From positions 2,688,734 through 2,752,733 of the forward strand of contig FN649740.1 in assembly GCA_000310025.1 (NCBI GenBank): a stretch of 64,000 nt of DNA. The letters run 5' to 3'. The translations under genes and the position numbers were made by a program. Source of the DNA: Ectocarpus siliculosus (Eukaryota > Sar > Phaeophyceae > Ectocarpales > Ectocarpaceae). A model generated the notes under the pieces. The model did not search any database. It saw only the letters and a program-made list of their open reading frames with translations, and was not told the origin of the DNA. Below, piece by piece: positions 1 through 64,000 of this stretch (position 1 is its first letter; each line of letters starts with the position of its first letter).

Positions 1-325
1 ATCGGTGTAGGGGGTGCGATATCTTGTGTCATCAAAGGTATATCAACAACCGTTTGTTTCCATACTACTGTATCACTGCACACGATCTACGCATGGTAGC
101 TGCTGACTTCGAACGTCGTCCAGTGCAAAGGATTCGGCAATTCGAATCACGGCGAAGTGGTTGCTTCCGCTTCTTCGTGAGTACACTTTTGGAAGGAACC
201 GTTGCATCCTTCTCACGAGGTATCGGAGTCTTTCGTGTGACGTTGTGACCTTGGATCGTGGAGCTCTTTAGCGAGAGGCAAGATAGGTTATGAGGTGAAC
301 TCTGCGAAAGAGGGTTGACGAAGAG

Positions 326-3300
326 ATGGCAGAAATAAAAACAAATTCTGCGGTTGGAGCTTGTCACGCGCCGTATGGTTGTCATGAGCGTAGCGGTATC
401 GACGTAAGCGCACCGGTGCTGCTGAATTATCAAATTGCAGGTATTTCTAAAGGCATCTACACAGAGGAACGGAGGCTGTCATCCTATCGCCCCGGCTTGG
501 GGTGGGCCTAACTTTTCACCAACTGGCGAAGGCGTTACGATCCATGATCGAGACACAAGTACCATCGGCGGGAGTGAGTCGCATGGGATCTCGACGAACG
601 GTATCAATCTCGACTTACAAACAGAGGGTAGTACTGGAGCATCACAGCCATCACCCCAGCGGCCGCCGCATGTGCCGAAAGAGCTTGCCGACCTCTATGC
701 GAGTGCGCAAGAACTGGAGAGAGACCGACTTTCAGATTTGCAAGCCGACCGCTCTCACATCCAAGAGCTTAGGGCTATTGTCGCGGAATTCGTGTCCAAG
801 AGTACCGGCGGGTCCCAAGAAGGCGTCGTGGCAGAGCTGCTTGTTCAGGTGACAACACCACACACTCGATGCCTGCCGCAGACGCGAGGCAACTAAAGAG
901 ACGGTGGTTTCTATTGTACATCCGGTACTGTAAGTACGGGTTGGTGGATTTGTGGTGTAATTGGCCGGTGTTACATTGCTTGTGTGGGCGATGCGATGGC
1001 AGTGCGCTTAACCACGCCGTTCTCGGTCACATCCCGCTACTCTGTTGTCGTGTACGCTCCAATTGCAACACGCTATCACACAAACACTCTCGAGCAAGGA
1101 GATCTTGAGGGATTCGAAATGCAGATTGAAAGCCGAACGTGACAACAGAAACACGCAGTACAAAGGAGAGCTGCATCTAAAAGAAGGAGTACTGGAGAAT
1201 AGAAGCGAAACAATCTGGTGCATAAAGGACATGTATAGAGCGACATTAAGCAATCATTGATCACGAAGTGGGGAACAAATCCGAGGGGAATAGGACAGTT
1301 GACCCCTTCTCGCGGCAACAGGGAAGATAAGCACTGCGTTGGGGAGGGCGTTGGGGTTCGGGTGGCAATGCCGTAGAAGTAACACGTTCCACAACATGCA
1401 AACTCTTTTACACTTTCTGTCCGACCGCGTTCTAGTTGCAGCTGCCGAGATGCGTTGCAGCTGCCGAGACTCGCTGCAGCTGTCAGATAATCCGAGGTAG
1501 GCAACCGCCACAACTCTAAGAAAGGAAGCATGAGTATCGGCACGTGGTCGTCTCACTGAAACCCAGGCACGTGTGGCGCATACAAAGGCTGGAACCTATC
1601 TCGCTGAACGGTCGAGAGAGTTAGAAGCCGAGGTGGATAGCTCGAAGCGGGCCCTGGCTTTGGCGCTCTCCCAAGACCGAGCAGACCGTTGGTCCTCTGA
1701 GTTCGCTTCAGTGCTAGCTAGCATTGGGTTCAGCGAATGGGAGCAGAGTGCTGACGTCAGCGGAGACTCGGGCGTTGACGAATTTCACGGAGCAATGATG
1801 CGCTTGGAAATCTCCAGCAGGCGAGGCGTCCGCGACGTTAGTAGTGCTAAATGATATAGTCCGGCAAACACCCGGGTGGTTGGTTATTGACTTTGAAACA
1901 TTGACACCATTAGACGCGGCACCGTTAGGGGTAACCTCTTAAAATATCGAGGCAGAGTCTGCACCAGCTATGCTCTCCAGTCCTCTAGAAGCATGAGCAA
2001 ATAAATGGATTGCTCGAAAAAAAGCCTCAGCCCTTTCGCCGGCGGCACCCTAGGTAGGGGCGGAATTCTTAGAGACTTTGGCCATCATTGATAGCCCGTT
2101 CTGGTCCCTCCCTGACGTTCATCATACGGCGCTCGTGGGTGTTTCAGGCTGCAGGCTCTCGAGGCCCAACATGTTTCAACGCTTACCGCATTGCGTAGCG
2201 ACTTCCTGCGAGATGCGGCGGGGTCGACTTCTGCAGGTAGCGCGGAGGCCGCGCTCGATCAGAACGGCGGCTGGCCCTCCGACCGGCACTTCAGGTTAGA
2301 CCGCATTTTCCATAGAACTGCTCATCGAAAGTGCTCCAAAAATTGTGGAGACCAAGCTATAGAAAGGTGTGTGAGATTCACGAGTTTTTCGAGTAAAGGA
2401 ACAACCCTGCAGCAGCGTCACCGGCGTCCCACCCCCTTTTTGCCTTCCCTTCACAGCCAACTCTTGTCTGTCTTTCCGGTTTGAGCTCTTCATCCACGCA
2501 GCCGTTCGGCTCGTTTCTAACGGCTCTACAACATACGAGACTAAACGGCCCAGGGTTCTCTATCAAGCCCCCTTTGCGGCAGAATAATAGTGCGTTTGCG
2601 TCTTGAGCTTCTGTTGTTCCGTTGTCTTCTGATGAGCATCATCATGCGTTCGACAACCAATCCAAAGGTTCATGAAAGTTATCAAGGCTGCGAAGGGAGC
2701 CACCGGTGGAGCGGTCGGCGGTGCCGGTGGGTACCTAGGTGGCTCGTCAGACTCGAGCGGCGCCACGACGAAGCGTCTGGTGGCCGGCCTGCCTGGGGTG
2801 TTTCCCGCCGAGATATCCAACCACGAGTCTTGGTACCGTCTGCGAGGCGTCTTCCTAGCGAAGAAGAGAGCCGAAAAGCAGGTGCGGCATGGATGCAATG
2901 TCGCTTCTGCGCGGTGACAGTGATAGCAATAGGACGCAAAAGCTGTGTGTGGCCCTGGATCTACTGAGAGATCAAACGTTAAGGCAAGTCGGACGGGCAT
3001 GGTCTTAAAGTGCGTGGTTTTCCCCATATTATCTGATAGCGGGGTGGGGGGAGGACCGACCGCCCTTTCGACATATTTTGGGCTTGTTAGAGGCACGCGC
3101 GGAAAGTGGAGGAACTTGTTATCTGGGGCAAGAAGGCGCTCGAGACACTGCGTAACGAGGAGAGGGAGTCGGCGGCGAGGGCGATCGAGCAAGAAGAGCG
3201 CGAACGTAGGCGCAAGGAACTCGACAAGTGAGTTGACTCACATGAAATGCGTTTTCAGATCAAACTAAAACATGTCTTTCCCGACTTATCTGAGAACACC

Positions 3301-5132
3301 CGTTCGTACTGTTGGTACTGTAGGTTCACCAACAAGCTCCGGTGCCCTTTGTTTAGCTCCGTTCAGTGTTGCTGGCGCCTCCGGGCTTTCCTGTGCTTCT
3401 TCGCACACGGTGGGGTTGTGCGAATGTGCCTGGGGATGACGTGACAAACCAGTCGCGTCACCAGCTGCAAGAAGGATGGAAAGGAAGAAAGTTTAAGGTT
3501 TGCATTCGTGAGGAGAGAAAGAACTGCGGTGAAGGTTTGATCACCAACATCCAAGGCCGCTACTCCGTGACCAATGGTCCGGACTCTTTCACTTCAGGCG
3601 CTCTCTCTGTGCAACGTTGCCTTTGTTGTCTCGACAACAACCGTCGTCTGGTGGCACAGCTTGCTGCGAGAGCAAGGGAAAGCACGAGAGCGCCGAGAGA
3701 AGGAGAGCCGGGAGCGCGTGGAGAAGGCGTTGCTGGACAGGGTTGTCAGAGAGACCGAGGAGGCGGAGAGAAAAGCGCTGGAAGACGAGCGCAAACGGAG
3801 CGCCGTAGCGCAATACCAGTGAGTCAAATTCCTCAGCGACGAAACAGATGTGTTGGACGGGGGAGCGTTTTTCGACCAGCAGCCGCCGAGGTGAAATAAA
3901 CTGGTGGGTGGTGGCTCCCGTGGGTACGCTTTTGAATGCTATTGGTTGGCAATTTAGATCGGTACGGGTTTCTCCTCCGCAAACCTTGAAGGCAGTGGTT
4001 GTAACGCGAAAAGACGGTAATGGTCTCAATGAGATCAGCAACCTCAAGACAGGTGGGCTGGATGCTTTCAGCTCGGAGTTGTCATGTCTTGCAAGAAGGC
4101 GCTGGTGGCAGCCCCCATCGCACATTACTTCTATAACTCAGATTTCCTCGCGTTTCTAAACACATGCGGTAGACTAACTGCCCCCGTCTGGCGACCAACG
4201 CGTTGGCCGTGAATACGTACTCCTGCAGTGCAAGTTTACAAGAGCTAAGAGCCCGAGAGACGGATGCATGCGAGGCGGCAGCCAGGGCGGAGGAGGCCGA
4301 GCGGGCCCAGCGAGTGCCGGTCAACCGGAAAAGGGTTGGGTTCCGGCAGGAAAAAGCACGTGAAAAACAGGTGTATCAGCGTTCGTGTGAACCTTACCGG
4401 TTGTCTGTTAAATCGTTTCGCATCAATCGATGCCGCGCCCTGTGGGCGGCTTACCACTAGAACTGTCTTCTGGCATGCAGTTAGGATGCACTTTGACGAC
4501 CGACGCTATTTTTGTCAGGCGAGGCCACGTATACGCACCGCCAAACGATGGGCATCTGGAGGGTTGGTACAAGCTCTGGTTGGACGCCCCCGCCCCCGAC
4601 ATGTCGTCGAACGCCTTCCGTCATATGTAGATGGCTGTCTTCCAGTTTCAGCAATATTTTTAAGAAAGCGGACAACGTCCGTCAACACGTTTGTTTGCCA
4701 CTGTGGAGGGGATAGAAAATGCTGTAGATTACCAGGTTTTGCTTGCTTGCTTGCCCCCCCACGCACCCTTCACCGCGCTCCTTGTCTTATTGTATCGGCG
4801 CCGGCGGTGATGGCTGGTTCTTCTTCGGTGTTTTCAGGAAGAACGCGAGAGGCGGGAACAGGAAGCAAAGGAGCTGGAGGAGAAGCGGATGCAGGTCCTA
4901 CAGAGGCTGGCGGCGAGCGTTCCGTACGCCGAGGCTTGCGCCAACGCCGAGGCCAAGCTTGACCATATCACAGGTGATCAACGACTGGTGACTGGTGGTA
5001 TATTGACAGCGGGGGTGGTGGGGTTGGACCGTATAGCGCAGGCGAATCATGATTGGCGGACGGTGTGCTTTGGCGCGCAAAATCTGTCCCCTCGCAGACG
5101 CTATCAGCAGCAGCAGCAGCAGCAACAGCACC

Positions 5133-5164
<32 letters not shown>

Positions 5165-5486
5165 CGCACACGTTAAGCTTTTTTGTCAAAGTCCCAAGTT
5201 GGCTAATCACGTGTATTCCACCACAAACCACCCCCCGTCCATTTGCCCTTCCTTGCCCTCAGTGGCGACAGCCGCACATTTTGATCAGTTCCTGCCCCAC
5301 GATCGTTCGCGGGGGCACTGCCCTATGCTTGGCTACAACACGGGAGAGGTGTTCAAGGACGCGAGATTCCGGCTGGGCCTGTACTTGAGGGAGGCCGGCG
5401 TGTCGGGATGCAAGTCAGCTCACGTCGCCGTCATGCGCGCAGCGGGGCCGCGTGCTCCCGCACCTTACGGACAACACGCAGAGTAG
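326..5486 (+). CDS. Coiled-coil protein resembling CCDC148 (multi-exon)
   Basis: Proposed exons are 326-440, 532-848, 1567 to about 1840, 2148-2294, about 2758-2881, 3091-3227, 3660-3818, 4229-4370, 4838-4973 and 5263-5486. From 3091 onward every junction is a GT-AG pair in matching phase, and the last exon ends in TAG at 5484-5486. The product is rich in Glu, Arg, Lys and Ala heptads. The segment with LVAGLPGVFPAEISNHESWY, followed by a long charged coiled coil and a C-terminal block containing KDARFRLGLYLREAGV, follows the order I recall for metazoan CCDC148 (a D-x-R-x-R, LREAG motif near the end). The function of that family is poorly known; a ciliary or cytoskeletal role is only a guess. 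The 5' part is weaker. The third exon frame runs into TGA at 1852-1854, so either a splice donor near 1837 is used or 326-1854 is a separate gene. Part of the exon between 2294 and 2758 is probably missing. Confidence is high for 3091-5486 and moderate upstream. Confidence 0.7.
5101..5164 (+). repeat. CAG/CAC/CAA triplet tract in an intron
   Basis: Imperfect triplet run (CAG, then CAC, then CAA) in the last intron of the CCDC148-like gene, between the donor at 4974 and the acceptor at 5262. It is not part of the predicted coding sequence. Confidence 0.85.
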
Positions 5487-5501
5487 AATCAGCAGTAGGT
5501 T

Positions 5502-5502
<1 letters not shown>

Positions 5503-5536
<34 letters not shown>

Positions 5537-5556
5537 CTTCACATTACAAACCGTTC
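5503..5556 (-). repeat. 3' end of a retroposon with (AAC)n tail
   Basis: On the minus strand this reads TTTGTAATGTGAAGAC followed by about a dozen AAC units. The same 3' signature occurs at 63178-63214, and a related one (TGAAGTGAAGAC plus poly-A) ends the SINE copies at 16083 and 22946. It is probably a 5'-truncated copy. It lies just after the stop codon of the CCDC148-like gene. Confidence 0.5.
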
Positions 5557-8406
5557 CGGTCTCCGCTCAGTACCTCCTGATGTCCGTACTATAACAGTAC
5601 AACTGACGCGGACGCCTTCCGTGGTCACAAGCCAACTGCCCCCCAAGGTGGGGGGTACACCTTCTAAAAATAAAAAATGGACACCAGAAAAAATTCTCCA
5701 AGGCGAGATTTGTTTTTCTACCCAAACAAAAAGGAAAAAAAAAATTAAAAAAAATCAAAAAGAAAAAAATGTTAACCGGGGGGGATACAGGCGATCGAAA
5801 GACAAAGGAAAAAGAAAAATCAGCACCGGCTCCTTATGGCAGTAGTGGTATATTGTATGGGAGGGGCGTGGGCCATCAACTCTCGAGCCCTCCGCGCCAG
5901 CTTCAACCTTAACCCTAAGGCAGGGCTACCTTCTGCGTGTTTGAATGAGTAGAATGGGGCCGATTCTTGGTCGTCTTTGACGCTAAAGCAACGCAAGCCG
6001 CCTTCACGTCTACTTCCCCCCCTTGCCCTCGGATGACCAATCGCTGTGTTCCTGGGTCACCCACAAGAAACCTGTGTGTGATCATGACGTGGGCCATCCA
6101 CTAGTAGTGTTGATTTGCTACGGAACATGATCCTTCGTCCTCTTGGTCGTTCCTCTTGAAGAAACCCGGCGCAACACACACTCCGGAGCATTGAAAACCT
6201 CTGCCTGAAGATGTTGTTCCCCAACGGAAGTGATGTTCGAGAATTTAGTCGCTCATCATTCGAAATGGTACACCGCATCAAATTCGCGAACCCGAAAAAG
6301 CGACGCAAAAGAAACCCCGCGAAACAGCGAAAACATCGTCATGGATGTGCTAGATGGTATTTATTCACTTGGAAGACGAGAAGAACTTAGCAGTCCCAGA
6401 TCATTCGAAACTGCCCATCCAAAGAGAGGATACCATGAAGTGCTAATACTCCCCGTACGTGATTAATATCCGTCAACAACCCGTACATCCGTCGAATACC
6501 CGTAGTCGATCAAGAACCCACCATACCAGCTTTTATTACTCTGTGGCCGATCAAGAACACCCACAACCCGCCTTATTACTCCGTAGCCGATCAAGAACCC
6601 TCCATATCAGACTCATTATTCTGTGGTTGCCCCATCTCTCACGCGCCAATATCATACGCGGTACCACCTTCTTCGACCCGTTCCACCCAACCCGACAACC
6701 TCAAGGCGGCCCCACAGGTGATGAACCCGTAATCATATTCACACCGACCGGTCGTCTGCCGGAGTCGCATCTACACGCCAGCTCGTGGCACGGTATCTTT
6801 CATTTGACCGTTGAGAGGAGGCAGGGACGAAGGGGAGGCTGGCTGCCGCGCGTGTGGGCGTAAAAGCGTAAAATCTAGCGCAGCGTACGATGGGAGAGCG
6901 CAAGGAAGGAACCTCGCCCACCGCCCGTCGCCGCAGCACGAAACAAAAAACAAAGTGCGCAGCCCCGGCTCTTGCTTCCAGAGAGTAAATCGAAAGGGTG
7001 TATGACTGACCTGCCGAACAAATTGGACGACAAACACATACAGACACGCCCGAAGTAACAGAAATACATGCAACAGATATGGAGAGAAGTGAACACGGCG
7101 AGGACAGAACCAGCAACCATACAAGGAGAGTCCCAAAAGAATATACTCCAAGGCAAAAAACCTCTGTGAGGTAGTCTAGACAAGTGAATTTGTCTTCAGC
7201 TCCTACCGTTTCTATCTTCAATCCGGAGAAAAGCCTAGCCCCCCCCGTGCTCTCGGGGGTCCCAACTCATGCACTGTAGAGGCGTTTTTCGTTTTTGCAA
7301 CCGCAGGAAGCCTGGCGTATTTTCAATTGTCAGCCGGCTGGCGCATCGATGCTATTAATAATTTCTGAAGCAACAAAAAACCCACGACATACACACGCAC
7401 ACGGAAAGAGATGTCATGCACGACTGCACGCGCGCTATCTGAATTGAGGAAGAACACATCCTGATCCGTTGCCACGGCGGCCGCATTAACGCCCACGTGT
7501 ACCTCACGCACAAAAAAAAAAAAAACTTAATAAGCCCCGCCCCACCCAGATGAACAAAGGAAAACAACCGCCCGTTAGCATTTATCAGGAACAGAAATCG
7601 CATCAGTGCACAGGCCGAAAAATGCGGCATGATTCCATACCGGTGCAATACGAAAAAAGCCACGTTCGCGATAACGAGGGCCATACACACGGGAGTGTGA
7701 ACGCACGCGTCATGCTGACAAAAAAACGCACACGTGGAATGTAACAAGAGCTCACCGAACGTCGCGAACACGCACGGGCCCGACCTCCCTCTTTTAGGGG
7801 CGAAATGGCCCCTAAGCGAGCGGACGACGACTGCTCCAACTTAGGATTTGCAACAGCTACACTTACAACACCATTTTCAACGGAGGTGACATGGATCTAC
7901 GATGCACTTGGCATGACACGCGCCGTGGAATGACGAGAGGGGAGAATAGAGCACGACATTGGCACAGAAAAACAAATAACAGAAACAAAGCACAACTCTC
8001 TTCACGGCCCTTTAAGAGTGGCTGCTTCACACATGCTGTTATGATACGAGAGCGCCAGACACGGAAGACAGAAAAGTGGGCTCGGATGCAAATACGACTC
8101 CCAGATACATAGGATGAGCGCACCACGTGCGTCTGACCGTCGTGAAATAACAACGAAGGAATGGGTAAAGAAGGTATGGTTATTCCGCCCAACACAAAAA
8201 AGACTGCACCACAGCCCAGTACTTGTGCGTGCATCCTCGTACATACCGGCTCCTTTGACACGAAAAAAGCGCGAACACACGTAAATACACACCAATAAAT
8301 GGAGCACAAATTCAAAAGAGAACGGCGACGTGCATGCACAACGAACGGCAAGCTGTTGCTAATTGGTAGAAGATAGATGGATGTGCGCGCGTGATTTGTC
8401 TTTGCT
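5557..8406. other. Intergenic stretch without a supported gene
   Basis: No open frame here has splice context or a recognisable domain. It contains an A-rich patch (about 5660-5830), the short tandem array at 6497-6632 and an A-run near 7510-7524. The right part probably holds the 3' untranslated region of the minus-strand PX gene, which stops at 8407. Confidence 0.6.
6497..6632 (+). repeat. Tandem repeat, about 40 bp unit, about 3.5 copies
   Basis: The core CGATCAAGAAC recurs at 6507, 6548 and 6588, each followed by CCAC/CC and a TTATTAYTCYGT block. Units are diverged by roughly 15-20 percent. No coding role is apparent. Confidence 0.75.
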
Positions 8407-11400
8407 CTACCCCTCGCTTGGGCTAGGCGGGACAGCAAAGCCATCGAAGCCGCTGCCGCCGCCGCCACCAGCGGCGGCCGGGCCATCTTTGGCGCCGACG
8501 GGCGCGAGCGCGCCGTCGTCACTGTCGGTCTGCGCCGGGTTCCCCGTCGCCGACCCGCTCGCGGGCGCGAGACCTCCCGGAGAGACGCCGCCGCCGCCGC
8601 CGGTCTCCTCCTCCCCGGGAGCGGGAAGACCCTCCTCCCCCTTGTGGCCGTCGGAGTCCCCCGCAGCGGCCTCCGGGCTCTTCGACATGGAGGAGAAGAA
8701 CCCCTTCGAGCCGCCCTTGCCGCTCCGCGCCGAGGACAAGGACAGCGGTCCGCTGACGGTCCTCCTGCGAGCCACTGCTCCCAAGCTCCTGCGCCCCGAA
8801 AGCGGCCCGCTGCCGCTGCCGCGGCTGCTGCCACCAGCGCGGCCGTCGGACAAGGGCCCGCTTCCCTCGGAGTCGCGGCCGCCGCCGCCGCCGCTCCCCC
8901 GGGACTTCCGCCACCCGCGGGCCTTGTTGCGCAACGATGCCAGCCTGCTCGCCGTGCGCGGGGTGAAGGCGCTAGGACCAGCGGCCGTGGGGGTGGTCGT
9001 CGACGAGAGAGACAGTGGCTTTGAGGGGGCGGCGGCGGCGGCGGCGGCTTCTTCTTGAGCGAGGTCTTCAGCTGGGTTTACTCCTCCAGCAGCAGCAGCG
9101 GCGCCGGCGCCGGCGGCATCCTTCTGCTTGGTATCGGCGGTGGCCTTCTTGCTCGACAGTGACCACCTCGCCCTGCGACGTGGAACAAGCGCGAGCGGGA
9201 TATGGTGGGGGTTGGTTGTCGTTGGTTGCGGGGGCGCAGTGGCCGCGTATGTACACCCAAAAGCGCGCGCACGAGGGGGAAGGGGGGGGGGGGGTGTACT
9301 CATAGTCGTGCATGCCGTAGTCGTTTGACCATTGACCTCGCATCCCTACAAAGCCGGGACGGAGCACGCCGGGTTCTCACCGGACCAGGCTCTCACATCA
9401 CCAAGCGCGAAGCGCCGTGAGGTATTTGGCGAGTCGCATGAAGGGTGAGCTGCATCCTGCTAAGGGTGTTCGGCATCTTGTGCTTACTTCCTTGCGTACG
9501 GATGACAGCTACGTATGACTTAATTTATTTTCTGGTGCTTTCACTTCCAGAGACAATTGTAAGCACTGTGTAACTGCCTCGAGGAAGCTTGACCATTTTA
9601 ATACAACGTGGTGCGATCATCCCCCGTTGCGCGGAGTGAGGTTTCTCGACCCCGCACAACATGATCTACTCGACCACCATTATGGTTACCGCAAAAAAAA
9701 AAAAAAAAACGGTAACCTGGTTGCAGAGTTCACGAAGTGAATTGGCTTCTTTTACAACGTCGTTGCCTAGCGACGAAAACCCAATCCCGATGGCAAACAC
9801 CGAGTGGGGGGCTTGTTTTACAACGTCGTTGCCAAGCGACGAAAACCCAAACCCCGATGGCAAACACCGGGGGAGTGTGCGCGAGGGGGGGAGTGGGTGA
9901 AGCAAACACCGGGTGGGGCGGCATGTTTTACGACGTCGTTGCCAAGCGACGAAAACCCAATCCCGATGGCAAACACCGGGGGGGGGTGGCGACCAATGTC
10001 GTCTTCCCAAGTGTGGGTCACGGCCCATTCGTGTTCGGGGTAGGGAAATAATCACCTACCGCTACACCAGTACAAAAAAAAACAAGGCTCTTCTAACTCA
10101 CCCGAAGGCACGGCAAAAACCGTGTTTCAACTGCGGGGCAAACAACACAGCCAAGCAAAAAATGACCGCATGCCCAAAACGATATACACCCAAATAAACA
10201 GTATATGCACCTGTTCAACAAGGAAGCTCGGCCTTTGGTTGCCGTGGTGGGTGTGGGCAAGCTAGTAGGAGGATGAGCGTCCACCGTTTGGCCGGCAAGC
10301 TCGCCAGGCGCGGCAGCCGCACCATCCGCGCAACACACGTTCGCCTCTCGGCTCTCGCCCTTCGCATGCACAGCTTCGGCACTAGTGGCGGTAGCAGCAG
10401 CAGCAGCAGCAGCAGCAGCGGTAGCATAATATGCCGCGGGGGCGAGTCCCGGCATCGGAGTGGCCTCCTCAGTGTAGTCTTCGGTAGCGGACGACAGAGT
10501 CAGCGCCGACACCGCGGACGCGTGCCCACGGTCTCTCTCCTCCCGGCCTTCTTGCTCCACCGCCGCGTCAGCAGCAGCGGCCGCGACGGCCAGGATGGAC
10601 AACGTCTGGGCATCGGCGCCGGAGTCTTCGGCTGCGGCATGCTCGGCCGGTGGCCCCTCCTGCATCTCGGCAGCTACCTCTTCCGCGGGCGGGGCCGGAG
10701 TGCGGCCATCTACAGGTGCCGCGCTACCTTTAGCGGCCGAAACCTCGGCGCTAGCTTCCTCGCTTCCGGAGTCCGAGGGGTCTTGCGCATCTAAAGCCGA
10801 AAGGGTGACGGTGTAGTCTCCGGCAGGTGAGGTACCACCACCAGTAGCTGCCGCAACAACGGTGCTAGCTCCCTCGCTTCCGGAGGCCCCCCCTTCGTCT
10901 TCGGCGAGCGACTGGTCTTCGACAGGTGCGGCAGCAACAGCTACCGATTCCTCCGTCTGACCCTCCTGACTTCCAGCGGTTTCAGTCGCAGGAAGAGCAG
11001 TCGCCGGTGAAGTCTGGTCGGACAAGGGTGGCTCCGTGTACTGCCCTAGCCTCTCCTCGTCCTCCGGTTCCTCGGCGGTAATCTCGGCAGTATGGCCACC
11101 AGTAGCTGTCGCAACAACGGCGCTAGCTCCCTCGCTTCCGGAGGCCCCCCCTTCGTCTTCGGCGAGCGACTGGTCTTCGACAGGTGAGGCAGCAACAGCT
11201 ACCGATTCCTCCGTCTGACCCTCCTGACTTCCAGCGGTTTCAGTCGCAGGAAGAGCGGTCGCCGGTGAAGTCTGGTCGGACAAGGGTGGCTCCGTCTGCT
11301 GCCCTAGCCTCTCCTCGTCCTCCGGTTTCTCGGCGGCAATCTCGGCCGTATCACCACCAGCAGCTGTCGCAACAACGGCGCTAGCTCCCTCGCTTCCGGA

Positions 11401-14250
11401 GGCCTCCCCTTCGTCTTCGGCGAGCGTCTGGTCCTCGACAGGTGCGGCAGCAACAGCTACCGATTCCTCCGTCTGACCCTCCTGACTTCCAGCGGTTTCA
11501 GTTGCAGGAAGAGCGGTCGCCGGTGAAGTCTGGTCGGACAAGGGTGGCTCCGTCTGCTGCCCTAGCCTCTCCTCGTCCTCCGGTTTCTCGGCGGCAATCT
11601 CGGCCGCAAGCACAGCTGCCGCCGTCAGCACCGCCGTTGGCGCAGACAACAGCAGCGACGGCAACAGGCTCTCGCCCGCTTGAACTTCCGCCCCGGGAGT
11701 CCCCATGCTTTCCGGCAAGCCACCCTCGGCTGCTGCCTCTCGCTCTTCCTTCTCCCCCCCTCCGCTGCTTCCCGCCGCCCCTTGGGTTTCCCCTTTCTCG
11801 GCCGTAGAAGGTATGCCGGGTTGCTGGACCGTAGCGGCACCCTCCGCCCCTCCGTCCTCCTCCTCCTCGCCACCGCCTGTGTTTCTCTCCCCCTCTGCAG
11901 CGGTCGTCTCGCCCGCTGGAGAGGCGACCGCGCATGCAGTAGCAGGCACATCACCCGGGATGGCAGCAGCAGGTGGGACGCCGCTCGTCTTCTCCGCTTG
12001 CTCCGCCGCCGCGGGAGACGACGACACCGACACCACATCGTGCGACTGCGAAACCCGTCTCGCCTCTCCTGGCTCGTCGGCGGTAAAGGGGGCGGGACGA
12101 ATCGGACTGGAAGGCAACGAGACGGGCGGTGTGGATATGGCGGCAGAATCGGCAACGGGGATCGGGTCAACAGCAGCGGTATCAGCAGGAGCATAACCAC
12201 CACCACTACCCGGCTTCGCCGCCGTGGCTGCGTGCAACTGCTGTTCCAGTCTCTTCCGTGCCCGCTCCCTGACCCGCCGCGTCAGCAGCCGCGGTTCAGT
12301 CCGCAGGAGCGACGCGGCGGGGCCGTCTGCGACAGCGGCCGCATCGGCGGCGGCGTCCGCTGGCCCCTTCGGCGGGGAGAGGAACGCCGTCGGCTCTTGA
12401 CCTTTCTCTTCGCAGCTGTCCGCCGCCGCTGGCGTGGAGTCCTCCGGCGCTGCAGCAGCAGCAGCGGCAGGTGCACCCATCGCCGCCGCCGCGCTGCCCT
12501 CGCCGACGTCGGCATCTCTTGTTTCCTCCAAGACCGACCCAGAGGCGGCGTCGGGAGAGTCGGACGCCGACACCGCACCCCCACCCGGAGTGGTGGTGCT
12601 GGACGTCGGGGCCCCCGCGGCGACGGCGGCGGCCTCTGCGGTCGGCTTCGGCGATGACAACGACAACGATGGGGGGGTAAGCTTCGACGACGACGACAGA
12701 GCCGAGACCGGAGGCGGCGGCGGCGGCGGGCTTCGCGGGGTGCAGTGCGGCGCCTCGTCCGGCCTGGCGGCGAAGTCCGTCAGCGCCGTCGCCGGGGTCT
12801 GCTGATCGACCCACGACACGGCCTTCGTTACAGGCGGAGGGAGGGCCGAAGACGACGGGGGTTGAGCCTCGTTGGCCTGCGGCGCGCGTCACGCGGAAAC
12901 GGGAGGAACACGTCGCCGGAGAGGGGAACCGAAACGGGGGAGGTACCGCGAAAGAAGAAAAGAGGATCGATGAGTATGGCGATAGCTGGACTCGTCATGA
13001 GGGGCGGTGCAAAATCAACCCACGAAGTGTTCAGTTGTCGTGTTCGGTTGGGGCGCGATTCGTCAGCGACCGGTGAGAGAACACCGCGCACATTGAAACC
13101 AGCCTGGAATTATCTCTCCTGTAGACTGCCAGGCAGGTGCCGAACAGACGGGACGGGAGCGTTCATTGGGCGAGAGCAACGACGGCCGGATCAGACCATT
13201 GGAAAGGGAAAGGGACAAAGATTGCTTCATTCAGAGATCATGCGTCAGATCGGACCAGACAGAGAGAGACAGAGAGAGGCAGAGAGAGACAGAAGAGCAA
13301 GAGAAACAGAGAGACAGAGACAGAGAGAGCTGCTGCATAAACGGGAACATATGAGTGACACCGACGATTATCCACAACTACCACAGAAAACCGGTCCGAC
13401 CACGAACACACGACAAAGGCGGCATGATCGACCAGAGGGACACCGCAGCATCAACACCACCCCGACAAAACAGTCAACCACAACGGTCCATCAGCAGGTC
13501 GGCGAGACGAACAACGAATAGTAAAAATCCTGACAGCTTCTCACGAAAGACTTTTCTTGCACCTGGTTGCCGGCGGGAGATGCGGAAGCGGAGGTGGCGT
13601 CGTCCTCCGCCAAGCAGAGCACCTCGGTAACGACGTCGGACCGCCAGGAGTCCTTGAGCCCCGACAGCTCCGACAGGTACGCCTGCAGCCCCTCCCTCCT
13701 CTCCTCCATCTCCTCGGCGGGCATTGCCAGCGTCCCGGGGGCGTGCCACTGTTTTATTACGCGGCGCGTTTGTAGCGGGGGTTTATTTTTCACCATACTA
13801 CTGTGTACACAGGTCTTTCCCCTCGAAAAAAAAAAAAAAAACGCTATTCATCGTACACGCCGTGCTGATTGTCGGACATTCACAGCACTTCCTGCACCGA
13901 GTGTATGGGTCGGTGCTCCGGGTTTCGCAGGTGGCTAGTTGGCTTGAAAGGTTGGTTCGGAAAGGTGGCGCCGTACTGTACTGTACGCGTGGACTTTGGG
14001 CGGAACATCGGAACAACTGAAACCGTCGATGAGACACTGGCAACTGGGGGAATGGAGAGGGGGGGGGGGGCTTGACGGGCAGCGCAACTGACAAAAAACA
14101 ACGGTTCTACCGCACTGCACCTTGTGTACGAACATCAACAGCGGTGCCTGCTTGCGGGGGAAAGGAACGTCCGGCAGCGGCAGCCTCTTCTTCCATAGGC
14201 CATGCCTCATGGCGTCCAGGGTGCTGAACCGCTGTTTCACCGTCCACAGC
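8407..14250 (-). CDS. PX-domain protein with long low-complexity tail, 5' end not found
   Basis: Resolved exons (minus strand) are 14250-14121, 13748-13563, 12876-10211 and 9172-8407; all junctions are GT-AG with matching phases, and the TAG is at 8409-8407. The first resolved exon begins inside a PX (phosphoinositide-binding) domain: WTVKQRFSTLDAMRHGL corresponds to the W-x-V-x-R-[FY]-S core, followed by a proline-rich loop ending in FPRK. The second exon (MEERREGLQAYLSEL) is the C-terminal PX helix. The 2.67-kb third exon is disordered: Ala, Glu, Ser and Pro rich, with three 86-residue repeats. The last exon is Gly/Ser rich and basic, then acidic. At least 1,248 residues are encoded. PX domains usually target endosomal or other membranes through PI3P; the Arg of the QRFS motif is present. 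The exon with the N-terminal PX strands and the start codon was not found between 14.3 and 17 kb. The intron at 10210-9173 carries a long repeat element. Confidence 0.8.
9282..9990 (+). mobile_element. Interspersed element, long copy 1, in PX-gene intron
   Basis: This begins with a run of G at 9282-9294, then GTACTCATAGTCGTGCATGCC. It continues through a region present as reverse complement at 59658-60183, and ends in three tandem copies of a unit containing ACAACGTCGTTGCCAAGCGACG (about 9750-9990). It includes a GGTTACCG / CGGTAACC inverted pair around an A-run near 9685-9720. There is no transposase, so it looks non-autonomous. It lies wholly inside the PX-gene intron 10210-9173. Confidence 0.75.
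10837..11610 (-). repeat. Three 258-bp tandem repeats within the PX-gene coding exon
   Basis: A marker string near TCGACAGGTG recurs at 10919, 11177 and 11435, exactly 258 bp apart. This equals 86 codons, so the frame is kept. Each unit encodes an acidic Ala/Glu/Ser/Thr-rich segment containing TEPPLSDQTSPATALPATET. The units are nearly identical at DNA level, which implies recent expansion or gene conversion. Confidence 0.9.
13257..13331 (+). repeat. AGAGAC-type microsatellite
   Basis: Imperfect GA/AGAGAC run in the PX-gene intron between the exons at 13563 and 12876. Confidence 0.85.
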
Positions 14251-14876
14251 CTGTCGCCGTTCGTCGGAACGCACAGAGAAGCACATTAAAACCGACGCGG
14301 TGGTTGCATTCGTTGCTGCCGTAATGAAAGTACGTGGGGGAGAAATTCGGACCCGAGCGTTTACACATGACAAGCAAAACGAGCGACGCAAACAAATCGA
14401 CGAGGGGGGTAGGGTGTGCGATGACCAACCCAATTCCCCCCACTCGCCACTACGCCCTGCATCATGCCGGCAACAGGCCTGACTAAACAATCGAGCCTCT
14501 GGTTTTGTCGGCGGGTGTCACCGGCCACAATCAATGAAACATCACGAAAAAGATGAAATTTGGGTTCTCGCGTCAACAAGAATGCTCTTTCAACACACAA
14601 CAGGTGTCAGTTACTATCGGGAGAAGAACGCCAACCCAAGAAAGGAGAAGGTCAGTCGGGAGTAGGTACTGACGGCCAGGTCACACGCCTGCGCATCGCT
14701 CCTCACTGCTAGCTGTGACACGTCAACCAGCAAATCTCTTTTGAGCATCGTCAATTTTCTCATCACCGCCTGGGCGATCAGATTTCGAGCAAGACGTCTC
14801 CCACTCACTCCTTCCAAATCATTTTGTGCCCATGTTTGGTGCGCATTGAAACTGGTCCCAAGTAAAAAAAAAGAGC
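14251..14876. other. Upstream part of PX gene, exons unresolved
   Basis: The first resolved PX exon starts after an AG acceptor at 14251-14252, so at least one exon must lie further right. A minus-strand frame around 14616-14790 (containing AVMRKLTMLKRDLLVDV) could be an exon, but no phase match was established. Confidence 0.3.
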
Positions 14877-15630
14877 AGTGGCCAAAATCGGGTACACCCG
14901 GTCCAAACACGGCCATAATCGGGTACCCCTACAAGACGCTGCTGGGAGCGACCGCAAGACACCATCTGATTGGCCGACGCCCACTCCTACCCGACCTTGA
15001 CCGTCTTTCCACCGGGTGCACCCGATCTTGGCTACTCACCCCACGAAGGGGTACCCGGTTTTTCTTCCCCCTACCCGAAAATGGCTGGGTTGTTCGACCA
15101 AAACCCATGCACACAAGTACACGACAGCAACGCTCAGCCCTCGAATTCGGACGTTCTGACGGCCCGGCGGGCGGAGGCAGACCCTCCGCCGGTTGGTGGA
15201 AGTCTCCCTTGGGATAAACGGCAGGCGGCCCGTGCAAATGATCGAGAAGAAGAAAGAGCTGGATGAATACCTCATCACTCACGAGATGCGACACACACGA
15301 GACTCGTCTAAAAAATAGACATATTTCCTCCCTCCCGCTGCTTTCTCATTGGCGACAAACGAGAGCCGGCGGTGTGCGTCCGACCCGTGATTGTGTGCAC
15401 GGGTTTTGGCTGAATAGTCCAGTCATTTTCGGGCAGGGGGAAGAAAAACCGGGTACCCCTTCGTGGGGTGAGTAGCCAAGATCGGGTGCACCCGGTGGAA
15501 AGACGGTCAAGGTCGGGTAGGAGTGGGCGTCGGCCAACCAGATGGTGTCATGCGGTCGCTCCCAGCAGCGTCTTGTAGGGGTACCCGATTATGGCCGTGT
15601 TTGGACCGGGTGTACCCGATTTTGGCCACT
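14877..15630. mobile_element. Fold-back element with about 235-bp inverted arms
   Basis: The left arm, from 14877 (AGTGGCCAAAATCGGGTACA), is matched as reverse complement by the right arm ending at 15630 (TGTACCCGATTTTGGCCACT). The arms span about 14877-15112 and 15396-15630 and are over 90 percent identical, with a spacer of about 280 bp. Both flanks carry an A-run ending in AGC, possibly a target-site duplication. No transposase is present. Architecture is that of a fold-back or MITE-like DNA element. Confidence 0.8.
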
Positions 15631-16082
15631 TCTAAAAAAAAAAAACAGCTGCTGTCAAGACACGCGTGACCGAGAAATAGCGGCAAGGAGAATGGCCATT
15701 CAACAGCAGCACGGCAAAAGACACTCCCCGGCTTGTATCTCCATCTAATACTGCTTGTACCGGTCGTTGGCTGTCTGCGTCATCTTGTTTGCCGTCTGTC
15801 TGTCTGACGCCCGTGCACGTCTACGGATTTGCAGACATGCGAGGCTCTTACAATATCGCCTCTGGTTGATGTATATGCCACCGCCTACCGGCGTATGGTA
15901 CCGAGCAGCGCCCCGGAGCTTCCCGACACCAATACGCGCTTTCAACCTACCGTTGGCCAGAATTCGCTGCCGTAACCACTGCTTACAAGGTCTTATGTGC
16001 ACGCCACTTTTTGGGGGGGAGGTTGTCAAGCATCCCGTATCTCCACGCTGGATCAGCAGCCTGCTACATGTACTTTGGTGTT
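15631..16082. other. No supported gene
   Basis: Overlapping open frames exist on both strands, but none shows splice context or a domain. I see nothing certain here. Confidence 0.4.
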
Positions 16083-16379
16083 GTCTTCACTTCAAATCAG
16101 CGCTCACAGCACTGGTGCCGTTTACACCAACCCGTGGTCACACAGAAGAGCCCCTCTCTACCCTCCCCTCCTGCGGTACTTTGCCTTCGATTTTTTATGC
16201 GAGAGGAGTTCAGCACTCTCTTCCCTCTGTGTACACACGAACTAGCGCTATCCACTAGGCCAGAAGCGGAAGCGAGAGAAAAACTAACTTTGCAAGAAAA
16301 GCTCGCCTACGCCGGGATTCGAACCGCTGACCTGACCTCTAGAAGGTTTCGAGGATACCAACTAGACCACCGGGGCGAC
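16083..16379 (-). mobile_element. tRNA-derived SINE, copy 1
   Basis: On the minus strand the element starts GTCGCCCCGGTGGTCTAGTTGG, a pol III A box, and has GGTTCGAATCC, a perfect B box, about 50 bp on. A second A-box-like block (TGGCCTAGTGGATAGC) follows in the body. It ends TTTGAAGTGAAGAC. It is flanked by GGTGTT on both sides (16077-16082 and 16381-16386), a plausible target-site duplication. It is about 90 percent identical to the copy at 22946-23253. It is not a functional tRNA: the anticodon arm is not well formed. Confidence 0.85.
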
Positions 16380-16387
16380 AGGTGTTG

Positions 16388-18178
16388 CAAGCGCAATAAG
16401 AAACAAACGTTCGCATGAGGTAGGATGCATATCACGTGTGTCGCTGCTGTTGTTAGCCTGCGTAGTAAAAACCGTTCGGACCTCGGTGCAAGTCCGTCCC
16501 TCCATTTTCCAACAAGTACTGGTGCCCGAGACAGTTTATCGCACGAGATAAAGTCTACCTAATGCGTTTGGGTGCGCCGCGCTGGTTATGGCGGCTTCGC
16601 GCAGAATCTGCACAAAATGCAATCATGGGCTGTGGCTGTCCGGATACGAACACCATGTTCATACTGGTCGCGGCGCTAGGGGTACAGGGGACATAAAAAC
16701 TGGAATCGAAGTGTCGGACATTTCCCCGTTTGCCCTCCAGAGGTGTCGAAGAGGCGGCGGTCATGCCGCACTTACGAAGAAGGGACCATCTCAACACTTC
16801 TCTTCATGGCACGTTTTCACGAAAGTTGTCAACCACCCGGTGTGTACTGTACTTAACACCCCCCATGCGGAAAAAGATAACAAAAGCTCGTTAAAGTGGA
16901 CGTTATCACTCGTTATTATGTCTATCACATGTATGTCTCGTCTGTGACTGTTCTGTGAAAAACCCTTTGACGCCGTTCGTGTGTCAATCGCTTCGCTGGA
17001 AGAGAAGCTTTGACCATGTACGTCGACCTGTGGGTCTCCAGCAAGTTGTAACACTTCTTGTAAATCACCGGAGAAAAAGAGAAGGAAATCACCTGGATTG
17101 AGGAGCAGATGAAGGTATGATTCCGCGCTGATACCCAGCCCCGAGGAACCGATCTACGCACGAACTGTACTCGGCTACAAAGGCGAGAGAAGTATGCATA
17201 TGAGCGTCTATTTAGCTGTGTTCACACCTTTGGTGGGAATGCAAGCAAGAGGCCATTTCCGACTACAAGAACAAGTGGCCGACGGAGGAGAGTCCCAAAA
17301 ATCCAGCGAACTCCCGCAATGCATGGAATGCTCAGGATCGGGGTACCAATTTTGTAGCATGGAAAATGCACGCATGTACATCGCTGCGATGGGTCATACA
17401 CACACCCCGCCTCGTGCCATCTGAAACGGCAGAGGGCGAAATTTGGTATGCATGCACCACCTCTCAGATATAGGGTGGTCAACTGCCAGCCCCAAAACAC
17501 CCTTTTGTGTGCATACCACCGTTGTATTCTTGACAGGCGCACGACCTTGTTCGTGTCCTTTCTTCTTTTTCTTTGCTGCTGATCGCTGACCAACCACACT
17601 GCTGTACCCCGATAGTTTCATGCCTCGTAACAACGGAGCTTGATGCGCCCCTTCCAAACGGTTGCCATACCAGGTGTAGAGTGTGATTGTTTTATGCTTT
17701 GTGTGTAAGGTATTCAGTCGCAGAACCCTTTGGATGACTTCCTGCCATGGTGATGAGGGCGCACAAGTGTAGCCATGTCCTACAGCAGACACGGTTACAA
17801 AGCTACACATGTACGTATAGTCTGGATTCGGGGCGTCAGTTGTTTCGGCGTTATTTCTTCTGGAGGAATGGGTGGATGAAACACGAGAAAGGAACGTGGT
17901 GTAATATTAACGTAACGTCACACTGCGGTTTTTCTTCTCCACGTGTCCTTCGTGCCCTTCCTCGGCGGCTCTGAATGTTTACAGCGGCAACATTCACAGC
18001 CGTATTTTCCCTCGTCGACCATGAAGCTGAGCGGACGCGAATCAATCGCTTCTTTCAAGTGTACAAAAGATTGAACAGGGCTTGCTCGGGACGAACACTT
18101 GAACTATGTCTGCCTTGGAACCCAGTCGCACACAAACAACGGTTGGTGCACTACCAGGTATGTTGGCACGGTCCTGTT
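16388..18178. other. No supported gene
   Basis: Frames up to about 140 codons occur on both strands without recognisable domains or coherent splice sites. Nothing definite is seen. Confidence 0.45.
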
Positions 18179-18188
18179 CTCTCTCTCG

Positions 18189-18192
<4 letters not shown>

Positions 18193-18279
<87 letters not shown>
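18193..18279 (+). repeat. (CT)n microsatellite
   Basis: An uninterrupted CT dinucleotide run of about 87 bp, preceded by a slightly interrupted CT stretch from 18179. Confidence 0.97.
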
Positions 18280-18282
<3 letters not shown>

Positions 18283-18589
18283 GCCACTGCTGTCTGTCTT
18301 ATCTGTCCCTCTCTCTCTTTCCGCCAATCTCGCGATATAGACCTACTACTGCTGAATCATCATATTCATCGTTGTCCCTCGAACAGACATCTGCCGGAGT
18401 GCGTCCCGCCCATGAATGACCCACGCGCGCCGGCGAGCCGCGGGTGGTCTTGCTGCGCACCAGCGGAACGGAGAGCCAGAGATTTGGCATGTTGCGTGTG
18501 TGTGTCGTTGCGTCGTGGCAGAAAAAGGCCAATCCTACAAAAAAGCAGGGTACACCTAGTGAAAATCCCCGCCGTTTTTTTCCCGCCGT

Positions 18590-18945
18590 GGTGGGCGGTC
18601 CCGGTACTGGCGGTAATTATCGCCAAATTCGGTGGTACCGGGAACCGCCGAAGGCGCAGGCGGTACCGCCGAAAAATGAAATACCGCCTACCGCCTACAA
18701 ATTACCGCCATATTGCAGTACCGCCGAAGAAGTACCGCCAAAAAACGAAGTACCGGGAACCGCTTAAACAGAACCGCCATATTGAAGTACCGCCGAAAAG
18801 GTACCGCCGTACTGCGGTACCGCCGTAAACGTACCGCCGTACTGCAGTACCGCCGTAAACGTACCGTCGTATTGCAGTACCACCATACTACAGTACCGCC
18901 GTAGAAGTACCGCCATACTACAGTACCGCCGTAAAAGTACCGCCA
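18590..18945 (+). repeat. GGTACCGCC minisatellite, locus 1
   Basis: Irregular short units built on GTACCGCC (for example CAGTACCGCCGTAAACGTAC) fill this stretch. The core recurs about every 15-35 bp. A flanking string at 18545 (GCAGGGTACACCTAGT) is mirrored as reverse complement at the far side of locus 2. No coding function is supported, although open frames of Tyr/Arg repeats arise by chance. Confidence 0.85.
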
Positions 18946-19309
18946 TGTCGCACGAGCCTGTGAGGTTGTCGCAACTGGGAGAGAAAGTAGGCTAGGAGAG
19001 TATATACTACGGGCGATATTCCGCGTAGAACAGTGGTTCGAGTCCAGCTGGCCCGCATCTTTGTTTGTCTTTTTTCTTCTTCTTTTTGCCCTTTCGTCAT
19101 ATTTTATATTGGTTTTCCTCCACTCACTGAAAAGACTCCACCACATCCCGTTCGACTGTCGGTATATCTTGAATGGGTTTTTCTGTGTGTGTACTTATTT
19201 TGCCTTAGGCCGAGTCTTATGTCGTGATTATTTCGGGATTTTGTTTTTGGGGGGGGGTCCTCTTCTCAGCCCAAATAATTATTTGAGCGTCTTACGCGGA
19301 GGAATTTGA

Positions 19310-19427
19310 CCAATTCCAAACGCCCAAATTCCAAATCGCCGAATATTCCCTAGGATCCCAGCTGCCGCGTTGGAAAATAGGCAATTTTCCAAACTGGATC
19401 GGCTGATAATTTCCAGTTTGGAATTGG
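19310..19427. mobile_element. Small element with 12-bp terminal inverted repeats
   Basis: CCAATTCCAAAC at 19310-19321 is the exact inverse of GTTTGGAATTGG at 19416-19427. Further internal copies of CCAAATTCCAAA and TTTTCCAAACT give extra pairing. The 118-bp size and the lack of coding sequence suggest a MITE-like remnant. The flanks show no clear target duplication. Confidence 0.45.
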
Positions 19428-19559
19428 GGGGGGGTCACCCCCTGGTCACACCCCGATCGTGCCAGAACGAGGAACTACACCGTCTGCTGGCCAAACAGCG
19501 GCCAGTATCATGAGGTCATGCACAAACTCTCTGCAGGTATCAAAAATTCAGGGCGTTCT

Positions 19560-20300
19560 GCGTCGTGTTGGCAGCACACGAGCCGAAAACGTCAACCCTG
19601 CCACATTGCTCTGCTGACGTTCTTGCCTTTGTGCCGAAAAGAGCCGTTTTTGTGCCTGCTGTATGTGTGACCAGTCAAAACGCACGCCAGAGAGAGGCTT
19701 TACGCCGTCGACATCCACAAACTGCAGCCAATGGCGTGTGATCATATACATAACCTCTGCTCGCGTCCCAGAAACAGATCGTATTGTCCAGTTTTGATTG
19801 CACACGGCCTGTAAACGTGAACCGAGTGTGTTGCAGTGTTGACTTTTGGGACTTTTTTCTTGTTTTTGCTCCGTGTGTCACCCGCTACCAGTCCACAACG
19901 CATGCCAGAGGGAGGTTTTCGGCCGATGACATCCACAAACTACTGCCAATGGCGTGTGATCATACACAACCGCTCTGCTCGCGTCCCAGAAGCAGAGCGT
20001 ATTGTCCAGTTTTGATTGCACACGGCCTGTAAACGTGAACCGAATTGTGTTACGATGTCGACTTTTTTTAACGTTGCCTTTTTTTTTCTGGTTGCTCCGA
20101 GCGTGATCAGTCCACAACGCATGCCAGAGAGGCCCTTGGCCGATGATATCCACAAACTGCAGTCACCGGCGTGCGATTATATACATGTCCTCTGGAGGCG
20201 ACCCAAAAACAGGGCACTCGGTGTCTTGTTGGTCGCACACGAGCCAAAACCGTGAACTGAAGCATGTTGTGACCTACAAAGACCTGAATCCGCCCTTTTT
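19560..20300 (+). repeat. Tandem array, about 218-bp unit, about 3.5 copies
   Basis: A block containing TCCACAAACTGCAGYCAATGG, then CAGTTTTGATTGCACACGGCC, recurs with period 216-226 bp: the string CACACG is at about 19575, 19801, 20019 and 20236. Units are moderately diverged. No open frame spans the array. Confidence 0.85.
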
Positions 20301-20645
20301 TTCCCCTGAGAAAAAGATCTGTGTCGAGGAATCGTAAGAAGGTCATTTTGATCCAGGTAATTTTTCCCTTGCAGACCACACCCCTCGACCGAGAGCAAAA
20401 AACAATCTCCGAAATGATCACGACGTAAGACTCGGCCTTAATACTTTTTATATTATTTTTATTATTTTTTTTTTGGTTCTGTCTTGTTCCTTTTCGGCGG
20501 AACCTCTTTCATCTTTCGCCGATCATCAGCTGTTCGAACACACCCATCACACACGCAGCAGTTGCCCCAGCGTCCAGCAGAGCAATGAGCGCGTCAGAAG
20601 GGGAATCCCGTTGCTAATAGTAGTGTAGAAGATGGGTCTGCTGTT

Positions 20646-22653
20646 TTGTCGGTGGCGCCTGCTGCCGGTGGTTCTGTGGACGGGAGCGATTCTGTGGATT
20701 TGGAATCGGTGGCTGCGAGGGAACCAGAGCCGCAATCCTCACGCGAGTCTAGCACCATGGTCGATGCGGGCCACGGCCAGTCAATATCAGTCACACTCGT
20801 GAAGCCTCACTATATGGCAAAAGGAGGTTGACATCTTGGTGTTGGCAGTTTGTGAGTAGGTTCGCCCCGTCCATCAACGACAAGAACGTGGTGTGTTTGG
20901 TGGAGAAGAAGGATGAGACAACCTGCAACCACCTCATGAAGTGGACTCCATCAGAAAGCAACAAGCAGCGAAGGACGGGAACATCTGGCTTGTCCAAGCA
21001 CATCGAGAAAGCTCATCCCGCCGCGGCCAAAGAAAAGACGGGATGAAGGCACGCCGGCGGACAGGAAAGAGCCTATTCGAGCGGCGATCGGTGAGTAGTT
21101 CGTCATGACTTTATTTTTGTGCTGATGCCTTGCTGCTGATATTTTACCTGTACATTTTTCAGCTAGAAGCTTGTCAACGTTCAACTACTCGATCTATGAA
21201 TATTGAGTATTTGATTTCAATCTCTCACGCTCGTTAGTATTGTCTCTGGTGCTCGTGTGCAATCCCAGTGTTCCATATTTTGGTCTTGTTATGTACTTGA
21301 TATATTGGTCGCGCATGGTGACCGTTTGAACATACATAGAGTAAACATGTAAAAATATATGGAGTATGTATGGAATAAAAAGGAGACCACAACAGCATCA
21401 ACTCCCAAAAGTCGACACCTCCATCCTCTGTCCCACCAGCCCGCACCCTCCTCTGTCGCACGACGTCCCCTGTTGCGAAACATGCCTCTATGATGAGGTG
21501 GACCAGCCAGTTCAAGATGATGGATCGCCTTCTAGCCTTGAAGAAGCCGATCACCGAGTACTTCCGACAGCAACCCCAGAACTCGCGAAAGCTGACACCA
21601 AATGAGTGGACCATCACCAACGAGGTGTGCAGCCTCCTGAGCGAGAGGCCACGATTCGGATGCAAGGGGCCGAGGACACCCACATCAGCCAGGCGATGTT
21701 CATCATTCATGAGGTGATGGAGATGCTGAGGGAGGACAGCCACCCGATCCGGGCGCAGAACGCCACCGTCATGCCGCTCCCACCGGACGGCATACCCACG
21801 GACGATATGCAGGTGACGGACCTTTCCCTGGAGGCGCAGGAGGTGCTAGAGGTGCTGCTGGACGTGATGGGAGAGAAGCAGGTGGGGAAGGCTGTGTAGC
21901 AGGTGGAGCGTCTGTCCGCGTTGGTGGATCCGAGGCGGAAGTCGTTTTGACGGTGAACAACTCGAAAACGGTTCTGCGCATCTCAGGAAGAGGGCCGAAG
22001 AGGACTTGAAGGCCGCCATCGCCCAGTTCGACGCGCAGCCGTGCGAGCCTGCATCAGCGCCAGCGCCAGTGCTCAACGTGGACCCGGTGGCACCCGCACC
22101 CAAGAGGAAGAAGCTTTCGAGATTGGAGGAACGGCGCGCGGCGCGTGTGGCGGCAGCCAGCGGTGGCGGTGCGAGCGGTTCGGTCCAGGCTCAGGGTTCC
22201 GCCACCAACCGGCGCGTGCTGATCGAGCGAGAGGTATTGGTGTACTTGGCGGAGAAGGAACAGGTCGACGTGGATGACTTCAAAGTCCTGGGGTTTTGGA
22301 ATCGGCGGGGCACTGACAGCGTGTGCGCGACGACTGGCAACGTCACATCCCCGGCAGAAATGCCCTACCTAGTGTTCATCGCTCGGTTGTACCTCGGGAT
22401 CGAGGCCACCAGCTGTCAGGCCGAGCGGAACTTCTCGGCGCTCGGCCACCTGATCGGCCACCTGGGCCTCAACATTCTTTCACGGAAGGTTGAGCGCGTG
22501 ATGTTGATTCGGCTTAACAGGCACTTGGTGGACGAGGTCCGCGAATTGGACGCTGCTGTTGCGCTGGCACGAGCTAGGGCAGCCAAGAGCGCACAGAAAT
22601 CAGTGGCCTGTCAGGAGGAGAGGGCGAACAAGTCGATTGACCTTAGGTTGTAG
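20646..22653 (+). pseudogene. Decayed hAT-family transposase
   Basis: Fragments in the expected order occur in several frames. 20828-21046 resembles a BED zinc finger (Cys residues followed by TSGLSKHIEKAHP). About 21487-21640 carries the hAT block RWTSQFKMMDRLLALKKPI and an LTPNEW motif. 21650-21899 continues in another frame. 22006-22653 carries the C-terminal dimerisation region (PYLVFIARLYLGIEATSCQA, then ERNFSALGHL). Breaks are a frame change near 21050, another near 21655, an in-frame TAG at 21897-21899 and a further shift before 22006. The interval between the BED and RW blocks is too short for the catalytic core, so the element cannot be autonomous. One intron-like GTGAGT...TTTTCAG segment lies near 21091-21162. 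Confidence 0.8.
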
Positions 22654-22945
22654 ACGAGGGTACCCAAGTGCACTGTAGTCTGGGTCATGCAGGACGAGAG
22701 GGTAGCTGATTGATTGATCTTAGCGTTTTAGACTCTATCACGAATTGCCATGTCAAGTGTTTACTTCAATCTGTTGCCGTTCTACAACAAGTTATGCTTC
22801 TGTTTCCCGTGGCATTCGACGGATCGCGTTTCAGCGCACGTCTTTTTTTTGTTTGCTTAATATGCCTCTTTTTTTGCGTTTTCTCTCTTCTTTTCGTTGC
22901 CTTTCGTTTGTCCATGAACTGCTCAATTCGACGATGGGTATGCCG

Positions 22946-23253
22946 GTCGCCCCGGTGGTCTAGTTGGTATCCGCGAAACCTTCTAGAGGTCAGGTCAGGG
23001 GTTCCAATCCCGGCGTAAGCGAGCTTTTCTTGCAAAGTGAGTTTTTCTCTCGCTTCCGCTCCTGGTCTAGTGGATAGCGCTAGTTCGTGTGTACACAGAG
23101 GGAAGAGAGTGCTGAACTCTTCTCGCATTAAAAATCGAAGGCAAAGTGGAGGGGAGGTTAGAGAGGGGCTCTTCTGTGTGACCACGGGTTGGAGTAAACG
23201 GCACTAGTGCTATGAGCGCTGATTTGAAGTGAAGACAAAAAAAAAAAAAAAAA
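22946..23253 (+). mobile_element. tRNA-derived SINE, copy 2, with poly-A tail
   Basis: It starts GTCGCCCCGGTGGTCTAGTTGG (A box), has GGTTCCAATCC as the B box (one change from consensus) and a second A-box-like TGGTCTAGTGGATAGC. It ends TTTGAAGTGAAGAC followed by 17 A. It is the same family as 16083-16379 and in opposite orientation. The poly-A tail and pol III boxes fit LINE-mobilised retroposition. Confidence 0.88.
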
Positions 23254-23394
23254 TGCATCGCATCGTGAAATCACGAAATCATCAGGGAGATACATGGGCT
23301 CTCAAGGGTACTTACAAAAGACAAAAGAGACCCATCCTGAAAGAGAGAAAAGAGGTTCGACGGTTGATGGGGCGCCAAGGGCACCGAATATAGT

Positions 23395-23815
23395 TTGGTA
23401 TCGCCATATTTTGATATTCTGGTCTTCCCGCAACCGCCGAAGGTGGTGCCGCCATATTTCAGTACCGCCACAAATACCGTCATATTTGGCAGTACCGGGA
23501 ACCGCCGAAGGCGGTACCGCCATATTTCAGTACTGCCAGAAAAATGCCGCCATATTTGGCAGTACCGGGAACCGCCGAAGGCGTTACCGCCATATTTCAG
23601 TACCGCCAGCAAAATACCGCCATATTTGGCAGTACCTGGAACTGCCGAAGGCGGCACCGCCATATTTCAGTACCGCCAGAAAAGTACCGCCATAATTGGC
23701 AGTACCGGGAACCGCCAAAGGCGGTACCGCCGGAAAACGAAATACCGCCTACAGACAAAAAAGTACCGCCACATTGAAGTACCGCCCCGCCTGAATCCGC
23801 CTAAAAAACTAGTAC
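23395..23815 (+). repeat. GGTACCGCC minisatellite, locus 2
   Basis: Units of about 60 bp alternate GTACCGCCATATTTCAGTACC-like and GGCAGTACCGGGAACCGCC-like blocks, more regular than at 18590. The right flank near 23818-23835 (GTGTGTACCCTGC) mirrors the left flank of locus 1. The SINE copy ends 140 bp to the left. Confidence 0.85.
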
Positions 23816-23835
23816 CGAGGTGTGTACCCTGCAAA

Positions 23836-26800
23836 GAAGCAGCTGCTGGGGGTGTACTTTATTAGGAAAAATGAATAAACAAAGAGAGATTGTACTGCTG
23901 TGAAGTCTACTCGTATTAATCATAGTTCTTGAAGGCTTGCCCGCTTCCCGTTGATCTTCCAGTTAGTTGTATAGAGAGAGGGACATTTTGTCTCTGATGA
24001 TCTCGAACACACGTAAGCAGAACACCACCCGTCAAGGCATCGCTCGTTTCGCAAAAAGGGTGTGCTCGATCTTCCGACTATCTACACCTGCGACTGCTTT
24101 TCCCCTCAAAAGGCATCCTCGAGCGAAAGATATAATTTTCCGCTTTTCGCATCAACGCGCATACCGGTTCCACCACGGGCAGCGAGCTGCACGCAACCCA
24201 CGAAAACATTGAACCACACGGGCAATAAGGTTGCTCCCACATCTGGGTGTGGTGGCAGGCGTGCCTCACGAGGTCTGCCGAGAGAACACACACACACACC
24301 AAAATGCTTCCGAAATCCAGCCGCCTTACGCTTTCGGCGCAAAATTCCCCACTGCTACATATCACTGCTGCTGCTGCTGCTGTTGACCGAATCTGGGCAC
24401 CTCTGTCTGTCTCACCTCCCATCACGATCGTGGCTGATCTCGTAGAACACAGGTCCCGACTCTGTCCCCGGCACGACGATGACCTTCACAGCAGAAGACA
24501 TACTGCTTCAAGGAGAGACGCTGATCCAGAACCGCTTACTACGGACGGTGTGTACTGCTGCGCTGCTGACTGCTGTGCAAGGCAGAGGGCAAGCCCACGA
24601 CCCTACTTGCAACGACACTCTGCCACCAGCCACCAGCGTGGGGCCTTCCTTGTGGATAGCCCAAACTCTTCCTCTTTTCTGATTCAATTATGGTGACCCG
24701 CTGGGTGGAAGGATGTATGCGTGCAACAAGCAAGTGGGAGAGCAGGAGGAGAGAGGCCATCACATTCCATTTCGAGAAAGCGAATCCCTCCCCGGAATTT
24801 CCGGGTGACAGGGGATGACCAACTTCTACTGCTGTTGACGTATCCGTAGTATCTTGCCGTATCTGTTCCGTTTCAAACTTCGTTCGTCATTCGTATGCAC
24901 ATGAGGTGCGTTCGTGAATTTTGGACCACACGATCTTGACTGACGCCATGTATGTCCATGGATGCATTAAAATGCATAGTGTACGTATTTCGCGTTGGTC
25001 CCAAAGCTCGAATCGCGATTTTGTGTGAAAGGAAGAGAGCTGATCTGCCGACCTACACTACAACATCTTCTCGATCTTCGAGTGCTCTGGAGACTTGCGG
25101 TGAGGCTCGAAGAGACCCAAGGCCCGCCCACAACGCCACGGAGGCCCACACCCACAACACGCCACAGAGGGAACACTACAGCTGCACCTATGATATAGCT
25201 ATAGATACGTACGCCTGCGCGTGTTGGATTTCTCCCGCTGATTAACGCAGATTCCGCGAATATGTCAAGACTTCTTCGACCGCCTTTCATGACCACCAAT
25301 CAACTTTTTTTCGAGAAAAAAGGTTTCGAAATGTTTTGTGCCGATCATCCAAGCTACACAACAAACACTGATACCTCGAGCAAGCATAATTGCCAACTAT
25401 AGGTGCGCCTTCCCTGTGGGCGATGCTGAGGGAAACTTAGCATAACCTGCTGGTGTACGAAGGGAAAACCCTGAATCGTGCGCTCAGGGGCTCTCTCTAT
25501 CAATCAGCCATCATTCGACCATTCATTACGAAACCCTCTTCTCCTTGGTGTTCACAACGAAGACCACCAGACAAAATTTAATTGGACGTTCGTGACTTTA
25601 GGTTCCTTCCGTAGGTGACGTGGCAGGAGGATCTCAAGGTAGAGGTGTAGCTTTAGCCTGCTACAGAGGGCAGGCAGAACATAGGTTTCATCCGCTGATA
25701 CTTGGGCGGTGCCACTGCCTGCCATAAATGGTCCGTCCCCTCATGCCGTATGTAATGTGGGACATCCGTGGATGTATCCATAAAATGAATGGCAGGTGCT
25801 GTCTCCCGGGCTCCTGTGGTTGGTTGGAACTCTTGGAAGGATGGGCTCTTCCAACAACACTTCGAATGTGTCCGCATGAATCTATAGTTTGCCCGTCATC
25901 CACATCATCAGCCCCTCCCCTCTCACACGGCGCCGCAAGTAAAGTCCATCCATCGTTGTTGTACCATCTATTTGTTGTGGTGGCAAAATCTCTTCGTCGA
26001 CGACGCCTGCCTCTCTTTCGTTGACGCCAATGACAAGACTTCGACTCCTGCTGTACTGCAGGCAATGTAACGGAAGGATATCATCAAGGCCTTCGTAGCT
26101 AGAGCCCGCTAGAGGGCAGGCAGGGTTCCTTGGTTCGGGGAAGGAGGGCGGGTCTAGAAAGAGAAATAAATGGTTCCACAAAGTGTCCGCCAGTCAGTGC
26201 ATGCCAGCAGGTGGTAGGTGAACGGGCCGCATATAATATCCACCAGTGGTCCCCTGCGTGCCCACGGTTGTCGGTTCTCAGGATCGGTTCGTCCTACACT
26301 TCGAATGTGTGCGCATGAATCAATCCCACCAGTCCAATAGATACCTGTCATAGTGTGTGCAGTTTGGGTAGTTTGACTGTTCACGCACAAATTGTGGGGC
26401 ATCACCACAAATCACCAGCAACCCCAACCACACAACCCAACCAACCGCAGCGCGAGAATTGGCGGTTTCTCCAGTAAAAAACGAAGCGCTACCGAAACAA
26501 CGTTAGAAGTACTGGGCAGAGACCGGAACGGTTTTCTTACGTCAAGGCAACAACAAGAACAACAATAACAACAACAACAACAACAACAACATCAACCGTC
26601 GCTGCACGACTGTTTTCAAGGCCAAACAACGACAACGACGTAGCGCGGTAGAAATTACTTTGCGCAGCGCACGGTGAGAAAACTTACGTCAAACACAGGC
26701 GGCAAGGGCAAACAACCGGACACGGCGCATCTGACGTGAAAGGCCAGAGCAGTGAAGGTCAGCAGATCTATCGACGACCCACTCACCCCGATTGTCGCCA

Positions 26801-26929
26801 TCTGAGGTGTGTGGCGACCGACTCATACATGCAACATTCCATTCGCGTTTACAACAGCGTTAACTTCTTCTTCCACCCTTCGGCGATCGACACAAGAACA
26901 CTCTTTTAAAAATAAATCGAAAGAACGTC
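23836..26929. other. Intergenic, no supported gene
   Basis: There is a 67-codon frame at 24479-24682 and several others, none with domain or splice support. A diverged direct duplication lies at about 25640-25885 and 26110-26325; both copies share GAGGGCAGGCAG and CACTTCGAATGTGT.CGCATGAATC. The 3' end of the J-domain gene lies at 26930. Confidence 0.5.
26555..26592 (+). repeat. (AAC)n microsatellite
   Basis: AAC-rich run with occasional AAG and AAT units, about 340 bp beyond the stop codon of the J-domain gene. It could be a retroposon tail, but no body is recognisable. Confidence 0.8.
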
Positions 26930-26976
26930 TCAACCCCAGCTGCTGAGACTGCTCGCGGAACCAAACGCCCCTCTCC

Positions 26977-27007
<31 letters not shown>

Positions 27008-27276
27008 CTGCGGTTGCTCCCCGGCCTTTCCTCCAAGCACCCCGCTAGCGGAGTCATCCATCGACAGCCCAGAAAGCGAAGAAGCCAACCCGCCCACGAA
27101 CTCATCACCCCCCAAGGCCCCGGCACCTCCCCGCCCGCCAACACCCCACGAAGCCAGATCCAACGGAGAAGACGACGAGAAGGGCGGCAACGAGGTGGCA
27201 TCGGCCGGCGCCTGCACCGTGGACCCGTTCGACGGCCCCAAGAGAAGGGACAACCCGTCCCCCGCGATGGCGCCAC

Positions 27277-27307
<31 letters not shown>

Positions 27308-30300
27308 GTCGCCGCCCACGGAATCCAACAATGAGCTGCTTCCCCAGATAGCCTGGCCGCTAGCAGGTACACCAGCCCCTCCCACATCAATCCCGAGCGA
27401 CCCCCACAGGTTACTACCGCCGCCGCCGCCGCCGCCATCATCGGCCGCGTCAGAGGATGCGTTCTTTACGCCCCCGCCCCCGCCGCCGCCCATGCTTCCC
27501 CACGACGACCCGAACGCAACATCGGCAAGCGGAAGACCCAGACCAGCTCCTACCCCGCCGCCCTTGCCCGGGGAGGGTCTCAACCCGGGGCTGCTGCCCG
27601 ATGCCGTCACGGGAGGTCGCGGAGGCGTTTGTCCCGCCCTTGCCGCTGCCGTCGGCGTTCCCGCCCCCGCCGACCGCGCGGCGGCGGCGCCCGGACGGCT
27701 TACCGGGGTACCGCCGCCGGTGCTTGTGGCGGGCTTGGCCGGGGAGATGTTCGTCGGCACGAACACGCGCGCGGCCGCGGAGAGCTCGCCGTTCTGCATC
27801 GCGAGAGATATGTCGTCCGCGTCTCCCGGCGAGCCCGGAGAGGAGGGGGTTAAGGAAGGCGTGCGGGGGGGCGCCGCATGCTGAGATACCGCTGCCGGTG
27901 CCGGCGCTGGTGCCGGTGGTGCCGGTGCTGGCGAAGCCGAGGCTGCCGCCGGTGCTGGTGCAGGGGCCGCCTGCGGGGAAGAAGACGTGGACGCTGTGGT
28001 TGTTTCTTGTCTCTGTCGCTGTTGCTGCTGCTGCTGCTGCTGCCGCCGCCTCTGGTGCTGCTGCTGCTGCTGCTGTGCAAGTCCGCCGCGAGATAGCACC
28101 GGGCTATTCCTACCTTCCTGTGCGTTCGGACGAGGGCCGCCCCCACCATTACCGGCACTCCACGGATCTCCCCACGGAGCCGGGGCTCCCGCTGGCGGGT
28201 CCAGGGTGCCCCCGTGATTTTGCTGGTGCTGCTGGTGCTGCTGGTGTTGTCGAGGATGTTGACGCAACCCTGGGACTGGCCCCGGGCCGCCGCCAGCTGC
28301 CGCGGGTACGCTCGGCGCGTTGTTGCTCCAGCCGCTGGCGATAGCGGCGGCACGTTGGCGTGCAGCCGCCCACTCTGCTTGCTGACCAGGACCTTGGGGC
28401 TGTTTTCGCCGACGCGCACGTGTGGGGCGGGCGGGCGGGCGAGCGAAGGAGAGTTTGAGCGCTGGTTAGTTGAGGCCTGGTACAGCTGCGGCGGCGGGTG
28501 TTTCAGCAAGGCGGCACGGGGCGTGACCATACCCCTCGCCATAACGGCCACGACTCATTTCCCTGGGACATAAACGTCACGGAGCACTGCCGTACAGCCA
28601 GCGGTATCGCAGAAGGCAAAGAGGCAGATGTCCTCCGAAGGGGAACACCATGTACGATTTGGTCACGACCCCCCCCCGGGCATTCAAAAGAGGGAAGGGA
28701 ATGACTCGCCAACTCGAATTGAGCAAGGGCGAACGCAAACGAATTGAACACCCAAATCTCCGAAGCGTATAAACCGCACCACAAATGCCCATGCAAGAAC
28801 CGGCAATTACTTTGACGGCTGTTACAAGCCATGCTCCGACCCTATGCGATACGCACCACCCGGCCGGTCGCTTGAGGCTACACACAGCAGACAGGCCGAG
28901 CTTGGACCCCACTACTGACCCCTTGCACGGCCGGTGTTGCTTTCGAAAACGTATCTCCCAAGACTAACCAGTGGCATTTGTGCTGGTCAGCTGGTTTTGG
29001 CGCTCAAGTTTTCAAAACAAAACACAAGCACACGACGACAGAAAGATAAGCCACCCTGTCGGCACGCCCTCTTCACCTGCTGCGATGGCCCCATCGTGGG
29101 CGAAGCGCCGTACCCGCGGGGCGACTGCTGTGGCGGAGCACCGCGCGGTGGCGGTGGCGGCGGTGGACCACCACCACGTGGAGGCTGCTGGAGAGGGTTG
29201 TTATTGTTATGGTTCGGTCCTCCTGGCGGCCCTTGCCCGTAACCCCTGGGAAAGGGCATGGGCTGCGGTCCCCGGTGCAGCATGTGGCCGCCCAGGTGAG
29301 ACGGCGGCACGTTCATCGGCATCCCTAGCGGCGTTCCCGGTGGTGCAGCAGGGCGCGGACCTGCGTGGCATTGACGAAGGAGGGGGGGGGGGGGGGGGGG
29401 GGGGGCTTTATTTTTTTGGCAAATTAAAACCCCAAAAAAAACCCGGGAACTTAATTTTGGGTTTCCCTTTTAACCACCATTTGGGTTTTCTTTTTTGCCA
29501 GGAAACCAACCCCCCCCTTTTTCCCCCAAAAAAGGGGCCCCCCGGGAAAACCCAAAATTCAAACAAAGGGGGGGGTTTTTTTTTCCGGGGCCCCCCCCCT
29601 TTTGGGGGGGGCCCCGGGGGGGTTTTTTTTCTCCTTAAATTTTTTTAACCGGGGGGGAAAAATTTTGGATCCGGGGGGGGACCCTTTTGGCCCCCCCCCC
29701 CCCCCCCGGGAAAATTCTCCCCCTTTTCCCCCCTGTCCCGGGCATTTTAAAAAACCCCCCCCCCCCCCCCCCCCCGCCCCCCTTTTTAAATCCCCCCTTT
29801 TTTTCAAAAAGCCCCCCNNNNNNNNNNNNNNNNNNNNNNNNNNNNNNNNNNNNNNNNNNNNNNNNNNNNNNNNNNNNNNNNNNNNNNNNNNNNNNNNNNN
29901 NNNNNNNNNNNNNNNNNGGGGGGGGGGGGGGGGGGGGGGCGCTTACATGCATGCGCAACTCAAGCACCACAAACAAGCCTGCAACTCAGTATTGGGCTCT
30001 CCATTCAACCAACCATGTGCGTTCCTCTTTGCGCTAGGAACCAAGCCAGCCACTATGCACTCGACACGAGGTCACGCCTGCGAAACCCTAGCATCGACAC
30101 GACGTGGCGAGTTTCATTGCCAGGTCACGCACGCTCTACGGCAGGCACGCAGGCAGGCTCTTTTCACTCCTGAATCTCTCTGACCGTGAGGCGAAAATCT
30201 TGGACTCGGTGTGGGACCCATATGGCCGCGTCCACCCCCCGCAGGGAATGCTCCAGCCCTTGCCCCGCCTGCACCGGCCATCTTACCAACCCCGCTCCCC

Positions 30301-30489
30301 GCCCCCGCCGCGCCGCCGTTTGCAACTCCAGTCCTGTTTCCATACGGCACCGGTCCCGCCTGATTGCTGTTGAACTGCTGGTGTTGCTGCTGGTGTTGCT
30401 GCTGCGGCTGCTGCTGCTGCGGCTGCCCCTCATGCCTAGCGACATCCCCTCCTGTTCCGCGTCTACTGGGAGCCCCCGCCTGCTGCTGC

Positions 30490-30542
<53 letters not shown>

Positions 30543-33500
30543 AGGCGAGGCGTTACCCTTGCCAGTCGCCACATCACGGCGACCGCCCGCCCCCGCCCCG
30601 ACATTAACCCCTACGGGAGAGTGGCCCCGAGCGCCCGGGTTCGCAATCCCTCCCCCTCCCCCTCGCTGGTTAGCCCCCTGTGGCAAGCCCTGCGGCGTCA
30701 GCTTCGCGTTGGCAAGCCCCCCCCTGCCAGGCGGCGGCGGGTTCGGCGAGCGAGGCACTACCTTGTTGCTCGGTACCAGACCCCCCACCCCTCCGAGGAG
30801 CGGGAACGCGCTCGGCAGCGGCGGCGGCCCCCCCGCCTGCTGCATGGGTTTGATGGGCGGCGTCTGCTGCACCTGGCGAGCTGCCATCGCCGCCACCGCC
30901 GCGGCCCTGACGATGGGGAAACAAGGGGGCGGCGGGGGGACGAGCGCGAGAGAAGTGGTGCAAGAATCTCTGACAAATGGAAGGTGCTACGCGCATACGC
31001 GCATACGCTTGTGACGGCTGTAGGATGAAGAGGAAGCAGTCACAAAAAACAAGTCACCGAAGGTACCGATCAGAGACCGCTTTTTTCCTCGCCAACAAGA
31101 CAGGCGCCAGGGGACGAGCAGCGGGTCGCAAGTTGCGGGGCTTCATGTACTGCTGGACACACGTTGTAGTACGACATTGATGAAGGCGGCATGTGCGTAG
31201 ATAAACGCGATTTCTGAAAACCAGAGGCTGGAGGACACGTTCAGCACACACTCTCCTCCACAACCCCCCTTGTCGAGGGGCCCTCATGAGGATGCCCCGG
31301 TCTCGGGCGAGCTATGTAGAACAACAATATTATTGCACAGTCTGTTAGCACTTCCTTGTCATCTAAAAACCAACTTTCAAAAACAAACTAACACACCAGC
31401 ACCAGCTCCGTCCGCGCGACCCCGTCCAATCGATTTTGGTGGTCTCGGAGACAAAAAATCGTACTGGACCTGACGACCCTCCCGCTGAGGCTGACGTGAT
31501 TTCGGTGGCCAGCAGGGTGGCACGGTTGATGCTACAACAGGATGCACATGGCACCCGTATGCAACACAACTCATGTAGAGTAACTCAATCCACGCGGACC
31601 AAACGCGCCACTTCTATACAGAAGTGAGAGCGCTCCACAAATGAGGGCTGCTCCATAGCATATACCGTACCAAATCAATGGCAAGGAAAGGTGACACTAC
31701 CGGCTGCTCGGAAGCGTTTGCCTCCACTCAGCCCATTCGTCCCACCTTCGACTGCTGTCTGCTGCGCTAATTAACATTGGATCTTCCGCGCGCAAAAGCA
31801 TCGTATTACCTCTGGGATTCCATGAGTTTGCGCTTCTCGTCCTTGGCATCCTCGATCTCCTTCTCCCTCGCCGTCTCCGCCGCTTTCTTCTCCTGAAACG
31901 AGCAACAGAGGAGACGACGTCTGAGACAGCAGCCTCCACGAGCAACATCGAAAAACAATCAAACACACGCCCACAATGGACAATGTTCCCTACGACATCG
32001 CCATTATCAAACAGGAAAAAAAAAAAAAAACATACGCGGAAGCCGGGCGGGAATGAAAGCAACCCCAGCAACAAACCTGATAGATGAAGACAGCAAAAAA
32101 AAATTGGACGCAAAATGGTCAGAATACGGACAGCCCCAAGCAGCAACCTGATGAAAACAGCAGCAGTTCGACGCGAAACAATCACGCAGTAAAGCGACAA
32201 ACAAGGGCTCTTGGGCCCATAAAAAAAACACACCAGCCCCCCGGTCCTCGTCGGAACCTAAACCAAGAACCAAGACACCCCCCCCCATGAGCGGCCTGGC
32301 CCAGCCCCACCTCTTCTTCCGCCCGCCTCAGCGGCAGCGACGCGTTCCACGCCCGGTTTATGCGCCGCAGCTCGAGGTTGTGCCGCCTCTTCTCCTCCGC
32401 CTTCGCGGCCGCTGCAGCAACGGTCGCCGGACCCCCGCCTACCCCAACCCCCCCGCCACCGCCGCCATCCTTTCCCGACCCTGGGACCACCCCCGCCCCC
32501 CCCCACCCCGCGCCCCCGGGGCCCCCGACGCCGCCGGACACTGCGATGCCAGCCAACGCGCCGTGGCCGTGGTTGCGGAGGGCGGAAGAGATTACCCCAG
32601 AGTTGCCCTTGCCGGCGTCGACCTTGGTGGCCTTGGCCTTGGAAGCGGGGCCCTTGCGCCGGGCGTTTGCTGCGGACGCCTTGCTGCTTCCATCAAGATG
32701 AGGAGGCGTGTGTGTGGAACATGGCAGGGGCAAGGGGAGGGGGGTTACAGCGGCAAGCCTCTAATTTTCTCCTATACTAAATAGTTTCGGCTCTACAATA
32801 TATCGGCACGTGAGGTTGAACGTTGATCGGTTTTGTTGATTCAAACAATCGAAGAGTGGGCTGCTGGATTGACCACTCCGCGCCCCGCACTGGAGAAAGA
32901 GAGAGAAGAGAGAGCACTTGCTCGTCCTGCGTACCACCAGCTTGTTGGGCCTCAACACGCCGATTCCTTGCCACGGAGGAAGGGGGGGGGGGGTGTCGTG
33001 TAGCACTTGAAAGCGAGATAAAACACGTTGAATCTACCACACGCTATAGTAGATACATCCCTAGCGAGCAACACACGGCGGCGCTGAAGCGAAGGATGAA
33101 ACGCGCGCTGACCTGGCTGCGGCGCTGGCCTGTTCCGCCGGGGTGACCCCGCCGTCGGGGTGCTCGAACAGCCACGACAAAAGCGCGTTCAGGTCGAAGC
33201 CCACGCACGACGTGCCTCTGTGGACGTGCTCCTCCTGGAAACCCATTGCTATCAACTGAGGGGACGAAAAATGGGGTGCGGGAGAGGAAGGGAAGTCGGG
33301 GGTGGGGGGGGGGGGTCTGCGGGTACCGCGGAGGTGGAAGGGGCGACGTGCGCCAAACACAGAAAGAAGCAAGATACGGCATGAAATAACTCGAGAGGGT
33401 ACACACGTGATGAATTCGTGCCGCGTTTACGGACGAAAACTGGCATCCCGCAGGTACTTCTGCGGCCATTGCCTGACAGCAACAAGCCCAGAAAGACCAA

Positions 33501-36500
33501 GCTTCGACGGCCTGCGCCAGCATGACTGCGCCGTTACATCGCCCAAACCGGCACCATTTGCACCAGGTACGTCGTGGACGTGTACGCGAGTCCAACGGTG
33601 CCTCGAAAGGTGGAAACAGCAGTACAGCAGTGTATCGACCTGGGTAACCAATCGTGTACATTGAAGAAGGCACCTAAGCGGCGTCGTGATCAAATGCCAG
33701 TCGCACTCGGAGAGCCACGGAAGGGTTTCTCTGGTATACACCCCAACCAACTCTATCGCGTAGGCCGTACAGTGCAGAGCAGGACGGTAAAACTCTTGAC
33801 GAGGAATGTTCCTCCACGCGTTTCGGCAAACACCAAACAGATCATACAAAACCAAACACACATGAATTTGGGCCCCAAGCACACCAAGGGCATATATAAC
33901 CCTGAACGCGCCAGATAACACTCTACCTGGGCGAGGAGATCATCTCTCGACATCGAAGACTCGTGCGCGCTTTCCGAAACCGCGGGCGCGGCGGGAGAGG
34001 CGTTCCCCGCTCTAGCCGCCGCCGCCGCCGCCGCACGCGGACGCGATGAAGACGCCGCCGCCACCACCGCCACCGGCGCGCCATCCCCCGTATCCTTCCC
34101 CGTAGGAGCGCCTTCCGCGCCTCCATTGGCAGCCAAGCCTCTGTCGGCGACGCTGTCCTCGTCGCCTGCTGCTGCGCGTGTGTGTTGAAATTGTTATTCT
34201 CGTTGTGTCAGTTGTTGGCGGTACATCTGTGCAAGTTGCGGTTGCTGGTCGCTACCAAAAGCAACAAAACAATCGCTGTAGTGGTTGTCGTCAACGTGTG
34301 GTGGTATGTGCGGTCCCGAGTGAAAATGCGGAGCGCACGACCGATCAAACCCCAAACGGAAAAAGACAAGCGCGAACAACAATCTGCCAGTCCTTCCGCC
34401 AATCGGTCGCGAACCATCGGTTTTCATGTACATGCATCACACGCCTGACCTCGACTTCATCCGCCGCCTGCGCTCTCTCGTGTAGACCCCCTGCCCATTG
34501 TGGCGCCAGGTTCACATGAACTCAAAACTCCTACCCCCGTACATGTAGCAAAACCCCGGTGCCTCGGCCCGGGCGAAGTGAAGCGAGAAGAAACCGCAAA
34601 CTCTCCCAGCCATCATCCATACACGGCGCTACAATACGGCCGAGTGGCAATCGCGTGGACACGTCTCCGCCGCCCCCGCCCTCCCAAATCAACCCCGGCC
34701 AAACCTGTCTTGTTGTTGCTGTTCTTCTTCTTCTTGGCCTTCTTGCCCTTCTTGGTCTTGCCCTCCTCTGCCTTTCCCTGATCCTCCTTGCGGCCCTTCC
34801 TCTCCTCCTCCTGCCTCTCCTCGCGCTCCAGCCTCTCCTGTTTACGTGTCGGGGTCATGGCGAACACGGAAGTTACCACCGACAAACAGCAATCCAAACA
34901 TGACAACAGCAACAATCCGAACACGACAACAATAACAATAACACCAACAATGACGACGACAGCAGCACCAGCAGCACCAGAAGTCATGCGGTCAGTCAAA
35001 ACTATCACAACTGTGAACGCAACTCGAAGCCAAGTAACCTCGCCGCACAGGCCCCGGATAATCATGCCAGCCCCCTGGTCCATACAGGGGGCCATCGGTA
35101 CTTGAAAGGTGGGACAAAGGGTGCTGCTGCCTGGCACCAGGCACCCAACATCGGCCTAGCTAGCCCCCGCCAGGAAAAATGACCTGCACACAGCAGTCAT
35201 CAAAGCACTCCCGTGTATCCGCGCAAGACCGTGAATGCTACTTCACCCCTAGCCCGATCGTTCCACAGCCCCCCGCCAATAAAACACTTTCGTTTTGATG
35301 GGCATCTGTTCAACTCCACCCTTCCCGGAGCCGGCTGGCCCTGTTCCTCAGCTGTCGACAAAATCGGGCATGGGGAAGCGACCGCACCTCTGCAGTGCGA
35401 GGCCGACCGACGGCACTTGCGGCCGCTTCTTTTCGACCACCGCCGGCGAAACAAACCTACTGCTACCGCCCGGCAGCACCTCTACCAAAAACGCCGCGCT
35501 CTGCCATGAAAACGAGGCAGCAGCTCGACCTTGAGAAAAACCTTCACGAAGGACAACGGCGGCCGGCACAACACCACACCAACAACACGGCCATGGCCGC
35601 GGCAGCACACAGCGACTCACGGCAACGACGCCCTACACACCACATCGTCGCACACACTACCCCGCGTTGCCCAAACAACAATCCACACTATTATAGCACA
35701 CCCCCCGCCACATCGCAGTTTGGGACCCGCGCGTTTGCCGCACCTGCTTATCCTTGAGTTGGCGCTGCTTCCGGGAGAGCAGCTCTCTCTCCCTGGCTTC
35801 CTTCTTCTTCTCCTTCTGCACTTCGGACCTTTTCTTCGCCAGCTGTTCGTTTCATTTTCAATCCGAGGCGTCCGTCCGGTCGTGTCCCCACCGACGAACC
35901 CGATCGACGCAGACAAGACGGCCATCGAGTTCCGTTGTTGTCAGAGGATCCGCGCCGTTGGGTTTCTTGGCAAACAATGTGTACGCGAGTGGGTGCTGAC
36001 GCTTCGTTCGTTTGCAAAAAAAAAAACTGTTTCTCAAGAAGCGAAAAACGGGCGAAATCGCCTCGCCTCAACAGAACGAGGAGGAACGACAACTAGAACA
36101 AGTAACGTTTTCTCACGAAGCAAAACTCGCCCCGCACGCACGCACGCACACACACACAAACGCAACACAAACCCCCTACAAATTCATTTGCTAACCCAGA
36201 CTATCTGTCGATGGTTTAAAAATTGGCATGCGGACCCTCCGGGTCCATTTTATTTGAGCGTGCCTCTTTCAGGGAAATTAGCCTTTGACCACGGGAATCG
36301 CTCCGTCAAGTTTGTTACCAGTACGGACAGATGAAGGTACTAGGTAGAGAGATCGGAACGGTTTTTAATGTGAAGAAATTGCAATCTATCACGGACTCTT
36401 TATCTGTTGGAAGAGATGCATATGTTGTGTTGATGCTGAGAAAAGTATCCCCTTCGACTGCTGTGGTACTACCTCGAATTGGTAGTCTTTCTTGATTGCA

Positions 36501-39500
36501 CGCGTACTTTCTGAAAAAAAACTTATTTCGCAAAACACGCACCACACCTCCCGCCAACTACTCTTTGTCCAACAGCCACCTCAGCACGATAAAAAAAAAA
36601 CTCTCTCACCTTCGCCTCTCGTTCTTTCCGCTCTCGTTGCTCCTTCGCCCGCTCCACCGCCTGCGTGGCAGCACTCAGCTGCCTCGCGACCTCCTGCAGC
36701 CCCTTCTTGCGGGGCCCCGCTCCCTCCTTCGACAGCAGGGCCCTCGCCAGCTGCAGCGCGGTGCCGCCATCCCCTCCGCCCGCCCCGCCACCCCCGCCTG
36801 CGCCGTTGGACGAGCTGGGTTCGATGCCGTCGAGAACGGCGCCGCGGACGCTGACGCTCGCGCCCGCGGTGAGGAGCGTGGACACGCCCACCGGGCTTCC
36901 TTCTGCCGCGGCGTAGTGCAGCGGCGTCCAGCCCTTGAGGAGGCACCTCTCGTCCAACAGAATCTGATCGCGTCGCTCTGTGGGGGGAAAAGTGTTCCAA
37001 TGATGGGCGCGAGAGAGCGAGACAAAGAGAAGCGCACACACACACACAAACAAGAACAGAGCTCCGAGAAGTAAGTAGACGTCGAGTGCCGCAAAGAAAA
37101 ACTGTAGGCCAGTCTACAGCTCCCGCAGAGACCCCCTCGCGCTACAAATGGTTTTTAGTGTCACCTCGGACCGGGGGGGTCTGCAGCTCAGAGAGGCAAG
37201 ACGACGGTTGGCTAGGAACAATTAGACAACAGCTGTCCTGGAAGTCTTCATGTTCGGAACTTTGCACCTGTAATAACCACTTACGACGATGTTTGCAACA
37301 CCGCAGTAACGTGCCAAGCCGACCAAAACAAATCGCCGCCGACAACAGTTTCAAAAAGGCTGTCGTGGAGTGGGTGCCCACAAAAAAAAGCTGTCCCTCC
37401 CCGGGCGCGCTGCAGCGGCAGCGGTACGTCGCACTCGTCAAGACCTCATGCGCGCACTAGGGTCAATACAACGCACATCCTATACTACCTTGCCTCTCTC
37501 AAAGAGCTCATGGGTGTAATCGGGGGGGGGGGGGGGGCAAGACAATACCCACCTTGCGACTTCTGCCTCTCCTCCAGCAAGAGCGCAAGGTAAGGAAGGT
37601 CTAGGGCCTCCGCGACCCTGTGAAGGACCGTCAGCCCCACCGAGTCGACCCACCCTGCGTCCACGGCAGGATCAGTGCTGGCCAAGATCATCTGCAGGGG
37701 CCAAACAGACAGACGGAGGGGGGGGTGATACCGGAATCTGGCAAAGACCACTACAGCAAAGGACAAAAACCCTTCGATCGCCGGCTGTCGCGAGCGCAAG
37801 CCCAAAAACACAACTCCCATGTCCCGTGGGGACGTGGAACACACAGGAAGAAGACCAGCAATATTTCAGGCGGGAGGGGGGGAAAGGCGACGCGTACATC
37901 AACACCATGACCACAACAAACTACGACACACATGCAAACACCCACACCACACCACACCACCAACCGAAACTACAACGCGCACCGCCGCGATGCTGAGGCG
38001 ATCGATTGCCAGCTCCTTGAGCTGAGGAGCGTTGTCCGGGCTGCCAGCGAAGTCTGTCACGCACGAGTGAAGCAGCGACGCTCCCGACGACCCGTTCTCT
38101 CGCTCTCGCTCCGTGCACCGGATAAGCCCGGTCCCGAGCATCAGTCGCACCTTGACCGAAACCAAACGGGACCAGGGGTGTCAAAAATGTGTGCGGTTCG
38201 GGGGGTGGGGTCGTCCAAGCTTAAGGCTTCGCGTGCGTGATGGGTTTATCCATACTTCAAGGCTTTTCGTGCGCGATGGGTTCTAACTCTCCTTTAATCT
38301 GGTTCCGAACTCCACGCAAAGAGACGAAACCCTGCGCTTGGGTGCGAAAACAAAAAAATACTCGTTCAGCAGAGAAGCCGTTTCGATCCCGCGGCGATCG
38401 ACACGACAAATGTTGCTGAAAATTCAACTTCCGGCTGCTCGAGAACAGCTCGCGGTACATTCTTACACGAGGACCTCGAAACACTCGCCACCGGTTCCGC
38501 AGCATGAAAAACGAAGGCCAGCTACACAAGAACAGCAGTAAGTAGCTGCTGCTGCTGCTGCTGCTCCCGCTGCCGCGGCCGTCTCACCTCCTCCACAAAG
38601 CCCGCCCTACACGCCGTGAAGAGTCCCACTCTTCTCTCCTCCTCGGCCTTCCTCTTCAATCGAACAACCTCCTTCCGCTTGTCGGCCACGCTAGTGTCCT
38701 CGTCCTTCTTCCCCTGGTCATAGCAGCCAATCGCGAAACACAACAGTAGCAACGTTGGAATTTTTCCAGCGCCGAGGGCGGATTCCCACAATGAAAGGAC
38801 ACAAAAAAGTCCTTCACAACAAAGACTGCGAAACGAAGATAAACAAAAAAATGACATCAAAGAGTTGAGACACAAAAACTTCACATCAAAGAGCATGAAA
38901 CCTTGCACGCACCGTAACAGACGCAAACGTCCTATTCTATATAGTAGCAACAAATCGCCACAAACCCAACCAGCAAGGGCAACCAGGTGCAGCCACTGCT
39001 ATTGACAGTGTTTCAATCGAGGAAACAAAGAAGTAGCATGGAGCGTCGAAATGCCAAACTTTAGGAACCGCACAACACCCAAACGACCAAGACGCGCTGG
39101 TACTGGTTATATGGAAACACCAATGGAACAAGGTCAGATTTCAGAAAACAGCGAGAACGGAAACGGGAATGACGAGAGTGCGTGCCCAGCACATGCAAGG
39201 ACTCATCACCACAGCTGCTGCCGATCGCTCAGCTTCACAAAAGAACCTCCATCACTCAAGCATACATACGATCGTCTCTGCTCATACTCCTTCCCAGACA
39301 ATCAAAGCCCAATCGTCCCAACGCGTACCTACGATCGTCTCTGTTCATAGTCCTCCTCAGATAACCATAGCCCAATCGTCCCAACGCGTACATGCGATCT
39401 CGTCTCTGCTCATCCTCTTCCCCATATAACCATAGCCCTACATCATCGTCCCAAACCGTGTGCGCAACTAAACATGTTGAGCTCCCTCTACCGCCTGACG

Positions 39501-39824
39501 CTGCCCTCGTTCAATTAGCGAGACTCCCCGGCGTACCCCAATCGCGCACATATCCTCGTCTGCGCCCACAAAACTCTCGGTCCTCCTGGAAGCATGCACG
39601 TGGCCAACATCACACACCTCATCCTGCTGCGCATCCCTCTGGTCCGCCGCCTCCTTAGCAGCAGACGCCCTCTGCTGCTGCTTCTTCTCCCTCTGCCGCC
39701 GCTTCTTATCTTGCCGCTTTTTCAGGGCTCGCGCTTGCCGTAACGCCTGCGTTGTGCCCCGCCGCCCCCGTCCCCGCCGCCCATACGGTACCGTACCGAC
39801 CGATCGAAAATAGATAAATCAGAT

Positions 39825-39862
<38 letters not shown>

Positions 39863-40837
39863 CAGACAGACAGAGACAGACAGACAGAATGAGAGAGGGC
39901 ATCGGCAACGGAGAGCAGCTGCTTTTACAACAACAGCGCGGCGTGAACGAAAAAACTCACACAAACACGAACGATTTCCAGCGAAAAAGATCGAATCCTG
40001 CGAGACCGTCCGCGGCAGTGAGTAACACCAGCAGCACTTTTTTATTACAAAGGAAATTATCCATCCACACACTCATGTCTTTCGGTTTGGAGGAGCGACG
40101 CAAACACGCGCCCATGAGTGGTGTGAGGGTACTATTGCTGTCATGGAGATTTCGCTTCATCCCTACCTCCACCCCCACCCAGGAGGAAGGAACCACTGGC
40201 CATCGGTCCTGTGGGAACAATGCTCCGTCCTCCCGAGGACGCGTGGTCAATGGTCTAACCGCTAAAAGGCATGCAAGACATGAGTGCCCCCCCCCCCCTA
40301 CCTCATCTTCGAGCTGGACCGCCTCGCTTGTACCCCCGCTTGCGCCGCCTAGCCCCGCCGCCCGCTGCTGCTCAACCTCCTCCTGAGTAAAATACATAAC
40401 AGCAAGCAGTCAACTTATCAGAGCATGCGCGAGAAAACACGCGTTTCCAAAGGGCAAGCGACCCACAGCAGCGGATCACGCTTTCCGCGACAAAAGGTGC
40501 TCTCAATGCCTATCGTAAGTCGCGCGCGTTGCAAGAATACAAACCAGACCTACCTGCCGTACATTGTATGTCGAAAAAACTAATCACCCACAGACAATAT
40601 TTTCGATCACGCGGTCAAGAAGAAATACCTTGAGGTTCATGTGAAAGTAGTGGCGGACCATCGGCTCCCACAGGCACTCTCCGCCCGCCGCGGCGGGGCC
40701 CCCGGCCCCCGCGGCCCCGGCCTTGAACGCCTCCGCGGCGGCGGCGGCTGCGGCCACGGCAGCCGCGGACGCCGACGACGCCGACGACGACCCGGCCGCT
40801 CCGGCAGCCTCGCCACCACCGTCACCGCGCTGGGCGC

Positions 40838-40877
<40 letters not shown>

Positions 40878-43468
40878 TTGTTGCTGCTGCTGCCCGTGGG
40901 TGTCCGGCTCTGGTTCGCAGTCTTTCATGGTTCATGATTTGGGGTATTTTGCGCCCGCAAAGAAGAGAGAGGGAGGGAAAAGGGCATGAGCGTTTCGCGG
41001 GACAAGAAGGGTCGCGTTCAGGAGAGCAAGGGTCGGGAGGTGAGGCGATATGGGACATACCGCCCGGTCCTTAAATCGATGTTGTGGGTCAATCCTCGCT
41101 CTCATCAGCGGGGAAAAGCGCGCGAGAGAGGAGGCTCCAGGACCCCCGAAAGTCCCACAGCAAGGAGGTTTTAACCGTCTGGCACTAAGCCGAAGACAGA
41201 ATGGAGAGGACGATTATTCCACCATCGGCAGGACACCCTCATGGGGTCCAAGATCATGGCCTTGGAAGCAGTTTCTGTTTTTCAACTGCGCTGAGATTGT
41301 GGTTTGCGCGGTCGATGCAGTTACCAACAAGAAACAGACACACACACATACACACGAAAGACGTTCACGTCGTTTTCGTTTTTCCGGCCGCCAGCGCTGA
41401 CCTTCATCCAGGTCAAACTCTTCCTCGTCGTGGTCGTAGTCTTCCTCTCGGCCCTCCCCATCTTCCTCCTCGCTGCTCCAGGTCTGCCATGCATACGGTC
41501 CACGACGAAAGGCATCGTACCATCAGAGCAACAGCAGCGGTTCGTCGTGAGAATTTACGGGGCTTCCTCTACCTCGCTTCTTCAAGGAGTACCATACAGT
41601 AGCGGCGTTGCGAAGCAAACAACGGCTAAGCGTAGAGAGCGCGTGCGTGAGTATATTTTGTAATTTGTCGATCAACATACGTATAATACAGGAAGGCGAG
41701 CACTCCAGAGGCCACGTTGGGGGGGATTCCCCGGCCCTGTCGCCGTTACATAATCATCTGTCACCACGCAACCGTCACGCAGCCCGTCCACATTCGCGCA
41801 CCTCCTCTTGTGGCCTCTCGCCGAACATCATGCTGAACGCCACGCTAGCGCTGGGCATATCTGCCATGTCTGGCGGCATCCCTTAACAGCGAGACAACGA
41901 GAGAGAAAACGCGCGATCGCAAGGAAGAGAGGTGGTCGCCATGAAAAAAGACACAGGTCTAATAGCGAGTACGGTAGCGGGGAAAAACGAAAAGAGACAT
42001 GCGCGAACCGGCCCGTGGCCGTGGTGACAGCAAGGCTGCCGTTCCTAACTTGGAGGCCAAAAAACTAAAACGTTGTTTCATCACAGTGGTGCCGACCCGT
42101 ATTTTCATGAAACTCTTATCGAACACCACGTGGAAAACCCGAACAGCGTTCGTTTCGAGCCGAGCCCCGCCCGCATCTTCCTACGGGTGGGATGCTGGCC
42201 CTACGCTTGTTGTGGCTTTCCCAAGCTCAGCAACAACTCACGCTGCTGACGTGTTTATGCTCTCGAGCCCAACTCAACCAACCAAACCGAAAAACCAGTG
42301 CTGTATCTACATGTTGCCGTTCTCTTCCGCGATGCGCTTCACAAGCTGATGCACAACGAATGGAACACCGGCAGTTATTAGTCGCTCGCAAAGCTGTTTC
42401 GGCCTGCCGTACTCGCTCGCTCGCTCGCCCGCGCTCTCACCTGGGGGCATCTGCACGTGCCCTCCCTTGCATCCGGGGCCGCAGCCGTTCGGCATGCTGG
42501 GGATGTCGCTGCCGAACATTCCCACTAGCTCCATGAACATGGACATGAAGGCTCGCATCTCGTCAACGTCGTCATAGAAACGCTCGCTCCTGCTTCCAAC
42601 ACAAACAAGGGTACAGCACGACGTGTTTGTTCATCGCACATCGACGGCCGGAGACAAAAAAGCGGTACAATCTATCTATACATACCCAAACAGGAAACAC
42701 ACGTTAACGCATACACCACAAGTGCAACCTGGATATATATTCATAGAACAAAAACACATTTCACTTCAAGCTCGTTCGAACACACTCGCTCACACCACAA
42801 GTGCACGCAAGAATAATATATTCATAGAACAAAAACACATTTCACTTCAAGCTCGTTCGAACACACTCGCTCCTGCACGTGGGTGCACGGAACAGCCGCA
42901 CTCGACGCCCTGACGCCTGCCTGGATCGCATGTCAAGCTCTGGGAAATCGAACCCGGTCGCGCGAAAAGCTTGCGCGTGATGCACTGCTGTACTCATGCA
43001 GGAACGAGCTGTGTACGCCGCTGCTCACCCGTCGCCGTCATGATCCCGGCCGGATTCCCCAGATACGAGCCGCGTGTACGCCACGGACACCTTCCATCAC
43101 GGCACACACAGCACGCGACATTGCCAAGGTTAGTTTTCGGTTTGGTTCATGCGCCAAAGTGCAGGCGACCGTATTGTTGGGTAGGAGTTGGATTGGTATC
43201 GTGGGCTTCCTCAAGAGCAGGCGTCGAGCAGATGTGCACCGAGGGCGAGATACCCGCAGTGAGAGAAAATGCGTCTTTAGTACCTAAATACCTACCGCAG
43301 CTCGCCCCCACCCCCTCCCCTCACCTCCTGGAAGCGTTCTTTAGCGTCGGCCTCCTTGCACTTGTCCGGGTGCCATCTCAACGCCAGCCGCCGGTAGGCC
43401 GCCTTGAGCGTCTCCGGGTCGGCGTCGACGGCCACCCCGAGCACCGCCGCGGCGGCTTCCAGCTTCAT
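26930..43468 (-). CDS. J-domain / ankyrin / UBA / PAM2 protein, 22 exons
   Basis: Exons (minus): 43468-43325, 43090-43029, 42589-42441, 41881-41802, 41483-41402, 40921-40629, 40382-40302, 39746-39618, 38713-38588, 38150-37983, 37691-37553, 36977-36610, 35842-35744, 35500-35388, 34832-34705, 34165-33927, 33255-33113, 32686-32311, 31892-31810, 30906-30185, 29360-29077, 28399-26930. All junctions are GT-AG, phases agree throughout, and the sum (5,478 nt) is divisible by three, giving 1,825 residues. Residues 1-69 are a J domain with HPD at 33-35, which recruits and stimulates Hsp70. An acidic stretch (about 146-172) and polyQ follow. About 373-545 holds ankyrin repeats ([12 protein letters not shown] is the clearest). 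About 793-836 is a UBA domain (LIAMGF...[10 protein letters not shown]), which binds ubiquitin. Coiled-coil segments surround it. About 1002-1825 is Gln/Gly/Pro-rich with several polyQ runs and a PAM2 motif at 1541-1553. The protein is probably cytosolic: no signal peptide or membrane segment is seen. The start is the first ATG in the J exon; an upstream exon is possible. Confidence 0.85.
27749..27787 (-). other. PAM2 motif (poly(A)-binding protein interaction)
   Basis: The minus-strand frame reads [13 protein letters not shown]. It matches the PAM2 pattern L-x-x-x-A-x-x-F-x-P with exact spacing; the usual Asn after Leu is Ser here. PAM2 motifs bind the MLLE domain of poly(A)-binding protein. 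It sits in a disordered Ala/Pro/Gly region, as is usual for this motif. Confidence 0.75.
29384..29817. other. Corrupted sequence left of the assembly gap
   Basis: Homopolymer-inflated sequence that tracks the clean sequence at about 29918-30350 base for base in order and spacing, with mixed bases collapsed into runs (for example GGGTTTCCCTTTTAACCACC against GGCTCTCCATTCAACCAACC). It is a poor-quality read end beyond a G-run, not genomic sequence. Any frames in it should be ignored. Confidence 0.9.
29818..29917. other. Assembly gap, 100 N
   Basis: Exactly 100 N, the conventional size for a gap of unknown length. It is flanked by a G-run on the right (29918-29939), and the same G-run precedes the corrupted duplicate on the left (29383-29405). 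It falls inside the intron between exons 30906-30185 and 29360-29077 of the J-domain gene. Confidence 0.97.
30480..30540 (-). repeat. Coding CAG repeat (polyQ)
   Basis: The run of CTG on the + strand is a CAG run encoding about 20 Gln, with one Lys, in the exon 30906-30185 of the J-domain gene. Shorter polyQ runs occur in the exons at 40921-40629 (near 40842-40890) and 28399-26930 (near 26980-27010 and 28020-28075). Confidence 0.9.
39262..39440 (+). repeat. Tandem repeat, about 58-60 bp unit, 3 copies, intronic
   Basis: The core CGATCGTCTCTGYTCATA and CCCAATCGTCCCAACGCGTA recurs three times, the last unit degenerate. It lies in the J-domain gene intron between exons 39746-39618 and 38713-38588. 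Confidence 0.8.
39826..39890 (+). repeat. (GA)n / GACA microsatellite, intronic
   Basis: GA run followed by GACAGACA units in the intron between exons 40382-40302 and 39746-39618 of the J-domain gene. Confidence 0.9.
40197..40298 (+). mobile_element. C-tract repeat family, short copy at a 5' splice site
   Basis: It contains GACGCGTGGTCAATGGTCTAACC and ends in GAGTGC plus a 12-C run at 40287-40298. Related copies are at 9282, 56652, 59549 and 60075. Here the C-run ends two bases from the GT donor (complement of 40300-40301) of exon 40382-40302, so the intron begins GTA followed by a long G-run. Confidence 0.8.
42700..42885 (+). repeat. Direct duplication of about 92 bp, intronic
   Basis: A 54-bp stretch containing AACAAAAACACATTTCACTTC is perfectly repeated (about 42738-42791 and 42828-42881), with ACACCACAAGTGCA preceding each. 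It lies in the intron between exons 43090-43029 and 42589-42441 of the J-domain gene. Confidence 0.9.
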
Positions 43469-45394
43469 CCTTTCCTCGAGAGGCGGCAACCAAGCTTTCC
43501 TGCTCTTGTCACTCGTTCGATTCAAGCCACGTACGTGCTGGGTTTACGTGAACAAGAGAGCAAATAAGGTACGTAAGGGAGTTTTCATAAACAATGAGGC
43601 AATACGGGAGTATCGGGCTGTAGAGAGATGGGGCCGGGGTGAGGGCTTCGTTTACCCTCGCAACGCTGCGTTGTCTATGTAGCGAAAGTGATTGAAGGTA
43701 GGCCAAGTGTTCAGAGGTTGCGGAAGCCGCATCGTCGCAAACACCGGAAACACAAAGTGAACGACTCTCCACAGCAACGGCGAGGAAAGAGGCGCCCCCA
43801 GGTCCTTCACGGAACCATCCCATACAATAGCGGAAAGTGGAGCAGCGAGCGTCCCCCCTCCTCGCACTCGTGCAAATCTTAAATTTATCCTGTCGTTCAT
43901 GTTCTTCTCTCGCAGCAGTGGCAGGTAATCCCCCGCTCGTCGTCGTGCGCTCCGAGACGCACAAAAACTTTTGCCAAAGGAGGATCTTGTACGGATCGCA
44001 CATGTAGCTTCACCACGTCTACTCTTCCTGGCAGGGACCAGCCAGAAGCTGCTTCCGTGCATGCAAACCCCTAACCCGGTGCACACCTGCAGTTGCTGTC
44101 GACTCTGCACTCGCTGGTGTTACGACCGCAGCTACATCAAGCTGGCGTACAGGAGTATGTGTCAAGGCTTTTCCATAGTTTTCACCGTTGTACCTGGCTC
44201 TCTCTCTCTCGCTCTCTATCTCTCTTTCTAAGACGTACCGCTCTGCTTCAGATACGGAGACGGTTGTTTCGCTCGGACTCACAGCCTTCCCATGCCCCCT
44301 GCCACACTTCAACCCAGATCACGGCGACTACTACTACCCGACCCGGCGTTGAGCTACACAAGGGCGCGCGCACACGAACGGTTCGTGTGTTGCAAAAATC
44401 CGCGTGGAGATTTACACTGCTGCCACCTTCGTCAAAGGAAGACTCGTGATTGTGAGACCTGCACCTTCCAGGAGCAAGCAGGGGCTGAAACGAAAGCACG
44501 AGTACGGGAGCGCCACCAACCTCATCTGCTTCCGAGATCGGTCGCCCGCCCACTCCGGGGAATACATGGTTCTGTTACATCCCTCTCTCTGGCACAACGC
44601 ATCGGTGATTCAACCCTGTTCCTCTACACGGATGACGAATGCCATTTCTCACGAACAACAACAGCAGGCACAATGCGCAAACACACGGCACGACACACAC
44701 GACCAAATCCGCGAGGCGCGCCAGCTGGACTGGGTCGACTGGGGGAAAGTAGCAGTGCCCCTTGGGAGGCCCGCTCGGGTCGCATGGCCTGGGCAAAACG
44801 TATGCCCGATGTGGTTCCTGGGAGGCTAAAGAGGTAAACTTTCGATAGGAAGAGCGGGTATGTGTTGAAAAAACTATGTTTAGGGGGTCCGCTCTGAAGA
44901 CCGATGATGATGATGAAATGATCTGGTGCTCTCCGCAGCGAACGCCCACCAAAGGAACAGAGCACCACTAGCAGCACTGAGGGAAGGGAATCGTGGATTA
45001 CCTGACCTATCACGGATCCTGCAAAAGGCAAGGCCCCGCCTCAACCTACAGCAGCGCTAAAAAAGACAAGGTGTGAGGGAGAAGAATGCGACGACCATCC
45101 TTCGTGTTTCCGTAGATAACATCAAATATGAACTATGCCTTGACCAAATCCAGCTCGTTTCGTGTGTCACGAAAAACGGGGGTACGTAACGCTGGTGCTT
45201 TTTCTCACATTATTGGTAACGGGGCACTACCGGGCCCGCAGCTCCTGGCTCCTGCTGGCTCCTCGCCTCGTGTGTCTCTCAACTCCCCTGCCTTTTGCCT
45301 CACACAATTTTTTTCAACCTCATTTTTGTGTCAAAACATGCCTCCGTCATTATTTTTGCTTTTCGGGGACAAAACCCTGTCTACCGTGCCCCCC

Positions 45395-45640
45395 TCAAGG
45401 GGCCCTCCATATGGAAATATCGGAACACCCCAGCCCCCCCCCCCCCCCCCCCGGGGCAAAAATGGGGGGGTTAAGGTGGCCGCTTGGACACGGGGGAATT
45501 TGGGAACGGGGGGAAACAAAAGGGCGAACTGAAGAAATCAGGGGGGCAAATACGGGGGAATGAAAAAACAGCAAAAAGTTGGGGAAAATTTTTGGGGGGG
45601 GCGCCCCCCTAATGGTGGAAATATTTGTGTAACCGGCTAA
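45395..45640 (+). repeat. Homopolymer-rich repeat copy A
   Basis: It starts near AAGGGGCCCTCCATATGGAA ATATCGGAACACCCC, then has a C-run of about 20 and G/A-rich runs. The first 40 bp match the reverse complement of about 47033-47075. Part of this stretch may suffer the same base-calling loss as 29384-29817. Confidence 0.5.
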
Positions 45641-46288
45641 AATAACCGAACAACATGCTTGGAGGGAGGATTTTTTGGATATAAGACCTATCTCTTGTGG
45701 GAACACAATCTTGTCGATAAATCGGATATCCGTGACGTGTTAATTTGTTTTGATTGTCTCGCCAGCGGTTGGTCACACAAAATACAAACCGAAGGAGAGT
45801 GCAACCTGTTGAGGGTCTCACACGACACGCACGCAGGGTTCGAAGTTCGGTGAGCAACATACATACATAGTGTAAAGAGAGGAACCCATCCATCCGTCCA
45901 TGGGTTGAAGTATTTGTTTATTATTTACAACGTGTCGTGTGTGTGAGAACAGGGTCAAAAAGATTTGTCCTCGTGTCTTGAGTTGAGAGCACCTCCAAAG
46001 AAGTTTGATGCGCTTCTACTCTCGAGTGTTGACGTGCACTGTGCTGTTATTATCGTTTCAAACCTACCTTTGGTTTCGGCACGACAATAAATAAATACTC
46101 ATCATCCGCTGTGAACGGCATATCGGCAATCATTCAAGTGGGCTAAAAAAATTGCAGCCCACCAAGACAAGCTGGTATCGTAGATCGCCACCGTGACAAG
46201 ATGACCGTGTTCTCAACCCAGAAACACAAAAACATCACAAACACTTGAAGCAAGCACGTTTTCTAACCGTTGATCGAGGATGGATTAG

Positions 46289-46650
46289 GTGCGAAGAAGG
46301 TGTACCGATTCTGGTAAAAAAAGTCAATCGACGGATACCCTGCGAATCGGGCCCTCCCTAACACTCTCCACCCACAGAATTTACCCTCAACTGGGAACCT
46401 CTTGTGGCCAGGACGGGTAATTCGATGGAATTGTCACAAGGTTCTTTATAGGATCGATTCCAAGAGGTGTTCTCAGGACTGACGACACACATTGTGTCCA
46501 TGGGAAAATGTCGAAGTCAGGAGAAAAAACGTGCACCCAAGGAGATTCGAACCAGTATCCTGCTGACGCCATATATATGTGTGCGAAGGTGTACCGATTT
46601 TGGTAAAAGGCAATCGACGTGTATCCTGCGAATCGGGCACTCCTTAACAT
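46289..46650 (+). repeat. Pair of about 65-bp direct repeats
   Basis: GAAGGTGTACCGATTYTGGT...CAATCGACG...CTGCGAATCGGGC occurs at 46289-46353 and 46585-46648, about 296 bp apart. Between them is a minus-strand B-box-like GGTTCGAATCTCC (near 46538-46550). It may be a dimeric or partly duplicated tRNA-derived retroposon, but no A box was found. Confidence 0.55.
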
Positions 46651-46989
46651 AGGGTTAGTATTGTCCGACACAAACCGACCCACGACAAAAAGGAGAAAAA
46701 AAATAGCCAAACAGGGGGCAACAATTGTTGGTACATGGACGGGAGATACTCCGGCGTCCCTCTTGACCTGAGGGATGCTACAAGTACTACGTGTGGCACT
46801 GCCCTATTCCTCGCGCAGTGGTTCGTTCGGCGGCAGACATGGCCTTCAAGATACGCTCGCACACTCTGGCTGTGTGTAGGTTGCCGTACGCGCGAGCGCG
46901 CGAGCGCGGTGAATAAAGCGCGCGGAAAATTGTCGAAACCCCGGGGATTTGGTCAAAATATCCCCTCCGGGGGACATATAAGGCCCATC

Positions 46990-47115
46990 CCCCCCCCCCC
47001 CCCCCCCAGCGACCAAGATTGCAGCGTAGCCCAGGGGTGTTCCGATATTTCCATGTGGAGGGCCCCTTGCCCCCCTCAACTTGCCCCCCTCAACCCCCCT
47101 CTTGCCCCCCTGGTG
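46990..47115 (-). repeat. Homopolymer-rich repeat copy B
   Basis: C-run at about 46990-47007, then GGGGTGTTCCGATATTTCCA TGTGGAGGGCCCCTTG and further C-runs. It is the inverted partner of the repeat at 45395. Confidence 0.55.
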
Positions 47116-47607
47116 AATGGGTTGCTCGTGAAGATCCAGATCCAACACAAGTAATCGCTAAGGGCACCCACGTCACGCAGCCGCAAGTTTGAATCCTAGC
47201 AATGGAGTCGACGATCAAACCGAAATCGATTCAGCATCCAAACAATTTGTAGTTCGCGCAGGAAGCAAGGAGGCAATCACACGGCGCAACGCACATGGAC
47301 AGTTTGGCCGCCGTCGGCGGTACATCTGAGGTCGGAGGAGCGGGACGGAAAATGTATGATGTGCTACGCCAGTAAGACAAGGCTGCGCGCACGCTGTACT
47401 ACGTAAGAATCTTCGCATATTGTGTGTGGATTACAAGGGTATCGAATACTTCAAGGCCATGAGTTGTCTAAACATGAAGACAACACACAGAAGCAAACAC
47501 ATTGCATGCCCTTGCGGACGATATTTGGTTGCCTCTACTGGTGTAAGTTAGTCACGCAACAAAGGCACAACGCGGTATCCTCACGCTCCCACCACCAAGC
47601 TAAGTAG

Positions 47608-50600
47608 TCAGTGCGGTGCGGTGACTTTCTTTCCCTTGTACGACAGAATAAACAGGTCTTTCCTCCTGCTGTTAAACACGGTCAGCTTTTTCACCACCGC
47701 CCGCAGGGCTCCTTGGACTCCCGTGCTGGTCCTGACGCCCCCACCGCCACCGCCGCCACCGCCGCCACCGCCGCCAGCGCCGCCGCCGTGATGAGAAGCA
47801 ACAATTTCGGTGATATCGGGGGCTTTGAGAGATAGTCTGGAAGACCTGCGGGATTTTTTGTCGACGGCCACAAGCAACATCTCGAGTGGCTTGTTGCTGT
47901 CTTTGCCTCCGCCCCCACTTCCCCTGGCGGCGTCGGTACCCACGACCTCCTTAACATGAGCGGTCAAATGTACTTCTGTGCCATCGATCGTCACCACCGT
48001 CTCGAGACGAGCTAGACCAGGCGCCGTGTCAGTAGCACTTATGCCGACCTCAGGATCGTCGCTGGCGATCCCTCCTGATACCACAACATCATCGGCTGTC
48101 GTAGCGGGTAATTCAACCTGGCGTGGCGGTATCGAGTTGGCGGCTTCTTCCCGTTCAGCGGCCACATCTCGATCGACTTCGCACTGAGGTGCTGCTTGCT
48201 CAGCTCGTCGGCGGGAAACCTCCTTCCTTGCCAATCGAACCCTCGCTGCGGTTGCCAACACAACCTGTGCCCGGTTTCGCCTGTCAACGGGACGAGAAAA
48301 GTGCTTCAATAAAACAAGCTGGTTGTTGAACGACAAGTGTTCTTCAAGTGTTGGCAACAATGTAGGACCCACTCCAGCTTTGCCCGACCATGCGATCCAT
48401 GTTGCCCTCCAACTTCTTTGGTCTAAAAAGACATTTTTAACTTGTCTTGATTTGTCGTTTTTCACTTCCCTACCGTCCGTTCTCAACACGTTCATATCGA
48501 AAACCCATCCCATAGGTTTCTTCTTTTCAGGCACCTCCTTCCACTTCCCTCGCTCTCACCTCTCCTCTTCAAGCAACAACTTTGCTTTCGCCTCCAATTC
48601 CGCCTTCTTCTTCTCGGCTACGGCCTGTTCTCGCAGTCGGGACAAGCGTCGCATTCCCTCGCGCTCTATGCGAAGCCACCGAGTGCGCTTCCGGCTGATG
48701 CACCCTCGCCACCATCGTTGCAACTCGATCGAGGCCTTGATCAGTGCTCTGTCCTCCTCGACATCCTACCAACCGATGCGCGTCAGCCGGAAAGGAAAAC
48801 GGATGGCCCTCAACCAACGAAGAACCGAGTGAAATCAACCGGGCTTTCTTGCCGGGCAAAATACTCGAGCATCAACGACCTACCTCACGGTGAAAAAAAT
48901 TGTCTTGAGAGTGTCGCTGATAACGGTGCTGCACTCTATTGTAGCAGTTGGGCGGCATTCACGAGCGTACCTGAGGCCACGCCACTTCCCTCCCTCCCGC
49001 AGTAGCGGCGCCAGCAAGCGACAGAACAACCCCTCCGGGAACCACCATCACCAGCCGGAAAGCCTTTCGCGCTATCTCGGCGCAAGCCCACACCAGCTCT
49101 CCCCTTTCGTGTAGCTCGGCGGCGCATCGCTGGGGGTCATACGAATCGCGTCTGACTCGCCGGCGGGTTTCTCCTTCAACGGCACCGCACCGCCCCGGGC
49201 TTAGATACCTACTTTTCAGTGGTTGTCGACAGGAGAAACCGACAGGTTAGAGGGTCCCACGGAAGAAGAAGAGGGGGCGAGGAAATGGATCGGGGGCCGA
49301 CTTTGTTCGCACCACTTCAACCGCGCAGAACGAGGCAGGTCGACGTTTACTGTGGAGAGGGAGGGAATGGGCGAGGCATTGGTCTTGACAAGCACTTTGC
49401 TACCCATTATTGAGCAGAGAGCACGAAGATAAATCATATGAAGCGACCGACCCCGGTCGGTGCCGTTTTGTGCCTAAATAGGCCCAAAAAAACTACAAGT
49501 TTCCTCATTCGCGAAACCTTTTGGTGGTATGGTATGTGCACGAAGCCTTTACGTGGATACGTGGAGACCTACACACCTTGCGAGATCGCGGTCAGTCGCC
49601 TGGCACTCCCAGCACCCTCTCAGCATGGGGTCTGCCATGGGGCTGTTGCTGGTCGCGACAAAGTCCAAGCCGCGACAGCCTTTCCCTAGGCTCACCGTGA
49701 AAAGCATCTGCATCGGGGTCCCCAAGAATCGCACACAGCGGTAGGCGTGAGCGAATGCGATTCAGACCACGATCGATACGGTCGATGAATATACAGAACA
49801 ATACGAGCACACAGAATTTAACGCACCTTCGCAAACCTCCCTCTGTACAAGCGACCCCAGGGTACTCGCGCCCCGACCTTAAGGATCGTCTTGTCAAGCC
49901 AAAACAAGTCCTCCCCGGTCTTGCGCCTGGCTGGCTTCCGGCGCAGCAGAGGGAGGGCTTGGACAGCTTGCCTGTTCTGAGACTCATCGAGGCTAACGGT
50001 GTCCCCGTCCCAGGGCGAGACGGCTGAGAATATTTTCTTCGCGGTTGTAGGCACCGGGGACCCCTGACCCCCGATGGCGGTGTTCACCGGCAACTCCTCT
50101 CGTAGGCTCCGCTGTTGCGGACGCTCTTCGTTTAATGCTGATGGATCATCGCTCGGGTCGGACGGTCCTACCAACGGGTCTACGCCGGTCGACCTGGCCG
50201 TGTTGTCTGAGGCGAACGCCTGCTTCCCCACCACCGGTGGCCGGCCATCAAGCGTCCCCTCTCTTCCAGCATCCACCGCCTTCGCGGTGGCCCGCAGTCG
50301 TCTGCAGAGGGAGGCCAAGCAAGCAGCCCAGCTGGTAGCCTCGAGGTCGCGGACGGTATCGCTACCTTCCTTTTGACGCGTTTTCAAATTGTTCGAATTC
50401 GCAGTGGAACGGTCAGCATGACTCTCTCGAGAAGGTTACCTGGGAAACGCCGACCAGGAGCAAAGCAAGCCCTAGAACACAGGATAGGAGTTACACCGTA
50501 TAATGCTGCGAAATACTTTACTGCAAATTGATATAAATCCAGCTGAGAGCTGGACGACGCATCAACTAAGGTTCAAGCACCGTAAACGTCGCTTGCCCCG

Positions 50601-53600
50601 CGCCTAAGATCACTTCGGGTTTGTCACCTCCCCCACATACTCAGCAGCGGTGCAGCTGCAGGGCGAAAACAAGATCCATGGTACTAGATTGTCCGACAGC
50701 ACCCCAAAAGGAAGATGAGTCGAAGGGGGTACGAGAGAGGGTTCACCCCCCCCGCCCCCCCCCGATAATAATGCTGCCAGGATGGCCGTTCATACCTTGA
50801 AGGGATCCTTCCACGCCAAGCTCGGCCCGACCAGCGCATCGACCTCCGAGTGCGTGAGATCTAGCGCAAACACCGCTGGCGCTGCGGGGCGTTGGTGGTA
50901 GCACCTTCCGTCGGTTGAGGCAGCAGTACACCCGGGGTCTAGATGAGCACGCCCTGAAGCGATATCGGGCAGGGGCGGTGGTGCTCGCGGAACGTGAACT
51001 CGGTGTTCTGATTCTTCAAGAGCGCTGCTGCTGCCGCTTCGGGCCTCGATGCTCGTGAGCGTACATCCGTTCATAGCCGTAGCGGCGTCAACGTGTGACG
51101 ATCCTCCCTCACATCCATTGGCAGGGTCCGAAGTTGTCCTATCCGACCGAGATGTTGTTTCCAATGCAATGGGCGTGTTTTCGCGGTGTAGTAGAGCTTG
51201 TCTGCACTGCTGTTGAGGCGGACGTATCTCCAACCTCAGTCGATCACACACGTATGACACCTCCGCGAGATGGGCACCCGTTACCGCCTGGGGACGGTCG
51301 AGGCTGCTGTTCGTTGAACGCGACCAGGGGGTGTCGAGGAGAGAAAGGAGGGAGCTTGGCCAGTCAAAAAAACTCCCGGCCGAAAGGGAGGCTTTTAGAG
51401 GAAGACAAAATCCTTAGGCACGCAACACGTCGCAGCGTCAAGTACCGAGTGGATGCCACCAAGACCACATTACAGATCCTCGGATTGGTGTCACTTCTCC
51501 GAGTTCTACATGTAAGCGGAGCCGACCGACGATGCAGACGACGTGAACAGGAGAAAGCGATAAAGATCTTGTTTCGCCGTGCCTTTCCGTTGCTCACCGC
51601 TGAAAGTCAAGCGAAGGCGTATCGCTCCTTCCTGAGGCAGTACGAGCTCCCTCGGCGCTACCACCCGTGTCTAAGGAGACTACCCGAACGATTGCTGAGA
51701 GCTCCGCTACGAAGAACCGCTGGTGTTCGTCTCGGCCGATCGAAACGTACTTTCTCCGTAGAAGATGTGACCCCGAGGCTCGAAACGCCTGATCAAGTCG
51801 ATAGACGCAACGGCATGAGCGTGAACTCGGAGGACTGCTGCTGCACCTACTCGAACGCAACGCAACAGTTCCAGAGTAATCTCTGGGGCTGGCGCACGGG
51901 CAGAGAGCCACCCGAGCCACACTAGACACCTTCGTCCTCGGTTCAAATCTATTTATGCCAAAATTGGTGGCATAACGTAGTGCTTACGTTCAGACTATGG
52001 CGTTTGCTGCCGGAACGACAAGACCGAGCTATTAAAATTTAACTTCTTCGATGCAGTTCAGACCCTGGATTTTCACCTCCCGAGGAAGCATGCTTCTTGG
52101 GGTGTCTTCGGTCAGCTTCACCCCTTTCCTATGAAAAACCTTGCCGGCGTACCGAACGCCTCCTCGAGCCATGGCCACGAGTTGTTCTCGCGTTTCTTCC
52201 CTCTCCTGCGCTTGGTGTCGCTTCCTGTGTAAGGTTGACAACGAAGCTTCGCCTTGTAGGGTCTTGTTAGGTGAAGGAGGGTTCCCCATCTCGTCGGCCA
52301 ACGCTGAACATACCGACGGCTGCTGCTGTTGCTGCTGCGTTGTAGGGACATGGTTGAAACCACTCTCTTCCGAGTCTCGTCCAGCAACAGAGGTCTGCAG
52401 CTGTACGTTGTCGGTTCTTGGGCGGCCGACTTAGAGCGAGCGTGGAATCACAACCAAAGAACAAGCCGGCAGCGGCATCTTATGGATCAGACCGCATGCG
52501 TGCAATATCTCGCAATAACTACACTAAGCCAAACGCCTTAAGGCCCGGTATAAACGAGGTGCGAAAAATCAGATTGAAAACCAAAATCAAGCTCTGATTG
52601 GTCGAAGACAAACATATCGTCATGTCTATGTTTCCAGCCGAGCATTATTTTGATCTCCTGACTTTGAAGAGGAAGAATGTTTATTTCACAACATCACAAA
52701 ATATAATTCAGAACCATAGTCGAACGATTGTTTTTCCCGGCAACAGAGCCGATCTTGATATTAATTTTTGTGGACTTTGACTTGGAAGATCGTTAGTAAA
52801 CGGCCTGAGAACAGTACGTGTCATGTTCCTATTCTCTCACCACCGATTGCGTGTCTCCCTGTTATTGCGTGACTCCGCAAAACGCCGCGAGTTGCCCGAC
52901 CCATCCTCCTGGCCTTTTCTTTTGGCAACCGACGCTTGACTGTCGCAGTCCGTGCGGCGACGGTGGCCTTCGACGCACGTAGTGGGCTTTTCGGTGTTGC
53001 CCTTGAGAAAAACTTTCGCCGGCCTCGGAGGGCGCCAGAACGAGCCAAGGCTAGTACCTGCCGATTGGCGAAGAAAGGGACTCGTCTGAGTTCTGGCATG
53101 TCTGGTGTTCGCCCACCTCACTCCGATTTCTCATTCACTCGTATAGGTGGCAATGCGGTGGAAGTGAGCATGCCGTCCGTACTCATCTGTTCACCATGGC
53201 CGAGGGTCTAGTAGTGTCTCTTGCACAATGCTGTGTATCACTGAGATGTGCGGTGCCTGAATGGTGAGAATTGAAATCGCTCAGGGCTTCAAGCTGGTGG
53301 TTCTTTGTGGAGAACGTCAAGGCCGAGCGAGGAGACAATGTTGCAAGGAGAGTTCCTGAAATGTCTCCGCCCCCTGCAAAGTTTTGCAAACACCTATTTG
53401 AACCTTCGCAGGAGCACCAAACTCCCTCGAGCAAAATGGCTCGTCAACGATAGAGAACGTCTCACCAGCGGATGCATATCTTGCTTTGCGTTTCGAATGT
53501 GATGCTGTATTTTTTTTTTTTTTGTATTTTTTTTTTTTGAATCCCTCGTTCGCGCGCGTAGGTAGACGAAGTTGGTGTACAGGAATGATTTTTGACTCAC

Positions 53601-55157
53601 ATCACAATATTTCCCAGTATGAGGCGTGACGACGGACATCAACAGCATCGGTCGGTCTTTGATCAATTCCGATCAATTCCTACGGTGAATTTGGCGTACA
53701 TACGTTTTAGAGTTCATTAAACGAGACATATGCCGACGAACACTACGACGAATGAATGTCGCGAAAACGCAGTCAATATGCACCGTACCTGGAGCTGCTC
53801 CGTGCTTAGATTCCATTCGACCCCCTCCACTACAGATTCCACGCCCATCACATGCGCCTGTTCCGGAGAAGGACTTGCCGCTGTCTTCTCGATGCTTCTA
53901 CTGGTAGCAGCCAGAGCCTGACTCGCGGCATGTTTCGCAGAGTCACCCCTGCTTGGCAGACAGACGCCGATTGATTTCATCGATGTTGGAGTATTCTCCT
54001 CCTCGCCCACCTCGAATCAGGGGCATCGTCGCCGAAAAATAGTCAAACGCCACACTCAAGCAAGAGGTACAGATCGACCCGCCCCGGTAGACAGAAATAG
54101 TCTGTTGAACCAAGGCTAAAATTTCCCAAAAAAGCAAGTAGGGTCAAGAGACAGAAAGGGCAGCGGTGCATCCCACAGCAGCAGTACATCCATATACGTA
54201 TGTAGTCGATGCTAACCTATGCTCGCCGGGGGGAGAAATATGAAAGTGAGTCTCGACCGACGTGACGTACTACTGTAGAGATAGTCTACACTTGTCTTTA
54301 CCAACACTTGCGTTCATGCTTACCCAATCGCCGCTCGAGCTCGTTTGCTTGAGGCACGTGCACTTGCAAAGCCGAACGATTTCCAAGCCTGTTCTGCGCT
54401 CCCTTGAGAAGCTCGACAAACGAACTTGCCGACCGGGTTTATCTTTGGTACCAATATCATCAGCAAGGGGCACAAAATTAGAGCAGCGGGTGTGATTAGT
54501 CTGTAGAGGAGCGCTTGATTTACAGGCCCGGGAGAGAGCTAAGGTAGTTCCTTCACTGTTGTGGTACTCCTACAAGGACATGTCTAGTAGACTTGTACAG
54601 TCCATGATGTTACTGCTACAGTACGTCGTTGTATGTTTTACCTTCCAGTGGACCTTTTGCTCACCACTCTCCCCGTACGGATAAGCCTGGAACCAGCTCC
54701 GTTTGAAATATCGCTTGTGGCTCTATCGTGGATCACAACCCACAGTTCTACTAGATTATACATGTACTGCTTGCTGTATGTGTGATGTAAGAGAGGTTAC
54801 GGGGCTTGCGGAGGAGGACCAGCTACTAATACATGTCGTGTGTTGGTGGATCCACAGAAATCCACAATTGTCATTACATAGCTCCCAGACTTTTGTGACA
54901 GCCTGGTTTCAGAATGTACGTAGCCACAACAAAGGCGTGCAGACTATGTACTGCTTCATGTGCAGCACCTTCGTAGCCAAATTTTCGCCTATGTAGCGAA
55001 TCAGACACCGGACGTGCGGCTTGACACTCTTATCATATCGGGCCGACGCCAAAGCGCCAGAACGCACCTGGCGCCCGCACGCCGAGCAGAAAGCGCCTGT
55101 GCACACTTGATTGCAGTTGGCACATAGCTCTCCAGGTGTGTCCAGGCGTCCCTGCAT
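47608..55157 (-). CDS. Zinc-cluster and IQ-motif protein, middle exons partly resolved
   Basis: Phase-consistent exons: 55157-55068, 54442-54324, 53948-53789 (5' end); an exon ending near 50804, then 50369-49878 and 49707-49577; an exon ending near 48971, 48765-48560 and 48280-47608 (stop). Others near 52420-52090, 51880-51720 and 51615-51440 look coding (the last two follow strong acceptors), but the full path was not closed. The first exon encodes CANCNQVCTGAFCSACGRQ, four CxxC-type cysteines suited to one zinc ion. The exon 48765-48560 encodes IKASIELQRWWRGCISRKR, an IQ-like motif, followed by a coiled coil; IQ motifs bind calmodulin or EF-hand light chains. The terminal exon has Glu/Arg-rich, then Gly-rich and basic segments. 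No family name is assigned. It could still be two adjacent genes, with a break between 53.8 and 52.4 kb. Confidence 0.55.
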
Positions 55158-56651
55158 GGTGCACGCTCGATGGTGGATTTAGCATGGCAGCATGACAAGA
55201 GCCATGGGTGGCTTTGTGCCATTGGATTGTTGTCGGTCGCCCCCGCCAATTTGGTTTGCTCGGCACGAGTGTTTCGTTTCAAAAAAACACGCCTGCGTCA
55301 CGTACACATTCCGATACAATTCTGACTTTTTCGGACCGGGGGGGAGAACATGCGAACATTCGTTCTCGCTCCGAGATCTGATCTCCTGCTCCCACCACGA
55401 TCTTGCCCCTCCTGCTGGCCTCAGCCCGAATCTTCCTTTGCCTCGGCCGAGCCTGATACCGAGCAAGGTGAGCCCAAGCCAGCAAGAAGGGCCCAACAGG
55501 ATGTGTTGGAGTATGTTGAAGTGAGAAAGTTTCCCCGCTAAAAGCCTCCGGAGTACTGGCATACAATGAATGGGTGCGCTTGGCAGTTCAGGTCGAGGCC
55601 ACAGCAGCAGCAGGTCAATGCAACAATGGCGTTACCACTCATCTGTTTCTAAACCCGCGCACCCCTCTCATCTCCGATCGGCAATCCTTCTGTTGCTGGA
55701 GGTGCGAATGTGCGAATGCAACGTTTTTTTATGAAACTACCGCTCGCTGTTGCAGCGTTGTTTGCTTCTGTCTGGGTGGTCAATCGTCCTTATACTACTA
55801 TCTTCTCCTCCTCGTCCCTCTGTGACCGTTACACGCAAAGCAGGTTCTCCGTGACAACATGAACATCCCAAACATCCCCTTGCCCAGGGGTATGAACTAC
55901 CGGAAGTACATCAGACACGTGAGTCGTAGAGCAGTGTATTCTACGAAGTTCAACGCAAGATGTTCGGAGAAAAAATCACTTGGTTTTATCCCCTCCATTC
56001 GGTCTGAGGTCGTCCACCTCAGTACAGCAGCAGATGTGCAAGACCTTCTTCATAGCAGTTTCTTTTTTTATTTGGCGATTTGCATCTGAACAACGACCTA
56101 CAATCCACATTCGCGCTTTTGTTGTCGCAGGGCCGGAGGTTGTACAATCTCATCAAGGGCATGTTCAACTAGATGCTGGAGCCGCTGTGCGGATGGAAGG
56201 AATGGCGGGTATGGCATTGTTCGACCGTACACCGGGCTCTTCTCGTCGGTTGATGGATGCCTGCGCACCACATCATAACTGGACTGGTGTTGCAACACGA
56301 CCACATGGAGGACACGTAGTTTGGAGAAGAGGAATGAACTCGTGGAAGCAACGGTCGCCGCCAAAGCGGGTTGGTTTGTCGTCCCAGTAGCCTCGCAGGG
56401 TGTTTGCATGTTGGATGAAGCATGCACGCGGGGAAATTGGGTTTATTTCTCGGGAAGGCGGTCCGGGATGCTTCATCATTTAGAAAGCACCTGCCGCTAC
56501 TGCAGCGAAAGTGTGGGATAGGTGCAGAGCAGCACTACTTGTAGCTGGATTTACGTCTGATTTTTCACCATGTTGTCTTTGTTTTATCGCTCGAACAGCC
56601 GTGGGAAACAGCAAGCGCTCCCTGCAGCGATAACAAACGTGCTGTGTGTGG
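55158..56651. other. Intergenic, no supported gene
   Basis: Presumed 5' flank of the IQ-motif gene. Open frames up to 136 codons on both strands, none with domain or splice support. Confidence 0.45.
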
Positions 56652-56771
56652 AGGGGGGGGGGCGTACTCTTATGTTTTGCATGCCTTAGCGGTTAGACCA
56701 TTGACCACGCGTCCTCGAGAGGACGGAGCATTGTTCCCACAGGACCGATCACCGATGGCCAATCGTTCCTT
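56652..56771 (-). mobile_element. C-tract repeat family, short copy
   Basis: On the + strand it starts with a G-run at 56653-56662 and then reads GCATGCCTTAGCGGTTAGAC CATTGACCACGCGTCC, the reverse complement of the copy at 40197-40298. It extends to an ACCGATCACCGATGGCC block shared with 59549-59658. Confidence 0.8.
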
Positions 56772-58688
56772 CCTACTTTGCCAAAGGTGGCTCAAAAATG
56801 TCTTCCCTAGTCTGTCTATCCTAACGATATCCCTTCCTGCCTTGTGGAGGGGGGGGGGGTGGCGAAACGGTTTGTTTGTTTAGTCGCTCTCATCATTCTG
56901 AGGCAGCGCCTGTGACTGTTAATTGTTCGTAGGAAAAGACGCGAGTGTATGGAAATCAGTGTCATGGCACATCTTGACAAGGCCAGCGAATCCGACTTGT
57001 ACGTCCTGTATGGGCGAAAGACGCAGCTTGAGCGCACGGCGTTGTCGACAGAGGACACATTATTATTATTGGTATTTTGCGCAATAGTGTTTGTGCTGAA
57101 GGTTAAAATGCGCACGTCCACTCTCTGGTGTGGTGTAACTGCTCATGCTGTAGCTCCGGAACATGTGTAAAAGTGTTCGTTTTGGGTAGAATAACAAGTT
57201 TGGCCTCACACAGATGCCCCACAGCGGTCTGCTTGTAGTCTAGTCCATGTAGATTTGTACCATGTGGATTTGTACATGGATTTTTTTACGGATATTGGTC
57301 AGCCGGATGTATTGCACGCACGAGGTGGTACCACATTGAGCCTTCAGCAGCGTGGTATGGGCCTTCAGCAGCGTGATTTAGGAAGTGCATGCGTTTCCAT
57401 TTTCAGAGCGCTTCATCATCTGCGCCTACCCTGTGCAGAGTACAGGAGGATCGGGAGGCATGTGTACATTGAGAATATTACGCTTTTTTTTTTGCCTTGA
57501 GCGACGTCTTCGGACTGGGACAGGACCTGAGTGCTTCGTCTCTCTTGTTTCTTCGATGTTGGTGCACCTTTCACGCGTCGAAAAAGCTGTCGCGAAGCTG
57601 GTGCGACTGCCGCGCGTGGAGGGGCAGAAGACCGCACTGCTTTTTTTCTCGCAGAGGTGCTCGCGGCACGTTCACCTAGCCGGGCTCAAGCGCGTGTTCT
57701 GTCGCCGACTACCGCAAGAAACTGACAAGAAAGCGGCGGCTCTACACTAATCATTCTAGTACCAACGGGTGACCGGGCAGTGTCGTGCAGCCGTCTCACT
57801 TCCAGATCTATCTTCGTGCTTCCGAAGTATCATCTCCATCACTTGTAGGCAAGAAGCAACAAGAGAGTTCTTCACCAAAGCGTAAAATGCTCGACAAAAT
57901 TGGCATTTGTTTCAAAACATCTGCTAACGTGTGGCCAGACATGCGGAAGAAATGATCGGTATGATACTGGAAGCCGTTACGACAAAGAGCTGTCTCCTTC
58001 TGGAACGCAAAGTTCGAGGGCACCGCAGAAACCTGCCAGGCATACACCACCGCCCGTGGCGGACATATTCCGCAAAAGTGGGCGACCTATCTGTCCCACA
58101 CCGCCAACTTGTTCCCGGAAGGCACTCAGGGCTCACTTTGGAGCAACACCGCTGTTCAAAAAGGACTGGTAAGCAACGAAAAGGAGACTACAGGCAATTC
58201 GCGTCTACGCATTTGTGTCGAAAGCCGCGCAGGCTCTTAGACAAGCTCTCGGGGTTGCGCCCCGCTCGCGTTCGATGTGGCATCCGCTTGCGAGAGGCGG
58301 GTGGTAAGCCGCCGGCGTAACCGTCACGACAACCCAGATATGGTCGCCGCGCAACAACTACTAGAAAAAATGGTGGAGAAAACGCGCCACCTTCGCAGCT
58401 GGCAGGAACACGATCCCCCACGCCATCCGTGCGCATGTAAACAGAGCACGCTACAACCACAAGAAAGCTCCTGGTGAAGCGACAGTTCAACAAAACCATT
58501 GAGCGGTATCTATTCTGCTTGGTTTCGCCGCATGCGCCAGGGAGGTACACGTACCGTGACAAGGTATTTGCGGCATGCTCTGATCGATCCCCGCCCACGT
58601 TGACCCAATGATCTACTCCCTCGTCCTCTCTGGCTTTTCCGCTGGCACAAGGCTATACGTCTTTCACAGCAGCAGCAGAGCAAGGAAA
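56772..58688. other. Intergenic, no supported gene
   Basis: A + frame at 57931-58320 (129 codons) and an alternative frame near 58033-58220 read plausibly but lack a start, a domain or a splice partner. The 3' flank of the Tim gene is at the right end. Confidence 0.4.
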
Positions 58689-61600
58689 CTACCTCCCTGG
58701 TACCCCAGGCACCCCGCCCGCCGCTGGACCCCCCACCCCCCCCTGCTGCGCCGCTAGGCTCTCCTCTGCTCGCTTGAGGATCACACCGACCTGTGCGACA
58801 AGCGGCAAAAAGACAGGACCCGTTATAGCAAACGTACAACGACAAGTTGTCACAGGCGGCTGGTGGGCGCCGGTACGCCAACTTGCCCTTTAGTCAGCTA
58901 AATACCTTCACTGCATAAAAAATTCTCCGTCTGTCTGTCTGTCTGTCTCTCTCTCCCCCCATCTCCCTCCCTATCACTGTTTGGCGATACAAGCAGAGGA
59001 TGGTCGAGACATCACGAATCTACCAATGTATCTTAAGCTATGCTACTCTTGTCGAGTTGAATTTGAACGTGTTCTCGTTGAGGCCCGCGCAGTGGGACGT
59101 TCCCAGCAAGCAGTAACTCAGGGAAACCTTGACACCAACGGCAATAGCACTCTATCCTCCCTTGTCTTCTGCGATGTCGGTCTAAATCACCGGGTGTCAG
59201 GGTGTGTGTGTGGAAAAAACGTCCGCGGCGAAACCCTGCAGTTAACCATCGATTTCCTACCGAATGGTTGATCTAAATGGAGATATCTATCGAGGCGCGA
59301 GGGATGACCCCTCTATTTTAGGCCAATCGAAGCGGTTGCATGCTCATGCTCGAACATGCGATGTCTTTTCCTCCTCCCTACTGCGGTTCTAGGCTGGCAT
59401 GCTCTACTTCCTGGCTGAACAACATTTCCGTCATGGTTGTCATAAGCAGGGAGCTCCAGGCAGTATAGCTAGCAACACTTCGAAGCAACACTGGGTGTAA
59501 GCTTGGCAAAGAAACGAACACCCTCCCTTGACAGTGTAGGTACGATTGGGCATCGGTGATCGGTCCTGTGGGCACAATGATCCGTCCTCTCCAGGACGCG
59601 TGGTCAATAGCCTAACCGTTTAGGCACAAAACATATAAGTACACCCCCTCCCCCCCCTGGTGTTTGTTATCGGGGTTGGGTTTTCGTCCCTTGGCAACGA
59701 TGCTGTAAAACAAGCCGATCACTTCGTGAGCTCGGCAACCAGGTTACCGGGGTTTTTTGCCTCTGCTTCTTTTTTTTTGCGGTGACCATTATGGTGGTCG
59801 AGTAGATCATGTTGTGCGGGGTGGAGAACCCTCACTCCGCGCAAGGGGGATGATCGCACCACGTTGTGTTAAAATTGGTCAAGCACCCTCGAGGCAGTTA
59901 CATAATGCTTATAACTGTCTCTGGAGATGAAAGCACCAGAAAATAAATTAAGTCATACGCAGCTGTCATCCGTACGCAAGGAAGTAAGCACAGGATGCCG
60001 AACACCCTTAGCAGGATGCAGCGCACCGTTCATGCGACTCGCCAAATACCTCACGGCGCTTCGCGCTTGGTGATGTGAGAGCCTGGTCCGGTGAGAACCC
60101 GGCGTGCTCCGTCCCGGCTTTGTAGGGATGCGAGGTCAATGGTCTAACGACTACGGCATGCACGACTATGAGTACCCCCCCCCGATGGACTTTGCGCCCC
60201 CGGTGTGCCCGTGCACCTGTCTACGCCCCAAAAATACGTTCGTCAAACCCCGTTTGCCAGAGCCTTACATGTTCACCCCTGTAATGGTGCCACAAAACAG
60301 TCTCGTTTGAGGAAGCACCAAGACAAATGCAGCATTTTCTCCTGAACGAGGGAGTGTTGCAGTAGATTTTCATCTGCACACATCGTACACGGTATGCGTA
60401 TGTGTGTATGCATGCATCTTTATCAATATCTTGGTCTCAGCGAGGACTTGTCGGTCTCGCACACACCTTTTCCTGCGCCTCCATGTACTTGCTGACGCAT
60501 CGATCCACGCAGCTCATTTCCCCCACGTTAAGGTCTGACTCCCCGTGCATCTTGACGACGCACTTCTTGAAACACAACCCGCTCATCCTGCCCGCCGAGC
60601 AGATGTTAGGAAGGGAGGGGGGGGGTGAGACATTCGTCGGTAGCTTTATTTGTGGCCGTCGATTACGCGCCCCACATTCTCGACACGGAGGAGCACCGTT
60701 CCCCTCGTCCGTGTCGAAATGTACTCCAAATAGAGATACCACCGATAACCGGGTGCTATTTAGTAGCTTTTCCATCACGCCCACTGCTGTGTTCTACGTG
60801 GAAAAGGGATGTCTTCTCGTCCACTCCTCTTACAGGCGAACGGTAATCTCCTAGTGAACCAAAGCGGGGAAGCGGGGAGGGGGGGATTCATCATGCGTTT
60901 GGCACACAACGCCCCTTCTTCGATAACCGTTGTTGCGTGCCATCCCCGCCGAGATGGCTTGTGGTAGCCCCCTATACTATATGTCATGTGCCGACGTTGA
61001 GTGCAGTATTTGGCACTTCGAATAAAGAGCGTCTGATACTTGTACACCACTGTATTCGCCTGTTCATATGAACGGTTTGGTCAAACACACATACGGTGAG
61101 CTCACATAGCAGCTGTGAAACGAGCTTGCACGAGGCCTCGAAGGGAACACATCGGCAAGGCGTCAGGGCATTCGTTATCAGACTGATCACAGCACCGGCT
61201 CTGGTCACATACGGTGCGCTGCAAATGGAGCCGCGAGCACGGTACGAGCTCGTTCCCCCCGCTGTTCGACCGAAGCGAGGCATGGACAGGTCCCTCCGCA
61301 AGGACACCGATGTCATAATATAATAGTACGCTTTCTGCACTCGCAGCCTGCATCCGACACCGCCAACGCCTGTGGCTTCGCCGCCGCTCTGGTCGTTCGT
61401 ACCTACCGCAGGAGCAACAGTAGTCCTCAACGATCGACCGCTGTTCTTGGGTATTAATCCAACCTGTGCGTTGTTGTGGTGATGATACTTGGCATACAGT
61501 AGTTCTGGTGTGGTGGTGGTCCAACGTAGCTTGTGTCTGTAGACGAACGCACACCCTACAAACAAGAATACCCAGCAAACAGATGAGTGCGAGGGATGCC

Positions 61601-61831
61601 GACCAACCAAACTGGGACTCTGGTTACGCCTGTCCCAACGCCGTCGGTGTTGCCTAGAGAGGCACCTCCGAACAGCAGACATGGCATGCACGAACTAAAG
61701 TACTTGCGAATTACCCAAAATCTGTCTCACTTTGTGAATAGGTCAGAGTACATATCGACCTCCTGCTTGGCGAGATCCATCGGACTGGGCCCCGAAGGCG
61801 GCTCTGGCTCCGAATTCCCGAACCAGCTCAT
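58689..61831 (-). CDS. TIM10: Small Tim protein, Tim10-like (mitochondrial intermembrane space chaperone)
   Basis: Three exons (minus): 61831-61731, 60587-60467 and 58790-58689. All are GT-AG with phases 2 and 0, total 324 nt, 107 residues, TAG at 58691-58689. The ATG begins MSWFGNSEP. The protein has the twin CX3C signature of the Tim9/Tim10/Tim8/Tim13 family: CFKKC (exon 2, about residues 39-43) and CVDRC (about 58-62), preceded by an amphipathic helix ending DMYSDLFTK and followed by [11 protein letters not shown]. These proteins pass hydrophobic precursors across the intermembrane space and are imported by disulfide relay (Mia40). The LxxGExxCxDRC spacing and the YMEAQEKVG end fit Tim10 better than Tim8/13, but the subtype is inferred. 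A Gly/Pro-rich tail of about 17 residues is unusual. Introns 1 and 2 are about 1.1 and 1.7 kb; intron 2 holds the repeats at 59549-60183. Confidence 0.9.
59549..59658 (+). mobile_element. C-tract repeat family, short copy in Tim intron
   Basis: GGTCCTGTGGGCACAATGATCCGTCC..., GACGCGTGGTCAATAGCCTAAC and a terminal C-rich run at 59643-59657. It abuts the long element that follows. Confidence 0.75.
59658..60183 (-). mobile_element. Interspersed element, long copy 2, in Tim intron
   Basis: Reverse complement of most of 9282-9810, including the GGTTTCTCGACCCCGCACAAC-like block, the A-run inside a GGTTACCG / CGGTAACC pair and the GTACTCATAGTCG end beside a C-run (60175-60183). Only one of the three ACAACGTCGTTGCC units of copy 1 is present. 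Confidence 0.78.
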
Positions 61832-62292
61832 CGTCGATAGAGGCTGTGCACGAAGGCAGGGTGGCTGGTCGTGTGTGGGAGACAGGAAGCCTGGCCTGTG
61901 TCGCGCTCGTGCCTGGGGCGCCGTGCGTTGGTGTGCGGGGCGGGGAGCGGCGGAATGGGACAATGGACGGAGGGGGCATGCGGGTTGCGAATAGAGAACC
62001 GGTTCTGAATATCGGGTTTTGTGAGGGGTGAGGGGTACGTCACCAATCACCAAGTTACGAATGTCACTGCACGGCACTGCTGTGCTTCGCTGTGTTGGTT
62101 GACGGACAGGGAGGAGTAGGGCTGGAGACAGGAGGGAAGTGCACGCATACGTACGCGACAAGTAATAACGGCGGCTGAGGCAGAGGAAACTGAGAGGTCC
62201 AAGACGTCAAGGGTCAAGGGGGTCGCGAGCTGAGGTCAGTCTTGCGTATTCGTACTCTCGTTGTCACTCGAAGGAGCTAAATCGTATTACCC
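61832..62292. other. Upstream region of the Tim gene
   Basis: About 460 bp between the Tim start codon and a candidate + strand start at 62293. It could act as a bidirectional promoter. No specific motif is recognised. Confidence 0.35.
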
Positions 62293-62317
62293 ATGGGCAA
62301 GGGCAATGCTATACGGA
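62293..62317 (+). CDS. Candidate first coding exon of a + strand gene
   Basis: ATGGGCAAGGGCAATGCTAT ACGGA is followed directly by GTAAGT, a strong donor, and is preceded by TTACCC before the ATG. It would encode MGKGNAIR and end in phase 1. A later segment ending at about 62632 before GTAAGC could be an exon in the same gene, but the reading frame and acceptor could not be fixed. The product is not recognised. Confidence 0.3.
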
Positions 62318-63177
62318 GTAAGTCGTTTTCGTTCCGGCTCTGGCATCATCAGAGCATTCTCAGCGTAACAAGTAGGGTCCAGATGTGCAGGTGTCGTCCC
62401 TCAACCCGCACTTAAAGATATATCCCTCCAAACGCGGCGTCTACAACCTCCAACGGGAAGTTGTTTAGTTTTTTGGTCCGCGTGCCCCTACTCTGCACCT
62501 GTTTGCATACCACCATCGAGTTTAGAGTGGGAGGTGGGAGGCTTCTGCTGTGTCAACGGCATCGCCGGCGGCAAGGAACCTTTTCTGTGCTGCGAAGCGG
62601 TGCGACCCCTTACATCACACATCGTATCGACGGTAAGCTATTATATACGCGCAACATGTGTTATGTCACGAGCAACACGATGGAGTATGTGCTCGGTACC
62701 CCTACATATCTTATCGATCGAGTACCGGAGTTTGGCCTGCATCATCATTCTTATGTACATCATTTTCTAACCCAAGACACAGTCAGCGTTCCCCCGCGAC
62801 ACACAGCAGCAGTTCTCGTAGCTCCGCCTCGCCCGTTGGTGCAATGGCCGTGGTTCAAGCTCACCGTAAACTCACACTGCTGTCAACTTTATTCGGGGGC
62901 ATGGTTATCTATTTACTCAGGCCAGCCAGGTTTAGAATATCGGATGATTTTCATGTTGTTGGGCACGTCTTCCTCCGTGCAGCGGCAGCGAATATTTTCT
63001 CGCCCTTCATTCTGAGGGGCCGGGCGATGACCCACCCGGGCCGTTTCGAGGTGAAAACACCCGAGGACCACCGACACACCGCCACGTGGTAGAAACGCGC
63101 TCAGCATGCTGTCTTGCTTCACGCTCGGGACTGCTGTAACCAACATCCTAGACGAATGGAACGCCCTTCAAAAAATG
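62318..63177. other. Unassigned stretch
   Basis: A 184-codon + frame covers 62461-63015 without a recognisable domain. It may include exons of the candidate gene starting at 62293. Confidence 0.3.
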
Positions 63178-63214
63178 AGTTGTTGTTGCTGTTGTTGTCT
63201 TCACATTACAAAAA
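63178..63214 (-). repeat. 3' end of a retroposon with (AAC)n-like tail
   Basis: Minus strand TTTTTGTAATGTGAAGAC followed by AAC/AGC units. It matches 5503-5556 and is probably another truncated copy. Confidence 0.5.
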
Positions 63215-63900
63215 TGAGTGCAAGAGATGCGGACGCGGGGGGCAATCGCCTCCGCCCCGCCCTGTTGTGGTAGTAGGTGAATACATGAGAAAATCGTAGC
63301 ACAGCGTTTAGAAGGGGCGTGAAAGACGGCGTACGACATATTTATCACCACGTGTGTTGTGTTGATGCACATGTGCCGGTGTGCCGGGGCGTGGTGATTG
63401 AAAACTACACAAGGTCCAAGAGGGGAACCCGACCGCGGTGCTGCAAGGGATGTTGTTGCGCGCGGTGAACATTGACGTAGAACTAAAGAGTCGAGATGAC
63501 CAGAAATGTTTTTTTTTCCGGCAGGTATTAATTAACAACAGTTTGCAATTGCAATGTAAATAGGAGGAGAGAGGGTGCGCTTGAGGCTGAAAAGAGAGGT
63601 TTGTTCGCGCGTTGTGAGGTAGGTCAACAACCCCTCTCTCAGGCGTGACCACTACTCTTTGACCACTACTCTTCACAGGGTGTGGCGTAGCCATGAAATC
63701 AGATCCCGAATACGCATCCAGACTCGAGTTCAAGTCCGGAAGAGTCACGGATTTCTCGTTTTGATTGGGTAGCAAAAAGACACTCTCCCCCCATTGATTC
63801 TTCCGAGGCATGCGTATCTTGCACCACATGCGCGCGCCGCGCGCACGTGCCACCTCCCCCAATCCCACACAACACACCTTCCTCCGTCGCACACCAAAGC
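63215..63900. other. No supported gene
   Basis: A 194-codon minus frame (63308-63892) is open but low in features. Nothing is assigned. Confidence 0.35.
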
Positions 63901-63902
63901 AA

Positions 63903-63952
63903 GTGAGAGAAAGAGACAGAGAGAGAGAGAGATGGGGGGGGGGGGGGGGGGG
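63903..63952 (+). repeat. GA-rich microsatellite followed by a G-run
   Basis: GAGAGAAAGAGACAGAGAGA... then about 18 G. The window ends shortly after in a C-run (63991-64000). Confidence 0.85.
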
Positions 63953-64000
63953 ACCCCAAACGGGGGTGCCCCAATCCTTAAAACCATTACCCCCCCCCCC

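Follow-up and report, generated by a model that had tools for sequence, protein, structure and literature searches.

J domains are coupled to ubiquitin binding in DNAJB2/HSJ1, which carries a J domain together with ubiquitin-interacting motifs, and yeast Swa2/auxilin is composed of UBA, TPR, C-terminal J and clathrin-binding parts. UBR5 is a HECT ligase with a UBA domain that carries MLLE and not PAM2, and ANKZF1/Vms1 contains ankyrin repeats, a coiled coil and a VLRF1 release-factor-like domain. The class C CID proteins of plants (CID5-CID7) are described as having PAM2 and CUE, with CID7 also having SMR, and the class is stated in the same source to have been identified only in land plants (PMC4574140). 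Ataxin-2 is described as combining polyQ with PAM2 and is reported in Ectocarpus (PMC12898128), and MKRN1 is described as a PABPC1 binder and RNA-binding E3 ligase by which ubiquitin is tied to poly(A)-translation quality control (PMC6805484). The domain combination presented below appears to be new and its parts are known; no paper in which DnaJ, ankyrin, a UBA domain and PAM2 occur together was found in a search of mainly non-subscription literature, so that the combination may already have been described.

The locus lies in a 64,000-nucleotide window from a probable brown alga (the whole stretch of DNA analysed, whose numbering is used for all coordinates below unless a different place is named). 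It has an open spliced frame with J and ankyrin domains and a rare PAM2-like motif, and a poly(A)-binding protein with an MLLE domain is found in the same genome. We rebuilt the coding region (26930..43468, minus strand) from 43468 to 26930 as 21 exons with a coding length of 5367 nt (1788 aa; internal stops: 0), and assessed it by frame, splice sites, codon bias and splice-site scores. The exons are located at 43468-43325, 43090-43029, 42589-42441, 41881-41802, 41483-41402, 40921-40629 and 40382-40302 (exons 1-7), at 39746-39618, 38713-38588, 38150-37983, 37691-37553, 36977-36610, 35842-35744 and 34837-34705 (exons 8-14), and at 34165-33927, 33255-33113, 32683-32311, 31892-31810, 30906-30185, 29360-29077 and 28399-26930 (exons 15-21), all on the minus strand. 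The start ATG is at 43468, with an in-frame stop upstream of it, and a TGA terminates the coding region at 26930. A sequence-only reading of this DNA had claimed 22 exons with agreeing phases and a total divisible by three; 21 exons are needed for an open chain, and the agreement of phase and the divisibility by three were confirmed on it, with GT-AG borders in 20 of 20 introns. The median exon and intron of the rebuilt gene measure 143 and 547 nt, and the values given for Ectocarpus are medians of 143 nt for exons, 531 nt for introns and 2529 nt for intergenic regions, with a mean 3'UTR of 845 bp (PMC6337836).

Codon usage was scored by leave-one-out over exons, comparing the three same-strand frames as well as the reverse strand. 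In 20 of the 21 exons the chosen frame outscored the other two on its strand (exon 5 being a near tie: 0.207 vs 0.220), and for exon 2 the reverse strand scored slightly above the chosen frame (0.069 vs 0.061). The best intronic open stretch, in intron 3, reached a total codon score of 5.9, which is above those of exons 2, 3, 5 and 11. For 10 of the 20 acceptors, over a quarter of the gene's AGs score higher, and for five (introns 1, 3, 5, 9 and 12) more than 35% do, so single exon boundaries may be off. The gene itself looks real.

The J domain (aa 9-60, exons 1-2; 43055..43444, minus strand) was recovered with the Pfam DnaJ model (E 1.7e-14; 54.1 bits; cut-off: 27.8) and by a PDB match to 2dmx (DNAJB8; E 2.8e-10), and the HPD that had been read in it is present at aa 33-35. 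No Pfam match at E up to 1 was obtained for the zinc finger or the C-terminal DnaJ domain of class A/B J proteins. Ankyrin repeats, likewise claimed earlier and upheld here, extend over about aa 383-530 (exons 10-12; 36841..38150, minus strand), with Ank_2 at aa 448-528 and the repeats preceding aa 448 assigned by eye. Both Ank_2 (E 6e-8; 33.6 bits; cut-off: 27.3; as a fragment, E 4.9e-10) and Ank (25.3 bits; cut-off: 21.1) pass their Pfam cut-offs, and Ank_3 (21.7 bits) is slightly below its cut-off of 22.3; the whole-sequence E-value of 3.7e-14 against PDB ankyrins is summed over repeats, with an i-E of only 0.27 for the best single stretch. A Lys/Arg/Glu-rich region running from late in exon 12 through exon 14 follows (34705..36708, minus strand; assigned from sequence and composition), which may form a long charged helix or coiled coil.

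The next domain spans roughly aa 757-811 (the last part of exon 15, and exon 16; 33113..33950, minus strand), with an MGF loop present. Its best PDB matches are the UBAs of deubiquitinases (a USP14-like protease, USP13 and USP5; E 0.0046-0.087), and no Pfam match to a CUE domain was obtained in the protein. The Pfam UBA_7 model scored 20.3 bits within the 964-aa piece and 26.4 bits with a 54-aa fragment (cut-off: 27), and the Pfam UBA model scored 16.0 bits on the fragment (cut-off: 22.4). The UBA domain proposed earlier is UBA-like by its PDB matches but borderline by Pfam, falling just below the UBA_7 cut-off, and ubiquitin would be its expected ligand.

Searching the same genome with the UBA part identified one further place, on C29, where positions 370375-377471 hold a partial copy running from the end of exon 12 to exon 17 with the order kept. 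Indels disrupt the frame in four of the six exons (12, 14, 15 and 17), and for this reason the copy was rejected as a working paralogue and regarded as decayed. Identity is 77% over exons (887 aligned bases) versus 65% over introns (1407 bases), and because the decayed copy keeps exons better than introns, it supports the limits of exons 12-17; three short intron pieces match as closely as exons, and the comparison of synonymous with non-synonymous change in four gap-free pieces was not significant (p 0.16). Within the same genome, the stretch after the J domain gave three matches, all to this gene, the ankyrin part gave this gene and one weak match on C9 (E 0.0058), and the PAM2 region gave itself and one match at E 5.7. 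In viral contigs, none of the 11 stretches matched by the ankyrin part and none of the 40 matched by the UBA part encodes a relative; one of the 12 matched by aa 1-145 does, through a brief match to the J domain (residues 17-50, 44%). Megablast against phages returned no match.

Continuity across exons 18 and 19 (31810/30906) is the weakest point of the model; the spacing, the splice-site scores and the codon bias all speak for a single gene, which we consider probable. Exon 18 ends in AG, followed on read-through by a G and the in-frame stop TAA at 31808-31806 (31806..31810, minus strand), and because translation past exon 18 would stop immediately, two adjacent genes are a possible but unlikely reading: a 964-aa J-Ank-UBA protein ending at this TAA, and downstream a second, Gln-rich protein that would carry the PAM2-like motif and polyQ, beginning either in an undetected exon further upstream or at the ATG at 30887. 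That ATG is the first in exon 19 (30885..30887, minus strand) and has G at -3 and +4, and introns and short intergenic regions of Ectocarpus are described as readily mistaken for each other (PMC6337836). The stop itself is weak evidence, because among the three phase-2 exon ends that of exon 2 also stops immediately, while that of exon 16 does not. Two genes are further opposed by intron 18, which at 903 nt does not exceed introns 8 and 13 (904 and 906 nt), and whose donor and acceptor score well, being beaten by 2.4% of the 1140 GT sites and 5.9% of the 1012 AG sites in the gene, respectively. With codon usage trained on exons 1-17 only, exons 18, 19 and 21 agree with the upstream part and exon 20 fails. 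Finally, the gap of about 0.9 kb, set against the mean 3'UTR of 845 bp (PMC6337836), leaves hardly any room for a 3'UTR, a promoter and a 5'UTR.

Gln runs of 18 codons in exon 6 (40839..40892), 16 codons in exon 19 (30495..30542), 8 codons in exon 21 (28019..28042) and 11 codons near the C terminus in exon 21 (26978..27010) are encoded on the minus strand. Three of the seven CAA/CAG runs of at least 8 codons in the window lie outside the exons of this gene, and the poly(A)-binding protein of the genome carries a 13-Gln run; polyQ is therefore uninformative, and as such runs are not specific to this gene, its use as a pointer to ataxin-2 was dropped.

The PAM2-like motif comprises ten residues in exon 21 (aa 1505-1514; 27755..27784, minus strand) and was evaluated by shuffles and by a genome-based profile. 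Relative to the consensus LNxxAxEFxP given in PMC7356810, L, A, F and P are kept, and Ser replaces Asn and Val replaces Glu. The Pfam PAM2 model run on the protein did not report the peptide, nor was it among the seven matches of a genome-wide PAM2 search. The pattern L[NS]..A..F.P was present in 0.125% of 20,000 shuffled tails and 0.26% of 5000 whole-protein shuffles, and in 124,976 residues from open frames at least 60 aa long it occurs once, in this gene. A profile was built from six of the seven genome matches (L013 was dropped, its match ending before FxP), some of which may be false because only three of the seven pass Pfam's cut-off. On this profile the motif scored 17.7 bits, with leave-one-out scores of 10.1-23.2 for the six. 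A chance match within a low-complexity tail is, in our view, an improbable account of the motif; in that case one gene would encode a J-Ank-UBA co-chaperone for ubiquitylated clients with no PABP link. Such a match would accord with the silence of Pfam, with the two departures from the consensus (PMC7356810), with the motif having been picked out in hindsight from the many short motifs possible, and with a looser pattern being present in 0.375% of shuffled tails and in two other open-frame peptides; against it, the profile score was attained by 0 of 5000 shuffled tails and is the highest among the 124,976 open-frame residues, and the genome match L012 (below Pfam's cut-off) likewise has Ser at the Asn position. 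The PAM2 motif proposed in the sequence-only reading corresponds to a rare PAM2-like motif that fits the genome's own profile, but one that Pfam does not report and that has two consensus residues changed. As to its candidate partner, an MLLE domain was found at one place in the genome, with RRM matches in four of the six upstream open frames scanned, and this gene encodes a poly(A)-binding protein that combines RRMs with an MLLE, to which the PAM2-like motif may bind.

It is very unlikely that poor sequence near a 100-N assembly gap inside intron 19 has joined unrelated exons, with exons 20-21 belonging elsewhere, since reading phase is kept across the gap, exon 21 agrees with the codon bias of the gene and everything lies on one 5.77-Mb contig, even though the gap is flanked by homopolymer runs and low-complexity letters and the codon bias of exon 20 is weak.

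The proposed order of J domain, ankyrin repeats, UBA-like domain, Gln-rich tail and PAM2-like motif is borne out on the rebuilt 21-exon chain. We give about even chances to one gene encoding a class C (type III) J protein of 1788 aa that brings Hsp70 together with a ubiquitin sensor to polyadenylated mRNPs. Its most likely role would be that of a class C co-chaperone that recruits Hsp70, and perhaps also clients tagged with ubiquitin, to mRNPs bound by PABP. The J domain would stimulate Hsp70, a partner or client would be held by the ankyrin repeats and charged regions, and the UBA-like domain would bind ubiquitin or proteins that carry it. The long tail, rich in Gln, Gly and Pro and probably disordered, would carry the PAM2 motif, which would dock on the MLLE domain of the poly(A)-binding protein. 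Hsp70 activity and a ubiquitin sensor would in this manner be located on polyadenylated mRNPs, at which cells deal with nascent or misfolded proteins and with stress granules. The link between chaperone, ubiquitin and mRNPs suggested earlier is plausible, but depends on an unproven exon 18-19 junction, a UBA below cut-off and a non-canonical PAM2. More tentatively, the protein may be a lineage-specific co-chaperone that joins an Hsp70 switch to a ubiquitin reader and a PABP anchor in one chain, forming a built-in adaptor for protein quality control on mRNPs. If so, a single chain does a task thought to be split among several proteins in better-studied eukaryotes, and the protein shows the extent to which J-domain proteins have diversified beyond animals, plants and fungi. 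With a natural single-chain adaptor that has a defined motif for docking on PABP, the way in which Hsp70 is recruited to mRNPs and stress granules could be tested through one point mutation.

The parallels drawn earlier to ataxin-2 and UBR5 apply to single parts. Ataxin-2 is alike in polyQ and PAM2, but Lsm and LsmAD gave no Pfam match in this protein at E up to 1; an LsmAD search of the genome found nothing, and as the control was silent too, this does not imply absence. UBR5 shares the UBA and the PABP-pathway theme, but its MLLE and HECT domains likewise had no Pfam match in the protein at E up to 1, and the same holds for the VLRF1 domain of ANKZF1/Vms1. With MKRN1 the PABP-ubiquitin theme is shared, MKRN1 being an RNA-binding E3 ligase that is not known to have a J domain. 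CID5-CID7 are similar in joining PAM2 to a ubiquitin-binding domain, which is CUE and not UBA, and they are without J domain or ankyrin repeats. Swa2/auxilin also has UBA and J in one protein, whereas here the J domain is N-terminal and accompanied by ankyrin and PAM2-like parts. Class C (type III) J proteins such as DNAJB2/HSJ1 resemble this protein in having a J domain with HPD and accessory domains, and it differs from them in combining ankyrin, UBA-like and PAM2-like parts.

The exon limits of the minus-strand gene at window 43468-26930 were placed by hand, with the aid of scripts, from the minus-strand sequence. The sequence-only reading had proposed one 22-exon gene over this interval; its open chain was rebuilt, with 21 exons rather than 22, GT-AG introns throughout, a coding total of 5367 nt and a sole, terminal stop. 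The predicted protein is 1788 aa long, and an in-frame stop lies upstream of its start ATG. The gene is real-looking. Its median exon (143 nt) and median intron (547 nt) accord with the Ectocarpus medians of 143 and 531 nt in the available text of PMC6337836, and its third codon positions have a G+C content of 0.76, vs 0.54 for its introns. Under leave-one-out codon scoring, the chosen frame ranked first among the three same-strand frames for 20 of 21 exons, with a near tie in exon 5; the reverse strand of exon 2 scored marginally above the chosen frame. The top intronic open stretch (at least 25 codons; total codon score: 5.9), in intron 3, outscored the weakest exons (2, 3, 5 and 11) and fell far under the long exons. 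By splice-site score, every one of the 20 donors falls in the top 9% of GT sites; for 10 of the 20 acceptors, over a quarter of AG sites score higher, and therefore some acceptor positions may be wrong. Tandem repeats were observed in intron 2 (81 bp x 2 copies; window 42713-42872) and intron 8 (63 bp x 2.8 copies; window 39263-39438). Elsewhere in the window, an open frame at 21868-22653 (plus strand) matched the hAT transposase C-terminal dimerisation domain (E 3.1e-5), and a 931-codon open frame at 10093-12888 (minus strand) gave zero Pfam matches at E 0.01.

The genome searched comprised 189 Mb in 492 contigs, with the window on contig 15. A partial copy running in the same order from the end of exon 12 to exon 17 was found on contig 29 (370375-377471). 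With exon identity of 77%, intron identity of 65% and frame-breaking indels in four of its six exons, this stretch is a decayed copy of the gene; a synonymous/non-synonymous test on it was not significant. The copy lends support to the limits of exons 12-17 and is silent on exons 18-21.

The junction of exons 18 and 19 (31810/30906), which had already been singled out, is indeed the weak link of the gene model. Read-through from exon 18 meets AGG TAA, an immediate stop, so a first gene with a 964-aa product might terminate at this point and a second gene lie beyond it, where exon 19 carries an early ATG in good context. However, exon 2, which also ends in phase 2, has the same immediate stop; intron 18, at 903 nt, has a length usual for this gene, its donor and acceptor both rank well by splice-site scoring, and the 0.9 kb from stop to ATG would leave two genes little room if Ectocarpus 3'UTRs average 845 bp, as stated in the available text of PMC6337836. 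A codon model built from exons 1-17 alone supported exons 18, 19 and 21 and left exon 20 unsupported. We consider it quite probable that exons 1-21 form one gene. Intron 19 contains a run of 100 Ns (near 29818-29917) that could conceal an exon; reading phase is maintained across it. Long C/G homopolymers and low-complexity letters, which look like poor-quality assembly, flank the gap to about 29400 and 29960.

Pfam recovered the J domain (aa 9-60, E 1.7e-14, HPD present) and ankyrin repeats (aa 448-528, Ank_2 E 6e-8) of the earlier domain claim; the UBA was borderline (aa 757-811), with UBA_7, whose cut-off is 27 bits, scoring 26.4 on an isolated fragment and 20.3 on the 964-aa piece. PDB ankyrins reached E 3.7e-14 solely as a sum over repeats (best single stretch i-E 0.27), and the top PDB matches to the UBA-like region were UBAs of a USP14-like protease, USP13 and USP5 (E 0.0046-0.087). 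After the J domain, aa 71-172 (window 42589-41402, minus strand) are Met-rich and acidic, without a Pfam match. A Pfam scan of the 824 aa past exon 18 gave zero matches at E up to 1.

Within this tail, the ten-residue PAM2-like peptide (aa 1505-1514, exon 21) conserves Leu, Ala, Phe and Pro of the consensus LNxxAxEFxP and has Asn->Ser and Glu->Val; the available text of PMC7356810 assigns roles to the consensus Leu, Asn, Ala and Phe. The Pfam PAM2 model did not report the peptide in protein scans or the genome-wide search. The motif is rare, with figures to be read in the light of its choice after the fact: L[NS]..A..F.P arose in 0.125% of 20,000 tail shuffles and 0.26% of 5000 whole-protein shuffles, and this motif is its single occurrence in 124,976 open-frame residues (the window plus five further stretches of the same assembly), where canonical LN..A..F.P had none. 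On a ten-position profile built from six of seven same-genome PAM2-like hits of Pfam's model (the Pfam cut-off was exceeded by three of the seven), the motif scored 17.7 bits (leave-one-out range of the six: 10.1-23.2), reached by 0 of 5000 shuffled tails and ranking best among those open-frame residues. Ser at the Asn position also occurs in one of the six. MLLE was found at one genomic place, spanning two exons (core KITG / MLLEMDNGELLHLLESP); because RRM_1 was detected in four of six open frames scanned upstream and MLLE exceeded the cut-off in both exon frames, we take this gene to encode a poly(A)-binding protein, so that the genome does hold a candidate partner for the motif. PolyQ together with PAM2 had been said to recall ataxin-2; we dropped polyQ as a pointer: of seven runs of at least 8 CAA/CAG codons in the window, four lie in this gene's exons, and a run of 13 also occurs in the poly(A)-binding protein.

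The J domain would recruit Hsp70, as is established for its family; the ankyrin and charged regions may hold a partner or client, the borderline UBA-like domain might bind ubiquitin, and the PAM2-like motif, judging from its statistics, would dock on the poly(A)-binding protein. An mRNP-tethered, ubiquitin-sensing Hsp70 adaptor is thus a plausible role for the combined protein. The full J-Ank-UBA-PAM2 set was absent among the matches listed in the literature; the architecture may already be annotated somewhere in eukaryotic protein databases. The domain combination is unusual and its individual parts are known. HSJ1 and Swa2, which carry a J domain and a ubiquitin-binding domain in one protein, share parts with it, as do plant CID5-7, with PAM2 and a ubiquitin-binding CUE in one protein (available text of PMC4574140), and MKRN1, described in the available text of PMC6805484 as linking PABP binding and ubiquitin in poly(A) quality control.
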